Positions 1 through 64,000 of a stretch of DNA of 64,000 bases are shown here, one piece after another (within the stretch, counting starts at the first letter, position 1; each line of letters starts with the position of its first letter). The DNA lies in the NCBI RefSeq assembly GCF_039696035.1, contig NZ_CP155567.1, positions 2,537,001 to 2,601,000 of the forward strand, given 5' to 3'. The position numbers were made by a program, and so were the translations under genes. Below the pieces are notes generated by a model. The model searched no databases. It was not told the DNA's origin and saw nothing but the letters and a program-made list of their open reading frames with translations. Origin of the DNA: Microbulbifer sp. SAOS-129_SWC (GTDB taxonomy: Bacteria > Pseudomonadota > Gammaproteobacteria > Pseudomonadales > Cellvibrionaceae).

Positions 1-159
1 GTAATTTAGTGCTTCGCGTTCCATACGTCACCTATATATTTAACAGTTTATTAAAGAGCCAATGGCTCACTATCTCTTTGGCTACTATTTCTTGGCAACC
101 GTTCGGAATGCGATTAAAAAAATTATTTCAAATCAATCAGTTACACGAAACTGAGCACC

Positions 160-455
160 ATTTAACCAATAATAACCAGCCAACGGCTCAAGTCGCCTGC
201 ATCTACCTATGGCTGTTGAGCATATTTCAAACCCATGCAAAGTCAATGACTTGGGTGGGCTGCCAGGTAGATATGAGCCGCGACTCATTATTTCGGGGCT
301 TGGCGCCTTGCTCACGGAAAATCTAGTGTATTGCCTTCGGCTTCCTTCAGATTCGACCTTGCGATGGACACCCTTGCCGCTCGGCCAATCGTTCTCTTGC
401 CAGGCCGGTAGTAAACTTGCACCACCAGGTCATCCAGTCGTGACCACTATCCCCA
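160..455 (-). mobile_element. Group II intron 5' ribozyme region (fragment)
   Basis: Read on the minus strand, this stretch carries in order several blocks that I know from the RNA domain I region of bacterial group II introns: TGGTGCAAGTTT (complement of about 413-427), CAAGGGTGTCCATCG (about 362-376) and GAATCTGAAGGAAGCC (about 339-355), followed by a tract ending in GGTTAAATGGTGCTC. In complete elements an intron-encoded reverse transcriptase follows. Here nothing resembling its start is seen in the remaining 160 bases to the window edge, so the element is either truncated or continues outside. Domains V/VI were not found. The match is from memory of family sequences, not from an alignment. 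Confidence 0.5.
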
Positions 456-456
456 A

Positions 457-597
457 TTAGCGTGTTATTTCTAACCGATTGATAGGCAGTGGAGTTTCCC
501 AACCCTCCGCATCCAGGTAGAAATAACGATCGCCGGGAACGATATGAGAATCGCCATGCCAATATTTTTCATTATTCTCCCCTATTTCAATTTCAGA
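457..597 (-). pseudogene. C-terminal fragment of an unidentified protein
   Basis: A minus-strand frame ending in TAA at 457-459 encodes about 46 residues of protein-like composition (for example GDRYFYLDAEGWETPLPINR) but has no start codon. An in-frame stop lies a little upstream, and further protein-like stretches continue in shifted frames up to about 700. This looks like a decayed gene end. It abuts the group II intron-like sequence, which may have inserted just after its stop codon. I do not recognise the family. Confidence 0.35.
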
Positions 598-730
598 AAA
601 ACCTCTACTACATTATCCCCGTGAGCTTCTATCAGGGTAACGAAGACTTAAAACAGTTTCGACACTTTCCTTCTGATCCTATTTCACTCAGCAATCTTCG
701 ATTTTATGTCAGCGCCAGGGGCGATTCATG

Positions 731-1074
731 ACACACTCCCGCCAAAGCCGGCCCGACTAAAAATTGATCTCCAACATTGGCTCTATCAGAACAGGAATTT
801 CGGCGGTCGGCGCAGTGAACCATAAACCCGACGGTCATCTGACCGCGGGATGGAAACGCCGAACCTGCCTACTCTTTGATCAATCATAAACGGGAATGTC
901 CCTCGGCGGCCGCGGGCAGCGACTTCCGCTGCGAGTTCGACGCCGTCCGGCACAACGCCCTGCCCGTCAAACGGCGTATCGGTTCCCGCGGACTCGCCGC
1001 CAAAGCGCAATAACAGTCAGGTTTTTGCCGGCCGATTCGGCTAATCTTGCGGGCAACGGATCGGCAGAGAAGCC
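731..1074. other. Intergenic region, no gene seen
   Basis: GC-rich sequence before the AraC-type regulator. Short open frames exist on both strands, but none has a ribosome binding site, a family signature or coherent composition. The region probably holds the promoter of the downstream regulator. No clear terminator or repeat was found. Confidence 0.5.
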
Positions 1075-1950
1075 ATGGCGGATTATTCACAGCAACTACA
1101 GCGCGTACTGCACTTTATCGACGCGCACCTGCAGGAGCCGCTGTCGGTGGAGCAGCTGAGCGCTGTGGCGCACCTGTCCCGTTATCATTTTCACCGCCTG
1201 TTTTCCGCGCACTGTGGCCATACGCTGTTCGACACCATCACAGCGCTGCGCATGAAGCGCGCGTCCTACCAGCTGGCATTCCGGCGCCGGCAGCGGATTG
1301 TCGATATCGCGCTGGACAACGGTTACGACAGCGCCGAGGCGTTCAGCCGCGCGTTTGTGCGCCGCTTCGGCCAGACCCCGTCGGCGTTTCGCCGCGCGCC
1401 CGATTGGGGCGCCTGGCACCGCGAGCTGCAAACGCTGAATGACCTGAGGAGAAAAATCATGCCTTCCGAGATCACCACTGATGCGGTGGAAATTATCGAA
1501 TTCCCCGGTATCGAGCTGGCGGTACTGGAGCACTGCGGCGATCCCGCCACCCTCGGTGCGTCCATTCAGCGCTTTATCGAATGGCGCCGGGACAACGGCG
1601 TACTGCCGGACCGCAGCCGGACCTTCAATATTGCCTACAACGATCCCGGCACCACGCCGGCGGCGAAGTTTCGCTTCGATCTCGGCGTAGAGATCCGCGG
1701 GCCACTGGCACCGAACGCCCAGGGGCTGGTGGCGAAATCCATTCCGCCCGGGCGCTGTGCGCGCCTGCGCCATGTGGGCGGCGACGACACCTTCGGCGCC
1801 AGTGTCGAGTACCTGTACCGACACTGGCTCAGCGGCAGCAGTGAGGAGCTGCGCGACTTTCCGCTGTTTTTCGAGCGGGTGCGCTTTTACCCGGAAGTAC
1901 CCGAGAGCGAGCGCATCACCGACATCTACCTGCCGCTGCGGTCCCGCTAG
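1075..1950 (+). CDS. AraC family transcriptional regulator with GyrI-like effector domain
   Basis: This is a 291-residue cytoplasmic regulator. Residues about 5-105 form an AraC-type double helix-turn-helix: the first helix pair sits around LSRYHFHRLFSAHCG and the second around DIALDNGYDSAEAFSRAFVR, followed by the usual FGQTPSAFRR tail. Residues about 128-290 match the GyrI-like/SOUL-type effector-binding fold that is often fused behind such an HTH (Rob, BmrR-like arrangement) and binds hydrophobic small molecules. The ATG at 1075 directly precedes the HTH, so no N-terminal domain is missing. It stands alone, co-directional with the MgtC-like gene and the efflux genes that follow, so control of that efflux system is possible but not shown. 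Confidence 0.88.
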   Translation: MADYSQQLQRVLHFIDAHLQEPLSVEQLSAVAHLSRYHFHRLFSAHCGHTLFDTITALRMKRASYQLAFRRRQRIVDIALDNGYDSAEAFSRAFVRRFGQTPSAFRRAPDWGAWHRELQTLNDLRRKIMPSEITTDAVEIIEFPGIELAVLEHCGDPATLGASIQRFIEWRRDNGVLPDRSRTFNIAYNDPGTTPAAKFRFDLGVEIRGPLAPNAQGLVAKSIPPGRCARLRHVGGDDTFGASVEYLYRHWLSGSSEELRDFPLFFERVRFYPEVPESERITDIYLPLRSR

Positions 1951-2010
1951 GCCGGCACTTTCCCCGCATCAGCGCCGAACTGCACGGTTGGTACGGCTTT
2001 GCGGTCTAGA

Positions 2011-2037
2011 CTGGTAAGCAGTGTGCCAACTTACCAG
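2011..2037 (+). promoter_or_regulatory. Inverted repeat in the leader of the MgtC-like gene
   Basis: CTGGTAAG (2011-2018) and CTTACCAG (2030-2037) form a perfect 8-bp inverted repeat with an 11-nt loop that ends 8 bases before the ATG at 2046. The start lacks a good Shine-Dalgarno sequence, so the hairpin could influence translation, or the repeat could be an operator. The function is inferred only from position. Confidence 0.3.
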
Positions 2038-2045
2038 AACCAATA

Positions 2046-3356
2046 ATGCTGCCGACCCAATTGGCCCCGGATGGGCCCAGCGGTGACCTTCCCGATGCGG
2101 TGCAGTCTTTCTTTGATTCGGAAAGCCTGATCGCGGTCGGCATTGCGCTCGGGCTCGGGCTGCTGATCGGCCTGCAGCGGGAGCGCACCACCGACCGCCT
2201 GGGCGGCATTCGCACCTTCCCCCTCATCGGCCTGTTTGGCGCCCTCGCCGCCAGTGTCGCCAGAGCCAACGACGCGCTGTGGCTGGTGGCCGCGGGGTTG
2301 TTGTGCATGACCGTATTGATTCTGCTCGGCAATATCGAACGGCTGCGCGGTGAAGAGGAAACCAACGGCATCACCACCGAGGTGACCGCCCTGCTGATGT
2401 ACCTGCTGGGCGCCTACCTGATCCTCGGTGAGAAATCGGTTGCGGTGGTGGTGGGCGGCATTGTCGCCGTGCTGCTGCACCTGAAACCCAGCATGCACGC
2501 CTTTGCGCGCAAACTGCCGGAGCAGGACCTGCGCTCGATCATGGAGTTCGCACTGATCTCGCTGATCATTCTGCCGGTGCTGCCCAACCGCAATTTTGGC
2601 CCTTTCGATGTACTCAACCCGTTCAAGATCTGGCTATTGGTGGTACTGATCGTCGGCATCGGACTCGGCGGTTACGGCGCCTACAAGGTGATCGGCGCGC
2701 GCGCCGGCACTGTGCTCAGCGGCCTGATCGGCGGACTGATCTCATCGACCGCGACCACCGTCAGCTATGCGCGTCGCGCCGGTACCAATCGCGATATCGC
2801 CGAGCTGGCCGCACTGGTGATCCTGATCGCCTCCACCAGCATGTTTATCCGCATGCTGGTGGAAATATCCGTGGTGGCGCCGCGCATTCTGCCGCAACTG
2901 GCGCTGCCGCTGGTGGTACTGATGGTGATCAACCTCGCCGTGTGTGCGCTGGGCTACCGGGCGGTGGGGCAGCATGAGAAGTCGATGCCCGAACAGAGCA
3001 ACCCGGCGGAGCTGAGCCCCGCGCTGATCTTTGTCGCGCTCTACGCGCTGATCACCGTCGCCATTGCCGCCGCCAAGGAATATTTCGGTAACCGCGGCAT
3101 CTACGTGGTGGCACTGATCTCGGGGTTTACCGATGTCGATGCCATTACGCTGTCCACGGCCAACCTGGCCCGAACCGGCACCATCGAGGTTGCCACCGCG
3201 TGGCGGGCCATGGTGATCGCTACCCTGACCAACATGATCTTCAAGACCGGGGCCGCCAGCGTGCTCGGCGGTACCGCGCTGTTGCGGCGGGTACTGTTGC
3301 TGTTCGCCCTGCCCTTTGCCGCCGGCATCGCGGTGCTGCTGTTCTGGCCGCATTGA
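2046..3356 (+). CDS. MgtC/SapB family membrane protein with DUF4010 domain
   Basis: This is a 436-residue polytopic inner-membrane protein. The N-terminal part (about residues 28-150) carries the MgtC/SapB hallmark [13 protein letters not shown] and several hydrophobic helices. The C-terminal part (about 180-430) is the DUF4010 extension, with six or more further membrane segments. The two-domain form is common in proteobacteria and is of unknown biochemical role; true MgtC proteins affect Mg2+ homeostasis and ATP synthase, but that should not be transferred to this long form. It precedes the ABC exporter genes on the same strand by about 50 bp and could be co-transcribed with them. Confidence 0.85.
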
Positions 3357-3406
3357 TCGCCTGTGCCGCTGGCCGGCCTGCAACCGGAGGAAACGTTTCG
3401 CGCATC

Positions 3407-4168
3407 ATGAACCACACCAAGTCCCGCACGCTCGACAATGGCGGCGACAACCGCGACAACCGCGAAAATACAGCCTTTCGCGCGGAGGGGCTCACCAAGG
3501 TCTACGGCGTGGGCGAGTCCCGGGTCTACGCACTGCGCGGTGTCAGCCTTACGGTGCCGGCGGGCGATATGGTGGTGCTGCTGGGGCCATCCGGCAGCGG
3601 CAAATCCACATTGCTGAATATTCTCGGTGGCCTCGACTCGCCCACCGAGGGCAAGGTCTTTTTCGGTACGCGCGAGCTGACCGCGTTTGACGACCGCCAC
3701 CTGACCCTGTTCCGCCGCGAGTCGGTGGGCTTCGTGTTCCAGTTCTACAACCTGATCCCGAGCCTGACCGCGCGGGAAAACGTGGCCCTGGTGACCGAGA
3801 TTGCGCGGCAGCCAATGGCGCCCGAGGAGGCGCTGGCGCTGGTGGGGCTGGAACAACGCATCGATCATTTTCCCGCCCAGCTCTCCGGCGGCGAGCAGCA
3901 GCGCGTGGCCATCGCCCGCGCCATTGCCAAGCGGCCGCGGGTACTGTTCTGCGATGAACCCACCGGCGCGCTGGACAGCCAAACCGGGATTGTCGTGCTG
4001 CAGGCGATTGCGCGGGTCAATCGCGAATTGAATACCACCACCATGATCATCACCCACAACGCCGGCATCGCCGCCATGGCCAACCGGGTGTTGCAGATGG
4101 CCGATGGCGAAATCCAGGACACGCGGATCAATGCCGAACCCTGCGATCCGACGGAACTGAGCTGGTAG
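3407..4168 (+). CDS. ABC transporter ATP-binding protein (MacB/LolD type)
   Basis: This is a 253-residue nucleotide-binding subunit. It shows Walker [10 protein letters not shown] (residues about 60-68), signature [14 protein letters not shown], Walker [13 protein letters not shown] and the H-loop histidine in IITHN. This is the pattern of the LolD/MacB/FtsE branch, which energises FtsX-like permeases rather than importers. The ATG at 3407 is preceded by GGAGGA, although at a rather long distance. An upstream in-frame extension exists but overlaps the previous gene and lacks family similarity. The permease begins 9 bp after its stop and the HlyD adaptor follows, so the three form one export system. 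Confidence 0.92.
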
Positions 4169-4177
4169 GGCCGCGCC

Positions 4178-6556
4178 GTGCTGATCGAATGGTGCAATGC
4201 CCTCGACCGCAAATTATTGCGGGACCTGTGGGCCATCAAGGGGCAAGCACTGGCCATTGCGGTGGTGATCGGCTGTGGCGTGGGCATGTACATCATGTCC
4301 CGCGGTATGCTGCTCTCGCTGCAGGAAACTCGCGACGCCTATTACGAGCGCTATCGCTTTGCCGACCTGTGGGCACCGGTCAAGCGCGCGCCGGATGCCC
4401 TGCGCGAGCAGATCGTCACGCTACCCGGTGTGCGCCGCGCCGAAACCCGCATTCGCGCCGGGGTAGTCCTCGACGTGGAGGGCGCCAGTGCACCGATCAC
4501 CGGTGAAATCCAGTCGCTGCCGGAAAAGCCCGTGCCACACATCAACGATATTGTGCTGCGCCGCGGCCGCTACTTCGATCCGCAGCACGAGGACGAAGTG
4601 CTGGCGTTGCAGTCTTTCGCCGAGGCCCACGGCCTCGGCCCCGGCGACCACCTCTACGCGATCCTGAACGGCACCAAGAAACGGCTCACCATCACCGGCG
4701 TGGTGCTGTCACCGGAATACGTGTATGCCATTTCACCCGGTGAAATCGTGCCGGACAAGAAACGTTTCGGTGTTTTGTGGATGAACCGCGAGGCGCTGGC
4801 CAATGCCTTCGACCTGGACGGTGCCTTCAACGAGGCCGTACTACTCACCTCGCCCGGCGCCAACGAGGACGCGGTGATCGACCAGCTCGACACCCTGCTC
4901 AAACGCTACGGCGCCACCGGCGCCTACGGCCGCAAGCAGCAGATCTCCGACCAGTTTCTCAGCAACGAGATCAACCAGCTCAACACCATGGGTCGCATAC
5001 TGCCGCCGGTATTCCTGCTGGTGGCGGCTTTCCTGTTGAACGTGGTGATCAACCGCCTGATCGACACCGAACGCGAACAGATCGGGCTGCTCAAGGCCTT
5101 CGGCTACGGCCGCATGGCTGTGGCGCTGCACTACCTGAAAATGATTGGCGCGGTTACCCTGCTCGGCATTGTCATCGGTATCGCCATGGGGCTGTGGCTG
5201 GGCCAAGGGCTGGCCAGAATGTACCAGGATTACTTCAAGTTTCCGTTCCTGCTGTTCAGCGCCCCGGCCGATGTCTACCTGATCGCAGTCGGAGCCGCCC
5301 TCGGCGTGGGCGGTACCGCCACCGTGTCTGCGGTGCTGCGCGCCACTCGCCTGGAGCCGGCGGTGGCGATGGTGCCGCCCCCGCCGCCGGATTACAGCCG
5401 CTCGGCAGCGGGGCTCGAACGCCTGGCGCGCTGGCTCGACCAGCCGAGCCGCATGATCCTGCGCCACCTGTATCGCTGGCCCAAGCGCGCCGGGCTGACG
5501 ACCCTCGGCATCGCCATGTCGATGGGCCTGCTGATCGGCGCGAGTTTTTCGTGGGATGCCATGCTGTATATGGTCGATATCAGTTTCAATGTCATCGATC
5601 GCCAGGATGTCACGGTCAATTTTGTCGAGCCGCGCAACCGGCGCGCCGTGCAGGACCTGCTGCACGCCCCGGGGGTGATGACGGCCGAGCCGTTTCGCGC
5701 GGTACCCGCGGTCCTGCGCAACGGCCAGTTCAACCGCCGCGAGGCGATTATCGGCCTCAGTGACAACGCCAAATTGAGCCGCGTGGTGGATACCACGCTG
5801 CACCCGGTCCCCCTGCCCCCGAACGGGCTGCTGCTGTCGGACAAGCTCGCCGAACTGCTGCACGTGGAAGCCGGCGACCTGCTGCGGGTCGAGATCCGCA
5901 CCGGCCGGCGACCGGAAGTCGATCTTCCGGTACGCGGTATCGTCAAAACCTATATGGGCACCGCGGCCTATATGGACCTGCGCAGTCTCAACCGGCTGCT
6001 GAAGGAAGATATTGCCATCAGCGGCGGCTACCTGCTGGTGGACCCACAGCGCACTGACGCACTCTACCGCGCACTGAAAAATACCCCGGTGGTCGCCGGT
6101 GTCAGCCTGCAAGAGCAGGCGCAGAGCGCGTTTTACGACACCCTGCAGGAAAGCCTGGGCACCTTTGTATTTTTCAACACGCTGTTCGCCGGGCTGATCG
6201 CGGTGGGCGTGGTCTACAACAATGCGCGCATTTCCCTGTCCGAACGGGCGCGCGAGCTGGCCAGCCTGCGGGTACTGGGCCTGACCCGCGGCGAAGTGTC
6301 CTACATTCTGCTGGGAGAACTGGCGTTGTTGACCCTGCTGGCCCTGCCATTGGGGGCCTTCCTCGGTTACGCGCTGGCACGCGGGCTGGTGCTCTCCTTC
6401 GACACCGAGCTGTTTCGCATTCCGCTGATCATCAACCCCAGTACCTACGGCTACGCCGTGCTCATCGTAGTGCTGGCGGCCATCGGTTCCGGCCTGCTGG
6501 TGCGCCGGCGCATCGATCGCCTCGACCTGATTGGCGTACTCAAGACCCGGGAGTGA
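4178..6556 (+). CDS. ABC transporter permease, FtsX-like
   Basis: This is a 792-residue permease starting at GTG. One membrane helix lies near residues 15-35, followed by a large periplasmic region (about 50-270). A first FtsX-type group of three helices (about 275-390) carries the segment INRLIDTEREQIGLLKAFGYGR. A second helix and periplasmic domain (about 435-660) follow, then a second FtsX block with LSERARELASLRVLGLTRGE (about 685-790). This duplicated arrangement is typical of the large permeases that work with MacB-type ATPases and HlyD-type adaptors. The gene sits between both partners with 9 and 1 bp gaps. The substrate is unknown; a small toxic compound or lipophilic molecule is plausible. 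Confidence 0.9.
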   Translation: MLIEWCNALDRKLLRDLWAIKGQALAIAVVIGCGVGMYIMSRGMLLSLQETRDAYYERYRFADLWAPVKRAPDALREQIVTLPGVRRAETRIRAGVVLDVEGASAPITGEIQSLPEKPVPHINDIVLRRGRYFDPQHEDEVLALQSFAEAHGLGPGDHLYAILNGTKKRLTITGVVLSPEYVYAISPGEIVPDKKRFGVLWMNREALANAFDLDGAFNEAVLLTSPGANEDAVIDQLDTLLKRYGATGAYGRKQQISDQFLSNEINQLNTMGRILPPVFLLVAAFLLNVVINRLIDTEREQIGLLKAFGYGRMAVALHYLKMIGAVTLLGIVIGIAMGLWLGQGLARMYQDYFKFPFLLFSAPADVYLIAVGAALGVGGTATVSAVLRATRLEPAVAMVPPPPPDYSRSAAGLERLARWLDQPSRMILRHLYRWPKRAGLTTLGIAMSMGLLIGASFSWDAMLYMVDISFNVIDRQDVTVNFVEPRNRRAVQDLLHAPGVMTAEPFRAVPAVLRNGQFNRREAIIGLSDNAKLSRVVDTTLHPVPLPPNGLLLSDKLAELLHVEAGDLLRVEIRTGRRPEVDLPVRGIVKTYMGTAAYMDLRSLNRLLKEDIAISGGYLLVDPQRTDALYRALKNTPVVAGVSLQEQAQSAFYDTLQESLGTFVFFNTLFAGLIAVGVVYNNARISLSERARELASLRVLGLTRGEVSYILLGELALLTLLALPLGAFLGYALARGLVLSFDTELFRIPLIINPSTYGYAVLIVVLAAIGSGLLVRRRIDRLDLIGVLKTRE

Positions 6557-6557
6557 T

Positions 6558-7769
6558 ATGGGCAGGAAACTGGTCAAGCGACTTTTCGGTATCGGGCTGC
6601 TCGCCGGCCTGCTGCTGTTCTTCGCCTACGCCTTTCTGCCCAAGCCGGTCCCAGTGGACATGGCGCATGTTACCCGCGGCCCAATGACCGTTTCGGTGAG
6701 CGACGAGGGCTATACCCGCGTGCGCGATGTGTATGTGGTATCCGCGCCGGTGACCGGCTACCTGCTGCGTATCGAGCGCAACGTCGGCGATCGCGTCGAT
6801 GCACACAAGACACCACTGGCGCAGCTGCTGCCCACGCACCCGGAGTTTCTCAATGAGCGCGCCCGCGTGCAGGCGCAGGCCGCCATCGACAGTGCCAAAG
6901 CCGCGCTCAACCTGGCCCGCGCCGAGCGCCGCGATGCGGAGGCAAAACTACGCTTTGCCCGCGCCGACGCCGCGCGCGCGCGCAAGCTGGCCCCCAAGGG
7001 TTATATCTCCAAAGAAGAACTGGAGCGCATGGAACTGGCACAGGACAGCGCCGAAGCGGCGCTCGACACCGCCAAGGCCGCCGAACGCATGCGCAGTGGC
7101 GAACTGGACAATGCGCGCGCGCAGCTGATTACCCCGGATGCCGAGCACCCGGATGCCGGCAACAATAAAATCATCACGATCACCGCCCCGGTCGGCGGCC
7201 GCGTGTTGCAGCGGCGCCAGGAGAGCGAGAAAGTCGTCACCGCCGGCACCCCATTACTGGATATCGGCAACCCGGCGCAGCTGGAAGTGGTGGTGGATCT
7301 GCTCTCCCGCGATGCGGTGCAGGTACAGCCCGGCGCTCCGGTAAGCATGACCAACTGGGGCGGGGACTATCCACTACACGGCCGTGCGCGGCTGATAGAA
7401 CCCTACGGCTTTACCAAATACTCCGCCCTCGGCATCGAGGAGCAGCGAGTCAATGTCATTATCGATTTTACCGATCCACGCAGCGAGTGGCAGCGCCTTG
7501 GCCACGGTTACCGCGTCGACGCCGAGATCCAGACCTGGCACGGCGACAACATCCTGCAGCTGCCCGCCGGTGCCCTGCTGCGTCACGCCGGCCGCTGGGC
7601 GGTATTCAGGGTCGTGGGCGACCACGCGGTGATGACGCCGATTAAAATCGGCCACAACAATGGCCAGCAGGTGGAGATACAGCAGGGGCTGAGCGAGGGC
7701 GACACCCTGGTGCTGCACCCGAGCGAGCGCATTGAAGATGGAATCAGCGTGGTGCGTAGGAAGCAGTAA
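6558..7769 (+). CDS. HlyD family periplasmic adaptor subunit
   Basis: This is a 403-residue membrane-fusion protein. An N-terminal membrane anchor (about residues 8-26) is followed by a biotinyl-lipoyl half motif (around APVTGYLLRIERNVGDRVDA), an alanine- and arginine-rich helical hairpin (about 100-190) and a second lipoyl half (ITAPVGGRVLQRRQESEKVV). Beta-barrel and membrane-proximal domains complete the protein. The ATG at 6558 lies 1 bp after the permease stop; a longer frame overlapping the permease adds nothing homologous. It should bridge the inner-membrane permease to an outer-membrane channel; no TolC-like gene is nearby. Confidence 0.9.
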   Translation: MGRKLVKRLFGIGLLAGLLLFFAYAFLPKPVPVDMAHVTRGPMTVSVSDEGYTRVRDVYVVSAPVTGYLLRIERNVGDRVDAHKTPLAQLLPTHPEFLNERARVQAQAAIDSAKAALNLARAERRDAEAKLRFARADAARARKLAPKGYISKEELERMELAQDSAEAALDTAKAAERMRSGELDNARAQLITPDAEHPDAGNNKIITITAPVGGRVLQRRQESEKVVTAGTPLLDIGNPAQLEVVVDLLSRDAVQVQPGAPVSMTNWGGDYPLHGRARLIEPYGFTKYSALGIEEQRVNVIIDFTDPRSEWQRLGHGYRVDAEIQTWHGDNILQLPAGALLRHAGRWAVFRVVGDHAVMTPIKIGHNNGQQVEIQQGLSEGDTLVLHPSERIEDGISVVRRKQ

Positions 7770-7785
7770 TCCGCTCGCCGCCGCT

Positions 7786-8172
7786 TCAGGCAAACACCCA
7801 GCCGTGCAACAGTCGCCCGGGCATCAGGGCAAAGGAGCCGGCCAACAGCAGGCCGCCGATATACAGCCCCACCATATTGCCGCGATGTTTTTTGATATTG
7901 CCGCTGCGCACCGCCAGATAAGCCGCAGGCACGCTGTACAGTACCAGCAGGCTGAAAATATGGATAAAACCGAAATGATGAAAGAGGGTCGGCCCGACCT
8001 GCGCCGACATGAACAGCGTAATCAGCGCCGTGGCCAGCATCAGCAGCATATACAGTTTACCGAGCAGCCGGTGCCCCGGCGTCCCCTTGCGCCGCAGCAG
8101 CAGATAAGTACCGATGAAAAATGCGGGCACGATAGTGGCCAGATGCCAGTAGGCAAGGTGCAGATAGATCAT
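7786..8172 (-). CDS. DUF2306-like small membrane protein
   Basis: This is a 128-residue protein with four predicted membrane helices and conserved-looking histidines (HLAYWHLATIVPAFFIGTY near the start, FHHFGFIHIFS in the middle). The pattern, including a GTPGHRLLGKLYMLLM segment after the first helix, matches the DUF2306/YozB-like family, whose function is unknown. It is convergent with the HlyD gene (16 bp apart) and therefore not part of that operon. Confidence 0.7.
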   Translation of the reverse strand: MIYLHLAYWHLATIVPAFFIGTYLLLRRKGTPGHRLLGKLYMLLMLATALITLFMSAQVGPTLFHHFGFIHIFSLLVLYSVPAAYLAVRSGNIKKHRGNMVGLYIGGLLLAGSFALMPGRLLHGWVFA

Positions 8173-8290
8173 CCCTGATATCCTCCAGAATATTTCAAGC
8201 GGAGCAGCGCAACATCCGAATTGCGACCCAGCTCCGCCAAATTCGCGGCGGATATTACCACACGGCTCAACGATGGCAATGCAGTGCTAT

Positions 8291-8491
8291 TTAGCTTTTA
8301 TCGCGATACCCCAGTACACGCGCGGGCAGAAACAGCAGCTCGCGCAGAAACGCAAACAGCGCCTCGAAGGTAATGCCGAGCAGGCGAAACGGTAAAGACA
8401 GCAGCCACACGAACGGCCATAGAATCAGGGCCAGCAAAGCCAGCGGCCAGCACAAAATAAACAGGATCAACCAGAGGACAAAAGTGACCAT
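8291..8491 (-). CDS. Small hydrophobic membrane protein
   Basis: A 66-residue, tryptophan- and leucine-rich protein with two closely spaced hydrophobic segments, a third amphipathic one and a short charged tail (GYRDKS). On the minus strand the ATG at 8491 is preceded by a GGGAGAAGG-like ribosome binding site, which supports real translation. I do not recognise a family. It may be co-transcribed with the SnoaL-like gene upstream of it on the same strand. Confidence 0.6.
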   Translation of the reverse strand: MVTFVLWLILFILCWPLALLALILWPFVWLLSLPFRLLGITFEALFAFLRELLFLPARVLGYRDKS

Positions 8492-8550
8492 GGTTTAATT
8501 GCCTTCTCCCAGGTTCCAGGCAGGGTGCGCGTTACGCACCCTGCCAATGA

Positions 8551-9021
8551 TTACAGCGATTTTGCGTAGGTCCTGATCACCGACACTTTGCCGTTCTCGA
8601 TTTCGAGCACTTCAATAACATCCGATGCGAACCCCACTTCTTTCTTGAGTTGCTGGTGGTAACCCGCAAAGCGCTGCTTGTATTTCAGCACGATCACATC
8701 CTTGCCGGTAGTGATGCTCTCAAGCTTCGCTTCGAAACTGGAATTTCCACCGAGATAATGGGTCATCCCCTTGCGTGCCCGCGCCTTGTTGCCCCGGGCC
8801 CGGCTATCGTCCGGTGAATTGGGAAAATGCTGATGACCAACGTCGTCAGTGAGGAAGGCAAGATAGTTTTCGACATCCTGCTTGGTCGCATCCGGCTCCT
8901 GTGTCGCTACGAATGCCGCAAAGTAGTCCCGGCCCAACTGCTCCAGATCCGGTGTCTTCGCACTGGCCCCCGCACAAATGCTCGCCAGCAATACAGTGAC
9001 CAATATCAGATATTTCTTCAT
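8551..9021 (-). CDS. Secreted NTF2/SnoaL-like protein
   Basis: This is a 156-residue protein with a clear signal peptide (MKKYLILVTVLLASICAGASA) and a mature part of NTF2-like size and pattern: an N-terminal helix with a DYFAAFVATQEP-type stretch, then strands ending in VIEVLEIENGKVSVIRTY. Such folds bind or isomerise small ligands, or have no catalytic role. The start at 9021 is chosen because GGAGGC lies just upstream and the signal peptide begins there; a longer in-frame extension to 9123 lacks both. Confidence 0.75.
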   Translation of the reverse strand: MKKYLILVTVLLASICAGASAKTPDLEQLGRDYFAAFVATQEPDATKQDVENYLAFLTDDVGHQHFPNSPDDSRARGNKARARKGMTHYLGGNSSFEAKLESITTGKDVIVLKYKQRFAGYHQQLKKEVGFASDVIEVLEIENGKVSVIRTYAKSL

Positions 9022-9467
9022 GCAGCCTCCTTTCAACATTATTGTTATCGCCGTCTGCGCGACTTCCAGCGCTGGAATCCGCTGACCCAAACGGGCAGCT
9101 GACACAACGGTCAGACGGGTCACGTTAGCTTATCGCAATCGGGAGAATCGGGCTACGACAGCAGAACACACCGCCAATCGAACACGTTACAGATAATTAT
9201 CCTGCACTAATACCGGTGCTCCCGCCTACAACTCGCCCCGCCGCGGCGGCGCTTGAATCCACTAGGCAATGCGATAGTATGCAAAACGGACCGGTTTCCG
9301 GCTTTCCGGAAACCTTTTTGACGTGCCAATGCTCTGCATCAGACCGCGATACCGCCCTGTCGGTCGAGCCGCGCCTTCTGTCGCAGCCCGGAGAGAGTCC
9401 AGTCAAATCTAGTGATTTTCTCGCTTTCGTCCCGCTGCAGATCATGTGCAAACCATTCGGAGATAAT
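9022..9467. other. Divergent intergenic region with an internal terminator-like hairpin
   Basis: This 446-bp region separates the minus-strand NTF2-like gene from the plus-strand oligopeptidase gene and should hold both promoters. A possible plus-strand promoter is TTGAAT (9253-9258) with TAGTAT (9275-9280), 16 bp apart, directly before the hairpin listed next. No protein-coding signal was found. Confidence 0.5.
9293..9319 (+). terminator. Intrinsic terminator-like hairpin in the dcp leader
   Basis: GGTTTCCGG (9293-9301), loop CTTT and CCGGAAACC (9306-9314) form a perfect 9-bp GC-rich stem followed at once by TTTTT. This is a textbook Rho-independent terminator on the plus strand. It lies about 150 bp before the start of the oligopeptidase gene with no upstream gene to terminate, so it is an attenuator candidate or the end of a short leader RNA. 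Confidence 0.6.
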
Positions 9468-11633
9468 ATGCGCAAATCCCTGATCGCTACCGCCATTGGC
9501 GTCAGCCTGGCCATTAGTGCCCACGCAAATGAAACACCGACCAGTCACCAGAATCCCGCCGCCAGCGCCAGCAAGATGATGGCCGCCAAAAGCGCTACCG
9601 CAGCCAACCCGCTGATGAAGCCGAGCCCGCTACAGGACGAAGCCCCGCAGTTCGACAAGATCAAGGTCGAAGACTACCGCCCCGCGTTTGCCGCCGGTTT
9701 CAAACAACACAACGCCGAAATCGCAGCAATTGCCAACAGCTCCCAGCCCGCCACTTTCGACAACACCATCGTGGCAATGGAAAAGAGCGGTGCACTGCTG
9801 ACCCGGGTTGCCCACGTCTTCTTCAACCTGGCCGGACTCAACTCCAACAAGCAATACCAGGCGATTGAAACGGAAATTGCTCCGAAGATTTCCCAGCACA
9901 ATGACAACATCTACCTGAACCCGAAGCTGTTCGCGCGCGTCGCCAAGATTTACCACAGCGACGATAAAATGAATGCCGTCGACAAGCGCCTGGTGAAGAA
10001 TTACTACGACCAGTTTGTCCGCGCCGGCGCCAAGCTGTCGGACCAGGACAAAGCCAAAGTTCGCAACATCAACAGCGAACTGGCAAAGCTGTCTACCGAG
10101 TTCTCGAAGAATATCCTCGAGTCATTCAAAAATGACACCATTCTGGTGACCGACAAGCAACAGCTCGACGGCCTGTCGGACTCCGAAATTGCCTCACTGG
10201 CAGCCGCGGCGAAAAAGGCCGGCAAGACCGGCTACATGATCACCCTGGTCAACACCACCCGCCAGCCGATCCTGGGCAGCCTGAAAAACCGCGCACTGCG
10301 CGAGAAAATCTGGAACACCTCCGCCAACCGCGCGCAGGAAACCAATGGCCCGCTGATCGTGCGCATGGCCGAACTGCGTGCCGACAAGGCGAAGCTGCTG
10401 GGCTACCCGAACTGGGCCGCCTACGTCACTGCCGACCAGATGGCCAAGACCCCGAAAGCCGTGTTCAAGATGCTGGACCAGCTGGCACCCAAGGCCGTGG
10501 CCAAGGCCAAGTCTGAAGCGGCAGATATCAAGGCAGAGATGGACCGCGAAGGCGCCGACATCAATAAACTGCAGCCGTGGGACTGGGCTTACTACGCCAA
10601 CAAGGTACGCGCAGCCAAGTACGACCTGGACGAGAGCGAGGTCAAGCCCTACTTCGAGTTCAACCGCGTGCTGAAAGATGGCCTGTTCTTCGCCATGAAC
10701 AAGCTGTACGGCATCACCGTCAAGCCGCGCAAGGATCTGCCGGTGTGGAATCCGAACGTGAAGGCGTTTGAGATCTTCGACAAAGACGGCAGCTCCATCG
10801 GCCTGTTCTACCTGGATCCGTACGCCCGCGAAGGCAAGAACGGCGGTGCCTGGATGGATGAGTGGGTCACCCAGAGCTTCCTGCTGAAGCACAAGCCGGT
10901 GGTGTACAACGCGCTCAACATTCCCAAGCCGGCGGCCGGCCAGCCGACGTTGATGACGTTCGACGAAGTCAGCACCATGTTCCACGAGTTCGGCCACGCC
11001 GTGCACGGCCTCTTCTCCCAGGTGAAATACCCGAGCCTCGCCGGCACTTCCACCGCGCGTGACTTCGTTGAGTTCCCGTCCCAGTTCAACGAGGACTGGA
11101 GCATCAACCCGATCGTGATCGCCAATTACGCCAAGAACTACAAAACCGGCAAGCCGATCCCGAAGGCGCTGCTGGACAAAGTGCTGAGAGCGCACAAGTT
11201 CAACCAGGGCTTCGACACCACCGAATACCTGGCAGCGGCATTGCTGGACATGGAGTGGCACAGCATTCCGGCCGGAGAGAAGATCACGGACTTCAACGCA
11301 TTTGAGCAGAAGGCCCTGGCCAAGCACGGTATCGACTACACGCCGGTTCCGCCGCGCTACAAGTCCGCTTACTTCAGCCACATCTTCTCTGGCGGTTACT
11401 CTTCCGGTTACTACGCTTACCTGTGGACCGAAGTGTTTGCTGCAGACGCCTTCGCCTATATGAAGGAGCACGGCGGCCTGACCCGTGAGAACGGCGACAA
11501 CTACCGCAACAACGTTCTGTCGCGCGGTAACAGCCGGGATCTGATGGAGGACTACGTCAAGTTCCGCGGCCAGGAGCCGAGCATCGATGCACTGCTGAAG
11601 CGTCGCGGCCTGGTGGACAAGCAGGGCCAATAA
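9468..11633 (+). CDS. dcp: Peptidyl-dipeptidase Dcp-like M3 metallopeptidase, exported
   Basis: This is a 721-residue zinc oligopeptidase of the M3 (thimet) family. The zinc site HEFGH is in FHEFGHAVHGLF (first His near residue 506), with the third ligand in the following FVEFPSQFNEDW stretch. The C-terminus has the usual YYAYLWTEVFAADAF block. An N-terminal signal peptide (MRKSLIATAIGVSLAISAHA) implies periplasmic action, where it would remove C-terminal dipeptides from short peptides. The ATG at 9468 is chosen for its GGAG site and signal peptide; the open frame extends far upstream through the hairpin leader without similarity. A strong terminator follows. Confidence 0.93.
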   Translation: MRKSLIATAIGVSLAISAHANETPTSHQNPAASASKMMAAKSATAANPLMKPSPLQDEAPQFDKIKVEDYRPAFAAGFKQHNAEIAAIANSSQPATFDNTIVAMEKSGALLTRVAHVFFNLAGLNSNKQYQAIETEIAPKISQHNDNIYLNPKLFARVAKIYHSDDKMNAVDKRLVKNYYDQFVRAGAKLSDQDKAKVRNINSELAKLSTEFSKNILESFKNDTILVTDKQQLDGLSDSEIASLAAAAKKAGKTGYMITLVNTTRQPILGSLKNRALREKIWNTSANRAQETNGPLIVRMAELRADKAKLLGYPNWAAYVTADQMAKTPKAVFKMLDQLAPKAVAKAKSEAADIKAEMDREGADINKLQPWDWAYYANKVRAAKYDLDESEVKPYFEFNRVLKDGLFFAMNKLYGITVKPRKDLPVWNPNVKAFEIFDKDGSSIGLFYLDPYAREGKNGGAWMDEWVTQSFLLKHKPVVYNALNIPKPAAGQPTLMTFDEVSTMFHEFGHAVHGLFSQVKYPSLAGTSTARDFVEFPSQFNEDWSINPIVIANYAKNYKTGKPIPKALLDKVLRAHKFNQGFDTTEYLAAALLDMEWHSIPAGEKITDFNAFEQKALAKHGIDYTPVPPRYKSAYFSHIFSGGYSSGYYAYLWTEVFAADAFAYMKEHGGLTRENGDNYRNNVLSRGNSRDLMEDYVKFRGQEPSIDALLKRRGLVDKQGQ

Positions 11634-11657
11634 AGCCGAGATAAGTCTCGCAACGCA

Positions 11658-11689
11658 AAAAAACCGGCCTCAATTGAGGCCGGTTTTTT
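11658..11689 (+). terminator. Rho-independent terminator after dcp
   Basis: AAACCGGCCTCAA and TTGAGGCCGGTTT form an uninterrupted palindrome at 11661-11686, followed by further T residues and preceded by an A run, so it can work on both strands. It lies 25 bp after the stop of the oligopeptidase gene. Confidence 0.9.
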
Positions 11690-12149
11690 AATGCCTGAAC
11701 GCTATTTCTCGCGTAAACTGAAACAGTTGAAGCATTTTGGTGCACCGTTACCACTTTGGTGCGCCGCCAACTCGATGCAATTTTTCCCCCTGCCAAAGAA
11801 ACTTCACGTAGATTTTCCCGCCAACAATGCGTGATCACTCACACAATTAATGCCGCAAATCCGACAATACTCGTCACCAGATGACAATAAAAACAAAATA
11901 ATTCGAGAAACGCTTACATTTTTGCACAGCAAAACTTTTGATATCGCGCAATGATGTTAAAAAAAGTAGAAACAGCCTGCCCCGCAAAAGAAAAAATATC
12001 TCCTTGACGATTTTTTTACTCAGGCGTAAACATTAGCGCGCCTCGTTGAGCACCAACGCTTTTTACGAGGAAGTGACCGACCGAAGTCTGATCGGCCCTT
12101 AAATCTGTATCTTGAAAATAAAAATCAATCTTGATTGAGGGTATTTTGA
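11690..12149. other. AT-rich intergenic region
   Basis: About 460 bp, noticeably AT-richer than its surroundings from about 11850 on. It probably contains the promoter of the following secreted protein. A short direct repeat, TTTGGTGC, occurs near 11737 and 11754. No coding frame, RNA gene or strong hairpin was recognised. Confidence 0.45.
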
Positions 12150-13091
12150 GTGAAGAATAAAACATCATTCGTAGCTGCACTCGCAGCAGGCCTAGCAATT
12201 GCTGCCACTAGCCAGGCAAGCGCCATCAAACCCGATCCCAATGCCGTATACCGCCCCACCGGTAAGGGATTTGGAGAGCTGGTATCGCCCAGCGATATCC
12301 ATTCGAACAAGGGCGCCAAGCCCGGTGGTGGCGGCCATGGCGGTAACAACGGTATTTTCTATAACGGCGGCCCGGTGATGCTGGGCACTACCAATGTCTA
12401 CTACATCTGGTACGGCGACTGGAGTGCGTATTCAAGCGCACAGACTATTCTTCCGGACCTGATCCCCGGTCTGTCCGGCTCCCCGATCTACAATATCAAT
12501 ACCAGCTATTACAACGGCTCCAACCAGCACGTGTCCAACAGCACGCAGCTCGTCGCCCAGGTATACGATAGTGGCTCTTACGGGACTTCCCTGACCGATG
12601 CCAACATCCAGAGCATTGTCACCAACGCGATCAACAATCTCGGCCTCGGCACCGACACCAACGGCGTTTACTTTGTACTGACCGCACCGGACGTGCAGGA
12701 GACCAGCGGTTTTGGTACCCAGTACTGCGGCTGGCACACCAAGGGCACCATCAACGGCCAGACCATCAAATACTCCTTCGTAGGCAACCCGGTAACCCAG
12801 GCGCCTACCGGCTGCGGTGTCAACAACCCGTCGCCCAATGGTGATGGTGGCGCCGACGCGATGGCCAGTGTCATCTATCACGAGCTGTCCGAGGCGGTGA
12901 CCGATCCGGAACTGAACGCCTGGTACGATCGCCGTGGCTACGAAAATGCTGACAAGTGTGCCTGGGATTTTGGCAGCACTTATACAACCGGTAACGGTGC
13001 CACTGCCAACGTATCGCTGGGCGGCCGCGACTGGTTGCTGCAGCGGAACTGGGTCAATGACAACGGTGGTTTATGCGCTCTGTCTTACTAA
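12150..13091 (+). CDS. EXORDIUM-like (phosphate-induced protein 1 family) secreted protein
   Basis: This is a 313-residue secreted protein: the signal peptide ends around ATSQASA and is followed by a glycine-rich linker (GAKPGGGGHGGNNG). From residue about 70 it matches the phosphate-induced protein 1/EXORDIUM family: GTTNVYYIWYGDW, then VYFVLTAPDVQE, CGWHT, YSFVGNP, and the segment ASVIYHELSEAVTDPELNAW. The family is best known from plants, where it affects growth; bacterial members are of unknown role. The HELSE segment resembles a metal-binding motif but catalysis is unproven. The start is GTG at 12150. The last 19 bp overlap the next gene in another frame, suggesting translational coupling. 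Confidence 0.85.
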   Translation: MKNKTSFVAALAAGLAIAATSQASAIKPDPNAVYRPTGKGFGELVSPSDIHSNKGAKPGGGGHGGNNGIFYNGGPVMLGTTNVYYIWYGDWSAYSSAQTILPDLIPGLSGSPIYNINTSYYNGSNQHVSNSTQLVAQVYDSGSYGTSLTDANIQSIVTNAINNLGLGTDTNGVYFVLTAPDVQETSGFGTQYCGWHTKGTINGQTIKYSFVGNPVTQAPTGCGVNNPSPNGDGGADAMASVIYHELSEAVTDPELNAWYDRRGYENADKCAWDFGSTYTTGNGATANVSLGGRDWLLQRNWVNDNGGLCALSY

Positions 13092-13519
13092 GGCGCATTT
13101 TTCTGATAGGAGTGACCAGCTTCGGCTGGCTCACTCCTGCGTTTGCGTCCGAGCCCCCGACCGGGGGCAAGGGCGTGAATGTGATGACGCGCTATATGAT
13201 GGTATTTGGGAAACTGGAAAACAAACTGCTTGCGGCGCAAGGCGCCGGCGACAAAGCCGCCGTCATCGCCCAGCTGAATCCCTTTTTCGAACTGAACACC
13301 TACGATCACAAACGCCTTACCCGCGATGCTTTCGCCGCACGGAAACCAAACTCTACGCAGCGGAAAATCAGCGGCCTTCGCGTCTACGAAGTTGGCGAAA
13401 ATGCCATCGCCAATTTTGTTCTGCAGTCGCCTGACGGAAAGGATCTTTCAATCGTTGATGTCTGGTCCAGGAAGGGGCAGGACTGGCAGTTGCGGCTTCG
13501 CTTCGAATCCAACTATTGA
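13073..13519 (+). CDS. Exported NTF2-like (DUF4440-type) protein
   Basis: A 148-residue protein beginning inside the end of the EXORDIUM-like gene. An N-terminal signal peptide runs to about AFASEPP. The rest has the helix-plus-curved-sheet pattern of SnoaL/DUF4440 proteins (an LENKLLAAQGAGDKAAV helix, then VYEVGENAIANFVLQ, and the closing SIVDVWSRKGQDWQLRLRFE). Fold assignment is from pattern only. The overlap implies co-expression with the preceding secreted protein. Confidence 0.65.
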   Translation: MRSVLLRRIFLIGVTSFGWLTPAFASEPPTGGKGVNVMTRYMMVFGKLENKLLAAQGAGDKAAVIAQLNPFFELNTYDHKRLTRDAFAARKPNSTQRKISGLRVYEVGENAIANFVLQSPDGKDLSIVDVWSRKGQDWQLRLRFESNY

Positions 13520-13913
13520 GATCAATGCCAATCCGCCAGTGGTAGCCTGCTGATAAAAATTTCGCAGGCTGCCAACCCCGGCGGAAAGTCCCACCACCGC
13601 CTGATACGCAGTCCCGCGGCCGCGCTTGCGGTCTTGGCTGCAGACGTTCCCGTTAACGGTAGCCAATTGATCCCCCTCCCTTCCTCCATCTGCCAGCACC
13701 AGGCAGATCCCCCCGCTGCCCTCGCACAGCGAGCCCTCCCCCGGGATGACTTTGTTCGCCGCCTGACCGCATACAACAGGTATCGGAAGCTTCGTGCAAA
13801 ATGTCGTCGTAATAAACGGCAAGTGCCAGTTCGTCACCTATCCTTTGCGGGCAGCTTTCAATGACACACACGACCCACCGCGCCCGCTCCAGATCCCTTC
13901 ATGAGGTAACTTT
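13520..13913. other. Intergenic region without a supported gene
   Basis: About 390 bp of GC-rich sequence. Overlapping frames on the minus strand (up to 129 codons) have no start signal or family match and mix arginine- and glycine-rich compositions typical of shadow frames. A GAGGTAACTTT ribosome-binding region lies at the right end before the sulfatase gene. Otherwise I see nothing defined. Confidence 0.4.
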
Positions 13914-16397
13914 GTGACTATTTCCATCACGCGTAAGCCATTTCGATTGCTGGCTGCAATAGTGATTCTGGCGCTGACTGCTGCCTGCGGTTGCTCCCGC
14001 GACGCCCCATCGAAAACTCAGGAGGCGGCAAAGGCACCCAATGAGACCGCGCCACCAAGCGACAGCGCAATGGAAGACGCATCTCCCGCGACCGCCGATA
14101 GCACCACCACCAACCGCGAGGACAACGGCAGCTGGCCCGATCGCGAACACCTGCCCATTCCGCTGTCGCCGTTCAAGGGCAAGATCGGCAAGACCTATAA
14201 GGATTCCACCGCTGACTGGCAGAAACATGCCGCCGCACCCGACGGCGCACCGAACGTGATCATCGTGTTACTCGACGACGTGGGGTTCGGTCAGGCCTCG
14301 ACTTTCGGCGGACTGATTTCCACACCGAAGCTCGACGAGCTGGCCAGCGAGGGACTTAAATACAACCGCTTTCACACCACCTCTATCTGTGGACCGACGC
14401 GCGCGGCGCTGCTCACCGGGCGCAATCACCATATGACCGGCAACGGCTTCCTGATGGAGTGGGCTACCGGCTTCCCCAGCTATTCGACGATGATGCCCCG
14501 CGACACTGCCACCATCGGCAGGATCCTGCAGGACAATGGCTACGCCACCTGGTGGTTCGGCAAGAATCACAACACCCCCGACTGGGAAACGACCGTGGCA
14601 GGCCCGTTCAATAACTGGCCCACCGGCCTCGGTTTCGATTACTTCTACGGTTTCAATGCCGGCGAAACCGATCAGTATTACCCGGTGCTGTTCGAGAATA
14701 CGACGCCGGTAGAGCCCGACAAGACGCCCGCCGAGGGCTACCACTTCATGACCGATATGACAGATCGCGCCATTGCGCGTATGAAGCTGTCCAAGTCGGT
14801 GGCGCCTGACAAACCCTTCTTCATGTACTTCGCTCCGGGCGCGACCCACGCACCGCACCAGGAGCCGGCGGAATGGCGCGACAAGTACAAGGGCAAGTTC
14901 GATATGGGCTGGGAGAAGTACCGCGAGGAGGTGCACAAACGCCAGCTCGATATGGGCATCATTCCGCCCGGCACCAAACTCACCCCGCGACCGGACTGGG
15001 TGCGGCCCTGGGACTCCCTGACGGATGTGCAGAAAAAGATTTACACCCGGCTGATGGAGAATTTCGCCGGCTACCTGTCATTTGCCGATCACGAAGTCGG
15101 GCGGCTGCTGGATGCGGTGAAGCAACTGCCGGATGCCGACAACACCATGGTGATCTATATCGTCGGCGATAACGGCGCCTCTGCCGAGGGTGGCCCCAAT
15201 GGCACCTTTAACGAAATCGCCTCGCTGAACGGTATCCAGACGCCACTCGAAGACCTGGTGCCGCTGCTCGACAAAGTCGGCCAGCCCGGCACGGAACCAC
15301 ACTATCCGCGCGGCTGGGCCTGGGCCGGCGATGCGCCCTTCCAGTGGGTCAAACAGGTGGCTTCGCACCTCGGCGGCACGCGCAACCCGATGGTGGTCAG
15401 CTGGCCGGCAAAAATTAAACACGACGACCAACCGCGGGATGCCTTCCTGCATGTGATCGATGTGGTGCCGACGATTCTCGAGGCCGCCCATATCCCGATG
15501 CCGGAAACCGTAGATGGTATCGAGCAGAAGCCGCTGGAGGGCAAATCCTTCCTGCCAAGCTTTGACAACCCGGAGTTCAAGGGGCGCTCCTCGCAGTATT
15601 TCGAAATTTTCACCAACCGCTCCATGTACAAGGACGGCTGGAAAGCCGACGCCCAGCACACGCTCCCGTGGCGGCAGGACCTGGCGCCGGGCAACTGGGA
15701 CAAGGACCGCTGGGAGCTGTACTACCTGCCGGATGATTTCTCCGAGGCCGTGGACCTGGCGGACAAGAAGCCGGAGAAGCTGGCTGAGATGAAGAAACTG
15801 TTCGACGAGGCCGCGCAGCAGTATCACGTCTATCCATTTGACGATCGCGGCTCAGCCCGCCTGGCGATTCCGAAGCCACTGCCACCCGGTGCCAAGCCAG
15901 ACGCCAAACTCTTCACTTACTTCGCCGGCGCCACGCGTATTCCCGAAACCGCGGCGCCGCCCATGAAGAATCGCTCCTGGACGGTTACCGCAAAGGTAAA
16001 AGCCGACGGCGCCAAAACAGACGGCGTAATCCTCGGCTTTGGCGGCTCCGCCGCGGGGCTCACTCTGTACCTAGACAAGGGCATCCCGGTATTCGTGTAC
16101 AACTACTTCAATAGCTACACCACCCTGAAAGGCAAGAGCGCGCTCAGTGGCGACGCGACCATTGCGGTGCAGTTTGAGTATCAGGGAGGTGACAAGACCG
16201 GCGGCCCGGCGCTGGTGACGCTGATGGTCAATGGTGAGCAGGTGGCGCAACAGAAGATGGATGCCACCGTGTCCGGGCGCTTCGGGGCGGATACCTTCGG
16301 TATTGGTGCAGACACCGGCCAACCGGTGACCCCGGAATACGAGCCGCCCTACCCGTTCAACGGGGCCATCGACAAGGTCACCGTCGAACTGCAATAG
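13914..16397 (+). CDS. Arylsulfatase, large lipoprotein form
   Basis: This is an 827-residue type I sulfatase. The N-terminus is a lipoprotein signal peptide (ALTAACGC), followed by a Ser/Thr/Ala-rich linker to about residue 75. The alkaline-phosphatase-like core starts at [14 protein letters not shown], whose aspartates bind calcium. The formylglycine motif CGPTR (Cys about 159) is in [29 protein letters not shown] and the C-terminal part of the core follow. Residues about 650-827 form a beta-rich extension ([12 protein letters not shown] to [10 protein letters not shown]) seen in large AtsA-like arylsulfatases. Start GTG at 13914 after GAGGTAAC. It should hydrolyse sulfate esters at the cell surface. 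Activation needs a formylglycine-generating enzyme, which is not in the window. Confidence 0.93.
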
Positions 16398-16428
16398 TCC
16401 GGCGCCAGCGAGGCCGCTGGCGCACGCG

Positions 16429-16459
16429 ACAGCCGCTGGAACAACATTCCAGCGGCTGT
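16429..16459. terminator. Hairpin between convergent sulfatase and malic enzyme genes
   Basis: ACAGCCGCTGGAA (16429-16441) and TTCCAGCGGCTGT (16447-16459) form a perfect 13-bp stem with a 5-nt loop. It lies between two convergent genes and can serve both. There is no T run on either side, so it is either a weak intrinsic terminator or an RNA-stabilising end structure. Confidence 0.55.
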
Positions 16460-16462
16460 GGA

Positions 16463-18157
16463 TCAGAAGGCGCGGCGGCGGTACTTGCGGTAGTTGGGCG
16501 CCCAGAAATTGCGCTCGATGGAGCGCTCCAGCTTCTCCTCGGCCACTACCGGGGCCACACCGTCCTCCTGCGCCTGGCGGCCTACCGCCAGGGCGATGGC
16601 CTTGCTGACCGCGCGAATCTGCTCCAGCGGTGGCAGCAGCGCGCCCTCCGCCTTGCCACCTTTAGCCGCCTGCACCACCGGCGCCTGCTCGGCCAGCGCA
16701 TTGGACGCGGCCATCAACATATTGTCCGTCACCCGCGACGCAGCGGCGGCGATCACGCCGAGGCCGATGCCGGGGAAGATGTACACATTGTTGCACTGGG
16801 CCACCGGGTAGCTCTTGCCCTCAAGCTCCACCGGCTCGAACGGGCTGCCGGTGGCGACCATGGCTTCACCGTGGGTCCAGGTGAGAATCTCCTCGGGCGT
16901 CGCCTCGGCGCGCGAGGTGGGGTTGGACAACGGCATCACCAGCGGTCGCTTGCAGCCGGCGTGCAGTGCCTCGATCACCGGCTGGGTAAACAGGCCGCCC
17001 TGCCCCGACACGCCGATCACGATCTGCGGTTTTACATTCTCTACCAGTTGCTGCAGATCCCAGTCGGTGACACCGTCGAATTTGCTCGGGTCCTGCGCCA
17101 GTTTCTCCTGGAAGTCGTGCAGGCCTTTCATATCGTTGGTGAGCAGGCCGTAGCGGTCGAACATGAACAGGCGCTCGCGCGCCTCCGCGTCACTCAGCCC
17201 CTCGCCCACCAGCGCCTTGACGATCTGCTCGGCGATACCGCAGCCGGCAGAACCGGCGCCGACCACCAGCACGCGCTGCTGCTGCAGGCTTTCGCCCTTG
17301 GCCTTGCAGGCGGCCAGAATGGTGCCCAGTGCCACCGCGGCGGTGCCCTGGATATCGTCGTTGAAGCAGCAGATCTCGTCGCGATAGCGCTGCAGCAGCG
17401 GCATCGCATTGGTCTGGGCGAAGTCCTCGAACTGCACCAGCACCTTGGGCCAGCGGCGCTTTACCGCGGCGATGAACTCGGCCACGAACTCGTCGTACTC
17501 CTCCTGCGAGATGCGCTCGTGGCGCCAGCCCATGTACATGGGATCGTTGAGCAGGTTGCGGTTGTTGGTGCCCACGTCCAGCGTCACCGGCAGTGTGTAG
17601 GCCGGGCTGATACCGCCGCAGGCGGTATACAGGGACAGCTTGCCGATCGGGATACCCATACCGCCGATACCCTGATCGCCGAGGCCGAGGATACGCTCGC
17701 CGTCGGTCACCACGATCACCTTGACGTTTTCCTTGGTGGCGCTGCGCAGGATGTCATCCATATGCGCGCGATCCGGGTAGGAGATAAACAGGCCGCGGTG
17801 ATTGCGGTAGATATTGGAAAACTCCTCACAGGCGGCGCCGACCGTCGGGGTATAGATGATCGGCAGCATCTCCTCGATATGTTCCTGCACCAGGTTGAAG
17901 AACAGCGTCTCGTTGTCGTCCTGGATGGCGCGCAGGTAGATGTGGCGATCCAGGTCCGTCTTGCACTGCAGGTACTGGTGGTAGGCGCGGCGGCGCTGCT
18001 CCTGAATGCTTTCCACATTGTTCGGCAGCAGGCCGATCAGGTTGAACTCGATGCGCTCCTTGAGACTGAAGGCGCTGCCCTTGTTGAGCAGCGGGATTTC
18101 CAGCAGCGACGGTCCGGCGTGGGGGGTATACAGGGGGCGTTTTTCTTTGTTGCTCAT
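16463..18157 (-). CDS. maeA: NAD-dependent malic enzyme
   Basis: This is a 564-residue malic enzyme of the large (SfcA/MaeA) type, decarboxylating L-malate to pyruvate with NAD+ (or NADP+). The N-terminal malic domain has [17 protein letters not shown] and [21 protein letters not shown]. The metal-binding region is [18 protein letters not shown] with [12 protein letters not shown], and the Rossmann domain has [17 protein letters not shown]. Length and motif order match the E. coli family. It is transcribed on its own strand between plus-strand sulfatase genes and has no obvious functional link to them. A GC-rich inverted repeat (18176-18199) lies just upstream of the start. Confidence 0.95.
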
Positions 18158-18364
18158 GTCTCTACTTACTTCTGACCGCGGCGGCGGACACCGCCGCGGG
18201 AGGGAATACCGGTACGGGGAGGGGGCAAGGTGACCAAAAGTGCAAGTATGGTCTCAACCCTGCCGGCGGCCTGAGCCCGATGATGGCCGGAAGCCTAACC
18301 ATGGCCCGCGAAGATAACAAGTACCGCCGGCCATGCCGAGTCGGGGGAGCAGCCGATTGACGCC

Positions 18365-19480
18365 TCAACTGGCCGAAAGGCCCTCGGGATCGTCCAGTCT
18401 GGACGGCGGCGCCAGCCCCTCCACTTCCACCGTCAGGTGGAATACCTGCGGGCAGCGCGCCTTCAGCTGCGCTTCCAGTTCATCGATCACCCGCTCGGTC
18501 TGCTCCAGTGTCGCCTGGATAGTCGCGCGTGTCTCGGCATACTCGCGCACCGCCTCAGTGCGCCGGTGCTCCGGCACCCGCTCCAGCAAGGCCTGCTGGT
18601 GGGCGATGATACGCTGGCGGATATCGGCCACCAGCACCTCCTCGCGCAACTCGATTTCCGCCACCACCACCGTGTGCGTATCGTCGACAATGATCGAGCG
18701 CAGGTCGTGAAAGCGCTCGATCTCGCGGTGCTCGCGCACTATCTGCTCGAAGGCGCGCTCCGCCTCGTGATCGCGGATGCTGGTGAGGAAGCGCATATTG
18801 ACGATGCCGAGGAAAATCGCGGTGATACCCAGCATCAGCGCAATCAGCACCGAGAAGCCGATATCCCACACCGGGTTCCCGGTCAGTTGCGACAGGCCGA
18901 TACCCGTTGCCGCGAGCAATACACCGGTAACGGCGATGGTATCTTCCAGCAGCACCGCCAGCAGCGTCGGGTCGTCCGCCGCTACCAGATAGTGCAGCAG
19001 GTTCTGCGCACCGTCCGCGCGCATGCGCGACAGAAACTCCCGCGACGCCATCACCAGCACATAGCCCTCCAGCAGGAAGGCGATGAGCAGGACAATTGCG
19101 GATACCCACAGTGGCGAAAAGGACAGCCCCAGAACCGAGATGGACTCCGGCACGGCCACCGAAGCCAGGTTGTGATAGGCGTGCCAGGCGTGGGCCAGAC
19201 CCAGCCCGCAACCCACCGAAAACAGGCCGATGGCGCTCCACAGATTCCACAGATATTTCTTCTGCCCGTGACCGAAGGCGTATTCCGTATCCGCCGGCTG
19301 TCCGCCGCGGGAAAGCCCCAGCAGCAGGAATAGCTGGTTGAGGGTATCCATCAGGCTGTGCACGGCTTCATTCATCATCGCCGCCGAGTGGGTCACCGCG
19401 GCGGCGAGAAATTTCAGGCAGGTAATGATGGCATTGACACAGATCGCGTAGAGAACGGCTTTTTTTGAACCTTGTGCCAT
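18365..19480 (-). CDS. Cation diffusion facilitator family transporter
   Basis: This is a 371-residue inner-membrane cation:proton antiporter of the CDF family. Helix II carries the zinc-site pattern HSLMD (residues about 41-45), helix V the FSVLIALMLG region, and the cytoplasmic end has the usual histidine-containing domain (RFHDLRSIIVDDTHTVVVAEIE). A further C-terminal helical tail (about 300-371) is longer than in minimal members. The AFGHGQKKYLWNL loop is typical of the family branch near FieF and the SLC30A9-like proteins. The likely substrate is Zn2+, Fe2+ or another divalent metal. It is divergent from the DUF1254 gene. Confidence 0.88.
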   Translation of the reverse strand: MAQGSKKAVLYAICVNAIITCLKFLAAAVTHSAAMMNEAVHSLMDTLNQLFLLLGLSRGGQPADTEYAFGHGQKKYLWNLWSAIGLFSVGCGLGLAHAWHAYHNLASVAVPESISVLGLSFSPLWVSAIVLLIAFLLEGYVLVMASREFLSRMRADGAQNLLHYLVAADDPTLLAVLLEDTIAVTGVLLAATGIGLSQLTGNPVWDIGFSVLIALMLGITAIFLGIVNMRFLTSIRDHEAERAFEQIVREHREIERFHDLRSIIVDDTHTVVVAEIELREEVLVADIRQRIIAHQQALLERVPEHRRTEAVREYAETRATIQATLEQTERVIDELEAQLKARCPQVFHLTVEVEGLAPPSRLDDPEGLSAS

Positions 19481-19733
19481 AGGCGGTACCGACTTTCCTT
19501 TTCTTTTTCGAAGTGCAGTGATCTAGCGGGTAACTCTAACGTGTCGCGGCTATAAGCGACAGAGGCACAGCGTATCACCCCCGCCGAGGCGCGGCCCCGT
19601 ACTCCGGCACGACAAGCAGTGCCACACACCAGAGACCGCAAGCGCCAGTTTGCTGCGCAATCCACTATCGTCGCGCCAGCGACAATAGCCACAAGCGCTT
19701 TCAACCTATGCTTTCAGCCAGGGAATCCGCAAC

Positions 19734-21371
19734 ATGGAGATCAGCAAGGTGCGAAGCTTTGGTTATCGGCTACTGTGCGCAGCGGCGCTTAGCGCCGCCC
19801 TGCCCACTCTCGCCAGCGCGCAATCGGGGCCTAAAATACCACCGTCCATCACCACACCCAAGCAGATGGAAACCCGCATCGGGACACTCGACTTCGACGA
19901 TGGCGTCCCCAGCGTGGAAACTGCCGGGAAAGTGCGCGACACCCTCTATTTCACCCGCGCCCTCAACGCCTACAACAACAGCTTTCGCGGCGCTTCCGCC
20001 TATGCGATTCGCAAGGGCCTGCAAAGTATTGGCGCGACCGACAATGACATAGTGATCTTTCCCGAGTTGATGGACTCCAACTCGCTGTTTCTTACCGCCA
20101 ACGCGGACACCGTCTACTACATGTCGGTGCTGGACCTGTCCAAGGGGCCGCTGGTCATTGAACAGCCATCGATGGGGCTCGGCACCATCAACGACATGTG
20201 GTTCAGCTGGGTGGTCGATGTGGGCTTCCCCGGCCCGGATCGCGGCCAGGGCGGCAAATACCTGCTGGTGCCGCCCGGCTATGATGGTCCATTGCCCGAA
20301 GGCGGCTTCTATATCGCCCACTGCAAGACCAATCACGCGCTCTACGCCATGCGCGCGTACCTGGAGAACAACGACCCGGCGCCCGCGGTCGACAACATCA
20401 AGCAGCACCTCAAAATCTACCCCTACGCGCGCGGCGGCGTGGGCACCAGCATCGCCACGGCGCTGGAAGGCAAAGTCAGGCTCGGCAAAAATCCGCCGGT
20501 GCCCGCGACAACGTTTGTCGACATGAGTGGCAAGGTGTTCAACACCATTCCGCCCAGCGATTATGGCTTTTTCGAAATGATCAATGCCAATGTGCAGGAT
20601 GAACCGGCGGGCAGCTACGATGTGGAACTCGCCGGCCAGCTGGCGGCGATCGGCATTGTAAAGGGCAAGCCGTTCAAGCCCGACGCGCGCCAGAAAAAGA
20701 TCCTCACCGATGCCGCCGCCGTCGGCAATGCCACCGGCCGCTTACTGAACTGGCGCTGGGCCATGGTGCATCCGGACTGGGCCTATTACCCCGGCTCCAT
20801 GTGGGCCAATATGCTGTGGCAGGGGGGCGCCATGTTCGAGACCCCGCCACCGCAGTTCACCAAAGAGGGCATGTTCAAGCCCTACCCGCCCACCGGCGCG
20901 CGCACCCTGGATTCGCGCACGGCCTTCTATTACGGCTATACCCTCGACTCCCCCGGCATGATCATGCGTATTCCCGATGTCGGCTCGCAGTACCTGATGG
21001 GCTTTACCGACGCCGACGGCAAACCCTTTGATGGCGCCCGCACCTACAAGGTCACGCTGCCCAAAGGCATCCCCGTAGGCAAGTTCTGGTCGCTCACCGT
21101 CTACGACAACCAGACCCGCTCGATGCTGGCGACGCCACAGCGCTATCCCCGCGCCGGCAGCCAGAGCTACCCGAGCCCCGCGGCCAAACCAAACCGCGGT
21201 GGCTCGACTACCATTTATTTCAGCCCCGAACAGCCGCAGGGGGTCGCGCGCGGCAACTGGATCCAGACAACCCCGGGCAAGGGCTGGTTCACGATCCTGC
21301 GCCTGTACAGCCCGCTGCCGCCGTTTTTCAGCAAACAGTGGCGCGCCGGCGAAATTGAACTGGTCCAGTAG
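19734..21371 (+). CDS. DUF1254/DUF1214 domain exported protein
   Basis: This is a 545-residue protein with a signal peptide ending near TLASAQS. The DUF1254 part (about residues 70-200) includes DIVIFPELMDSNSLFLTANADTVYY-like strands; the DUF1214 part (about 400-530) includes YTLDSPGMIMRIPDVGSQYL and the closing WIQTTPGKGWFTILRLYSP. These paired domains are widespread in marine and soil bacteria, often next to sulfatases, with no proven biochemistry. The gene is followed after 56 bp by the DUF3604 lipoprotein gene and probably shares its transcript. A periplasmic role in the sulfatase pathway is inferred from position only. Confidence 0.88.
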   Translation: MEISKVRSFGYRLLCAAALSAALPTLASAQSGPKIPPSITTPKQMETRIGTLDFDDGVPSVETAGKVRDTLYFTRALNAYNNSFRGASAYAIRKGLQSIGATDNDIVIFPELMDSNSLFLTANADTVYYMSVLDLSKGPLVIEQPSMGLGTINDMWFSWVVDVGFPGPDRGQGGKYLLVPPGYDGPLPEGGFYIAHCKTNHALYAMRAYLENNDPAPAVDNIKQHLKIYPYARGGVGTSIATALEGKVRLGKNPPVPATTFVDMSGKVFNTIPPSDYGFFEMINANVQDEPAGSYDVELAGQLAAIGIVKGKPFKPDARQKKILTDAAAVGNATGRLLNWRWAMVHPDWAYYPGSMWANMLWQGGAMFETPPPQFTKEGMFKPYPPTGARTLDSRTAFYYGYTLDSPGMIMRIPDVGSQYLMGFTDADGKPFDGARTYKVTLPKGIPVGKFWSLTVYDNQTRSMLATPQRYPRAGSQSYPSPAAKPNRGGSTTIYFSPEQPQGVARGNWIQTTPGKGWFTILRLYSPLPPFFSKQWRAGEIELVQ

Positions 21372-21427
21372 CTGCGGGAATTTCTCTCTTCCGCGCTTCA
21401 CGAATTTTGGCAAGGAGTGACTCAACC

Positions 21428-23467
21428 ATGTTCTGGCAAAAGCCCAGCTCGCTGCTCGTTCTGATCTCCCTGGTGACCGCGCTGGCCGCCTGCGGCGGTG
21501 AACGCGCTGACAAGGAAAACGCTGCCGAAAAACCAGCGGCAAAAGCCTCTGAGGAATCGGGCTCCACGGGTGAACAAATCATCGGCGAGGAAATGGGCAC
21601 CGCCGCTCCGAAGTCGGGCGCGCTTGATACCGAGTCCAACCCTTACGCCGCCAGCGGTTCGAGCAAACGCCCCCCCGCCACCCACCCGGCCGCCTCGTCC
21701 GCCGACTACCCGACCAATGTCTACTTCGGCGATACGCACGTGCATACCGGTTGGTCCGCCGATGCGGGCATGGACGGTGCTATCCTCACACCGGAAGATG
21801 CGTATCGCTTTGCACTCGGCGAAGTGGTGAAATCCAATAGCGGCATCAAAGCCCAGCTGCATCGCCCCTACGACTGGTTCATGATCACCGATCACTCCGA
21901 TGGCATGGGCGTCATCAACGAAATTATTGCCGCCAATCCGGAAATGATGGCCAACGCCACCGTAAAACGATGGCACGACGCACTCGCCTCCGGCGACGAA
22001 AAGGCTGCGGCAGACGCAAAAAGCGAACTGATCGTGCTGCAGTCGGAAGGCAAGTTACCCAAGGTGGTGATGGATCCGAAGTGGATGAAGTCGGCCTGGG
22101 AGAAGACTGTCGACGCCGCGGAGAAATATAACAAGCCCGGCGAATTCAGCACCTTTATCGCCTTTGAGTGGACCGTCAACGCCAACGGCGGCGACAATCT
22201 GCACCGCAACGTGATCTTCCGCGACGGCGCCGACCACACCCGCAGCCTGCTGCCCCTGACCACCTTCGAAACCCAGGATCCGGAAAAACTCTGGGCGTGG
22301 ATGGAGGCCTACGAGCAGAAAACCGGCGGCCGCGTGCTCGCCATCCCACACAACGGCAACCTGTCCAACGGGCGCATGTTCGAGGAACAACGCTTCGACG
22401 GCTCACCGATGACCAAGAAGTGGGCGCAGATGCGCGCAAAATACGAGCCGCTGTTCGAGGTCACCCAGATCAAAGGCCAGAGTGAATCACACCCCACCCT
22501 GTCGCCCGAAGACGAGTTCGCCAATTGGGACCTGTGGGATCGCGGCAACCTGATTTTGGCCCCCAAACCCAAGGGGGCAATCAAACATGAATACTGGCGC
22601 GAGGCGCTGAAGAGTGGCTTGCGCCTGGAAGAGGAGCTGGGCACCAACCCCTTCCAGTACGGCGCCAATGGCGCCACCGATACCCACACCGGCCTGTCCA
22701 CCACGGAGGAAGATAACTTCTTCGGCAAATTCAAGACGCTGGAACCGAGCAACAAGAATCGCTGGAATTTCCCGCTACTGACGGGACCGGCAGGCTCCTA
22801 TATGGGCTGGGAAATGGCCGCGTCCGGTGTCATGGGCGTGTGGGCGAAGGAGAATACGCGCGAATCCATCTGGGACGCGATGATGCGTAAGGAAACCTTT
22901 GCTACCACCGGCCCGCGGATCACCCTGCGGTTCTTCGGCGGTTTCGACTTTACCGATGCGGACAGCGAAGGCGACATCGCCGACGTCGGCTATCACAAGG
23001 GTGTGCCCATGGGCGGCAAGATCAGTGGCGCAAAAAAGGGCCAAGCCGCCACTTTCCTCGTCGCCGCGATGAAAGACCCGGAGGGCGCCAACCTCGACCG
23101 GGTACAGATTATCAAGGGCTGGCTGGATAGCGACGGCAAGACCCACGAAAAAATCTACAACGTCAAGTGGTCCGACGACCGCAAGCCGGGCGCCGACGGC
23201 AAACTGCCACCGGTCGGTGACACCGTCGATCTCGACCAAGCCACCTACCAGAACTCCATTGGCGCCAAGCAGTTAATCGGCACCTTCAAGGATCCGGACT
23301 TCAACCCCGCGGAAAAAGCCGTCTACTACGTGCGTGTACTGGAAATACCCACGCCGCGCTGGACCCTATACGACAAGGTGCGCTTTGGCCTGGGCGACAT
23401 GGATAAGAAGGTACCCCTGGTGCACCAGGAACGTGCCTTTTCCAGCCCGATCTGGTATGCGCCGTGA
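21428..23467 (+). CDS. DUF3604 lipoprotein (PHP-like phosphoesterase fold)
   Basis: This is a 679-residue lipoprotein: the signal peptide has lipobox LAAC, then an acidic/alanine-rich linker to about residue 95. The DUF3604 domain starts at NVYFGDTHVHTGWSADAG, whose HVH pattern is the first metal-binding motif of PHP-type metallohydrolases. MITDHSDGMG follows, and LAIPHNGNLSNGRMF carries a further ligand histidine. The DUF3604 family is unassigned biochemically; the metal site suggests a phosphoesterase or related hydrolase. The start at 21428 is preceded by AAGGAG; a longer TTG-started frame is unlikely. It lies between the DUF1254 and sulfatase genes on the same strand. Confidence 0.88.
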   Translation: MFWQKPSSLLVLISLVTALAACGGERADKENAAEKPAAKASEESGSTGEQIIGEEMGTAAPKSGALDTESNPYAASGSSKRPPATHPAASSADYPTNVYFGDTHVHTGWSADAGMDGAILTPEDAYRFALGEVVKSNSGIKAQLHRPYDWFMITDHSDGMGVINEIIAANPEMMANATVKRWHDALASGDEKAAADAKSELIVLQSEGKLPKVVMDPKWMKSAWEKTVDAAEKYNKPGEFSTFIAFEWTVNANGGDNLHRNVIFRDGADHTRSLLPLTTFETQDPEKLWAWMEAYEQKTGGRVLAIPHNGNLSNGRMFEEQRFDGSPMTKKWAQMRAKYEPLFEVTQIKGQSESHPTLSPEDEFANWDLWDRGNLILAPKPKGAIKHEYWREALKSGLRLEEELGTNPFQYGANGATDTHTGLSTTEEDNFFGKFKTLEPSNKNRWNFPLLTGPAGSYMGWEMAASGVMGVWAKENTRESIWDAMMRKETFATTGPRITLRFFGGFDFTDADSEGDIADVGYHKGVPMGGKISGAKKGQAATFLVAAMKDPEGANLDRVQIIKGWLDSDGKTHEKIYNVKWSDDRKPGADGKLPPVGDTVDLDQATYQNSIGAKQLIGTFKDPDFNPAEKAVYYVRVLEIPTPRWTLYDKVRFGLGDMDKKVPLVHQERAFSSPIWYAP

Positions 23468-23679
23468 TGTCGCCTGAAACAGCAACAGGGTTTGGGAATC
23501 AACTAAGCTCGCCTCATTCGCGCCTCGGCGTGAATGAGGCAGGTTTGCACAAATAAAATTCTTGTCGTAAGAAAATTCCGCATGGACACGCTGGATATTG
23601 GGAAACGGGTTACCTGTTCTGCCCGCCCCGCACGTTGTTAATCCGCAACCATGCCTGTGATCATCAACTGGAGTTACCC

Positions 23680-25443
23680 ATGCGCCACCTATTCCCATGT
23701 ATTCTGTTGACCATATTCCTCTGCGCCTGTGGCGCCAAAAATGAAACCTCGGCTGGGCAACCAGAGCGCCCCATCAGCAGCGGACTCATTGCTGCGGCGC
23801 ACGCACAAACCGATGCAGGCTCCGCCAGCCGCATGCAGAGTTATGATACCGACAACGCAGCGCCGGCCAAGACAGCCGGCACCAAGCCCAATATCCTGCT
23901 GATCGTTTCCGACGATACCGGCTGGGGGGATCTGGGTCCCTACGGCGGCGGTGTCGGGCGCGGTATGCCGACACCCAACATCGACAAGATGGCCGACAAC
24001 GGCATGACCTTCTTCTCCTTCTACGCACAGCCCAGCTGTACTCCGGGCCGGGCGGCCATCCAGACCGGTCGCATCCCCAACCGCAGCGGCATGACGACCG
24101 TGGCCTTCCAGGGCCAGGGCGGCGGCCTGCCGCACGCGGAATGGACACTCGCTTCCGTCCTCAAGAAAGCCGGCTACAAGACCTATTTCAGCGGCAAATG
24201 GCACCTGGGCGAATCCGACTACGCCCTGCCCAACGCCCAGGGTTATGACGTGATGAGACACGCCTTCCTCTATCACGCCAATGCCTATACCTATGGCGAT
24301 CCCACCTGGTTCCCGGATATGGACCCGAAGCTGCGCGCCATGTTCAACAAGGTCACCAAGGGCTCGATGTCCGGCAACGCCGGGGAAAAAGCGCACGAGG
24401 ACTGGAAAGTCAACGGCCAGTATGACAACACGCCGAAAAAAGGCGTCGTCGGCCTACCCTTCCTCGATGAGTACATCGAGAAAGACGGTGTGGCATTCCT
24501 CGAGGACGCGGCCAAGAATCCCGATCAGCCGTTCTTCATCAACATCAATTTCATGAAGAACCACCAGCCGAACATGCCCGCGCCGGAGTTCAAGCACAAG
24601 TCGATGTCCAAGAGTAAATATGCCGATGCCGTGGTCGAGTTGGATACACGTATCGGGCATATCATGGACAAGCTCCGCGAACTCGGCCTGGACAAAAATA
24701 CGCTGGTATTTTACACCGTCGATAACGGCGCCTGGCAGGACGTGTTCCCCGATGCCGGCTACACCCCCTTCCGCGGTACCAAGGGCACCGTGCGCGAAGG
24801 CGGCAACCTGGTTCCGGCGATCGCCGTATGGCCGGGTAAAATCAACGGCGGGCAACGCAATCACGATATTGTCGGCGGGCTCGACCTGATGGCGACCTTT
24901 GCCGCGGTCGCGGGGATAGACCTGCCGAAAAACGACCGCGAAGGCAAACCGATCTATTTCGACAGCTATGATATGTCGCCGATTTTAAACGGCAGGGGCA
25001 AGAGTAAACGCACGTCGTGGTTCTATTTCACCGAGGATGAACTGACCCCCGGTGCCGCCCGTGTCGGCAACTACAAAGCCGTCTTCAACCTGCGTGGCGA
25101 CGATGGTGCACGGACCGGTGGTCTCGCGGTCGACACCAACCTGGGGTGGAAAGGCGCCAAAAAATATGTCGCCACCGTACCGCAGGTCTTCGATCTGTGG
25201 CAGGACCCGCAGGAGCGCTACGACCTGTTCATGAACAACTTTACCGAGCGCACCTGGACCATGGTCACCATCAGTGCGGCGATCCAGGACCTGATGAAGA
25301 CCTATGTAAAATACCCGCCGCGCAAACTGCAGAGCGAGACCTATACCGGCCCGCTGACGATCACCCAATATCAACGCTTCAACTGGGTGCGCGAGCAGCT
25401 GGATAAGGAAGGGGTGCATATCCCGATGCCGACGGGCAACTAG
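23680..25443 (+). CDS. Sulfatase (arylsulfatase type), lipoprotein
   Basis: This is a 587-residue type I sulfatase with a lipoprotein signal peptide (TIFLCACG). Calcium-site aspartates lie in PNILLIVSDDTGWGDLGPYG. The formylglycine motif CTPGR (Cys about 120) is in QPSCTPGRAAIQTGRIPNRS. The substrate-side lysine/histidine region is YFSGKWHLGE, and the second metal region is FYTVDNGAWQDV. It is an ordinary full-length enzyme. ATG 23680 is chosen over an upstream TTG because the signal peptide starts there and GGAG precedes it. It follows the DUF3604 gene by about 210 bp and converges with another sulfatase gene across a strong terminator. Confidence 0.92.
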   Translation: MRHLFPCILLTIFLCACGAKNETSAGQPERPISSGLIAAAHAQTDAGSASRMQSYDTDNAAPAKTAGTKPNILLIVSDDTGWGDLGPYGGGVGRGMPTPNIDKMADNGMTFFSFYAQPSCTPGRAAIQTGRIPNRSGMTTVAFQGQGGGLPHAEWTLASVLKKAGYKTYFSGKWHLGESDYALPNAQGYDVMRHAFLYHANAYTYGDPTWFPDMDPKLRAMFNKVTKGSMSGNAGEKAHEDWKVNGQYDNTPKKGVVGLPFLDEYIEKDGVAFLEDAAKNPDQPFFININFMKNHQPNMPAPEFKHKSMSKSKYADAVVELDTRIGHIMDKLRELGLDKNTLVFYTVDNGAWQDVFPDAGYTPFRGTKGTVREGGNLVPAIAVWPGKINGGQRNHDIVGGLDLMATFAAVAGIDLPKNDREGKPIYFDSYDMSPILNGRGKSKRTSWFYFTEDELTPGAARVGNYKAVFNLRGDDGARTGGLAVDTNLGWKGAKKYVATVPQVFDLWQDPQERYDLFMNNFTERTWTMVTISAAIQDLMKTYVKYPPRKLQSETYTGPLTITQYQRFNWVREQLDKEGVHIPMPTGN

Positions 25444-25493
25444 GAAAATACGTTTGCAGGAACGTCCCTTCAAAAAGGTCAACTCCAATAAAA

Positions 25494-25521
25494 AAGGGCC
25501 CGCGCTGGTGCGCGGGCCCTT
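25494..25521. terminator. Bidirectional Rho-independent terminator
   Basis: AAGGGCCCGCGC (25494-25505), loop TGGT and GCGCGGGCCCTT (25510-25521) make a perfect 12-bp stem. An A run precedes it and a TTGTTATTTT tract follows, so it can stop transcription from both convergent sulfatase genes. Confidence 0.88.
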
Positions 25522-25547
25522 GTTATTTTCCGGCCAATCGAAACAAG

Positions 25548-27098
25548 TCACTTACCGGTGATACCGGATTCCAGTTGCTTCTGGATCTTTTCCAGGTTGA
25601 AAGATCCCGGGGTCTGGCTGGGCGGGTACTCTTTCATCGTCTTCAGGAACTTAGCCGCATACTGCTGCATCGGCACCAGTACAAAGGCGTGGTCGAGCAA
25701 CCAGTCATAGTAGGTATTGGCATTGTGCTGGGCACGCTCGAACGGATCTCTGCGCAAATTGAAAATCAGCGGTACCCGGAGTTGCGTAAAGGGCTCCATC
25801 CAGACGCCGAAGGCCTTGCCGCGGTTTTCAAGGAACACCGCCTTCCAGGCGTCGTAGCGCATCGCCACAATCTGGCCATCATCGTTGACGTAGATGAACT
25901 CATGCCGCGGCGACTTGTCGGTTTTCCCGGTGAAATAGTCCAGCATGTTGTAGCCGTCGATATAGTTGCGATACTTGCGCCCTTCCAGGTTTACCCCCTT
26001 GAGCAGCTGTTGCTTGATATTGGGATTACCGCCAATTGCCGCCAGCGTCGGCAGCCAGTCTTCATGGGAGACAATGCCATTGAGGGTTTTGCCCGCGGGG
26101 AACTTTCCGGGCCAGCGCACAAACGCCGGTACCCGATAGGCGCCCTCCCAGTTGGAGTTTTTCTCACTGCGGAATGGCGTGGTTCCCGCATCGGGCCAGG
26201 TATTGAAATGCGGGCCATTGTCAGTGGAATAAAACACGAGCGTGTTGTCCGCGATGCCCAGCTTGTCGAGCGTATCCAGCAGCTGCCCGACGTTCATGTC
26301 GTGCTCGACCATACCATCCTGGTACTCATTGCTGTTCGGCCCAGCCAGGTTCTTGTGCGATGCGCGCACATGGGTGCGGAAATGCATCCGGGTGGCGTTC
26401 CACCAGACAAAGAAGGGCTTGTTGGCCTTGTGCGCACGCTCGATAAACTTGATCGCCGCGGCCACGGTTTCGTCATCGATGGTTTCCATACGCTTCTTGG
26501 TCAGCGGGCCGGTATCCTCTATTTTCCCACCCGCATAGGAGTGAATCACGCCGCGCGGGCCGTATTTCTTGCGGAATTCCGGGTCTTTCGGGTAGTCGCG
26601 GTTTTCCGGTTCCTCCTCCGCGTTCAGGTGATAGAGGTTGCCGAAGAATTCATCGAAGCCGTGGTTGGTGGGTAGGTGCTCGTCGCGGTCGCCCTGGTGG
26701 TTCTTGCCGAACTGCCCGGTGGTGTAACCGAGGCTCTTCATCACAGTGGCGATGGTGACATCGGAATCCTGCCAGCCTTCTTTCGCGCCCGGCAACCCGA
26801 CTTTGGTCATGCCCGTCCTCACCGGCACGTTGCCACCGAGAAATGCGGCGCGACCCGCGGTGCACGACTGCTGCCCGTAATAATCGGTAAACGAAAGCCC
26901 CTCTTTGGCGATACGGTCGATATTGGGTGTCTTGTACCCCATCAAGCCGCGGCTGTTGAAGCTGATATTGGTGATACCGATGTCATCGCCCCAGATCACC
27001 AGAATATTGGGCTTGTCCTGGGCCTGGGCAGCCCCGTGGTAAAAAGCAAACAGTAATAGCGGGACCAGGATCAGTCCGCGCAATGAAGGTAGGTACAT
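25548..27098 (-). CDS. Sulfatase with CxAxR active-site motif
   Basis: This is a 516-residue exported sulfatase-family enzyme (signal peptide to about AAQAQDK). The metal site is NILVIWGDDIGITNIS. The catalytic motif is CTAGR (Cys about 79, in QQSCTAGRAAFLGG), with alanine in place of the usual proline. TGQFGKNHQGDRDEHLPTNH and VFYSTDNGPHFNTW supply the remaining catalytic and metal ligands. The start at 27098 follows GGAGGAC; an upstream extension in the same frame has no signal sequence. It is followed on the same strand, in transcription order after the HAD gene, as part of a two-gene unit. The specificity cannot be read from the sequence. Confidence 0.9.
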   Translation of the reverse strand: MYLPSLRGLILVPLLLFAFYHGAAQAQDKPNILVIWGDDIGITNISFNSRGLMGYKTPNIDRIAKEGLSFTDYYGQQSCTAGRAAFLGGNVPVRTGMTKVGLPGAKEGWQDSDVTIATVMKSLGYTTGQFGKNHQGDRDEHLPTNHGFDEFFGNLYHLNAEEEPENRDYPKDPEFRKKYGPRGVIHSYAGGKIEDTGPLTKKRMETIDDETVAAAIKFIERAHKANKPFFVWWNATRMHFRTHVRASHKNLAGPNSNEYQDGMVEHDMNVGQLLDTLDKLGIADNTLVFYSTDNGPHFNTWPDAGTTPFRSEKNSNWEGAYRVPAFVRWPGKFPAGKTLNGIVSHEDWLPTLAAIGGNPNIKQQLLKGVNLEGRKYRNYIDGYNMLDYFTGKTDKSPRHEFIYVNDDGQIVAMRYDAWKAVFLENRGKAFGVWMEPFTQLRVPLIFNLRRDPFERAQHNANTYYDWLLDHAFVLVPMQQYAAKFLKTMKEYPPSQTPGSFNLEKIQKQLESGITGK

Positions 27099-27182
27099 TA
27101 TGTCCTCCAGAGTCTCAGCCTGCCGAAAAATCAGCGCTCCGGGAGGGACAGGCAGGCTGCCGGAGCGCACGAAACTAGCCGG

Positions 27183-28208
27183 TTACTGAGTGGGCGCGCT
27201 GCTGCGGTTGCCCCACGGGAAGATCGTCTTCCAATCCTTTTTCATATCGATCACTGTCCAGCCATGCCTGGGCGCGGCAGACAGGGCCTGATCCAGGCGA
27301 CCGACCGGGGAATCCTTGTCGTAGGCCCATTCGCGCCCGGCATCTGTGTGGTGGAGAAGCAAACCGAAGCGCGGCCCCGGGCCAGAGGTCGTCCACAGCA
27401 GCATCTCGAAGTCGCCATCGGAATTGCCCGCCGCAAAGACGGGGCGGCGACCAATATGCTGGTAGATGCCAACCGGCTTGCCGGCCTTGTCGTCGATCAG
27501 GTTGACCTCGGGTAACTTGATGATCACCGGCTTGCCGTCACGCAGTTCAAATTTGGCTTTCAGGCTGCTGCCAACCACCTGTTCGGGGGGGATACCGTAA
27601 GTTTTTTCGGCAAAGGCACGTAGAAAATCGATACCGCCACCGGAGACGATGAAGGTCTTGTAACCATTGCTGCGCAGATAGTTGAGAAGCTCCAGCATGG
27701 GCTGGTAGACCATCTCGGTATAGTGCTTGTGGGTTTCGGGGTGCCGCGCTGTAGCCAGCCATTGCTTGACGCTCTGCCGGAACTCGTCGCCGCTCATACC
27801 GGTGTGGGTCGCCGCGAGCAGTTGCATCAGGGCGGGCTTGCCGCCGGCGAGTGCCTTGCGGGAATCGCCCTTCAGAATCGAGGCGAAGGGCTCCTTGGCT
27901 TTCCACTCCGGGTGCCGGGGCGCCTGTTGCCTGACTTTATCAATCGCGTAAAGCAGCTGGAAATAGACCGGCTTCTCCGCCCACAGCGTGCCGTCATTAT
28001 CGAAGGTGGCGATGCGCTGTTCCCGGGGGACAAAGTCGGGCGATCCGCTTTTTGTGGTCTTGTTGACGAAAGTAATGATCGCCTGCTTCACCTTGCCATC
28101 GTTCCAGGATGGCAGCGGGTCGGTCGGCTGCGCAGCCACTACCCCGGCGAAACTACAGAGAACAAACCCCAGCGCGACCAGGGCGCGGGAAAAGTGTTTG
28201 GACTTCAT
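27183..28208 (-). CDS. Exported HAD-family phosphatase
   Basis: This is a 341-residue protein with a signal peptide (to about VVAAQPT). HAD motif I is FDNDGTLW (nucleophile Asp about 70, acid/base Asp 72), motif II is FIVSGGGIDFLR, and motif III/IV is around VNLIDDKAGKPVGI with AAGNSDGDFEML. The overall shape resembles the phosphoserine phosphatase branch, and similar exported HAD proteins accompany sulfatases in other genomes. It should cleave phosphate from a small molecule in the periplasm. The start at 28208 is set by the signal peptide; upstream in-frame Met codons at 28238 and 28295 add unrelated residues. The sulfatase gene follows 84 bp downstream on the same strand. Confidence 0.85.
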   Translation of the reverse strand: MKSKHFSRALVALGFVLCSFAGVVAAQPTDPLPSWNDGKVKQAIITFVNKTTKSGSPDFVPREQRIATFDNDGTLWAEKPVYFQLLYAIDKVRQQAPRHPEWKAKEPFASILKGDSRKALAGGKPALMQLLAATHTGMSGDEFRQSVKQWLATARHPETHKHYTEMVYQPMLELLNYLRSNGYKTFIVSGGGIDFLRAFAEKTYGIPPEQVVGSSLKAKFELRDGKPVIIKLPEVNLIDDKAGKPVGIYQHIGRRPVFAAGNSDGDFEMLLWTTSGPGPRFGLLLHHTDAGREWAYDKDSPVGRLDQALSAAPRHGWTVIDMKKDWKTIFPWGNRSSAPTQ

Positions 28209-28591
28209 GGCTGGTTCCCATCCGGCATCGAAAGCCATCCCCCGTGGAAACGGTGGTGTGGCACTTAATTTCACTTTAGCCGACAGGACAGACACGGCGT
28301 TCCAATTAGCGCCGGGAACCCGGCAGTCATCGGATTCAACCCACGCCCCCGCAGGGCAGCAGTGTCACCGAGCAGCATTGCCGGCCAGTGCCTTTATTCA
28401 CGGGAGTTGAAGCGGGCGGTGTGTCGGATATTGCGCCTAAACCTGGCCGGGGACGCACGAACAGGCGCCAGATTAGAGAGGCCTGAACTAACCTAGAGGG
28501 GTCACGCGACGAACGTGGCCACGGAGTCAATAACAGGCGTGCAGCATTGATACAGCCACCCTGCAACGCCATCGCAAAATACGAACGCCCT
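28209..28591. other. Divergent intergenic region
   Basis: About 380 bp between the minus-strand HAD gene and the plus-strand multihaem gene. Both promoters should lie here. Short frames are present but without start signals. I could not identify an operator or hairpin with confidence. Confidence 0.45.
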
Positions 28592-30886
28592 ATGCCGATA
28601 TTTCTGAGGTTTCTGCTGCTCGCGCTACTGCTCGCCGGTTGCGACAAGAACAATCCGCCCGATCAGGCGCAGGCAAACGCCGGCGCCGCGCCGGCAACGA
28701 ATGCGCCTTCCCCCGCCCCTGCTGCTGCCCCCGCGCCGGCAGTGACCGCGGCTACGGCCAAAAGCGCGCCCGGGCATGCCGAGTATGTCGGCGCTCGAGT
28801 TTGCGGGAGCTGCCACCAGCGGGAATTCCAGTCCTGGCACCAATCCGACCACGACATGGCGATGACACAGGCGACGACGGCCACCGTTGACGGTGACTTC
28901 GACAACGCCGAGTTCAACTACTTCGGCACCCGTTCTCGCTTCTATAAAAAGGGGGGAAAATTCTTCGTCCGTACCGACGGTGCGGACGGCGCGTTGCACG
29001 ACTACCCGATCGCCTACACCTTCGGCATCTATCCGCTGCAGCAGTACCTGGTGGCGTTTCCGGGCGGCCGCCTGCAGGCGCTGAGCATTGCCTGGGACAG
29101 CCGCAGCAAGTCAGACGGCGGCCAGCGCTGGTTCCACCTGAATCCGGACGAGCACATCGAACACGGCGATGAGCTGCACTGGACCGGGCGCAATTACAAC
29201 TGGAACTTCATGTGTGCCGACTGCCATTCCACCAACCTGCAGAAAAACTACGATCCCGTCAGCCGCAGCTACGATAGCCAATGGTCTGAAATCAATGTCG
29301 CCTGCGAAGCCTGCCACGGCCCCGGCGCGCGGCATGTCCAGTGGGCACAGAAACCCCACGGTAGCGGCGCGGACAAGGGCTTTGCGCAGTCCTTTGCTGC
29401 CCGCCGGCAGGCGGTCTGGAAAATGAACCCGGATACCGGCATCGCCGAATTACAGCGGCCGGCGCAGACGCAGATGGAGCTCGACACCTGCGCCCCCTGC
29501 CACGCCCGCCGCGCCACCCGCTTCCCCGGCGCCAGGCCCGGCGACCCGCTACTGGACCACTACAACCTGGCGCTGCTGGATCCGGGCCTCTACCACGCCG
29601 ACGGACAGATCGATGGCGAGGTCTATGTTTACGGTTCCTTCCTGCAAAGCAAAATGTACGCAGCCGGCGTGACCTGCAGTAACTGCCACAACCCGCACAG
29701 CCTCAAGGTGCGCGCACCGGGCAACGCCCTGTGCGGCCAGTGTCACCTGCCGTCGAAATTCGACACGCCCAAGCACCATTTTCACCCGGCCAACAGCAGT
29801 GGCGCCCAGTGCGTCAGCTGCCATATGCCAACCAAGACCTATATGCAGGTGGATGCGCGCCGCGACCACAGCTTCCGCATCCCGCGGCCGGACCTGTCCG
29901 ACAAGCTGCACACGCCCAACGCCTGCACCAGCTGCCACGCGGATAAATCCAATACCTGGGCGGCGCAGGTTCTGCGGAAAAAATTCGGCCCACCCACCCG
30001 CAGGCATTACGGCGAGGCCATCTACGCGGGCCGCCACGGCCTGCCGGGTGCAGAGGCCGCGCTGGTGCAGCTGATCGCCGATGAATCCCAGCCGGAAATC
30101 GCCCGCGCTACCGCGGTAAAACTGCTGCCGCGCTATCTCTCCGGGACCTCGGCGCAATTGCTGCAGGCCATTGCCCAGGGCGATAACGCCCTGCTGCAGC
30201 TGGGCCTGGCCCAGTCGCTGCAAGCGTTGCCGTCACAGGTGCGCTCGGCCCTGGCGATCCCCCTGCTTTACGAAAATGAGCGGGTGATCTCCACGCTCGC
30301 GGCCAGCGCGCTGGCCGGCACACGGATGGACCGCTTCCCGCAGGCTGTGCAGCAGAAATTCGCCACGGCACTGCGCGGCGCCATCGCCTCGGAAACCTTC
30401 ACCGCCGACCGCCCGGAATCACTGGCGAACCTGGCCGGAATCCGCGCCGCACAGGGCGATGTGGCGCGGGCCGCAGACCTCTATCAGCAGGCCATCTCGT
30501 TGGCGCCCGACTACATCCCCGCGTATGTCAATTTCGCCGACCTGTACCGTGCGAACGGCCACGAGCAGGACGCCGAATCACTGCTGCGCAGTGCCCTGCC
30601 CAAAGTCCGCAACAAAGCGCCGCTGCAGCACAGCCTTGGCCTGTCGCTGGTGCGGCAGCATCGCAACACCGAAGCCCTCGACTACCTGCGTGAGGCCGCG
30701 GAAAATCCGCACAGCACCGGCCGCTATATCTATGTCTATGCGATTGCGTTGCATTCCGCCGGCAGATCCACGGAGGCGCTGCAGGTGCTCGAGCAGGGGC
30801 TGGTACGTTTCCCCCACGACAGGGAAATGCTCCAGGCCCGCGCATCCATCAACCGTGAACTGGGTAATCCGCAGGCCGCACAATAG
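28592..30886 (+). CDS. Octahaem c-type cytochrome lipoprotein with TPR repeats
   Basis: This is a 764-residue lipoprotein (lipobox LLAGC) with an Ala/Pro-rich linker. It has eight CxxCH haem-binding motifs between residues about 70 and 460: CGSCH, CADCH, CEACH, CAPCH, CSNCH, CGQCH, CVSCH and CTSCH. This arrangement resembles cytochrome c554/octahaem family proteins. Residues about 470-600 form helical HEAT-like repeats and 610-764 contain TPR-like repeats (ADLYQQAISLAPDYIPAYVN and following). It should be anchored in the periplasm or outer membrane and pass electrons or act as a haem-based oxidoreductase. Start ATG 28592 is chosen for the lipoprotein signal. It is divergent from the HAD/sulfatase pair. 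Confidence 0.9.
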   Translation: MPIFLRFLLLALLLAGCDKNNPPDQAQANAGAAPATNAPSPAPAAAPAPAVTAATAKSAPGHAEYVGARVCGSCHQREFQSWHQSDHDMAMTQATTATVDGDFDNAEFNYFGTRSRFYKKGGKFFVRTDGADGALHDYPIAYTFGIYPLQQYLVAFPGGRLQALSIAWDSRSKSDGGQRWFHLNPDEHIEHGDELHWTGRNYNWNFMCADCHSTNLQKNYDPVSRSYDSQWSEINVACEACHGPGARHVQWAQKPHGSGADKGFAQSFAARRQAVWKMNPDTGIAELQRPAQTQMELDTCAPCHARRATRFPGARPGDPLLDHYNLALLDPGLYHADGQIDGEVYVYGSFLQSKMYAAGVTCSNCHNPHSLKVRAPGNALCGQCHLPSKFDTPKHHFHPANSSGAQCVSCHMPTKTYMQVDARRDHSFRIPRPDLSDKLHTPNACTSCHADKSNTWAAQVLRKKFGPPTRRHYGEAIYAGRHGLPGAEAALVQLIADESQPEIARATAVKLLPRYLSGTSAQLLQAIAQGDNALLQLGLAQSLQALPSQVRSALAIPLLYENERVISTLAASALAGTRMDRFPQAVQQKFATALRGAIASETFTADRPESLANLAGIRAAQGDVARAADLYQQAISLAPDYIPAYVNFADLYRANGHEQDAESLLRSALPKVRNKAPLQHSLGLSLVRQHRNTEALDYLREAAENPHSTGRYIYVYAIALHSAGRSTEALQVLEQGLVRFPHDREMLQARASINRELGNPQAAQ

Positions 30887-30911
30887 GCAACACACGCGTG
30901 CCCGGTGCCGC

Positions 30912-31922
30912 TCAGTCGGCCGGGCCCCCGCGGTGCTCACGCCGCCAGTCCCGTGGCGAGCATCCCGTCCAGCGCTTGAAATTGCGGCTGAAGATGGCCA
31001 CATCCGCGTAGCCGAGATTGAGCGCCAGATCGGTAATCGACAGCCGGCCGTGCTGCAGTTGGCGCTGGGCAATTTCCATTCGGGTATGCTGCAACAAGTC
31101 GCGAAACGTGGTGCCCTGCGCCTGCAGGCGTTTCTGCAAAACCCTTGCCTGTACATTCAGCCCTGCGGCGACACGCTCCACGCTGCACTCACCACTCGGC
31201 AACAGGTTGGCAATGAGATGGCGCACCTGCGCCTGCAGGTTTCCCGGATAGAGCGACTCCAGCAATCTGATCCGTTGCTGGAAATGTTCCCGCAACAACT
31301 CCTCGTCGTAGCGGGGCTTTCTCTCCGTCCAGCTGAGCGGAAAGCTGACGCCGGCGAAATGGCTGGCGAAAACCAGGTGTCCGGCAAAGCGCTGCGAATG
31401 CCAGTGCGCGCCTGCCGGCTCCGCTTGCGGCAGGTGAATTTTCAGCTGCGCACTTTCCGTATCGATCATCCGCGCGACCGAATTGAACGCCTGCCCGGCA
31501 CTCAACTGCACCAGCTGGGAGAGGCCGCTGGCATTGGTGAAATCGAACCCCAGCTGCAACTCGATCAGGTCGCCGTGTGGTACCTGATCGACGTGCACAC
31601 CATAGGCGTGCAGACTGATGTGCTGGTTCGCATAGCGCAGTGCCGCGCCGAGCGTCTCCTGCTGGCGAATTGACAGGGCAATCTCCCCCAGAGCCAGAAC
31701 GCTTTGCCCGGACGCCAGCCGCAGGCCGAACATCGGCTCCGCGCAGGCAGTCGCCGCCCTATCCAGCAGGTCGGCAAGGCGGGTGTAGGACACATAGGTA
31801 TTGGGGTCGCGCAGCTGCGCACTGCTGAATCCACACTGCCGCAACAGTTCGGCCGGGTTCTGCCCCAACTGGCTGACCAGCAGTTCAAACCCCTCAATTG
31901 CCCCACTTCGAATCAGGAACAT
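30912..31922 (-). CDS. AraC family transcriptional regulator (OruR/ArgR-like, ABD domain)
   Basis: This is a 336-residue regulator. Residues about 10-190 form the arabinose-binding-domain-like N-terminal region found in OruR/Cah-type regulators (GFELLVSQLGQNPAELLRQC, then a stretch ending in the NQHISLHAYGVHVDQ region). The C-terminal double HTH covers about 235-330 (VAAGLNVQARVLQKRLQAQG and ITDLALNLGYADVAIFSRNF). The Met at 31922 is preferred because GGGGAG precedes it; an in-frame Met five codons upstream is less well placed. It is divergent from the SDR/cupin/acyl-CoA ligase genes with a tandem operator-like repeat between them, and is therefore their likely activator. Confidence 0.9.
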   Translation of the reverse strand: MFLIRSGAIEGFELLVSQLGQNPAELLRQCGFSSAQLRDPNTYVSYTRLADLLDRAATACAEPMFGLRLASGQSVLALGEIALSIRQQETLGAALRYANQHISLHAYGVHVDQVPHGDLIELQLGFDFTNASGLSQLVQLSAGQAFNSVARMIDTESAQLKIHLPQAEPAGAHWHSQRFAGHLVFASHFAGVSFPLSWTERKPRYDEELLREHFQQRIRLLESLYPGNLQAQVRHLIANLLPSGECSVERVAAGLNVQARVLQKRLQAQGTTFRDLLQHTRMEIAQRQLQHGRLSITDLALNLGYADVAIFSRNFKRWTGCSPRDWRREHRGGPAD

Positions 31923-31971
31923 GGTCTCCCCGCGCATGACTCAGAGGCGACGGAAACCGGCCACCCCGCTA

Positions 31972-32010
31972 TTCGCAAATAATCAACTTATGTTCGCAAA
32001 AGATCAAGTT
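31972..32010 (+). promoter_or_regulatory. Tandem direct repeat, candidate AraC-type operator
   Basis: TTCGCAAATAATCAACTT (31972-31989) and TTCGCAAAAGATCAAGTT (31993-32010) agree at 15 of 18 positions and are spaced 21 bp start to start, two helical turns. This is the usual geometry for two AraC-type monomers on one DNA face. It lies in the divergent promoter region about 50 bp from the regulator start and about 85 bp from the epimerase start. Confidence 0.6.
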
Positions 32011-32093
32011 GAGATTTCGCGCTATCCATAGACTGCAATCAACGGCAATCCACGCCACCACCAGAACAATAAAAAATGTACCGGAGTAACGCG

Positions 32094-33077
32094 ATGAAGA
32101 GAGTGTTTGTAACCGGCGCCGGCGGCTTTATTGGCCGTCACCTGGTTGAGCAGCTGCTCGAGCGAGGCTGCCAGGTCACCGCGCTGATGCTGCCCGGCGA
32201 GCCGGTGCCCGCCCGCTGGAGCGGACAGGTCCGTGTCGTCACCGGCGACGTTCGCCGCCTCGACGAACGCGCCGATGCAATCGGTGAGATAGACACCATC
32301 TTCCATCTCGCCGCCGTGGTAAGTGACTGGGGCTCCCGCCAGGCACATGTCGACACCACCGTGCGCGGTACCGAGCAGGCCATCCAGCTGGCGCTCAGAT
32401 GGGATGCGCGCTTCGTCGTCACCACCAGCGTCGCCGCCTTCGGCAGCGCCCTGGGCTCCGGTGTGCTGACGGAAGATACGCCGCGCGGCGTGCCCGCTTC
32501 CAGTTACGAATTCGCCAAGCAACAGCAGGAAGACGTGACCCTGCGCGCCGTGCGTGAACACCACCTGAGAGCAGTGATCATCCGGCCGGCCAACGTCTAC
32601 GGTGTCGGCAGTGTCTGGGTGAACCGCTTCCGCGATTTTCTTGCTGGCCGCAAGCCGTCCCTCCTCGGGCGCGGCAACTGGGATGCGGGACTGGTGCACG
32701 TGCGCAACCTGGTCGACGCGCTGCAGCTGGCGGCGATACGCGACAATGTCGCCAACGGCGAAATCTTTGTGATTTCCGATGGCCATGGCGTCACCTGGAA
32801 AGAGTACCTCGATACCCTCGCCCGCACGCTGGCCCTGCCCGCCCCCAAAAGCATTCCCAACAGCGCAGCGCGCCTGCTCGCGCCGGTATTCGAGTTTTTT
32901 GGTCATCTGCTCAAGATGAAAAAAGCCCCCCCGGTTACCCGTCTCGCCTATCGACTGACCGGTGTAACCAGCACGTTTGATAACCACAAGGCAAAAACGA
33001 TCCTCGGCTATCGCCCTTCCGTTTCACTGGATGAGGCGATGCAGGAAATACGTCGGGCTTATTGTCAGGCGCAATAG
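32094..33077 (+). CDS. NAD-dependent epimerase/dehydratase family protein (extended SDR)
   Basis: This is a 327-residue extended short-chain dehydrogenase. The Rossmann dinucleotide motif is GAGGFIG (residues about 8-14), DTIFHLAAVVSDWG is the following strand region, catalytic Tyr and Lys are in SSYEFAKQQ (YxxxK), and the IIRPANVYG segment follows. Similar members act on sterol, lignan or sugar substrates (3-beta-hydroxysteroid dehydrogenase/isomerase-like), so NAD-dependent oxidation of a hydroxyl group is the safest statement. ATG 32094 is chosen because GGAG precedes it; a Met six codons upstream has none. It is the first of four co-directional genes. Confidence 0.85.
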   Translation: MKRVFVTGAGGFIGRHLVEQLLERGCQVTALMLPGEPVPARWSGQVRVVTGDVRRLDERADAIGEIDTIFHLAAVVSDWGSRQAHVDTTVRGTEQAIQLALRWDARFVVTTSVAAFGSALGSGVLTEDTPRGVPASSYEFAKQQQEDVTLRAVREHHLRAVIIRPANVYGVGSVWVNRFRDFLAGRKPSLLGRGNWDAGLVHVRNLVDALQLAAIRDNVANGEIFVISDGHGVTWKEYLDTLARTLALPAPKSIPNSAARLLAPVFEFFGHLLKMKKAPPVTRLAYRLTGVTSTFDNHKAKTILGYRPSVSLDEAMQEIRRAYCQAQ

Positions 33078-33125
33078 AGCCCGTCCGCCGTTCAATCCAA
33101 CAACCAACAACAGCAGGTGAGAAAA

Positions 33126-33632
33126 ATGGTCCTTCCCGTTCCGATCCATCCCCAGGACGCGCTCCTGACACTCGACACCAGCAAGCTTCCGCTGATCAAG
33201 GATGCCCTGCCCGGCGTGCATATCTACCCGTGCTTTCTCGATCCGGAAAATGGCGTCTGGGTGCTGCGCGTCCTGTTTGAACCGGGCACCACACTGCCGA
33301 AACATTTCCATACCGGGCCCGTGCACCTCTACACCATGTCGGGCAGCTGGCACTACGTGGAGTACCCGGACCAGGTGCAGACTCCGGGCAGCTATCTGTA
33401 TGAACCCGGCGGTTCCATTCACCAGTTCCACGTGCCGGTGGAAAACACCGAGCCAACCGATACCTTTATGGTCGTGATCGGTGCGAATATCAATTTCGAC
33501 GCCGACGGCAACTTTATGAACGTCATGGACGCCGGCTGGATCGAGATGATGATTCAGGAAGTGGCAAAAGCCCAGGGTGTGGTGCCGCGCTACATCAAGC
33601 CGACATCCGGCGCGGGCTATTCCGACGAATAA
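33126..33632 (+). CDS. Cupin-domain protein, 2,4'-dihydroxyacetophenone dioxygenase-like
   Basis: This is a 168-residue single cupin. Motif 1 is in LPKHFHTGPVHLYTMSG (ligand His residues of HFH and the downstream VH) and motif 2 in EPGGSIHQFHVP. Length and the paired histidines match the 2,4'-dihydroxyacetophenone dioxygenase-like family, non-haem Fe enzymes that cleave a C-C bond next to a carbonyl; many members are uncharacterised. The start at 33126 follows AGGTGAG. It lies 48 bp after the epimerase gene and before a second SDR, so a combined oxidation/cleavage pathway is suggested. Confidence 0.8.
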   Translation: MVLPVPIHPQDALLTLDTSKLPLIKDALPGVHIYPCFLDPENGVWVLRVLFEPGTTLPKHFHTGPVHLYTMSGSWHYVEYPDQVQTPGSYLYEPGGSIHQFHVPVENTEPTDTFMVVIGANINFDADGNFMNVMDAGWIEMMIQEVAKAQGVVPRYIKPTSGAGYSDE

Positions 33633-33755
33633 ACGCGTATGCCCTCTCAACCGAGGGGGCAGCGTACCGGCCCCTCTTTGCAACAATCTCTTCCCCAGCA
33701 GAGGCTATGCCCGCAGCGGCCGGCCAGATCTGTGGATGTACAGGGTGAATTGAAC

Positions 33756-34592
33756 ATGAACAACTGGAAATACGGCTGCCCGCAAGTGGCGTTTGTCTCC
33801 GGCGGCGGCAGCGGTATCGGCCTGAACCTGAGCCGCGCACTACTGCAGGATGGCGCCAGCGTGGCGATATTCGACCTCGCTGTCAGCGACGCACTGTTGG
33901 TCGAGCTACGCCAACTCTGCCGCAACGGCCAGCGCGTGAAATCCTATACCGTCGACATCACCGATCCCGAAGCAGTCGACGAAGCCATGAACCGCGCCGC
34001 AGCGGAACTTGGCGCGCCGGATTTTGCCGTCAATTGCGCTGGCATCCTGCGTACGGCGGTTTTCAGCGCACTGCGCTATGAGACGTTCGAGCTCACCGTG
34101 CGCGTCAACCTGATTGGCAGCAGGAATTTTGCCGCCGGCGCACTCCGGCATATGCAGCCCGGCGGCCACCTCGCCCTGACAGCCTCACTGGCGGGCATCT
34201 GCGGCAGCTATACGCACGCCGCCTATTCGGCCTCCAAGTTTGGCGTAGTGGGCCTGGCGGAGGTCTTGCGTACCGAACTCAAGCCGCAGGGCATCCATGT
34301 CTCGGTCATTTGCCCCGGCGAAATTCAGACGCCGATGCTCGCCGAAGAGCGCAAAGTGGGCAGCCCGGTGACCGAACTGGTGAACGAATTTGCCGGCGTA
34401 ATGCCGGTAGACAAAGCGGTACAGGGGATCCTCAAGGGCCTGCGCCAGCGCCAGTACATGATTACCCCGGGATTCCGTGCCCGGCTTACGCGCGCCCTCG
34501 CCAGAAAGGCCACCACCCTTTTTCACTGGATCGTGGACGGCAAAGTCGCGCAGGGGCTCGCGCTGGAAAGGAGAAAGGCCGGCAACGCGTAA
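33756..34592 (+). CDS. SDR family oxidoreductase
   Basis: This is a 278-residue classical short-chain dehydrogenase. It has the cofactor motif GGGSGIG (about residues 16-22), NCAG (NAG-type motif), the catalytic Ser region LALTASLAGICG and the YSASK Tyr/Lys motif, followed by PGEIQTPM. It should interconvert an alcohol and a ketone with NAD(P). ATG 33756 is used because the glycine motif follows directly; the frame extends 39 codons further without similarity. It sits 123 bp after the cupin gene and 157 bp before the acyl-CoA ligase gene, with a strong hairpin in the latter gap. Confidence 0.9.
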   Translation: MNNWKYGCPQVAFVSGGGSGIGLNLSRALLQDGASVAIFDLAVSDALLVELRQLCRNGQRVKSYTVDITDPEAVDEAMNRAAAELGAPDFAVNCAGILRTAVFSALRYETFELTVRVNLIGSRNFAAGALRHMQPGGHLALTASLAGICGSYTHAAYSASKFGVVGLAEVLRTELKPQGIHVSVICPGEIQTPMLAEERKVGSPVTELVNEFAGVMPVDKAVQGILKGLRQRQYMITPGFRARLTRALARKATTLFHWIVDGKVAQGLALERRKAGNA

Positions 34593-34652
34593 GCCGTTAC
34601 GGCCGGCACGCTGCTCGGCGCGCCCGCGTGGCATTTGCGGAGCAACAACGAC

Positions 34653-34687
34653 GGCAGCGGCGGTGCACAGTGCGCACCGCCGCTGCC
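34653..34687 (+). promoter_or_regulatory. Strong intercistronic hairpin
   Basis: GGCAGCGGCGGTGC (34653-34666) and GCACCGCCGCTGCC (34674-34687) form a perfect 14-bp stem with a 7-nt loop, between the SDR and acyl-CoA ligase genes. It lacks a T run, so it is more likely an mRNA-stabilising or processing element than a full terminator. Confidence 0.45.
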
Positions 34688-34749
34688 TGCCCCTTACTGA
34701 ATAATATTGACCGGCGGCACTGACCGGTGTGTCGCTCCCGGAGAATGCC

Positions 34750-36324
34750 ATGACAAACCATGGACTCAATGAAGCCTTCCCCAACCTGGCGGCCTTTATC
34801 GAGCGCAGCCTGGATACTTTTGCGGATCGGCCGGCCTATCACTGCCTCGGGCAGACACTGACTTTCGCTGCCATCGAGGAACAATCACGGTATCTGGCCC
34901 AGTGGCTGCTTGGCGAGGCCGGGTTGCAGCCCGGCGATCGTATCGCTATCCAGCTGCCCAACATCGCCCAATACCCGATCGCCGCTTACGCAGCGCTGCG
35001 CGCCGGGCTCGTTATCGTCAATACCAACCCGCTGTACACACCGCGGGAAATGCAGCACCAGTTTTCCGATTCCGGCGCGCGCGCACTGGTGATCCTTGCA
35101 GACTATATCGATAAATTTACCCGCATCGCCACTGACACCGCGATCGAAAAGGTGATCGTCACCGGCGCCGCCGAACTGCGCGGCGAAATGGTCGACGCAC
35201 CCGCTGACTACATCAGTTTCACCGATGCCCTGGCGCAAGGCAGCCGCCTGCCGGCGATTGCGCAGAGCTCCGCACAGCGCCATGATATTGCCGTACTGCA
35301 ATACACCGGCGGCACTACCGGCGTGGCCAAAGGCGCCTGCCTGACGCACGCCAACCTGCTCGCCAACGCGGCACAGGTACAGCAGGTGATATCCGGGCGC
35401 TGCAACGCAGCAGAGGAAATCTTCGTCTGCCCGCTACCGCTCTATCACATCTACGCCTTTACCGTGAATATGCTGACATTTGCCAGTATGGGCAGCCTGA
35501 ACATCCTGATTCCAAACCCCCGGGATCTGGACAGCTTTATCGATACGATTGCGCCTTTTCCGTTCACCGGCTTCGCCGGCATCAATACACTGTTCGCCGG
35601 CCTCAGCCGTCATCCGGCCTTCCAGCAACTGGACTTCAGTCACCTGAAGATAACTTTCTCCGGCGGTACGGCGCTGACCAGCAGCGCCGCAGAACTCTGG
35701 CATTCGGTAACCGGTTGCCGGGTAACGGAAGGCTGGGGCCTCTCGGAAACCTCACCGGTGGTGACACTGAACAGATTCGGCAGCGAAGAGCCGGGTTCGG
35801 TCGGTGCGCCGCTCGGCGGGACTGAAGTACAGGTATGGGGACCGAACCAGCAACCGCTTGCGCATGGCGAAGCCGGCGAACTGGTGGTCCGCGGCCCCCA
35901 GGTGATGCGCGAATACTGGCAGCGGCCGGAGGATACCGCCAAAGCCATGCACAATGGTTTTTTCAAGACCGGCGATATCGGCCTGGTGCAGGACAATGGC
36001 AATATCCGCATTGTCGACCGGTTGAAGGATATGATTATCGTCTCCGGCTTTAACGTCTACCCGAACGAAGTGGAGGATGTGCTGTGCAGCCACCCGCAGG
36101 TACGCGAAGCTGCGGTTGTGGGAATGCACAGCGCGCACAGCGGAGAAAGCGTATGCGCCCACCTGGTGGTGGATGGGGAGATCGAAGACTCTGCAATTAC
36201 CGAATTTTGCCGCGAGCACCTCACCGCCTACAAACTGCCGAAGAAAATTGTAAGACATCGGGAGCTGCCCAAATCCACCGTCGGTAAAATCCTGCGGCGG
36301 ACACTGCGCAGCGGAGACCATTAA
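34750..36324 (+). CDS. Fatty acyl-CoA/AMP-dependent ligase
   Basis: This is a 524-residue member of the ANL (AMP-binding) superfamily. The P-loop-like motif is YTGGTTGVAKGA, the A5-type motif GWGLSETSP, and the adenylation-core end is KTGDIGLVQDNGNIRIVDRLKDMI followed by GFNVYPNEVE. The catalytic lysine region is PKSTVGKILRRTLR at the C-terminus. Length and motifs match long-chain-fatty-acid-CoA ligases (FadD-like), giving an acyl-CoA from a carboxylic acid, CoA and ATP; aromatic acids cannot be excluded. Start ATG 34750 after CCCGGAG. It closes the cupin/SDR gene set. Confidence 0.9.
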   Translation: MTNHGLNEAFPNLAAFIERSLDTFADRPAYHCLGQTLTFAAIEEQSRYLAQWLLGEAGLQPGDRIAIQLPNIAQYPIAAYAALRAGLVIVNTNPLYTPREMQHQFSDSGARALVILADYIDKFTRIATDTAIEKVIVTGAAELRGEMVDAPADYISFTDALAQGSRLPAIAQSSAQRHDIAVLQYTGGTTGVAKGACLTHANLLANAAQVQQVISGRCNAAEEIFVCPLPLYHIYAFTVNMLTFASMGSLNILIPNPRDLDSFIDTIAPFPFTGFAGINTLFAGLSRHPAFQQLDFSHLKITFSGGTALTSSAAELWHSVTGCRVTEGWGLSETSPVVTLNRFGSEEPGSVGAPLGGTEVQVWGPNQQPLAHGEAGELVVRGPQVMREYWQRPEDTAKAMHNGFFKTGDIGLVQDNGNIRIVDRLKDMIIVSGFNVYPNEVEDVLCSHPQVREAAVVGMHSAHSGESVCAHLVVDGEIEDSAITEFCREHLTAYKLPKKIVRHRELPKSTVGKILRRTLRSGDH

Positions 36325-36441
36325 TCCGACGGATAATAAAGGGGACCGGGTGAATAACCCTATTGCCGGCTGGCACGTCAGCACCATAAAAAATTCACGC
36401 CATTTACTCGGCCCGGCGCATCTTCTTCTATCCTTGCAGGC

Positions 36442-37470
36442 ATGACCAGCCTGATCCGCGCCGCGACATTGCAGGGCTATGCCGACCTGGTGACCCGACT
36501 GAACGGAGATCCGGATGCCCTGCTGCGGCGCGTGCACATCAATCCCAACACTCTGCATGAACTCGATGGTGTCATCTCACTGCAGGCGCACTTGCGCCTG
36601 CTGGAAGAGACGGCGCGGGAGCTGCAGTGCGCGGATTTCGGCCTGCGCCTGGCAGAGTGCCAGGACCTGATGGTGCTCGGTCCGCTGGCCGTGGCCGCAC
36701 TCGGGGAAAAAGATGCCCGTGCCGCCCTGCTAAAAATATCCGAACTGATGCACTTCCACTCCCCGGGTCTCGCCATGAAAGTGCAACCGAACCACCAACC
36801 CGGTATTGCGCGGCTGGATTTTGAGCTCAGGATTCACGCGCTCGAATACCGCCAGTTTATCGAGTGCGCACTCGGCGTCGCGCAGAAGGCCGTACAGATG
36901 CTGTGCGGTGATCACTATCGCCCCCATCGCGTGCTGCTCGATTTTTCCTCGCCGCTGCCGCAGGCATGCTACCAGCAGTATTTCAGCGCCCCGGTTTATC
37001 CCGACGCCGGCCACAACGCACTGGAATTTTCTGACGACGGCCTGTCCCAACCGCTGCCGCGGAACGAACACGCCATGAACAATGTAATGGAGCAGTTCGT
37101 GCGCGACACCATCGGCGAGCGCAGTATGGAGCTGGTGGAGCGGGTAAGACTGCTGATTATGTCGCTGCTGCCCACCGGGCGCTGTTCCCTGAAAATCGTC
37201 GCACTACAGCTGGGCTTCAATCCCCGCACCTTGCAGCGGCGGCTGGCAGAAGAGTCGGTAAGCTTCCAGCAGCTGGCCGATCAGCTGCGGCGCCAGTGTG
37301 CCGAGAACTTTCTGGCCGAAGTCGATATGCCACTGGTACAGGTGGCCGGCCTGATCGGCTACACCGATCAGAGTTCCTTCAACCGCGCCTGCCAGCGCTG
37401 GTTTGACGCTACACCGCAACAATACCGCGAACAACTGAGCGCCACGGCGCGCACATTGATAAGGCGCTAG
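36442..37470 (+). CDS. AraC family transcriptional regulator (OruR-like)
   Basis: This is a 342-residue regulator with the same two-part layout as the one at 30912-31922: an N-terminal ABD-like region (about residues 15-195, with LQGYADLVTRLNGDPDALLRR near the start) and a C-terminal double HTH (about 240-335, VALQLGFNPRTLQRRLAEE and QVAGLIGYTDQSSFNRACQRW). The two flank the epimerase/cupin/SDR/ligase set and are clearly homologous in architecture, though not near-identical. The start has no strong ribosome binding site. One regulator may sense the substrate and the other an intermediate; this is inference. Confidence 0.88.
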   Translation: MTSLIRAATLQGYADLVTRLNGDPDALLRRVHINPNTLHELDGVISLQAHLRLLEETARELQCADFGLRLAECQDLMVLGPLAVAALGEKDARAALLKISELMHFHSPGLAMKVQPNHQPGIARLDFELRIHALEYRQFIECALGVAQKAVQMLCGDHYRPHRVLLDFSSPLPQACYQQYFSAPVYPDAGHNALEFSDDGLSQPLPRNEHAMNNVMEQFVRDTIGERSMELVERVRLLIMSLLPTGRCSLKIVALQLGFNPRTLQRRLAEESVSFQQLADQLRRQCAENFLAEVDMPLVQVAGLIGYTDQSSFNRACQRWFDATPQQYREQLSATARTLIRR

Positions 37471-37587
37471 CCCCCGGACACGCGCCCGTCGCTGCTGCAC
37501 ACGGATCTCGGCTAAGCTGAATGGCAACACCGCCATATCGCGGTTGAACCGCCCGCTTCCGCCACAATCCGCCGCACCGCCACAGCC

Positions 37588-39078
37588 ATGCACAAAACTG
37601 CCAACCGCCCCCGTACCAGTGCCCTGCCCCCCGCCGTCAATACGCGGCTGGCACACGGCGTGGCCGCCGCTAGCGGCACCCGCGGCGGTGACGAATCCGG
37701 CTTTCACCTGATGCACGACGGCCTGTCGGCGTTTGTTGCCCGCGCCGTGCTGGTCGAGGAAGCCGAGGTCTCCCTGGATCTGCAGTACTACATCTACAGC
37801 GATGATATCTGTGGCCGCCTGCTCACGGCCAAACTGCTGCAGGCGGCGGACCGCGGCGTGCGTGTGCGACTACTGGTGGACGACCTGGGTACGCGCCTGG
37901 TCAACCCCTGGGTCTCCGCGCTCGCCAACCACCCCAATATGCAGATTCGCGTCTTCAATCCGGTCGAGGGACGCAGCGGCCTGCGCCGCAGCCTGGAGCA
38001 GGCACTCGACTTCGGCCGTATCAACCACCGCATGCACAACAAGTTACTGGTGGCCGACGGGCTGGTGATGATCACCGGCGGGCGCAATATTGCCGACGGC
38101 TATTTCAGCAACGCGGAGGTGGAGTTTCTCGATGTCGACACCATGGCCATCGGCGGCGTGCTGGCCGACGCCGCGGCCTGCTTCGATGACTACTGGAATC
38201 ACGCGGTCTCCGTCCCGGTGACGGAACTGCTGCTGGCTGACGACGAAGACTATTCGCTGGAAAAACTACGCGGACACCTGCAGGCCCATCTGGCGGCCGA
38301 AGCCCGCTCCGAGTTCCACCGTGCACTGGAAGGCGCCGACCTGGCGCAAGAGCTGGCCGAGGCGCAGGTGCACTTCGACTGGGGCGCGGCACAGCTGCTG
38401 GCAGACCCGCCGCAAAAAGCCACCGACCCGCAGAGCCTGGCAGCGGAGGATTTCCCCGCGCACCAACTGAAAAAGGCGCTCGAGCAATGTCGCGAGCGGG
38501 TGCAAATCGCCAACGCCTACCTGATTCCGCGCCAGCGCGGGGTGGCGCTGTTCGAAGGGCTGCGGCGCCGCGCGGTGCAGGTACAGATACTCACCAACGG
38601 GCTCGGCACCACCGATGAAGCCGTGGTGCACGGCGCCTACGCCCGCTACCGCAAACCGCTGCTGCGCAGTGGAGTGCAGCTGTGGGAACTGCGCCCGATT
38701 GCCGACCAGCGCCGGCGCCTGCACTGGTTCAAGGGAGAATCGCGCGCCAGCCTGCACGCCAAGATCATGGTGCTGGACCGGGACTGGGCGTTTATCGGTT
38801 CTCTCAACCTGGACAGCCGCTCGGTCTTGCGCAACACCGAAATCGGCCTGCTGATGCACTGCCCCGCGATCAACCGGCAGCTGCACGATTTGTTCGATGA
38901 ATGGACAGCGCCCGACTGCGCCTGGCAACTGCAACTCAACGCGGAGCGGAAGCTGCGCTGGCACGGCCGCGGCGAACAGGGGGAAAGCGTGACCGTCCAC
39001 CGGGATCCGGATTCGACGCTCTGGCAGCGGTTGTTGTGCCGGGTGCTGGGGAGGCTGCCGGTGGAATCGCAGATTTAG
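37588..39078 (+). CDS. Phospholipase D family protein, cardiolipin synthase C-like
   Basis: This is a 496-residue protein with two HKD motifs: HNKLLVAD within NHRMHNKLLVADGLVMITGGRN (about residues 148-156) and HAKIMVLD within LHAKIMVLDRDWAFIGS (about 390-398). They are spaced as in bacterial PLD-type phosphatidyltransferases. The length matches ClsC (YmdC), which makes cardiolipin from phosphatidylglycerol and phosphatidylethanolamine. There is no strong membrane anchor, and the N-terminal 30 residues are Pro/Ala-rich. It stands alone in the plus orientation after the AraC-type gene; a minus-strand operon begins after it. Specific phospholipid use is not provable from sequence. Confidence 0.85.
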   Translation: MHKTANRPRTSALPPAVNTRLAHGVAAASGTRGGDESGFHLMHDGLSAFVARAVLVEEAEVSLDLQYYIYSDDICGRLLTAKLLQAADRGVRVRLLVDDLGTRLVNPWVSALANHPNMQIRVFNPVEGRSGLRRSLEQALDFGRINHRMHNKLLVADGLVMITGGRNIADGYFSNAEVEFLDVDTMAIGGVLADAAACFDDYWNHAVSVPVTELLLADDEDYSLEKLRGHLQAHLAAEARSEFHRALEGADLAQELAEAQVHFDWGAAQLLADPPQKATDPQSLAAEDFPAHQLKKALEQCRERVQIANAYLIPRQRGVALFEGLRRRAVQVQILTNGLGTTDEAVVHGAYARYRKPLLRSGVQLWELRPIADQRRRLHWFKGESRASLHAKIMVLDRDWAFIGSLNLDSRSVLRNTEIGLLMHCPAINRQLHDLFDEWTAPDCAWQLQLNAERKLRWHGRGEQGESVTVHRDPDSTLWQRLLCRVLGRLPVESQI

Positions 39079-39104
39079 GCGCGACACTGCCCTGTTGTTT
39101 TGCG

Positions 39105-39551
39105 CTAGGTTGACGCCAGCCGCGAGCGCACGACGATTTCCGAAGTCAGGGTATTGTGCACCGGGCAGCGATTCGCAATCTCCAGCAGCCGCTGGCGCTG
39201 CTCACCGGTCAGCTCTCCCTCCAGGGTGATCTCGCGCACTATCTCGTCGATCTTGCCGTCTTTGGTTTCGCAGTCTTCACAGTCCTTCGCATGCACCTTG
39301 CGGTGGGACAGAATCGTGCGCACGCGCTGCAGAGGAATTTTCTTGTGATCGGCATACATGCGAATGGTCATGTTGGTACAGGCGCCGAGCCCGAGCAGCA
39401 CGTATTCGTAGGGACCGGGGCCCTTGTTGTCGCCGCCGACATCCTCGGGTTCATCGGCGACCAGGCGGTGTGGGCCGGACTGTAATGTCTGGGTAAACTT
39501 GCCCTCCCCCGCCTCTTCAACGGTGACAACCGTCGGTGTTGGTCCACTCAT
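39105..39551 (-). CDS. OsmC family peroxide-reducing protein
   Basis: This is a 148-residue OsmC/Ohr-fold protein. The two redox cysteines are in LGACTNMT (peroxidatic) and NRCPVHNTL (resolving), with the conserved PYEYVLLG segment before the first. A middle insertion with CEDC and an acidic tail distinguishes it from Ohr, so it belongs to the broader OsmC-like branch. Such proteins reduce organic hydroperoxides in the cytoplasm. It lies downstream of the FadL-like gene on the same strand and may be the last gene of that unit. Confidence 0.88.
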   Translation of the reverse strand: MSGPTPTVVTVEEAGEGKFTQTLQSGPHRLVADEPEDVGGDNKGPGPYEYVLLGLGACTNMTIRMYADHKKIPLQRVRTILSHRKVHAKDCEDCETKDGKIDEIVREITLEGELTGEQRQRLLEIANRCPVHNTLTSEIVVRSRLAST

Positions 39552-39696
39552 GCGTACTTCCTTTTTTTTGCTGGCAATTACTCGCTGGGCGCACGCCCGT
39601 AAAAAAATCCTTATGGCTACAAGCCGGATTCAGGTCGCCGGGGCGCCCTGTCAGCGAGCGAAAACTCTATCACAATGAGATGGTGAACTCCGGCGC

Positions 39697-40989
39697 TTAC
39701 AGCTCGAACTGCACCGACGCGCCAAAGAAATTCAGCGCATAATTGTCGTAAGTGCCCTGCAGCCGGGGATTAAACGGTGCCCCACCGCTCTGGTCGATCC
39801 TGGTATCCCCCATCCACACCAGCGTATAGCCGACATCGAGCCGCAGTCCCGGGCACAGTTCCTTGCGCGCTCCCAGCCCCAGCCGCCAGGCGTTGTCGAC
39901 CACCAGATCCGCGGTGCGCGAGCCCAGGTCCTCCATGCTGCTGTCGAAGGCCACGCCGGTGGAGAACGACCACCCCTGCAACCTGCCCGCAGTGAAGCGA
40001 TGGCGCACGCCGAGGGCGCCATGCCAGGTATCATCGTATTCCCGGTTGATCGTGGCGCTGGTCTGGTTCGGATTATCAATCTCAAAGCCGATGTAGCCAA
40101 ACTGCGACCACTCCTGCCAGTTCAGGTTGGAATACAGGGTGGTATACGGCGTAAGGCGCTGTTGCCAGCTGACGGTTGCCGTCTGCGGCACCGTCATATC
40201 GATCTTGGTACGCGCGCCGTTCAACCGTGCGACCAGCGGCGAAAACAGCGGCCCGAAGTCTTTGAGGCGCAAATCATCCCTGAATTTCCAGTCCACCTCG
40301 GAGGTGTAAGTAAAGCCCAGCGTGGTGGTATCGGTCGGCTTGTAGATCACGCCCAGGTTGCCGCCATAGCCGATATCGATATCGTCGTATTTCAGCCTGC
40401 CGTCCCCCAGAGCCAGGCCCGAGCGGGGACGCGATTCGTATTTGTAATAGCCGCCCATCACGTTGAGGCCCAGACCTATAGACAGGCAGTCGCTCGCCTT
40501 CCAGCTCAGGGACGGGAGCAGGCTCATACCGATGAGACTGGTCTCCGTGACGAAGCGGCGGCCCTTCCAGCTGCTGTTGTAATCCAGGACGCCCCCGACA
40601 TTGCCGGCCATCGCAAACCCCCAGCCGAGGCGGTCACTGAGGTGCCCCGCGGCGAAAAAGCCGCCGCCCGGGAACCACTCGATCGCATTGCCGCCGTCGT
40701 TTCCCGGCACAGTGCTGGCGCCGCCATTACTGAAATCGAGGTTTCCATAGAGCAACTGCCCGGCCGCCATCATCTCGGTATGGTCACGCCACACGGTACC
40801 GGCCGGGTTGGTATAGGCGGTGGACGCATCTTCGGGCATCGCCGCCCAGCCGGCGCCGGCCGTGCCCAGCGTGGGCGTGCCGATTTCCCACACCATCAGG
40901 CCGCCGGCACTGGCCAGCGGCGATAGCAACAGCGCGCCGGCGGTTGCCACCAGGGCCATTTGTTTACGGGGGCAATTGAACCGATCCAT
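39697..40989 (-). CDS. Outer-membrane protein, FadL/OmpP1 family
   Basis: This is a 430-residue exported beta-barrel protein. The signal peptide ends near LLSPLASAGG. The mature N-terminus has the family's plug-type start (GLMVWEIGTPTLGTAGAGWA) and the NPAG motif in AYTNPAGTVWR. The body is beta-strand-rich and ends in NYALNFFGASVQFEL, a typical outer-membrane terminal strand. FadL-family members transport hydrophobic compounds such as long-chain fatty acids or aromatics. The start at 40989 is preceded by GGAG; an ATG 4 codons upstream is less likely. It sits 29 bp after the MetA-like gene in transcription order. Confidence 0.88.
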   Translation of the reverse strand: MDRFNCPRKQMALVATAGALLLSPLASAGGLMVWEIGTPTLGTAGAGWAAMPEDASTAYTNPAGTVWRDHTEMMAAGQLLYGNLDFSNGGASTVPGNDGGNAIEWFPGGGFFAAGHLSDRLGWGFAMAGNVGGVLDYNSSWKGRRFVTETSLIGMSLLPSLSWKASDCLSIGLGLNVMGGYYKYESRPRSGLALGDGRLKYDDIDIGYGGNLGVIYKPTDTTTLGFTYTSEVDWKFRDDLRLKDFGPLFSPLVARLNGARTKIDMTVPQTATVSWQQRLTPYTTLYSNLNWQEWSQFGYIGFEIDNPNQTSATINREYDDTWHGALGVRHRFTAGRLQGWSFSTGVAFDSSMEDLGSRTADLVVDNAWRLGLGARKELCPGLRLDVGYTLVWMGDTRIDQSGGAPFNPRLQGTYDNYALNFFGASVQFEL

Positions 40990-41018
40990 AACCAACTCCA
41001 TCTGGTGGCAGATTCACT

Positions 41019-41807
41019 CTATTTCGGGAAAAGCAGAATGAAATTAAAACGAAAACCCATATTGTGAGCGCCGCCATCCGGGCTCTCGGCGTAATAGCGC
41101 GGCCCGGCCTGTATCTGGTAGGTCTGCTGTCCCACCTTGAACAACTTGGCCACCAGAAAGGCCACGGGCACGTTCCACTGCTCCGATTCCCAGTCGTAGG
41201 TGGATTCCGTCTGCAGGGTGTAGGTCCAGGCACTCGGCGTGGTGTAGGCGGCAAAAGGTTGCAGGAAAGTGCTGTTGATGTCGGCGCGATTGCGATTGCC
41301 GCCGTACGACCAGATATGGTTAACCAGCGCGCCATAGGTCCAGCCACCGGTTTGCTTCAGCACCACAGCGGTGGGACCCGCGCCCCATTTCTCGGTACCC
41401 AGTTCATCCTCGGTGGCGGTCGGGAACAGGAAAACCGGGCCCACCCCCCAGGTAATACCATTGACCGGTTCTGCCGGCGAGAAAAACAGGCTCTGGGTGG
41501 TATCGCCGAGGCCGGTTTTTTCCGGCGCCTGCGGGAACACATCTTCCTGGTTGATCACCGGAACAATGGTGCGGCTGATCAGGTTCCACTTGTCATTCAG
41601 GCTTATGGGAATCACCGGCTGGATGTTGAGCGTGTAGCGGTGCCCCTGATCGAGCGGGCCGACGTCGCGATCAAAATTGTTCTGGAAAGGGACGCTGATC
41701 AGGCTCGATACCGGATTCGCCAGTTTTTTCGCAAGGTCGGCCCCGCTTTGCGCATTGGCCAGCGACATATTCAGCAGTAACAGTAATCCCAGCGCGCCTT
41801 TCCACAT
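41019..41807 (-). CDS. MetA-pathway phenol degradation-like outer-membrane protein
   Basis: This is a 262-residue exported protein (signal peptide to about SLANAQS) rich in alternating aromatic strands (RYTLNIQPVIPISLNDKWNL, TWGVGPVFLFPTATED, NMGFRFNFILLFPK). Pattern and length suit the PF13557-like putative MetA-pathway/phenol-degradation transporter family, a beta-barrel group with little biochemistry. It precedes the FadL-like gene on the same strand, so the two probably form an outer-membrane import pair for a hydrophobic compound. Confidence 0.75.
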   Translation of the reverse strand: MWKGALGLLLLLNMSLANAQSGADLAKKLANPVSSLISVPFQNNFDRDVGPLDQGHRYTLNIQPVIPISLNDKWNLISRTIVPVINQEDVFPQAPEKTGLGDTTQSLFFSPAEPVNGITWGVGPVFLFPTATEDELGTEKWGAGPTAVVLKQTGGWTYGALVNHIWSYGGNRNRADINSTFLQPFAAYTTPSAWTYTLQTESTYDWESEQWNVPVAFLVAKLFKVGQQTYQIQAGPRYYAESPDGGAHNMGFRFNFILLFPK

Positions 41808-41931
41808 ACCGGCACTCCATAGCCTTCACAGAGAATTCCAATTCGCCCCGTAAAGTGTAGGAAGAAAATACCTGCTGAATTTTCACCATGCGTTGGAGTG
41901 AAGGTGATTCGATAGATCCCCCGCCAGGCAC

Positions 41932-41965
41932 AAAAAAGGCCCGGCAACGTTTCCGTTGCCGGGCC
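41932..41965 (-). terminator. Rho-independent terminator after the acyl-CoA dehydrogenase gene
   Basis: GGCCCGGCAACG (41938-41949) and CGTTGCCGGGCC (41954-41965) form a perfect 12-bp stem with a TTTC loop. On the minus strand the stem is followed by a run of T (the A run at 41932-41937 on the plus strand), which places it as the terminator of the minus-strand gene ending at 41992. Confidence 0.9.
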
Positions 41966-41991
41966 CTGTGAGTCGGATTAAGGGAGCGCCG

Positions 41992-43149
41992 TCAGCGCAC
42001 GCCCTGCAGCAGATGGCGCGCGATAATCAGGCGCTGAATCTCACTGGTGCCCTCGTAGATGGTGGTGATGCGCACATCGCGCGCCATCCGCTCCAGCGGA
42101 TACTCGCGGGTATAGCCGACACCGCCGTGCATCTGCAGGGCCACATAGCAGGCCTCGTTGGCCTTTTCACTGGCATAGAGTTTGGCCATGGATGCGGCCG
42201 GGCCGAACGGCTGGCCGGCGTCTTTCTGCCAGGCCGCCTGCATCAGCAGCAGGCGCGCCGCCTCCAGCTCGGTGTACTTGTCGGCCAACTGCCACTGCAG
42301 GCCCTGGAAGTGGGCCAGCGGCTTGCCGAACTGCTCGCGTTCCTGCAAATAGCCGCGCGCGCAATCCAGCGCTTCCAGGCCGATACCCAGCGCCAGCGAG
42401 CCGATACCGATACGGCCGCCGGCCAGTTCACCGGCGGCGATGCGGAAGCCGCGATTTTCCTCGCCGAGCAGGTTGGCGGCGGGAATACGGCAGTCGTCGA
42501 AGGCCACTTCGTTGGTCACCGAGGCCTTCTGCCCCATCTTTTCCTCGGCCTTGCCGATGATCAGGCCCGGCGTGCCCGCCTCCACCAGGAAGCAGGAAAT
42601 GCCCTTGCCCTTGGGGGCGTCCGTATCGGTCACCGCCCAGACGACAAAGACACCGGCGAATTCCGCGCTGCTGATAAACAGCTTGCTGCCATTCAGCACG
42701 TACTCGTCGCCCTCTTTGGCCGCGCGGGTGCGCATGGCCGCGGCGTCGGAGCCGGAACCGGGTTCGGTCAGGCAGAAGGAACCGGCGGCATACTCGCCGC
42801 TGCAGATCTTCGGCAGGAAATACGCTTTCTGATCGTCGTTGCCCACGGCCTGGATGACCTCCGCCACCATGTTGGTGACCGAGGTAGTGGTAGCGGTCGA
42901 GGCACAGCCACGCGCCAGCTCGGTGATGGCCAGGCTGAAGGCAATACTGCCCGCGCCGGTACCGCCGAAGTCGGGATCGATATTGATGCCCATAAAACCG
43001 AGCTCGGCCAGCTGCTTGAGCTTTTCCAGCAACAGGGCGCGGTTGCCGGTGTGGTCCAGTTCCGCGGCGACGGGTTTCAGTTCACTCTCGGCAAACTGGC
43101 GCGCGGCGTCCTGGATCATCTGCTGTTCTTCGGTGAGTGCGAAATCCAT
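41992..43149 (-). CDS. Acyl-CoA dehydrogenase
   Basis: This is a 385-residue FAD enzyme of full family length. It has the N-terminal helical domain (LTEEQQMIQDAARQFAESEL), the middle beta domain with AAGSFCLTEPGSGSDAAAMRTRA, and C-terminal helices with RIGIGSLALGIGLEALDCA and MHGGVGYTREYPLERMARD. The region of the catalytic glutamate is in IYEGTSEIQRLIIARHLL. It oxidises an acyl-CoA at the alpha-beta position and passes electrons to ETF. Short or medium-branched chain forms (isovaleryl- or butyryl-CoA-like) are as likely as long-chain ones. A good terminator follows it. It is separated from the outer-membrane pair by that terminator, so it is a separate unit. Confidence 0.93.
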   Translation of the reverse strand: MDFALTEEQQMIQDAARQFAESELKPVAAELDHTGNRALLLEKLKQLAELGFMGINIDPDFGGTGAGSIAFSLAITELARGCASTATTTSVTNMVAEVIQAVGNDDQKAYFLPKICSGEYAAGSFCLTEPGSGSDAAAMRTRAAKEGDEYVLNGSKLFISSAEFAGVFVVWAVTDTDAPKGKGISCFLVEAGTPGLIIGKAEEKMGQKASVTNEVAFDDCRIPAANLLGEENRGFRIAAGELAGGRIGIGSLALGIGLEALDCARGYLQEREQFGKPLAHFQGLQWQLADKYTELEAARLLLMQAAWQKDAGQPFGPAASMAKLYASEKANEACYVALQMHGGVGYTREYPLERMARDVRITTIYEGTSEIQRLIIARHLLQGVR

Positions 43150-43258
43150 ACAGTACCTATTTATTCTCTAACGTCTCTCGTAGTGCACGCTAATTTCTCT
43201 AGTCGCGGCATAGGGCCGCTGCGACAGAGCACCGGCCTGCGCCGCTGAGCGCTGCGAT

Positions 43259-44182
43259 CTACACGCCGCGCGGGCGCAACCTGAGCAAACGGCGCAATGC
43301 CCCGTTCTGAATTGCGACACCGAGCATAATCAAAACCAGACCGACAATGGTTGCCTTTTGAATCTGTTCGCCCACCAAAAGCGCAATCAATAGCAACGAT
43401 AGCGGCGGCGAGAGATAAATCAGGTTACTGATCCGCGCCGTATTGTCGCAGGCCAGCAGCGCCGCCTGCCACAGCAGGAAGGCGATACCCATTTCGAACA
43501 GGCCCACATACACGGCGCCCAGCCAGCCGGCCAGCGGCGGCGACTGCCAGCTACCCTGCACCACCAGCGCCAGCCCCAGCCACGGCAGCCCGCACAGGAA
43601 GCCGAGCAGCAGGTTGACCGGCGCGCTGCCGCCGATGCGCGTATTGAGCAGCCAGTAGCAACACCAGATCAGGGTGCTGAACAGGGCCAGCGCGATACCC
43701 AGCGGCTGTTCGAATTGCAGGTTGACCAGGCTGCCACCGGTGGCGATCACCAGGACCCCGCCATAGCAGAGCATAGCCGCCAGCAGATCCTGCGGGCGCA
43801 GCCGTTGCTTCAGCACCGGCACCGACAGCAGCGCCAGCAGAATGCCCCAAGTGTAGTTCAACGGCAGCACCTGCTGCGCCGGCAGCAGGTGGTAGGCATT
43901 GAACAGCACCAGGTAATAGAGAAACGGATTGCAGAACCCCAGCAGCAGGTACCAATACCAGTGGCGCCGCCAGGCGCTGCGGAGCAGAGCCCAGTTGCGC
44001 GACTTCGCCACCACCAGCGCCAGCAGCAGCGTGGACACCAGCGATGCCACGCTCACCAGCTGCAGCGGGGTCAGATAGCGCAGCGACAACTTGAACGCGC
44101 TGGCCACCGTGGACCAGCAGAGCACGGCGGAGAGGGCCAGCAGGTAGGCGCGGCGGTTGTCTACGGCAGGGGAATCGCGCAT
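43259..44182 (-). CDS. EamA (DMT) family transporter
   Basis: This is a 307-residue inner-membrane protein with ten predicted helices in two EamA repeats (first near residues 10-145 with NPFLYYLVLFNAYHLLPAQQVLPLNYTWGI-type helices, second about 160-290 with YLSPPLSLLLIALLVGEQI). DMT-superfamily members export metabolites such as amino acids. It lies downstream of the Lrp-type gene on the same strand with a 130-bp gap, and Lrp proteins often control amino acid exporters, so a role in amino acid export is reasonable but unproven. Confidence 0.88.
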   Translation of the reverse strand: MRDSPAVDNRRAYLLALSAVLCWSTVASAFKLSLRYLTPLQLVSVASLVSTLLLALVVAKSRNWALLRSAWRRHWYWYLLLGFCNPFLYYLVLFNAYHLLPAQQVLPLNYTWGILLALLSVPVLKQRLRPQDLLAAMLCYGGVLVIATGGSLVNLQFEQPLGIALALFSTLIWCCYWLLNTRIGGSAPVNLLLGFLCGLPWLGLALVVQGSWQSPPLAGWLGAVYVGLFEMGIAFLLWQAALLACDNTARISNLIYLSPPLSLLLIALLVGEQIQKATIVGLVLIMLGVAIQNGALRRLLRLRPRGV

Positions 44183-44312
44183 CGGCAGTGACTTCTTAGT
44201 GGCTCTAAGTGGCTTCTATCTGGTAGTGGAGCGTGATACGCAATGGGGATACCGGGTCACGCGCCGCGCTGCCGCGCCGCACACCCGGCATACGGAAGTA
44301 GAGCGGCAACAC

Positions 44313-44822
44313 CTAGCGCTTGGGGCTTTTCACCTTGGGCTCCGGCTCCGGCACCGCGACCGCGGTGTCGGTCTTGACCTCCTGGATCACCACATAGGTG
44401 TGGGTTTCACGTACGCCGGGTATCGAGGCCAGCTTTTCGCCGAGGAATCGGCGGTACCCGAGCATATCCTTGATACGGATCTTGATCAGGTAATCAAAGC
44501 CGCCGGCAACCATATGGCATTCCTGCACCTCTTCCAGGCTAGAAACATGGTCGTTGAACGCTTCCAGTGCCTCGGTGGCGGTGTCGGTCAGGGTGACCTG
44601 GATATAGACGACCAGCCCGGCATGCACCTTCAGCGGATCCAGCAGCGCCACATAGTCGCGGATAAAGCCCTCGCGCTCGAGGCGCTTGACCCTTTCCAGG
44701 CACGGCGTCGGGCTCAGATTGACCCTCCGTGCCAGTTCCACATTGGGCAGACGCCCATGACGCTGAAGGATGCGCAAAATCTGGCGGTCGATACGGTCCA
44801 GATCTTCCAACTGTCGAGACAT
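44313..44822 (-). CDS. Lrp/AsnC family transcriptional regulator
   Basis: This is a 169-residue regulator. The N-terminal winged HTH (about residues 8-60, ILRILQRHGRLPNVELARRV, then LSPTPCLERVKRLEREGFI) is followed by a RAM/ACT-like ligand domain (about 75-155, HAGLVVYIQVTL to GVRETHTYVVIQEV). The C-terminal tail is charged and ends in KSPKR, a little longer than typical Lrp. It is divergent from putA with a 142-bp gap. PutR, the Lrp-type activator of proline catabolism in alphaproteobacteria, has the same arrangement, which makes this gene the likely proline-responsive regulator of putA. Confidence 0.9.
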   Translation of the reverse strand: MSRQLEDLDRIDRQILRILQRHGRLPNVELARRVNLSPTPCLERVKRLEREGFIRDYVALLDPLKVHAGLVVYIQVTLTDTATEALEAFNDHVSSLEEVQECHMVAGGFDYLIKIRIKDMLGYRRFLGEKLASIPGVRETHTYVVIQEVKTDTAVAVPEPEPKVKSPKR

Positions 44823-44964
44823 AGCAACATACCCTACTGGTGATCACGCTTATAGGCATTATATTTAACCACAACCGCCGCCAATATGGCGATTAATTCT
44901 GAGGACTTTCGCACATAATCCGGTTTTTTATTCTGGACCCCACAGACAGAGTTTGGGAGACGAT
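44823..44964. promoter_or_regulatory. Divergent lrp-putA promoter region
   Basis: AT-rich 142-bp region holding both promoters. It contains a perfect 13-bp palindrome, CGCCAATATGGCG, at 44879-44891 and an AT-rich tract (TTATAGGCATTATATTTAAC, near 44850-44869) of the type bound by Lrp-family proteins. The operator role is inferred. Confidence 0.45.
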
Positions 44965-47900
44965 ATGTCGACAACACTTGCCGGCCAATCCACCGACCAG
45001 TTGCACGGTGCCCGCCAGCGGGCCCGCCAGTATCTGCACGCGGATGAAAACCAGTGCGTCAGTGAACTGCTGGCCGCACCGCGCCCCAGCGACGAGCTGC
45101 GCCAACGTATCCTGCACAGCGCCCGCGAGCTGGTACGCCATTCACGCCAGCAGCGCAGCAAGCGCGGTACCCTGGACGCCTTCCTGCAGCAGTTCGGTCT
45201 GTCCAATAAGGAAGGCGTAGCACTGATGTGCCTGGCCGAATCCCTGTTGCGGGTGCCCGATGCCGACACCGCCGACAAGCTGATCGCCGAGAAAGTGCAC
45301 TCCGGCAACTGGTCCAGCCACCGCGGCCAGTCTGATTCGCTGTTCGTCAACGCCTCCACCTGGGGCCTGATGCTGACCGGCAGTATCGTCGAACTCGACC
45401 CGGACATCACCGACCAACCCTCGTCCTGGATGAAGCGCCTGGTCAGCCGCATGGGTGAGCCGATGGTGCGCACCTCGATGATGCAGGCGATGAAAATCAT
45501 GGGCGGCCAGTACGTACTGGGCCGCACCATCGAGGAGGCCCTGAAGCGCGGCCCGGCGGAAAACGCCTCCGGCACCCGCTTCTCCTTCGACATGCTGGGC
45601 GAAGGCGCCCGCACCATGGCGGACGCCGAGCGCTACTTCGACGCCTATATGATGGCGATCGAGAAGATCGGCAAGCACAACACCCAGCACGACGTGGTCG
45701 AAGCCAACGGCATCTCGATCAAGCTCTCGGCTCTGCACCCGCGCTACAGCGTGCTGCAGCGCGAGCGGGTTATGAGCGAGCTGCTGCCGCAGGTCATGCG
45801 CCTGTGCGCAGCGGCGGCCAAATACGATATGGGCCTCAATATCGACGCCGAGGAAGCCGAGCGCCTCGATATCTCCCTGGACATTTTTGAAGCCCTGGCC
45901 CGCGCCCCGGAACTGAAAGACTGGCAGGGGCTCGGCTTCGTGCTGCAGGCATACCAGAAGCGCGCTCCGCACGTGGCCGACTGGCTGATTGCGCTGGGCC
46001 GCGACACCGGCCGCAAGCTGATGGTGCGCCTGGTGAAGGGCGCCTACTGGGACACCGAGATCAAGCACGCCCAGCAGATGGGCCTGTCCGACTACCCGGT
46101 ATACACGCGCAAGTGCCACACCGACCTGTCTTACCAGGTATGCGCGCAGAAGCTGCTGGATGCGCGCGATGCCATCTACCCGCAGTTCGCGACCCACAAC
46201 GCCTACACCGTGGGCCTGATCCTGGAAATGGCCGGCGACAGCGAAGGTTTCGAGTTCCAGCGCCTGCACGGCATGGGTCACCTGCTGTACGCGCAGGTTG
46301 AAGCGGTACACGGCAAGCGTGTGCCGATCCGCGTGTACGCCCCGGTGGGTGCGCACAAAGACCTGCTGCCCTACCTGGTGCGCCGCCTGCTCGAGAACGG
46401 CGCCAACAGCTCATTCGTAAACCGCTTTATGGATGAGAAAACCCCGATCGATGAACTGGTGCAGGACACCCTCAAACTGAGCGAAGCCTGCAACCCCTAC
46501 CGCCACCCGAAAATCCCGGTACCAGAGGACATTTACATGGGCGCAGAGGCACTGCCACGGAAAAATTCACACGGCCTGGAACTCACCGACCCGCTGGCGG
46601 TGGAACCGCTGCTGGCCACCGTGGAAAAGATGCGCGGCAAGGAATTTCGCGGCGGCCCGATCGTCGACGGCGTTATGGGCAAAACCGACCTGCCGGTGCA
46701 CAACCCGGCCACCGGCGCGCTGGTGGGCTACACCGCCAACACCGACAAGCAGCTGATCGAGCAGGCCTACGCTGATGCCAGCGAAGCACAGATCGCCTGG
46801 GACCGCCTCGGCGGCGCCAAGCGCGCAGAGATCCTGGACCGCATCGCCGACCTGTACGAGCAGCATATCAACGACCTGACCGCGCTGATCTGCCTGGAAG
46901 CCGGCCGCACCCTGAACGACGGCATCAGTGAAGTGCGCGAAGCGGTGGACTTCTGCCGCTACTACGCCAACGGTGCACGCAAGCACTTCAGCGAGCCGAC
47001 CGACCTGCCCGGCCCCACCGGCGAGAGCAACCAGCTGTTCCTGAGCGGCCGCGGCACCTTCGTGACCATCAGCCCGTGGAACTTCCCGCTGGCGATCTTC
47101 ACCGGCCAGGTGGTGGCCGGCCTCGCCGCCGGTAACGCGGTACTGGCCAAGCCCGCCGAACAGACACCGCTGATCGCCGCCCGCGCGGTAGAGCTGATGC
47201 ATGACGCCGGCGTGCCCACCAAGGTGCTGCACCTGATCACCGGCACCGGCGCCGCCGTCGGCGCGGCGCTGATCGAGGACCCGCGCCTGTCCGGCGTGGC
47301 CTTCACCGGCTCCACCGAAACCGCGCGCCTGATCAACAAGCAGCTGGCGGACAAGGAAGGCCCGATCATCCCGCTGATCGCCGAGACCGGCGGCCAGAAC
47401 GTGATGATCGTCGACTCCACCGCCCTGCCCGAGCAGGTGGTGGACGACGTGATCCAATCCGCCTTCCTCAGTGCCGGCCAGCGCTGCTCCGCCCTGCGCA
47501 TCCTCTGCGTGCAGGACGTGATCGCCGACAACCTGCTGAACATGCTCAAGGGCGCCTGCGAGGAACTGACCCTCGGCGACCCGTCCAAGCTGGAAACCGA
47601 TATCGGCCCGGTGATCGACGACAAGGCCCTGTCCATGCTCGAAGACCACCGCGAGCGCATGCAGCAAGAAGCCAAGCCGCTGTTCGCGTTCGACGAGAGC
47701 AAGAAACCGGCCAACGGCACCTTCTTCGGCCCGCAGGTGGTCGAGATCGAGGACTTCTCGCTGTTGAAGCGCGAAGTGTTCGGCCCGTTCCTGCACGTGG
47801 TGCGTTTCAAGGCCGGTGAACTGGAAGACGTGATCCGCCGCATCAACGCCACCGGCTACGGCCTGACCTTCGGCCTGCACTCGCGCATCGAAGGCCGCGC

Positions 47901-48123
47901 GCACGCCGTGTTCAAGCGCATCAACGTCGGCAACACCTACGTCAACCGCGATATGGTCGGCGCCGTGGTGGGCGTCAACCCGTTCGGCGGCCAGGGCCTC
48001 TCCGGCACCGGCCCCAAAGCCGGCGGCCCGCACTACCTGTTCCGCTTCGCCAACGAAAAAACCAAGACCATCAACGTCGTCGCCACCGGCGGCAACACCG
48101 AGCTGTTTACCCTCGGCGAGTAA
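44965..48123 (+). CDS. putA: Bifunctional proline dehydrogenase/glutamate semialdehyde dehydrogenase PutA
   Basis: This is a 1052-residue enzyme that oxidises L-proline to glutamate in two channelled steps. The proline dehydrogenase half (about residues 100-480) has YSVLQRERVMSELLPQVM, DAEEAERLDISLDIFE, RLVKGAYWDTEIKHAQ and APVGAHKDLLPYLVRRLLEN. The aldehyde dehydrogenase half (about 560-1030) has TISPWNFPLAIFTGQVVAG, AETGGQNVMIVDS and the catalytic Cys about 841 in AGQRCSALRI. It begins without the ribbon-helix-helix DNA-binding segment of E. coli PutA, so it is a catalytic-only (short, non-autoregulatory) form, in line with a separate Lrp-type regulator. Start ATG 44965 follows GGGAG. A terminator follows. 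Confidence 0.95.
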   Translation: MSTTLAGQSTDQLHGARQRARQYLHADENQCVSELLAAPRPSDELRQRILHSARELVRHSRQQRSKRGTLDAFLQQFGLSNKEGVALMCLAESLLRVPDADTADKLIAEKVHSGNWSSHRGQSDSLFVNASTWGLMLTGSIVELDPDITDQPSSWMKRLVSRMGEPMVRTSMMQAMKIMGGQYVLGRTIEEALKRGPAENASGTRFSFDMLGEGARTMADAERYFDAYMMAIEKIGKHNTQHDVVEANGISIKLSALHPRYSVLQRERVMSELLPQVMRLCAAAAKYDMGLNIDAEEAERLDISLDIFEALARAPELKDWQGLGFVLQAYQKRAPHVADWLIALGRDTGRKLMVRLVKGAYWDTEIKHAQQMGLSDYPVYTRKCHTDLSYQVCAQKLLDARDAIYPQFATHNAYTVGLILEMAGDSEGFEFQRLHGMGHLLYAQVEAVHGKRVPIRVYAPVGAHKDLLPYLVRRLLENGANSSFVNRFMDEKTPIDELVQDTLKLSEACNPYRHPKIPVPEDIYMGAEALPRKNSHGLELTDPLAVEPLLATVEKMRGKEFRGGPIVDGVMGKTDLPVHNPATGALVGYTANTDKQLIEQAYADASEAQIAWDRLGGAKRAEILDRIADLYEQHINDLTALICLEAGRTLNDGISEVREAVDFCRYYANGARKHFSEPTDLPGPTGESNQLFLSGRGTFVTISPWNFPLAIFTGQVVAGLAAGNAVLAKPAEQTPLIAARAVELMHDAGVPTKVLHLITGTGAAVGAALIEDPRLSGVAFTGSTETARLINKQLADKEGPIIPLIAETGGQNVMIVDSTALPEQVVDDVIQSAFLSAGQRCSALRILCVQDVIADNLLNMLKGACEELTLGDPSKLETDIGPVIDDKALSMLEDHRERMQQEAKPLFAFDESKKPANGTFFGPQVVEIEDFSLLKREVFGPFLHVVRFKAGELEDVIRRINATGYGLTFGLHSRIEGRAHAVFKRINVGNTYVNRDMVGAVVGVNPFGGQGLSGTGPKAGGPHYLFRFANEKTKTINVVATGGNTELFTLGE

Positions 48124-48148
48124 ATCCCGGTCTCACAGGACCTGCGAT

Positions 48149-48176
48149 AGGGCGAACTTCGGTTCGCCCTTTTTTA
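48149..48176 (+). terminator. Rho-independent terminator after putA
   Basis: AGGGCGAAC (48149-48157), loop, GTTCGCCCT (48162-48170) followed by TTTTTT. This is a canonical intrinsic terminator 25 bp after the putA stop codon and marks the end of the GC-rich backbone before the cassette array. Confidence 0.92.
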
Positions 48177-48191
48177 TGCCTCCTCCCCCAA

Positions 48192-48402
48192 GATCAAAAG
48201 CCACTGGCTCTTGATCACACCGAATATCGCGCAAGCCTTTGATTCCTAAAGCCCCCGTAATATGATCAAGAGCCGTACAAAAAATAAACGACACAGGCGT
48301 TCGCTCGTTAATTCCGGTTAATATTTAAACATTAAATCGTAACCAATTGATTTCAATGGCTTTTTATTTCTCCCGAGATTTGGCTATCGGGGATCAAGAG
48401 CC
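48192..48402. repeat. Four copies of an 11-bp motif, GATCAAGAGCC
   Basis: GATCAAGAGCC occurs at 48264-48274 and 48392-48402 in direct orientation, at 48206-48216 inverted, and with one mismatch at 48192-48202. The first pair (48192-48216) forms an inverted repeat. All four lie between the putA terminator and the first cassette. Direct repeats for integrase binding are a feature of attI sites; a regulator operator is the alternative. The function is inferred from position. Confidence 0.4.
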
Positions 48403-48430
48403 AAAGTGATAAAGAGTCGTCGGCCTTTGA

Positions 48431-48444
48431 ATAAACTGTTATGC
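48431..48444 (+). other. attI-like insertion point at the start of the cassette array
   Basis: GTTATGC (48438-48444) has the GTTRRRY core form and opens the first cassette, whose own inverse core site at 48945-48951 is GCATAAC, its exact reverse complement. An imperfect left core, AATAAAC, precedes it directly. This is where an integron's attI would end. No integrase gene is present beside it; putA occupies the place where intI would be expected. Confidence 0.55.
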
Positions 48445-48463
48445 AATCATCGGTACTCACACA

Positions 48464-48943
48464 GTGAATCAAAAAATTAAAGACTTTTTCAGCTGCTCTG
48501 AACTATTTGATTACATGAAATGCCGTCAACTTTCCCATATTCGTGGGAATTGGGAGTTAACCTGGAGTCATGCAGAGGAAATTTATGAGCCAGAAGATGA
48601 TAGCTATGCTGATCTGGTTAACAAGTTGATTGACCAGTTGTGTCTTCTCGATCCGCCAATAAAATATCATGACCATGAAGATCGCTTGGCTGAATTCTGC
48701 AGAGAGCGGCTCAATTGGGATATAAAGAAGGTAGGAAATCGCTGGATAGGCTCAGAATATCGATCCATTTTGGAGCAGGGTGGTTTTGATGATGAGGAGG
48801 AGGCTGATCTTTGTCTAGCTGCCTGCGGCAGAGTTAAAGCGGCATTAGAACGTGATCAATTGCACTTTGATGATATGGAATCATCGCACAGAGCAATCCT
48901 TTCTGATGTGATCGCAATTATTCTCTACCATCGGAGCGTCTAG
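48464..48943 (+). CDS. Hypothetical cassette protein
   Basis: This is a 159-residue, acidic cytoplasmic protein in the first cassette, starting at GTG. It contains many Asp/Glu/His residues (KYHDHEDRLAEFCRERLNWD, DEEEADLCLAACGRVKA) and no signal peptide or membrane helix. I do not recognise the family. Its TAG stop lies two bases before the inverse core site, so the cassette carries little besides the gene. As the first cassette it should be the best expressed if a promoter lies in the leader. Confidence 0.75.
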   Translation: MNQKIKDFFSCSELFDYMKCRQLSHIRGNWELTWSHAEEIYEPEDDSYADLVNKLIDQLCLLDPPIKYHDHEDRLAEFCRERLNWDIKKVGNRWIGSEYRSILEQGGFDDEEEADLCLAACGRVKAALERDQLHFDDMESSHRAILSDVIAIILYHRSV

Positions 48944-48944
48944 T

Positions 48945-49064
48945 GCATAACAAGCAGCGGCAGAGCGACAGCCAACGCTACGCACCTTTTGTGTTACTCG
49001 CTGTCGCTCAAACATTAACACAAAAGGAGCTCCGCGCTGGCTGCGCCTGCGCTGGGCGTTATGT
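48945..49064 (+). repeat. attC site 1
   Basis: Inverse core GCATAAC (48945-48951) to core GTTATGT (49058-49064), 120 bp. The interior folds as a long hairpin: CTTTTGTGTTA pairs with TAACACAAAAG and the flanking CAGCC and GGCTG blocks pair. Length and structure resemble the long attC sites of chromosomal integrons. Confidence 0.85.
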
Positions 49065-49079
49065 TTTAGGACCATGGGC

Positions 49080-49427
49080 ATGAAAGCGTTCGTTATTTCT
49101 ACTGTATTAATACTTTCTGGATGCGGATTCTACGATGCCAATGACAAGGTAAATCTGATCATTAGTTGTGCTAGCGGGGATTTTGAAAAAGTGAAGGAGT
49201 TTTCCGAAAAGGTACGATCACTAGATTATGTCTCTATCAAGGGAGATACTCCGTTGGTGGCCGCAAGCTATAATGGCCATTTGACGGTGGTTAAGTACCT
49301 GATTCAGAAAGGTGCGACTTGTAATTTTCCTGACGAGTTGGGCAATACGGCGAAATCAGTCGCACTTGAGAGAGGATACAAGGATATAGTTGGTTTTCTA
49401 CAGGCTGATAGCACATGTACAAAGTAG
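49080..49427 (+). CDS. Ankyrin-repeat lipoprotein (cassette gene)
   Basis: This is a 115-residue protein with a lipoprotein signal peptide (STVLILSGCGF) and ankyrin-type repeats in the mature part. The clearest is GDTPLVAASYNGHLTVVKYL with QKGA; a second is ELGNTAKSVALERGYKDIVG. The protein should be anchored in a membrane facing the periplasm and bind another protein. The start at 49080 is preferred over an ATG two codons upstream because its spacing to TAGGA is correct. It fills the second cassette completely. Confidence 0.75.
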   Translation: MKAFVISTVLILSGCGFYDANDKVNLIISCASGDFEKVKEFSEKVRSLDYVSIKGDTPLVAASYNGHLTVVKYLIQKGATCNFPDELGNTAKSVALERGYKDIVGFLQADSTCTK

Positions 49428-49431
49428 CAAA

Positions 49432-49524
49432 ACATAACAATCACAGGCACGTTGCTACAGCCCTTCGGGCCTCCGCGGGACGGCCTACGCTGCGCTCCGG
49501 CCGCCCGTGCTGTGGGCGTTATGT
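49432..49524 (+). repeat. attC site 2
   Basis: Inverse core ACATAAC (49432-49438) to core GTTATGT (49518-49524), 93 bp. CAATCACAGGCACG at the left pairs with CGTGCTGTGGGCG at the right, around a GCCCTTCGGGC inner hairpin. It shares its outer arms with site 3. Confidence 0.88.
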
Positions 49525-49545
49525 GGCTATCGGATCGAGGCGCAG

Positions 49546-49815
49546 ATGAATATTAGAAATTTTTTTGCGTTAGTTCTTGCTCTCTCTGGAGCAATATTAT
49601 TAGCGAGCGCCTTGTGGTCTTTAACGGGTATATATACATGCCCAGAGGGCACGCCGGATTGTGAGGGTTGGGCCATTTGGGGTGGCTATGTACTCGGTCC
49701 AGCAAGCTTCGGGCTTCTAGTTGGTGGAATAGCTCTGTATAAAAGGTATAGCGCTTGGTTTCAGCTTGCCACAGCCCTTGGGTTAGCGTGGGGCGCATAT
49801 TGGGGGTTCATGTGA
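49546..49815 (+). CDS. Small membrane protein (cassette gene)
   Basis: This is an 89-residue protein with three hydrophobic segments (NFFALVLALSGAILLASALW, a middle helix around GGYVLGPASFGLLVGGIALY, and FQLATALGLAWGAYWGF) and a short loop with two cysteines (TCPEGTPDC). Start ATG 49546 follows GAGG. I do not recognise the family. Sole gene of the third cassette. Confidence 0.7.
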   Translation: MNIRNFFALVLALSGAILLASALWSLTGIYTCPEGTPDCEGWAIWGGYVLGPASFGLLVGGIALYKRYSAWFQLATALGLAWGAYWGFM

Positions 49816-49819
49816 ACCC

Positions 49820-49915
49820 ACATAACAATCACAGGCAGTTAGCGCCGGCCCCTGGCGGGGCCTCTGCGGGACGGCCTACGCTATGCTTCGGCCGCCACTG
49901 CTGTGGGCGTTATTA
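49820..49915 (+). repeat. attC site 3
   Basis: Inverse core ACATAAC (49820-49826) to core GTTATTA (49909-49915), 96 bp. Outer arms CAATCACAGGCAG and CTGCTGTGGGCG are nearly those of site 2, so the two cassettes' sites belong to one subfamily. Confidence 0.87.
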
Positions 49916-50302
49916 CGGCAACCAAAATTCTGGTTGGAAAATTTAGAAACGCGGAAGTTTTGTGCCGTTTAAGAGCGTTTTCAGTATCGGGTATGTCGCA
50001 AGGTTCCAGGCTGGCAGTTTCGCTCCTAGAGCCTTCGTTCAACAAATGTGGTTCCGCACCTTCAATCCAGTATTGTAGGTGCCGGTAAGAGAATTCACGG
50101 GCGGGTAAGTTTTGGTATTCTTTCTCGTCTTAATTGGGTTGCGGCCCTCCGCTGCGCTACGGGCAGCGTGCCAGTAGGTCGTGCAAACCGTGCCTTTAAT
50201 AACTAGGCCAAGCAGCATCGCCCGCGCCCTTCGGGCGCCGGCTGGACGGCCTACGCGGCGCGCTACGCACGCCAAGCGCTCCGGCCGCCGCTGTTGGCAA
50301 CG
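49909..50302 (+). other. Gene-less cassette
   Basis: The boundaries are sound: it opens with GTTATTA and its inverse core in site 4 is TAATAAC. The roughly 280 bp before site 4 hold no convincing gene: the only plus-strand frame (61 codons) starts inside attC site 3 and has no family pattern, and the minus-strand frame begins inside site 4. It may encode a small RNA, a promoter, or be a decayed gene. A GGCCCTCCGCTGCGCTACGG block near 50142 resembles attC interior sequence. Confidence 0.55.
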
Positions 50303-50308
50303 TTATAC
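50197..50308 (+). repeat. attC site 4
   Basis: Inverse core TAATAAC (50197-50203) to core GTTATAC (50302-50308), 112 bp. The interior contains GCGCCCTTCGGGCGC, a perfect inner hairpin, and paired GGACGGCC and GGCCGCC-type arms. Confidence 0.85.
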
Positions 50309-50320
50309 GCAAAATCGAGT

Positions 50321-50683
50321 ATGAAGAACGCAATAATCGTAATTTTGTCTTTTTTATTGGTTGGATCGCTTGGGCTTGGTTTCTTTGTAGCTAAAGATCT
50401 GGCATTAGCTGAGCCAAAGTACGGTGCTGTTTCGTGGTCAGAGAATGATCTGATCATTCTAAACAAGGCGTACGCGGAGCTTGGTAAGGAAGCGAAATTT
50501 CCTTTCGGCTACTATCCATTTGAAATAGTCGAACGCGAGGGCGGCACATCAGTAAGGTTCAGAAGTTATAGGTTTCTTCAGTTAAGAAAGTCTGCATTAC
50601 TTGATGGTGACATTATGGATGGCTGTGTATACGTTAATTTTGATAAGTCCATGAAACTGCAGGACGTCTTTTACTGTGGCTAG
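50321..50683 (+). CDS. Hypothetical protein with N-terminal membrane anchor (cassette gene)
   Basis: This is a 120-residue protein. Residues 3-25 form one hydrophobic helix (AIIVILSFLLVGSLGLGFFV), and the rest is soluble and probably periplasmic, with a KFPFGYYPFEIVEREGG stretch and a C-terminal CVYVNFDKS with two cysteines. The family is not recognised. The stop TAG is followed two bases later by the inverse core of site 5. Confidence 0.7.
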   Translation: MKNAIIVILSFLLVGSLGLGFFVAKDLALAEPKYGAVSWSENDLIILNKAYAELGKEAKFPFGYYPFEIVEREGGTSVRFRSYRFLQLRKSALLDGDIMDGCVYVNFDKSMKLQDVFYCG

Positions 50684-50685
50684 GC

Positions 50686-50829
50686 GTATAACAAGGCGAG
50701 GCATTTCGTTCCGGCCCTTCGGGCCTCCACCGGACAGCTTACTTTGTGCAATTTATGCGCAGGTCGCTCCGCTCCCATTTTCGCGCATAAAGCGCCGAAA
50801 GCAAGCTGCCACTGCTCGCGGCGTTAGCT
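50686..50829 (+). repeat. attC site 5
   Basis: Inverse core GTATAAC (50686-50692) to core GTTAGCT (50823-50829), 144 bp, the longest site. The interior pairs CAGCTTACTTT with AAAGCAAGCTG and GCGCAGG/CGCGC blocks. The arms resemble those of site 13. Confidence 0.85.
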
Positions 50830-50842
50830 GCTACTGAGAGCC

Positions 50843-51232
50843 ATGAGAAATATCCTACTTAGCTTATTGATTTGGTCGAGTCCGTTACTGGCAGAGCTAA
50901 ACCCGGATGAAATTGAGTTTGCGGCTGAAAATATTGCCTTTTACGAGAGCGTAAAAGTTCAGGAGATAGAAAGAGAGAAGGACGCCGCAATACTGGCTAA
51001 TCTCTATTTTGAAAAGTATTCGGCTTTTAGTGGGTCTCCAATACGTATCAAAGATGCTGATAGCGAATGGAAGTTCTCGGTTGGATATGGTTACGGCTTA
51101 ACTGAAAGCGGAGAAACAATTGTTATAAATAAAGAAGATGGTGCTCTTTCGCATAACACATGGCCAAAAGATCTGGCATCGAATTTGGTTGCAGAAAAGC
51201 TGGTGGAGCTCAGAGCTCATGCACCGGAGTGA
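50843..51232 (+). CDS. Hypothetical exported protein (cassette gene)
   Basis: This is a 129-residue protein with a short signal peptide (MRNILLSLLIWSSPLLA) and an acidic, helical mature N-terminus (EFAAENIAFYESVKVQEIER). A beta-rich part (EWKFSVGYGYGLTESGETIV, then INKEDGALSHNTW) and a helical end follow. The beta segment is reminiscent of small NTF2-fold or PepSY-like proteins, but I cannot assign a family. Sole gene of the sixth cassette. Confidence 0.7.
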   Translation: MRNILLSLLIWSSPLLAELNPDEIEFAAENIAFYESVKVQEIEREKDAAILANLYFEKYSAFSGSPIRIKDADSEWKFSVGYGYGLTESGETIVINKEDGALSHNTWPKDLASNLVAEKLVELRAHAPE

Positions 51233-51238
51233 AATCGC

Positions 51239-51355
51239 AGCTAACCAGGCAATGCAGCCGACGGCCAACTTTGCGCACTTCTTGCGCGGTCGCTCCGCTC
51301 CCATTATCGCGCAAAAAGCGCACAAACGTAGCCGCGGTTGATTGCGGCGTTAACT
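51239..51355 (+). repeat. attC site 6
   Basis: Inverse core AGCTAAC (51239-51245) to core GTTAACT (51349-51355), 117 bp. The arms CAGGCAATGCAGCCGACGG and CCGCGGTTGATTGCGGC, and the central GCGCGGTCGCTCCGC block, are shared with site 11 and, in part, with the 33-bp site 10. Confidence 0.87.
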
Positions 51356-51361
51356 GTACAT

Positions 51362-51718
51362 ATGGATAATCAAGAATATTACAAGGCTCAGAGTCATGGG
51401 TTCTCATACCCACAAGAATATGATGGGCTTATTACAAACGCAGGTGAATTTGGCGAATTGCGCTGGTGGTTTATCGGCTCATCTTCAGGCTTATACGACA
51501 TTAGCTATGAGCTTGTGAACAGCGACCTGAAATCAAGCATTGAGCTATTCCCTTTCGCCAAGAGTAGCGAAACAAACGCATTAGCCTGCTTCGATTCAAG
51601 TGGTAAAGTCTATTTCGTTATCGGTTCCAAGCCACTAAATGAAGTAGATTGGTCGCAGCGATTAACCAAACCAAACATAACAGAATGGTACAACGGGGTA
51701 ATGGCAGGTGAGTTCTAG
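51362..51718 (+). CDS. Hypothetical protein, weakly SMI1/KNR4-like (cassette gene)
   Basis: This is a 118-residue cytoplasmic protein starting at ATG 51362 (a longer frame begins in the attC site). It has YPQEYDGLITNAGEFGELRW, then SIELFPFAKSSETNALACFD and GKVYFVIGSKPLNEVDW. The PFAKSSETNALACFD plus GKVYFV pattern recalls the beta core of SMI1/KNR4 (SUKH) proteins, which are often immunity proteins, but the match is weak and from memory. It fills the seventh cassette. Confidence 0.65.
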   Translation: MDNQEYYKAQSHGFSYPQEYDGLITNAGEFGELRWWFIGSSSGLYDISYELVNSDLKSSIELFPFAKSSETNALACFDSSGKVYFVIGSKPLNEVDWSQRLTKPNITEWYNGVMAGEF

Positions 51719-51724
51719 GGCCAC

Positions 51725-51818
51725 AGTTAACAAGTCAAAGCACGCGGACTTGGCAAAGTTGTCACCTTTTTTCCAAAAAGCCGCCAACTCCACCAAGCTG
51801 GTGTTTGAGGCGTTATAA
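51725..51818 (+). repeat. attC site 7
   Basis: Inverse core AGTTAAC (51725-51731) to core GTTATAA (51812-51818), 94 bp. It belongs to a different subfamily from its neighbours: left arm CAAGTCAAAGCACGCGGAC, right arm CCAAGCTGGTGTTTGAGGCG, central CCTTTTTTCCAAAAAG loop. Confidence 0.85.
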
Positions 51819-51830
51819 GGCATTGAAAAT

Positions 51831-52370
51831 ATGAGGATTGTTCTAGCTCTATTTTTTTCAGCTCTGTCTATACCCACATTTGCATTAAATCTTCCCGATG
51901 GCTGGAGACTTCCAAGTGAAAAGGAGCTCTCAGGGGAAGAGAGGGATAATGCACATAACTCCTATTCCTCGGGCAGTCGTTTTTCTAAAGCGGAGGGTGA
52001 CTTCAACAGTGACGGTGTATTAGATTTCGCTTATATACTAGTCAGTACAAAGTTCAATGGAGACGGCCTCTTTATATATTTATCAACTCCATATGGTTAT
52101 AAATGGATTGCACTGGAGGAAGGTAATTTGGATAAAGCATATCCGGACAAGGGTTATGTATACTCTACTCCAGCTATGGGCATAGGGGCACTGTCTCCGA
52201 CGACATTTCGCTCATATGTAGAAAATGCTTGGCCAGAGAATAATGTCTTTCCGGAAGAGGCTGACTTTTCTAGCTCCGCACTAGATTATTTTAAATTTGA
52301 GAGTGCTGGATCTCTATATTTTTGGAGTAAAAGCAACAAAAAATTTGTAAGGTTTTGGTATAGCGACTAG
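51831..52370 (+). CDS. Hypothetical exported protein with a calcium-loop-like motif (cassette gene)
   Basis: This is a 179-residue protein with a signal peptide (LALFFSALSIPTFA) and a mature part that starts LNLPDGWRLPSEKELSGEER. GDFNSDGVLDFAYIL resembles the DxNxDG calcium-binding loops of EF-hand/FG-GAP-like proteins. The remainder is rich in Ser, Tyr and Phe. The molecular role is unknown. It is the largest gene in the array and the sole gene of its cassette; its stop is five bases before the inverse core. Confidence 0.72.
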   Translation: MRIVLALFFSALSIPTFALNLPDGWRLPSEKELSGEERDNAHNSYSSGSRFSKAEGDFNSDGVLDFAYILVSTKFNGDGLFIYLSTPYGYKWIALEEGNLDKAYPDKGYVYSTPAMGIGALSPTTFRSYVENAWPENNVFPEEADFSSSALDYFKFESAGSLYFWSKSNKKFVRFWYSD

Positions 52371-52375
52371 TCGCC

Positions 52376-52465
52376 TTATAACAAGGTGCAGCAATCGCTC
52401 CCGTTGGTCGCTGGGACGCCCAAAACGCTGCGCTTATTTGGCCGCCCCTGTGCGCGGCGTTAAGT
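52376..52465 (+). repeat. attC site 8
   Basis: Inverse core TTATAAC (52376-52382) to core GTTAAGT (52459-52465), 90 bp. The interior has paired GGACGCCC and GGCCGCC-type arms around an AT-rich loop. Confidence 0.85.
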
Positions 52466-52487
52466 GTTCTAGAGCAATGAGGGAAAA

Positions 52488-52883
52488 ATGAAAAATTCTT
52501 ATGCTGCGATAATTGTCGGATCTGCTCTTGCTTTCTTTTTAGAGGTGGTTGTCGGCTACACTAGCGCTATCGAAATCCCAAAAATAATTTTTGAAAATCT
52601 AGGCCCTGAAAATGGACTCCTTCTAGTTGGCATATTCACAGTGACTATCCCATATTTCTTAGTCTCTATTCTGGTTATTCCATTCTTGGCCTATTTCGCT
52701 AGATCTAAAACGCCAGCATATAGCATTGTTACCATGGTGACCCTTGCAGGAATTATTGCCTGGAAATCAAATGGAAATTCTGCTCTCATTAGCCACTACT
52801 GGTCCTCAATACCCGTCACCTTGGGTCTCCTATCTATATTGCTAGCGGCATGGCTAGTTACAAAGCATAAAGTCTACACTTAA
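52488..52883 (+). CDS. Hypothetical four-helix membrane protein (cassette gene)
   Basis: This is a 131-residue inner-membrane protein with about four hydrophobic helices (AAIIVGSALAFFLEVVVGY, LLLVGIFTVTIPYFLVSILV, YSIVTMVTLAGIIAW, TLGLLSILLAAWLV). There is no charged catalytic pattern and I do not recognise the family. Its TAA stop codon forms part of the inverse core ACTTAAC of site 9. Confidence 0.7.
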   Translation: MKNSYAAIIVGSALAFFLEVVVGYTSAIEIPKIIFENLGPENGLLLVGIFTVTIPYFLVSILVIPFLAYFARSKTPAYSIVTMVTLAGIIAWKSNGNSALISHYWSSIPVTLGLLSILLAAWLVTKHKVYT

Positions 52884-52970
52884 CAAACGGCTGTTATCGC
52901 CCCTTTGGGGCTGGGACGGCCTTTCCGCCGCTTTGCGGCTCCAAGTCCGCCCCAAAGCCGGGCGTTAGCT
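52878..52970 (+). repeat. attC site 9
   Basis: Inverse core ACTTAAC (52878-52884) to core GTTAGCT (52964-52970), 93 bp. The left arm AAACGGCTGTTATCGCCCC and the right arm GCCCCAAAGCCGGGCG pair. The degenerate element at 56781-56872 has a similar left arm. Confidence 0.85.
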
Positions 52971-52986
52971 CACCAAGTAGTGATTT

Positions 52987-53367
52987 ATGAGATACGCAAT
53001 ATCCTTTACATTTCTATCTGGCCTCCTTTTAGGTGGGGCAGCTACCTATATGGTAAACCTGGATATTGCAGAGAAGAGAGAAGTCGCAATCTATGAGGGA
53101 GCTAGAAGAAATGTGTTAGTTGATTTCGTGCGCTTTTATCGTACTAGCGCAATAAAAAAGCATATAAGTGAGAAAGAAGGTCTGGAGTGTTTCCTAGTTG
53201 ATTTATACTCTGACATATCGCGTGAGGTAGAGGAAAATAAAGTTCCTCTGAAAAGTTACATTTACAAAAATGAATCTGCATATACCAATATAAATAAAGA
53301 TCTCAAAGAGGTCGCCACGCTGATTGAGTCGAAATTAGAAAGCCCATGCCCACTGATACAGAGCTAA
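52987..53367 (+). CDS. Hypothetical membrane-anchored protein (cassette gene)
   Basis: This is a 126-residue protein with one N-terminal hydrophobic segment (AISFTFLSGLLLGGAATYMV), then a charged helical domain (AEKREVAIYEGARRNVLVDF, KHISEKEGLECFLVDLYSDI) with two widely spaced cysteines. The orientation is probably periplasmic. The family is not recognised. Its TAA stop lies within the inverse core AGCTAAC of site 10. Confidence 0.7.
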   Translation: MRYAISFTFLSGLLLGGAATYMVNLDIAEKREVAIYEGARRNVLVDFVRFYRTSAIKKHISEKEGLECFLVDLYSDISREVEENKVPLKSYIYKNESAYTNINKDLKEVATLIESKLESPCPLIQS

Positions 53368-53394
53368 CAATGCAATGCAGCCGCGGCGTTAGGC
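53362..53394 (+). repeat. attC site 10, reduced to 33 bp
   Basis: Inverse core AGCTAAC (53362-53368) and core GTTAGGC (53388-53394) are intact, but only 19 bases lie between them. These correspond to the outer left arm (AATGCAATGCAGCCG) and the last bases of the right arm (CGGCG) of sites 6 and 11; the whole central hairpin is missing. The internal deletion leaves a site that can hardly fold normally. Confidence 0.75.
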
Positions 53395-53402
53395 GGTAAG
53401 CA

Positions 53403-53738
53403 ATGAATAGTTTAGAAAAATACAAAAAGGCCGCTGATTTTCTTGTCAAAAATGGCATTGAAAAAAAGTCATTGGTCCCACGTTATGTGAGATTTCTTGC
53501 AAATCTTGGGTTTGAGGTAAAGCACCCGGCTTATGCGTCAATTTCATACAACCATTTACGGTACTTGCTCCAACTATTTTTGCCGTTTTCTGCAGGTATC
53601 GGAATTTCACTGCTGTTGGGTCGAAGTGTCGACTATAAAATTTGGGTTGGCGCAGTTATTATTCTTCCGCTTGTATTTTCTCTATACGATTGGTCTCGTG
53701 CCTCAGATAAAAATCTTCCGCGTTGGGATGATCTATGA
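53403..53738 (+). CDS. DUF6404-like membrane protein (cassette gene)
   Basis: This is a 111-residue protein with an N-terminal helical segment (EKYKKAADFLVKNGIEKKSL) followed by VPRYVRFLANLGFEVKHP and two membrane helices (LLQLFLPFSAGIGISLLLG, IWVGAVIILPLVFSLYDW). The order Pro-x-x-R-x-L-x-x-x-G-x-x-V-x-x-P and the two helices fit the DUF6404 family as I remember it; the function is unknown. Sole gene of the eleventh cassette. Confidence 0.68.
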   Translation: MNSLEKYKKAADFLVKNGIEKKSLVPRYVRFLANLGFEVKHPAYASISYNHLRYLLQLFLPFSAGIGISLLLGRSVDYKIWVGAVIILPLVFSLYDWSRASDKNLPRWDDL

Positions 53739-53747
53739 GAGCAATGT

Positions 53748-53864
53748 GCCTAACAAAGCAATGCAGCCGACGTCTTACTTCGTGCACTTTTTGCACGGTC
53801 GCTACGCTCCCATTGTCGCGCAAAAATTACAAAAAGTAAGCCGCGTCTGATTGCGGCGTTATGC
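53748..53864 (+). repeat. attC site 11
   Basis: Inverse core GCCTAAC (53748-53754) to core GTTATGC (53858-53864), 117 bp. The arms AAAGCAATGCAGCCGACG and GCCGCGTCTGATTGCGGC match site 6. The interior GACGTCTTACTT pairs with AAGTAAGCCGCGTC. Confidence 0.87.
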
Positions 53865-53882
53865 ATAAGACTTACCCACGTT

Positions 53883-54000
53883 TAGTAGACACCCTGTATA
53901 GTTAGGTTTCGGCCTAACATGGAGGTGTACCATGGGTAAGAAAAGAACTCAGGCGTATACGGAAGAATTCCGTAGAGAGGCGGTAAAATATGAAAGTTAA
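53883..54000 (+). mobile_element. IS3-family remnant (left end and start of orfA)
   Basis: After a possible terminal sequence (TAGTAGACACCCTG, 53883 on), a short inverted repeat (GTTAGG/CCTAAC, 53911-53928) and GGAGGTG, an ATG at 53932 opens a frame reading MGKKRTQAYTEEFRREAVKY, typical of the beginning of IS3-family OrfA transposase. It breaks off there and ends after 22 codons in the start of the glyoxalase gene. The rest of the element is gone, so this is a deletion scar inside the cassette array. Confidence 0.8.
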
Positions 54001-54358
54001 GCGCATTATGGCCAATACGGCCACATCTGACCTCAGCAAAGCGAAGGCCTTTTATATGGACATACTGGGCCTTGAACTCTTAATGGATCACGGCTGGTTC
54101 AAGACATACGGATCAGATGCAACGATGACTATTCAAGTGAGTTTCGGGTCTGAGGGCGGCTCGGGGACTCCTGTCCCCGATCTATCCATCGAGGTTGATG
54201 ACATCCAATCTGCATTGTCACAGTTCAAGATGGCGAAGGTTCCAATCGAGTATGGGCCCGTCAGCGAGCCCTGGGGTGTTACGCGCTTCTACGTTCGCGA
54301 CCCTTTCGGAAAGCTCATTAATATTTTACAACACGAGCGAGCGAATGCCCCTGACTAA
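53990..54358 (+). CDS. VOC/glyoxalase superfamily protein (cassette gene)
   Basis: This is a 122-residue single-domain vicinal oxygen chelate protein: ANTATSDLSKAKAFYMDILG at the N-terminus, a GWFKTYGSDATMTIQVSF strand pair, and the C-terminal RFYVRDPFGKLINILQH. Such proteins include glyoxalase I, dioxygenases and antibiotic-binding (bleomycin, fosfomycin) proteins; the subclass is not determined. The start overlaps the IS3 remnant, which supplies AGAGAGGCGG as the likely ribosome binding site. Its own cassette opening sequence has been lost, but the length is full. Confidence 0.85.
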   Translation: MKVKRIMANTATSDLSKAKAFYMDILGLELLMDHGWFKTYGSDATMTIQVSFGSEGGSGTPVPDLSIEVDDIQSALSQFKMAKVPIEYGPVSEPWGVTRFYVRDPFGKLINILQHERANAPD

Positions 54359-54438
54359 CTATCCCCGCGGATGCCCGCGAGAATAGCTACCCGTCAATCG
54401 CCGTTGTCCGGGCTCGTCGGCGGCTGCGGACGTTAGGC
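54353..54438 (+). repeat. attC site 12
   Basis: Inverse core GACTAAC (54353-54359) to core GTTAGGC (54432-54438), 86 bp. Its inverse core predicts a cassette opening of GTTAGTC, but the cassette now opens with GTTATGC (53858), consistent with loss of the original 5' end at the IS3 scar. Inner arms GATGCCCG and CGGGCTCG can pair. Confidence 0.65.
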
Positions 54439-54453
54439 AATGGATAGTGAAAG

Positions 54454-54786
54454 ATGATCGTAACTATTTTCGGATGTCTGATTTTCGTTGCTAGCGTTTT
54501 TCAGATTCGATTTCCAAACCTGGCTGTTCTTTTAAGAAATGAAGAATCAGCGACCTGGAAGTCTCTTGGAGCGCCACTGGGGTTCTCCTTCACGGATCTA
54601 GGGAATACACTTTCGCTTTACAGCTGGGTTCTCTCTAAAAAATTCCTGGAATCAGAAAATCCTGAGATTGTTGAAGAAGGTAAAAAGGCATATATAAAAG
54701 CCCATCGAATAAAGTATGGACTTATTCTTGGCCTAACCACAATAATCATGGGCTTGGCCGTCGATCTCGTGCGGTCATTTTCTTAA
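54454..54786 (+). CDS. Small membrane protein, UspB-like layout (cassette gene)
   Basis: This is a 110-residue protein with an N-terminal helix (VTIFGCLIFVASVFQIRF), then LLRNEESATWKSLGAP, a middle amphipathic part (LYSWVLSKKFLESENPEIVE) and a C-terminal helix (GLILGLTTIIMGLAVDL). The layout (helix, LR-x-x-x-P-type loop, short conserved middle, helix) recalls UspB, a universal-stress membrane protein, but similarity is loose. The stop TAA is part of TCTTAAC, the inverse core of the next site. Confidence 0.6.
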   Translation: MIVTIFGCLIFVASVFQIRFPNLAVLLRNEESATWKSLGAPLGFSFTDLGNTLSLYSWVLSKKFLESENPEIVEEGKKAYIKAHRIKYGLILGLTTIIMGLAVDLVRSFS

Positions 54787-54916
54787 CAAATCCGGGCAAT
54801 TTTCTCCGGGCCTGCGACCCTCCTCGGGACAGCTTAGCTTGTGCATATAGTGTGCGGTCGCTGACGATTGTATTTTAGCGAAAAATCTGAAAATTAAGCT
54901 GCTCTTGAGCGCGACT
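54781..54916 (+). repeat. attC site 13, degenerate, array end
   Basis: An inverse core, TCTTAAC (54781-54787), is present, and the interior (GGACAGCTTAGCTTGTGCA to TTAAGCTGCTCTTGAGCGCG) resembles site 5. The right end reads GCGCGACTTGA instead of a GTTRRRY core. The inverse core is not complementary to the cassette opening GTTAGGC (54432). It is therefore a decayed site closing the array. Confidence 0.55.
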
Positions 54917-54952
54917 TGATAATTCAAATTTGGTACCCTCATAACGATAAAA

Positions 54953-55057
54953 ATGAATATATCTTATCCGTACATATGTGCCAATATGGATAAAGCACTT
55001 AAAGAGGCGCTCGGACCCCTAGGCGCTTATATATTAGACAAGTTTTTTCGGAAGTAA
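54953..55057 (+). CDS. Possible small protein
   Basis: A 34-codon frame after the array (MNISYPYICANMDKALKEAL, then GPLGAYILDKFFRK), with a second possible start at the internal ATG 54983. The C-terminal part is amphipathic and protein-like, but there is no good ribosome binding site. It could be the surviving end of a decayed gene. Low confidence; the rest of 54917-55152 is AT-rich with no other signal. Confidence 0.25.
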   Translation: MNISYPYICANMDKALKEALGPLGAYILDKFFRK

Positions 55058-55152
55058 ACCAAGTAAACTTAATTTCAGACTTGAATATATTTATAATCCA
55101 ACATAAAAAATTCTGCAGATAAAAATACGGTTAAGGATAATCGGAGGAAAGA

Positions 55153-55377
55153 ATGGAATTTATTACCAGCACCGCTGATGTAATTGGACTTATCATCTTT
55201 GGGTTTAGCTTTATTATGATTCTTACCCTTGCCTTCCAGAAAGGCACAGGCTGGGGTCTTAGCATGCTGGTATTTACGCCGATAGCAGCGCCAATATTTC
55301 TACTGAAAAACTGGAATGAATCTTCTTTCTGGTTTTCCGGAGCGGCGATAGGCCTGGCAATAATGTCAATCTTTTGA
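55153..55377 (+). CDS. Small two-helix membrane protein
   Basis: This is a 74-residue protein with a good ribosome binding site (GGAGGAAAGA before ATG 55153). Hydrophobic segments are VIGLIIFGFSFIMILTLAF and GWGLSMLVFTPIAAPIFLL, with a third stretch near the C-terminus. I do not recognise the family. It lies outside recognisable attC sites but has the same AT-rich composition as the cassettes. Confidence 0.65.
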   Translation: MEFITSTADVIGLIIFGFSFIMILTLAFQKGTGWGLSMLVFTPIAAPIFLLKNWNESSFWFSGAAIGLAIMSIF

Positions 55378-55531
55378 GCCCGCTTTACCTCCGCAAGAAC
55401 GATGCCCCGAGCTTTTCCTTTCCGCAGGATGCCCGACATTTTGCATTTTTGTGCGAATCGCTGCCCCCTCTATTCCGTACAAAATTAACATGGAATTGAT
55501 CTACCCTGTTGTAGACGTCAAGTAAAATAAA

Positions 55532-56554
55532 ATGGTAATTCATATCCCCAGAAATTCTCATCGCTACTTAAGTGTGGCGTTGTTTCTGTTCTGTTTTCTA
55601 TTCATCCCTTTTTATACAAGCGAAACATATAAAGCACAATCATCTACAAACTTACTCTTGCTAGGTTGGTTAGGGCTTTTGGCCGGTTATTTTTCATGGC
55701 TAGCTAACCCGGCTTATCTTGTTGCTGTTATATTCAAAAAAAGGAAAATAACAATCTTATTTTCCGTTCTAGCTTTAATCCTATCCTTATCTTTCCTGGA
55801 AAAGGAAAGGTTAGTAGTCAGCGAAGCTCCTACATATGAAGCAATTGTCGCCTATGGCCCTGGCTATTTCCTCTGGACACTTTCCTTCTTCACTCTTTTT
55901 CTGGGGGAGATATTAGCCACACCTAAAATTAAGGAATCTCATAGGCAGGCCTCACTGATTTCAGCAATTATCTTTTTAACACTTATCTATGGGGCCTATT
56001 ATTGTTGGGGAAACCGCAGTATTTATCATATATTTTCAGAGCGCGAAAAGAACTTTATGGCGCTATGCTCGAAAGTTCAAGAAAGACAATACAAACCCGT
56101 CAGAAATATCAAAGGGGTTTATATTGACTACATACCCGGCAACTACTTCAGAGACATTTCAGGCCACAAGTATGGCGCCCATGGTGGGACCTTAATTAGT
56201 TATATTCGTGGTGGTTACTATGACTTTGAAGAAAGAACACCCTATAGCGAAAAAGAAACGACATTACCTTTTGTTAGAATCTACGCTAATGCACCCAATA
56301 AACGCTTACCGATTAAAAACCTAGAGTCAAATTACTCGGTAACCTCTATTGATTTGGCATCAGGTCTTCCGGATGCCTTGGGAATAGAAAGCTACAAAAT
56401 TATCATAAAATCTTTAGAGACCGGCGAAATATATGCAGAGTCATCTTTTGCAACTATTGAAAACGAACTAAAAATTTGTGCCCCCACAGATAGCAGCACC
56501 TATTCAGTATCTGGCTTTGTTTTCAACGCGCTGAACCTTCAGAAAAATCACTGA
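55532..56554 (+). CDS. Hypothetical membrane protein with soluble C-terminal domain
   Basis: This is a 340-residue protein. Residues about 10-160 contain five hydrophobic helices (for example YLSVALFLFCFLFIPFY, LILSLSFLEKERL preceded by a long helix, YFLWTLSFFTLFLGEILA). Residues about 165-340 form a soluble domain, probably periplasmic, with cysteine-containing strands (ALCSKVQER, ELKICAPTD). I do not recognise a family. It is AT-rich, without a flanking attC, and has no strong ribosome binding site near ATG 55532. Confidence 0.65.
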   Translation: MVIHIPRNSHRYLSVALFLFCFLFIPFYTSETYKAQSSTNLLLLGWLGLLAGYFSWLANPAYLVAVIFKKRKITILFSVLALILSLSFLEKERLVVSEAPTYEAIVAYGPGYFLWTLSFFTLFLGEILATPKIKESHRQASLISAIIFLTLIYGAYYCWGNRSIYHIFSEREKNFMALCSKVQERQYKPVRNIKGVYIDYIPGNYFRDISGHKYGAHGGTLISYIRGGYYDFEERTPYSEKETTLPFVRIYANAPNKRLPIKNLESNYSVTSIDLASGLPDALGIESYKIIIKSLETGEIYAESSFATIENELKICAPTDSSTYSVSGFVFNALNLQKNH

Positions 56555-56780
56555 CGGGAGGAGTCCACTTAACAGGCGTAGTTACAGGCGTAGAATTCCC
56601 TCTGCCCTATAGTTTTAGCTGTGTTCTAGAGGTTATGACACAGCCGAACCATACGAAAATATGACAGAAGGTTGATGAAATTATTAAGATGGGCACAACC
56701 CCCTTTAAATTTTCACGGGCATATTGCCAACCAGGCATTTACTGCTATAGGTTATCCAAGGGAATTGGAGGACTATGCGA

Positions 56781-56872
56781 GTAATTAGCAAGCGGATATT
56801 ATCGCCCTTCCGGGCTGCAAAGGGCCTTAAAACCAACCCACCAGCCAGACACGCTGAAACCGCATGTTATGG
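56781..56872 (+). repeat. Degenerate attC-like element
   Basis: GTAATTAGCAAGCGGATATT, then ATCGCCCTTCCGGGC, resembles the left arm of site 9 (AACAAACGGCTGTTATCGCC), and the right end has CGCATGTTATGG with a GTTATGG core-like sequence (56866-56872). The inverse core is not intact. It may be a decayed attC of a formerly longer array. The stretch 56555-56780 before it holds nothing I can name. Confidence 0.4.
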
Positions 56873-56905
56873 CACGACGCCGCTCACAAGACAAGGAGAG
56901 AGTGT

Positions 56906-57073
56906 GTGAGAGAAACTGTGAAAGAATCATTGAAAGAGTCATTAAAAGATTGGTGGGCTAACAATAAAGAACATGAAAAGAGAGCCTTATTGGTTTTGGG
57001 TGCTATTTTTTGTGGAATTTTTATTTTTGTATCCGGGATTTCTGTGGGGCGTGCTGTAGCAGCACTCATATAG
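56906..57073 (+). CDS. Small single-helix membrane protein
   Basis: This is a 55-residue protein starting at GTG 56906, with AAGGAGAG just upstream; the open frame extends to an ATG at 56864 but that start has no ribosome binding site and lies in the attC-like element. A charged amphipathic N-terminus (RETVKESLKESLKDWWANN) is followed by one membrane helix (LVLGAIFCGIFIFVSGISVG). Not recognised. Its position directly after an attC-like element suggests a cassette gene. Confidence 0.55.
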   Translation: MRETVKESLKESLKDWWANNKEHEKRALLVLGAIFCGIFIFVSGISVGRAVAALI

Positions 57074-57582
57074 CTGAAAGCAGCAAAAACCACGATGGAT
57101 ACTTGTGAATACGCCATCTGGAAAGCACAGAAAATTACCCAATGGTACGCCTGATGGGAAACCCACAGGAGAAGTCATTGTTGACCGTAGAGACAAGAAG
57201 GATGTTGTGTTTATCCCCCTCCCCTGTTGACTTGTCATACCTTCCAGAGATTTTAGCGTGAAGGCATCATCATCGTCTCACGACCTGTTTTTCTCGTTTC
57301 TGTACAGCGCATTGGGCATCGCCATGGCCACTGCAGCATTCTCAGCCCTGTTTGGAAAGCGCCATTTATGGCGCCGGCACTACTTTTGATTTCAGTATTT
57401 CTATTCGTGCTAACTCCTCAGCACTCAGAGCATCTTGACGTGGATAGGTAACAGCAATCGTCAGCAGTATTTCAATCGTACTGAATCAAGCATTGCATTA
57501 AATCCTGAGTATTAGATACTCTTCCGCCTCGCTCCATCTACCACCCCAGATACCGTTTTTCATATAGGAGAAGGAACTCACC
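57074..57582. other. Intergenic region with possible gene fragments
   Basis: No full gene. Three short frames look protein-like: a plus-strand 41-codon frame from GTG 57105 to 57230 (contains GEVIVDRRDKKDVVFIPLP), a plus-strand 43-codon frame from GTG 57258 to 57389 with one hydrophobic helix (LFFSFLYSALGIAMATAAF), and a start-less minus-strand frame 57366-57485 (contains TYPRQDALSAEELARIEIL). They may be remnants of decayed accessory genes. The right end carries AGGAGAAGGA, the ribosome binding site of the next gene. Confidence 0.35.
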
Positions 57583-58134
57583 ATGCGACTAATTCTTGCG
57601 CTCTTGACTTTTATTACCGCAATTGCCCATGCAGACTCTTATCATCGTTTTGCAGGTATTACCTGTATTGAAGAGGCCGGTTATCTTGAAATACGGGCCA
57701 CAGGTATTAGCAATATCTTTATGGATGGTATAAAACCTGAGGTGATGAAGGCGATCAAGGAGAAGTCGAACCTTCACTACGGGAAAAATATTGAACAATC
57801 ATGCAAGCTTGGAAAGTATTCCTATACCACTCAGATAAAATTTCAAGATTCTCAGAGCCGTGGTCGATGCATGGGTAATCCCGGTGGATATATAACACTA
57901 AAAAGAAACGGGAAAACCATAATCGATAATGTATCATTTGACTGGGATTGCGACTGGCCAGACCTGGATACAATTAAAGTGCAGTGGTATAAATTTGTTC
58001 ATGCTTGTGGGATAGATCATACTCAGGGCGAGCGATACAACAGGTCTTTCTGTATAGACTATTCGGGTGCTAGAAATCCGATAATCAATAAAAAAGAAAT
58101 TACCAGAAAGCTCAATCGTCTATACCCAGAATAG
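57583..58134 (+). CDS. Hypothetical exported cysteine-rich protein
   Basis: This is a 183-residue protein with a signal peptide (MRLILALLTFITAIAHA) and six cysteines in the mature part (ITCIEEAG, QSCKLG, GRCMGNPGG, DWDCDWPD, VHACGID, SFCIDYSG), which could form three disulfides. GRCMGNPGGYITLKRNGKTI suggests a beta-rich body. AGGAGAAGG before ATG 57583 supports translation. The family is not recognised. Confidence 0.72.
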   Translation: MRLILALLTFITAIAHADSYHRFAGITCIEEAGYLEIRATGISNIFMDGIKPEVMKAIKEKSNLHYGKNIEQSCKLGKYSYTTQIKFQDSQSRGRCMGNPGGYITLKRNGKTIIDNVSFDWDCDWPDLDTIKVQWYKFVHACGIDHTQGERYNRSFCIDYSGARNPIINKKEITRKLNRLYPE

Positions 58135-58177
58135 ATTAGAATATAGCCAAGTGCTCTGGTAGACATCATAAAATACG

Positions 58178-58235
58178 CACCTCTGTGCGCGGTTATCACT
58201 CCGCCATTTGCACAGAGGTGATGTGTACTGTACAC
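58178..58235. promoter_or_regulatory. Inverted repeats upstream of the XRE-type gene
   Basis: CACCTCTGTGC (58178-58188) and GCACAGAGGTG (58210-58220) form a perfect 11-bp inverted repeat with a 21-nt spacer. Directly after it GTGTAC-T-GTACAC (58223-58235) is a second perfect palindrome. These lie about 125-180 bp before the HTH regulator's start and are candidate operator sites, or a terminator remnant of the preceding gene. Confidence 0.35.
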
Positions 58236-58357
58236 CGCCCCGAATCCGGGGTTATCGGGCCATGTCATACACAATGCGTACAGGTGTCACAAAGGTGTCG
58301 TAACCAATTAAGGCTGATCCACTGAAAATATGACCTCAATTTTCAGAGGACAGAAAT

Positions 58358-58966
58358 GTGGAAGTGAAAGTAAACGCACAAAAAATAACCAGCTTGAGAG
58401 CTACCCGGGCCTGGAGTCAACAACAACTGGCTGACATCGCATCAGTGAGTTTGAGGACCATACAGAGGATTGAAAAGAGCGGAAATGCCTCGCATGAGTC
58501 CGTGAAATCACTTTCTGCGGCCTTTTCGATCAGGCCTGAAGATCTGCTGATTCAGGAAACACAGAAGTTTTCACTGGAAAAACTCGGTAAGAGATATATC
58601 GCCGCAATGTTTGCGTTAGGCGCGGCGTCTCTTCTGTATGCATCCTTGTCCTCGGCATCACCCATCATGCTCAAGGTAGAGGCAAGCTCAAATAATGAGC
58701 AGCTGGCATCCATCCATCTTCTGAATGAAGAAGGTGATCACAGCGAAATGCGTGTTGAGAATAGGCTCAAAATTGATATCTCTGCAGAACAGACCCCGGA
58801 GAACCAGATTCGCTTAAAAACCCGGGTCTATGAATTTAAGGAGAAGTTGGGTTATGTCAATGTAGCAAGCCCGATATTACTGACGGAGTTTAATAAATCA
58901 GCCGGGATTAAGTTTATCGCCGCAGACGGAGTACCCATTGAAATCCAGGTTACACCACAGAACTAG
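58358..58966 (+). CDS. XRE-type HTH protein with a transmembrane segment
   Basis: This is a 202-residue protein starting at GTG 58358 after AGAGGACAG. Residues about 8-62 are a Cro/C1-type HTH (ITSLRATRAWSQQQLADIAS, then VSLRTIQRIEKSG). Residues about 78-98 are a membrane helix (YIAAMFALGAASLLYASLS). The remaining 100 residues form a beta-rich domain (EASSNNEQLASIHLLNEEGD, then KIKFIAADGVPIEIQV-like end) that would face the periplasm. This is the layout of a one-component membrane-bound regulator. The target is unknown; two palindromes lie upstream. Confidence 0.8.
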   Translation: MEVKVNAQKITSLRATRAWSQQQLADIASVSLRTIQRIEKSGNASHESVKSLSAAFSIRPEDLLIQETQKFSLEKLGKRYIAAMFALGAASLLYASLSSASPIMLKVEASSNNEQLASIHLLNEEGDHSEMRVENRLKIDISAEQTPENQIRLKTRVYEFKEKLGYVNVASPILLTEFNKSAGIKFIAADGVPIEIQVTPQN

Positions 58967-59000
58967 CTCTTAGGCTCAATAAAAAACGCGATATAGTGAC

Positions 59001-59035
59001 CTCGCCCCCGGGGACCAGCTGCGGGGCGGGTTTTA
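59001..59035 (+). terminator. Rho-independent terminator
   Basis: CTCGCCCC and GGGGCGGG flank a 13-nt loop and are followed by TTTTAAT. It lies 35-70 bp after the stop codon of the XRE-type gene and just before the next gene's ribosome binding region. Confidence 0.7.
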
Positions 59036-59048
59036 ATAGGGAAAATCG

Positions 59049-59597
59049 ATGAATCAGTCACAACAGTTGTTTGGTAACCCTTCAGAGAGAGCGGCATCGA
59101 AAGTAAGAGATCATATGGTGCCGTGGATAATGGACTTTATCAGAAACTCACCCTTTTTGGTGATGTCGACGAGCGACAAATCGGGTAATTGCGATGCATC
59201 TCCCAAAGGGGGGTTGCCGGGGTTTGTAAAGGTATTATCTGAAACAGAGTTGCTGCTCCCTGATGTGGCCGGAAACAAGCTGTTTCAGTCTTATGAAAAC
59301 TTTGAATCAAACCCTAAAGTTGGCCTCGTATTTTTTATCCCGGGCATAAACGCGACGGCGCGAGTGAACGGGGCCGTTTCAATTTTGAGAGCAGGCAACC
59401 CGGAATTTGAGGCACTGGGCCTGGAGGTCTATACGCCTGACGAAAAAGCGAAAATATTACAGGCGATAAAAATATCCGTTCATGAATCTTACAGTCAATG
59501 CCCGAGGGCTTTGGGATTTTCAGGCTTGTGGAACGGCGATACGATCGCGCGCAATGTCGAGCACTCACCCATCGGCAAGTGGGTTGCGGGAACGTAA
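59049..59597 (+). CDS. Pyridoxamine 5'-phosphate oxidase family protein
   Basis: This is a 182-residue FMN-binding split-barrel protein of the PPOX family (MSMEG_1061-like branch): VPWIMDFIRNSPFLVMSTSD and GNCDASPKGGLPGFVKV at the N-terminus, LLLPDVAGNKLFQSYENFES in the middle, and NPKVGLVFFIPGINATARVNG as the core strand pair. It probably binds FMN or F420-like flavin and reduces a small molecule; the substrate is unknown. It is co-directional with but separated from the XRE gene by a terminator. Confidence 0.85.
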   Translation: MNQSQQLFGNPSERAASKVRDHMVPWIMDFIRNSPFLVMSTSDKSGNCDASPKGGLPGFVKVLSETELLLPDVAGNKLFQSYENFESNPKVGLVFFIPGINATARVNGAVSILRAGNPEFEALGLEVYTPDEKAKILQAIKISVHESYSQCPRALGFSGLWNGDTIARNVEHSPIGKWVAGT

Positions 59598-59721
59598 GGA
59601 TCTGCGCCAGCTTTGCCACTACTGAATAGACAACGCCAGGCTCCGGGTAGCCACCTGCGGCAAAATCATCTTTACTAGGCTGGAGTAAGCCCCTCGAAGG
59701 ATTGCTCAAGCGATATAGCCA

Positions 59722-60525
59722 GTGGATGCCTGCAACCTGATTCGCGCGCCAATTCTGCACCCTGCAGGCCCCGTGGCCATCGCCGAGCGCGACCTGCTGT
59801 TCACCGCGGTTTTCATCATGCTGATCGTGGTGATACCGGTCTTCGTGATGACCTTCCTGTTTGCCTGGCGCTACCGGGCATCCGGTGGCCGCGGACGCTA
59901 TACGCCCAACTGGTACTATTCCGGCAAAGTGGATGCGGTCATCTGGTTGGTGCCGGCGCTGATCGTGATGGTGCTGGGCTACCTGCTGTGGACCGAAACC
60001 CACAGGCTCGACCCCTACCGGCCACTGGCCACCGACGCTCCACCCCTAGAGGTAGAGGCGATCGCCCAGGACTGGAAGTGGCTGTTTATCTATCCCGATC
60101 TGGGAGTCGCGTCGGTCAACGAGCTGGCGTTTCCCAGCAGCCGCCCCCTGAGCCTGAAGATCACGTCCGATACGGTGATGAACTCTTTCTTTATTCCGGC
60201 GCTGGGCGGGCAGATCTACGCCATGGCAGGTATGCAGACACGCCTGCACCTGCAGGCCGACAAGCCCGGCTGTTTCCGCGGCCGCAATATGCAGTACAGC
60301 GGCCACGGTTTCCCCGAGCAACGCTTCGCGGTGCGGGCCCTGACCCGGACCGAGTTCGATGCCTGGCTGTCCAGGGCCAGGAAGTCCCCCCAGAAACTCG
60401 ACCAGACTAGCTACCGGGCGCTGGCTGCGCCCAGTGTCGACCACCCTGTCAGCTATTATTCCGGGGTCGCTCCGCGGCTGTACGACAGTATTGTCGCGAA
60501 ATATGGCGGCAAACATCCGGAATAA
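59722..60525 (+). CDS. cyoA: Cytochrome bo-type ubiquinol oxidase subunit II, N-terminus short
   Basis: This is a 267-residue subunit II. The mature pattern is clear: a first helix (TAVFIMLIVVIPVFVMTFLF), WRYRASGG, a second helix (AVIWLVPALIVMVLGYLLW), AIAQDWKWLFIYPD, and the cupredoxin-like domain with SDTVMNSFFIPALGGQIYAM. As usual for the quinol-oxidising type, no CuA cysteine pair follows (MQYSGHGF). The gene starts at GTG 59722 as MDACNLIRAP: the lipid-modified cysteine is at residue 4 but the signal peptide normally before it is missing, because an in-frame stop (TAG 59716-59718) precedes the start. It is first of cyoABCD. Confidence 0.88.
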   Translation: MDACNLIRAPILHPAGPVAIAERDLLFTAVFIMLIVVIPVFVMTFLFAWRYRASGGRGRYTPNWYYSGKVDAVIWLVPALIVMVLGYLLWTETHRLDPYRPLATDAPPLEVEAIAQDWKWLFIYPDLGVASVNELAFPSSRPLSLKITSDTVMNSFFIPALGGQIYAMAGMQTRLHLQADKPGCFRGRNMQYSGHGFPEQRFAVRALTRTEFDAWLSRARKSPQKLDQTSYRALAAPSVDHPVSYYSGVAPRLYDSIVAKYGGKHPE

Positions 60526-60528
60526 GTT

Positions 60529-62523
60529 ATGGATATGCGGATCCTGGGACGGCTGACTGCCGCAGATGCCCTGCCCTTTTACAGCTGGGTCGCCGTGGGT
60601 GGCGCTATTGTCACCCTGCTTGGCCTGCTGACCATCGTCGGCACGATCACCGTACTCGGTAAATGGCGCTACGTGTGGACCGAGTGGATGACCAGCCTCG
60701 ACCACAAGCGCATCGGCATCCTGTACGTCATACTTGCCCTGGTAATGCTGGTGCGTGGCTTTGTCGATGCCATCATGATGCGCGCCCAGCAGGCGGTGGC
60801 GCTCAATTCCAACGGCTACCTGCCGGCCCAGCATTTCGACCAGATATTCAGTTCCCACGGCACTATCATGATCTTTTTTATGGCGATGCCGTTCCTGACC
60901 GGGCTGATCAATATCGTTGTCCCCCAGCAGATCGGTGCGCGCGACGTTGCCTTTCCGTTTATGAATTCCGTCAGTCTGTGGCTCACTGCCGCCGGGGCCG
61001 GCCTGGTGCTGATCTCGCTGGTGGTCGGCCGCTTTTCCACCGCCGGGTGGACCGGCTATCCGCCCTACTCCGGCCTGCAGTACAACCCCGGTGTGGGCGT
61101 GGATTACTGGATCTGGGCGATCCAGGTGAGCGGTATCGGCACTACCCTCTCGGGTATCAACTTTATCGTCACCATACTCAAGCGGCGCGCGCCGGGCATG
61201 AAACTGATGCGTATGCCCCTCTTTTGCTGGACCACGCTGGCCACCAGCATCCTGATGATCTTTGCCTTTCCGGCCCTGACCGTGACGACCGCGCTGCTGG
61301 CCCTGGACCGCATTTTCGGGATGCACTTTTTCACCAATGCCGACGGCGGCAACCTGATGAACTACATCAACCTCTTCTGGATCTGGGGGCACCCGGAAGT
61401 CTATATCCTGATACTGCCGGCCTTTGGTATCTATTCCAGCGTGGTTTCTACGTTTGCGGCCAAGCGCCTGTTCGGCTACAAGTCCCTGGTGTACGCGACC
61501 ATGGCGATTGCGCTGTTGTCTTTCACTGTGTGGCTGCACCATTTCTTCACCATGGGGGCCGGCGCCGGGGTCAATGCGTTTTTCGGTATCGCCACCATGG
61601 TGATCGCCGTTCCCACCGGGGTGAAGGTCTTCGACTGGCTGATGACCCTGTTCCGCGGGCGCATTACCTTCCACCCGTCGATGCTGTGGGCGCTCGGGTT
61701 TATCGTCACCTTCGTGATCGGCGGTATGACCGGCGTGCTGCTGGCGCTGCCGCCGGCGGACTACCTGATGCACAATTCGACCTTCCTGGTGGCGCACTTC
61801 CACAATATGCTGATTCCCGGTGCGCTGTTCGGCTACCTGGCCGGCTATATGTTCTGGTTTCCCAAGGCCTTTGGCTTCACCCTGAGCGAGCGCTGGGGCA
61901 AGCGCGCCTTCTGGTGCTGGATCATCGGTTTTTACATCGCTTTTATGCCGCTGTACGTGCTCGGCTTTATGGGCATGGCGCGGCGTATGGAGCGCTACGA
62001 AGTCGCCGCCTGGCAGCCTCTCCTTGTGATAGCGGCCCTCGGTGCTGTGGTCATCCTTGCCGGTATTACCTGCCTGGTGATCCAGCTGGTCGTCAGCATT
62101 CGCGACCGCGAACATAACCGGGACCTGACCGGCGATCCCTGGGACGGACGCACTCTCGAGTGGCTGACCGCTTCGCCGCCCGCTCCCTACAACTTCGCCA
62201 TCCTGCCGCAGGTGCGGGATATCGACGCCCTGCATGATATGAAGCGGCATGGTTCCGCCCATATCAGGCCCAAGCGGTATCACGATATTCTGCTGCCGCA
62301 AAACACCGGTGCCGGTGTGCTGATCGGCGGCTTCGCGTTCTATTTCGGCTTTGCCGCGGTGTGGCATATCTGGTGGGCGGCCGCCGCAACCCTGCTGGGC
62401 ATCCTGCTCACCGCCGCCGCACGCAGCTTTCGCGACAAGACCGAAATCTGCATCCCCGCCAGCGAGGTGCAGCAAATCGAAAACCGCCATTTCCGCAATC
62501 TGGCCAGGGAGGGCGCAGTGTGA
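60529..62523 (+). CDS. cyoB: Cytochrome bo-type ubiquinol oxidase subunit I
   Basis: This is a 664-residue haem-copper oxidase subunit I, the proton-pumping catalytic core. Fifteen or so helices include [40 protein letters not shown] (low-spin haem histidine), [20 protein letters not shown] (CuB histidine and cross-linked tyrosine region), [11 protein letters not shown] (the CuB histidine pair) and [20 protein letters not shown] (haem ligands). It oxidises ubiquinol and reduces O2 to water. It follows cyoA by 3 bp and its stop overlaps the cyoC start. Confidence 0.95.
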
Positions 62524-63122
62524 GTTCGGCCAGCGACAACAGCGCCCTGCTGCCGGATGCCGAGGCCTACGAGGAACGGGCTTTCGGCTTCTGGCTTTAC
62601 CTGATGAGCGACGCGATCATCTTCGCGTTGCTATTCGCCACCTACCAGATCATGGCCAACGACACCGGCGGCGGGCCGGCGGGTCGCGACCTGTTCAGCC
62701 TGCCCCACACCTTCGGTGAAACGCTGATGTTACTGACCAGCAGCCTGACCTTCGGCCTCGCCTCACTGGCGCTTGATGCCGGCAAACGCCGCTGGGTACT
62801 GGCCTGGCTGGCAGTGACTTTCTTATTGGGCCTGGGTTTCGTGGCAATGGAAGTGCACGAGTTCCACGACATGATCGCGCAGGGTGCGGGGCCGGGCCGC
62901 AGCGGATTCCTGTCCGCCTTCTTTACCCTGGTCAGTACCCACGGGCTGCACGTGAGCGCCGGGCTGGTGTTTATTGTGGTGATGGTGGTCCAGGTGGTGG
63001 TAAAGGGGCTGAGCCAGCCGGTAAGCTCACGCCTGGAACGGCTCGGGCTGTTCTGGCATTTCCTGGATATTGTGTGGATCGGGATCTTTTCCGTTGTATA
63101 CCTGCCGGGGATACTGCAATGA
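62520..63122 (+). CDS. cyoC: Cytochrome bo-type ubiquinol oxidase subunit III
   Basis: This is a 200-residue five-helix subunit [43 protein letters not shown], then [24 protein letters not shown] helix with [26 protein letters not shown], and [19 protein letters not shown]. It stabilises the oxidase and is typical in length. The start is GTG at 62520, overlapping the cyoB stop by four bases (GTGA), which implies translational coupling; longer upstream frames run inside cyoB and are spurious. Confidence 0.93.
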
Positions 63123-63436
63123 AACGCTCCAAGGCGGCTGGCGGCCGCACGCTGCGGTCCTATATGTCCGGCTATGTGCTGGCGCTGGTGCTGACTGCCA
63201 TTCCCTTCGGCATTGCGGCCTCCGGCGCGCTGTCCCTACAAGCAGCTCTGATCGCAATCAGCGCTGCCGCAATTATCCAGGTGCTGATTCACCTGCGCTA
63301 CTTCCTGCACCTGCGGCTGCGCACCACGCCACCGGAGAGGCTGCTGGCCATCGCTTTCGCCGCGGTTCTTATCCTGATCATGATCGGCGGTAGCCTGTGG
63401 ATCATGCTCAATCTTTACTATCGGATGTGGGCCTGA
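63119..63436 (+). CDS. cyoD: Cytochrome bo-type ubiquinol oxidase subunit IV
   Basis: This is a 105-residue three-helix subunit IV (YVLALVLTAIPFGIAASGAL, IAISAAAIIQVLIHLRYFLH, LLAIAFAAVLILIMIGGSLW). Length and the QVLIHLRYFLH segment match CyoD. ATG 63119 overlaps the cyoC stop codon (ATGA). No cyoE (haem O synthase) follows here, so haem O must be made from a gene elsewhere. Confidence 0.93.
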   Translation: MKRSKAAGGRTLRSYMSGYVLALVLTAIPFGIAASGALSLQAALIAISAAAIIQVLIHLRYFLHLRLRTTPPERLLAIAFAAVLILIMIGGSLWIMLNLYYRMWA

Positions 63437-63823
63437 CCCACACTGGAACCAATCCCCTACTCTCACCCAGAACTCCGGAATCGAATATCCGATGACTTTT
63501 TCCCGTAGAAAAAAACAAGTCGGGGCATGTGCCGCTACTGCAGCCCGGCGCTAGTGCTGACCAGCAGCGGCTCGGCAATACCGGGTCTATTCAGCCACGC
63601 ACTCGACAAGGTGAATGATATTTTCGGTCAACGGTTTTCAATAGGGGAAGCTAACAGCTCTTGCACGGTTAAAAACCATTTCCCGATATGGGATAGTGGA
63701 GGTAGTGGCTATCGTGAAAACCTGGAACTATAGAGCCAATTTCAATGGATGCCTGGCAGGATTGGAAATTGTGTAAACCAGTCTGTTCGTATAACGCGGT
63801 TTCAAGTAATAACTGCAATTTCT
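63437..63823. other. Intergenic region between cyoD and an insertion sequence
   Basis: About 390 bp. No terminator with a clear stem was found directly after cyoD. A 68-codon plus-strand frame (63527-63733) lacks a ribosome binding site and family pattern. The right part (from about 63740) probably contains the end of the IS30-family element whose transposase follows, but no terminal inverted repeat could be confirmed. Confidence 0.4.
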
Positions 63824-64000
63824 TCATGCAGCGAGCAAATCGTCCCGCCGCCCCATAAATAGCTCATTTGGCGATCGTCCACCCCTGGTCGCTCTTGGTC
63901 TGCTGTTCAGGCGGTCCATGACAAACTGAACCTGCTCATCCGATACCGTACTGAAGTCCGTTCCCTTCGGGAAATATTGCCGAATAAGACCATTGGTATT
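63824..64000 (-). CDS. IS30-family transposase, C-terminal part (runs off the window)
   Basis: The minus-strand frame ending at TGA (63824-63826) reads NTNGLIRQYFPKGTDFSTVS, then DEQVQFVMDRLNSRPRATRG and GRSPNELFMGRRDDLL. This is the conserved C-terminal region of IS30-family transposases, including the catalytic-domain end. Only about 58 codons are inside the window; the start lies beyond 64000. Whether the element is intact cannot be judged. Confidence 0.88.
   Translation of the reverse strand, partial: NTNGLIRQYFPKGTDFSTVSDEQVQFVMDRLNSRPRATRGGRSPNELFMGRRDDLLAA

Follow-up and report, generated by a model that had tools for sequence, protein, structure and literature searches.

Integrons are usually described as one integrase together with its adjoining landing site, and integrase-less arrays as debris or chance insertions. 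An array in Microbulbifer sp. SAOS-129_SWC raises the question of how cassettes can be acquired at a place where no integrase is encoded. It lies within a stretch of 64,000 nucleotides (the window; contig NZ_CP155567.1, positions 2,537,001 to 2,601,000), and was originally predicted to be an integron-type array that is either a CALIN-like cluster or one whose intI is lost or distant. The absence of an integrase from the window is borne out: all five PF00589 matches of the genome fall outside it, and within it neither TIGR02249 nor PF00589 finds a match beside attI or anywhere else. The proposal of a lost or distant intI comes nearer the mark, as two full-length intI genes free of stops (IntI-A and IntI-B, 422.6 and 414.1 bits) are encoded elsewhere in the genome, about 1.20 and 1.36 Mb from the array. 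The features of the window are the following.

48150 to 48175, plus strand: intrinsic terminator of putA, which borders the platform on the left, from sequence; the same hairpin with its T-run precedes the platform in two other genomes, G034 and G016
48239 to 48266, plus strand: predicted Pc-like promoter TTGATT-N16-TATGAT; spacing and distance to attI as in G034, G016 and the IntI-B platform
48397 to 48441, plus strand: attI of the array, crossover at core G 48438, no adjoining intI; attI model R1, 30.5 bits, E 1.9e-6
48438 to 49057, plus strand: cassette 1, 159-aa protein without Pfam match; attC 48945-49064
49058 to 49517, plus strand: cassette 2, 117-aa ankyrin-repeat protein; attC 49432-49524
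49518 to 49908, plus strand: cassette 3, small membrane-like protein; attC 49820-49915
49909 to 50301, plus strand: cassette 4, without a convincing ORF; the IntI-A array has an identical copy; attC 50197-50308
50302 to 50822, plus strand: cassette 5; attC 50686-50829
50823 to 51348, plus strand: cassette 6; attC 51239-51355
51349 to 51811, plus strand: cassette 7; attC 51725-51818
51812 to 52458, plus strand: cassette 8; attC 52376-52465
52459 to 52963, plus strand: cassette 9; attC 52878-52970
52964 to 53387, plus strand: cassette 10; attC reduced to 33 bp, 53362-53394
53388 to 53857, plus strand: cassette 11, DUF6404 protein; attC 53748-53864
53858 to 54431, plus strand: cassette 12, in which an IS3-type transposase gene has its start fused into a glyoxalase-family gene; decayed attC 54381-54438
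54432 to 54924, plus strand: cassette 13; decayed attC 54781-54924, 17.1 bits
54925 to 59661, plus strand: AT-rich tail, probably of older cassettes, that reaches the conserved cyoA flank
41 to 88, minus strand: second orphan attI; R1 24.1 bits, E 1.9e-4
219 to 246, minus strand: predicted Pc-like promoter of the second orphan platform, from its motif TTGACT-N16-TATGCT

The integron-type character of the array and the IntI-style ends of its cassettes are confirmed. As predicted, in an unbroken series of 11 cassettes (cores from 48438 to 53388) the first core corresponds exactly, at 7 of 7 positions, to the inverse core before the cassette's own attC; cassettes 12 and 13 lack this self-consistency. 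Because the core-word test paired 19 in the region, 8 of them outside this series, a core match alone is weak and the structure of attC is needed. An attC covariance model (R2) detects within the window ten sites of full length (between 45.4 and 80.5 bits, E between 5e-9 and 4.8e-18), matches that follow by construction since all ten are among its 22 training sequences, and its scan of the window gives no significant attC beyond them; in the whole genome it returns 82 matches, 62 of which, by hand count, lie outside the training set. In the attC inner stem covariation is found in 8 of 8 pairs, with 93.7% of cells paired, a proportion reached by 0 of 500 shuffles. The first nine attC of the array are intact by this model, and decayed sites are found at three other junctions: a 33-bp remnant (53362-53394, 15.4 bits), a site after the glyoxalase cassette that scores only 6 bits (54381-54438) and one of 17.1 bits at the end of cassette 13 (54781-54924). 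Matches to attC are thus present where they were expected, ten full-length and three decayed, and the predicted thirteen segments are a fair count, although strong attC number only ten. A chain search for self-consistent cassettes broke off early (after 7 in the window, after 1 in the IntI-B array and in one orphan array), and a home-made duplex scan for attC, which gave 5 against 0 to 5 in ten block-shuffled sequences, was dropped.

The GC content is 0.42-0.50 across 48-55 kb of the window, compared with 0.64-0.67 across 45-48 kb. Most cassette proteins are unassigned, as had been anticipated, with Pfam matches in 2 of 10 proteins and in 1 of the last 2 cassette proteins; among 10 of the cassette proteins the sole PADLOC matches are ankyrin-type and fall on one protein. 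Rfam at the gathering threshold gives no match across 47000-60000, and the predicted RNA fold of the ORF-less cassette 4 is not unusual (z -0.40). The AT-rich tail contains one decayed attC-like site (56783-56872, 13.3 bits). The insertion-sequence start of cassette 12 occurs also in L011, L072 and L123.

As judged from sequence, the head of the array is the intergenic platform between intI and attI, with its attI and Pc-like promoter but minus intI and minus the LexA box. The attI and the promoter motif can be read directly from the window, the former with a model (R1) trained on 19 sites that are all intI-linked. Of the parts of a complete integron, the locus has attI and attC with a covarying stem; intI is the missing part, and a predicted Pc, whose motif stands at the conserved place, would read into the cassettes. 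With ten strong attC and the nearest intI ~1.2 Mb away it has what defines a CALIN, and the original description holds to that extent, but a cluster of attC only it is not, and the usual definition, like that description, overlooks the attI and Pc-like promoter at its head. Nor is it an attG-type target, which would be free of platform sequence, as an attI match and a promoter at platform distance are both present.

Platforms of this kind are not confined to the putA locus. R1 identifies 8 strong attI in the genome, 2 adjoining intI and 6 not, and all 8 head attC arrays. Across 16 single-contig Microbulbifer genomes 61 attI are listed, 15 adjoining intI and 46 without. A self-consistent first cassette follows 55 of the 61 sites tested overall (control mean 5.3%, maximum 17%) and 43 of 47 orphan sites from several genomes, 4 of the 47 being without one. 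An exact LexA-type box occurs at 10 of 12 intI-linked sites compared with 2 of 53 sites that lack a full intI. In three genomes (G028, G067 and G006) attI matches are present but no intI reaches E 1e-25, so that platforms can outlast every integrase, and fragments of intI, beside attI in G005 and further away in G062, indicate that loss of intI occurs. The proportion of attC in orphan arrays varies, as in G018 34 of 48 attC, by hand count, lie within two intI-linked arrays.

How such sites have changed since is seen from orthologous orphan sites in different species. In four pairs the flank and the platform are homologous as far as +2, +3, +3 and +5 of the core, past which the cassettes differ in 4 of 4; the regions compared extend 1.6 to 11 kb downstream, with several of the contigs stopping within the array. 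The intI lists of the eight paired genomes place none at the orphan sites on either side, while each genome has at least one intI above the cut-off without internal stop. As intI is absent from both sides and the cassettes differ, intI appears to have been lost before the species split and the cassettes to have changed later, a sequence of events that suggests action of integrases in trans. After putA itself, two other species have an integrase-less attI with different cassettes, and the identical gene order and spacers that would indicate a non-mobile, vertically inherited cluster are not seen in the two species compared; for the window and G016, where homology stops 251 bases before the core, the comparison establishes a common place but no breakpoint at attI. 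Within the genome, the 393-bp cassette 4 is 100% identical in the window array and the intI-linked IntI-A array 1.2 Mb away, an identity that spans 401 bases, or one cassette plus 4 bases on each side. This cassette and the breakpoints would be traces of recombination by IntI.

The explanation that we consider probable is an integrase-less Pc and attI platform loaded in trans by the distant IntI-A and IntI-B. These integrases would insert cassettes at the window attI, Pc would transcribe the first cassettes, and older cassettes would come to sit further from attI, where their attC decay; the platform is among six of its kind in this genome and many across the genus, with few integrases for many landing sites. 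Both IntI action in trans at this attI and activity of Pc are what we infer. A -35 element occupies a fixed position in 36 of 46 orphans, compared with 4 of 906 control windows; a good -10 box, found in only 19 of 46, weighs against this explanation, as do the genomes with attI matches but no intI, the 4 orphans lacking a self-consistent first cassette and the G016 comparison. The array might instead be a dead relic: with the loss of intI the integron would have stopped exchanging cassettes, and its attI would be a fossil. The damaged attC of cassettes 10, 12 and 13, the decayed tail, the genomes that retain attI without any intI, and the intI fragments that demonstrate such loss would all suit a relic, which is nonetheless unlikely given nine intact attC at the front, the identical cassette shared with the IntI-A array and cassettes that differ in every orphan pair homologous up to the core with no intI on either side.

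Cassettes could also have been moved not by IntI but by homologous recombination or gene conversion via common attC and platform sequence, for which the attC similar between arrays, and the cassettes and insertion sequences repeated among them, offer possible homology. This is quite improbable, as 4 of 4 breakpoints lie 2-5 bases from the crossover and the identical stretch of two arrays is a single cassette with 4 bases on each side. Off-target insertion by IntI at a chance, attG-type site, a proposed origin of CALINs in the available text of PMC8618304, would require no ancestral integron, and IntI is indeed present elsewhere in the genome; it already runs counter to the data and is scarcely tenable, since the site matches intI-linked attI at 30.5 bits, the Pc-like promoter is at the platform's distance, and aligned stretches display upstream homology with intI-linked platforms.

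Loading in trans is an idea already in print: mobilisation of integrase-less arrays in trans is stated in the available text of PMC12444791 and PMC11389934. Like a CALIN, the window array is an attC cluster without nearby intI; it differs by its own attI and Pc-like promoter, and attI-headed CALINs are undescribed in those same portions of the two papers. With the IntI-A and IntI-B integrons it has the attI end and attC family in common, and with IntI-A an identical cassette, but those integrons have intI, and IntI-B also an exact LexA-type box, neither of which the window platform has. In Xanthomonas, according to the accessible part of PMC12444791, intI of integrons at ilvD is often broken or absent and CALINs occur at recurrent chromosomal places; no attI is mentioned there for CALINs at other loci, in contrast to the window array, and X. 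citri pv. citri has the same two cassettes in all genomes, whereas Microbulbifer cassettes vary between species. The related marine bacterium Saccharophagus degradans 2-40 has one core integron together with five satellite clusters, all having the same 140-bp repeat; in the available text of that paper (PMC2386152) the satellites are ascribed to repeat transposition and "attI" has 0 occurrences, whereas the window array has an attI. The open-access literature searched, to the extent of its accessible text, contains no attI/Pc platforms without intI that are several per genome and outnumber intI. Current software would class them as CALINs, as attI detection in IntegronFinder 2.0 is described in the available text of PMC9024848 as limited to class 1.

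Most listed attI in complete Microbulbifer genomes thus have no adjoining intI, yet at the orthologous sites compared cassettes have changed after integrase loss. Such changing orphan platforms would multiply the promoter-proximal places usable by the cell. A broader and more tentative reading, possible but short of an even chance, is a distributed integron in which few SOS-controlled integrases would serve several attI/Pc platforms dispersed across the chromosome and maintained by selection, with matching attI flavours (inverted repeat GCC..GGC or GAC..GTC) assigning platforms to integrases. The integrase-less state would then be normal and not a product of decay, and several first-position cassettes would be expressible simultaneously.

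Orphan platforms also provide natural material on the specificity of integrases for their own attI. Orphan attI more closely resemble the intI-linked attI found in their own genome (8.5 vs 12.0 mismatches of 34, p 0.0006 in 5000 genome shuffles with 32 orphans in 12 genomes), a test that kinship confounds and whose linked set includes one antisense chance entry. Among full-attI arrays, with insertion sequences set aside, shared cassettes keep within one attI flavour, a pattern based on about three cassette families. Given so few families, a window attI repeat (GTC..GGC) intermediate between the flavours GCC..GGC and GAC..GTC, and the occurrence of a diverged cassette 4 relative (69%, 3096521-3096715) in an array of the other flavour, sharing by flavour remains a lead. 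The second orphan attI of the window heads an array that leaves it leftward into L122, where attC are found behind the attI.

Downstream of putA, short AT-rich cassettes all lie in one direction with attC sites between them. The claim that eleven consecutive cassettes are self-consistent was confirmed by a word test, in which each core showed 7/7 agreement with the cassette's own inverse core; the test gave 19 pairings in total, eight of them outside this series. For an attC covariance model (R2), 22 attC from the same genome were used, and the structure was drawn by hand from one site and then checked on others; within the window the model recovers ten full-length sites (45 to 81 bits), all ten of which belong to the training sequences. 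Across the whole genome, non-training sequences account for 62 of its 82 matches. In the attC alignment, 93.7% of cells are paired vs 72.4% in shuffles, covariation is seen at 8/8 pairs of the inner stem, and the pairing signal is lost once the partner is slid by 1-3 columns.

Features of the window array and of a second platform (window coordinates)
48239-48266, promoter-like TTGATT-16-TATGAT, from sequence motif
48438, 49058, 49518, 49909, 50302, 50823, 51349, 51812, 52459, 52964, 53388, cores of the eleven consecutive cassettes
53362-53394, 54381-54438, 54781-54924, three decayed attC junctions
41-246, minus strand, second platform with an orphan attI, heading a separate array and continuing outside the window in locus L122 from 19940 to ~16850; 24.1 bits with the attI model

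The AT-rich tail before the cyoA flank (54925-59661) holds one decayed attC-like site and several orphan genes, among which are those for an HTH protein and a PNPOx-like protein.

The original prediction overlooked an attI site, which makes up the DNA to the left of the first core. A motif search found a common attI end closing the intI-attI region at 19 of the 23 genus intI loci examined and none at the remaining four; its consensus in the 19 is approximately GATATAAAG, an inverted repeat, GAATWAACTG|TTA. In the window's genome, a sequence model of those 19 intI-linked sites (R1) picks out eight strong sites (E <=1.9e-4; next matches 0.005, 0.39, and 1.5), all eight heading attC arrays. Two adjoin the two intI and six do not, and one of these six orphans heads the window array (30.5 bits); the array of another, at the left window edge, runs out of the window. 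The spacing between attI and the predicted promoter at 48239-48266 is matched at the putA loci of two other genomes, G034 and G016, and by TTGACT-16-TATGAT in the platform of IntI-B, one of the genome's two integrases; that of the other, IntI-A, has a poor -10.

A distant integrase was among the options originally considered, and both full-length, stop-free IntI (422.6 and 414.1 bits) indeed lie more than 1 Mb away, ~1.20 and 1.36 Mb from the window array, each accompanied by an attI and an array of its own. By hand count, the 82 attC matches divide into 23 from these two intI-linked arrays, 43 from the arrays of the six orphan attI, 14 from three arrays that lack a full attI, and two solitary ones.

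Arrays without a full attI (coordinates in the window's genome)
254987-259029
555010-556677
4222807-4225737, preceded by a weak partial attI (11.8 bits)

The orphan sites are platforms rather than chance sites. In a non-random sample of 67 attI sites gathered from the best search matches, 12 have a full intI and two an intI fragment. The first cassette is self-consistent at 55 of the 61 sites with enough downstream sequence (control mean 5.3%, maximum 17%) and at 43 of 47 orphans. A -35 element at -210..-190 occurs at 36/46 orphans vs 4/906 control windows, accompanied by a -10 of at least 4/6 at 19/46. An exact LexA-type box marks 10/12 intI-linked sites vs 2/53 others, and of these two exceptions one (in genome G005) adjoins a 100-aa intI fragment and the other (in G033, locus L184) retains apparent first codons of intI. 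By a simple rule, 16/49 orphans start right after a same-strand intrinsic terminator vs 3/243 control windows, and an opposite-strand terminator precedes 2/49. We infer that intI was trimmed out between two parts that were kept, the upstream terminator and Pc-attI. The inverted-repeat flavours of attI (GCC..GGC, GAC..GTC) are seemingly common to orphans and integrase-linked sites within one genome.

Four orthologous orphan pairs illustrate cassette turnover, with the alignment of flank and platform ending at the crossover in each.

Extent of flank and platform alignment
G011/G019, 96% over -1719..+3
G023/G033, 92% over -1784..+2
G064/G010, 90% over -692..+3 and 87% beyond, with ~63 extra bases in one
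Window's genome/G034, 86% over -1892..+5

Past the crossover only short resemblances are found, some attC-like, together with a 182-base stretch (81%) around an IS start in the last pair. Among the intI listed, none lies at these four places; G010 and G064 have in common a weak 21-aa match (E 0.45 and 0.09), possibly one and the same remnant of intI. Because flank-platform homology is unbroken, the common ancestors already lacked a whole intI there, and since the cassettes differ within pairs, their entry or exit came after intI loss. All eight genomes contain an over-cut-off intI without internal stop. Use by IntI of an attI on a separate molecule is standard laboratory practice. An attI follows putA in three species, the window's and those of G034 and G016; homology between window and G016 ends 251 bases before the core, so this comparison shows only a common place. 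No intI was found in the compared stretches after putA of 20 relatives (two being short contig ends), and the putA-cyoA distance is 0.45 to 1.3 kb in three relatives vs 11.6 kb in the window.

The genus is identified as Microbulbifer by exact matches to an 18-bp attI end, 16/19 of which come from Microbulbifer records (under nine names), the other three being from unrelated metagenome bins. R1 matches occur in 46/48 genus genomes (E 0.1) and in 9/142 outside the genus (E 0.001), at least one of the nine adjoining a partial intI. Matches in G037, G128, G069, and G169 represent two other genera of the order, with 2-3 each in G037, G128, and G169. Sixteen single-contig genomes have at least 61 attI, of which, among the matches listed (reaching down to E 9.4e-5), 15 adjoin intI and 46 do not; as R1 was trained on intI-linked sites, training does not inflate this orphan share. 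The same genomes hold 31 intI, five with a stop or truncated, and 16 of the 31 are without an attI among the matches listed. The proportion of attC located near intI differs among genomes (by hand count, 23/82 in the window's genome, 19/42 in G033, 34/48 in G018). Three genomes (G028, G067, G006) have attI matches but none for intI that reaches E 1e-25, and their platforms may be dead.

Mobilisation of CALINs in trans has already been proposed (PMC12444791, PMC11389934), and intI loss, rearrangement, and off-target insertion have been put forward as ways in which they arise (PMC8618304). Also described are intI pseudogenes and multiple intI in one genome (PMC2426708), satellite cassette clusters in Saccharophagus (PMC2386152), and loss of LexA control together with integrase inactivation (PMC3108266). 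In the open-access full texts searched, no description was found of intI-less attI/Pc platforms, several per genome and outnumbering intI.

Several cassettes are common to different arrays. The window array and the IntI-A array share, at 100% identity, a 401-base stretch comprising cassette 4, its attC, and four bases on each side. This ORF-less cassette, whose RNA fold shows nothing unusual, has six copies (94-100%) in three arrays of the genome (window 49909-50301; genome 1388768, 1390456, 1393011, 1395179, and 2191732), two of them immediately behind attI; other genomes gave partial 70-78% matches and one 30-base match at 97%. The 4345-kb orphan array has a cassette in common with the IntI-B array (98.6%) and one with the attI-less 255-kb array (94%). 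In several arrays, the same IS3-type element has its start just a few bases past an attC core, as if targeting attC ends.

Starts of IS3-type elements behind attC cores (L-numbers are loci outside the window)
Window 53868-53990
L072 3447-3534
L123 10654-
L011 ~14418
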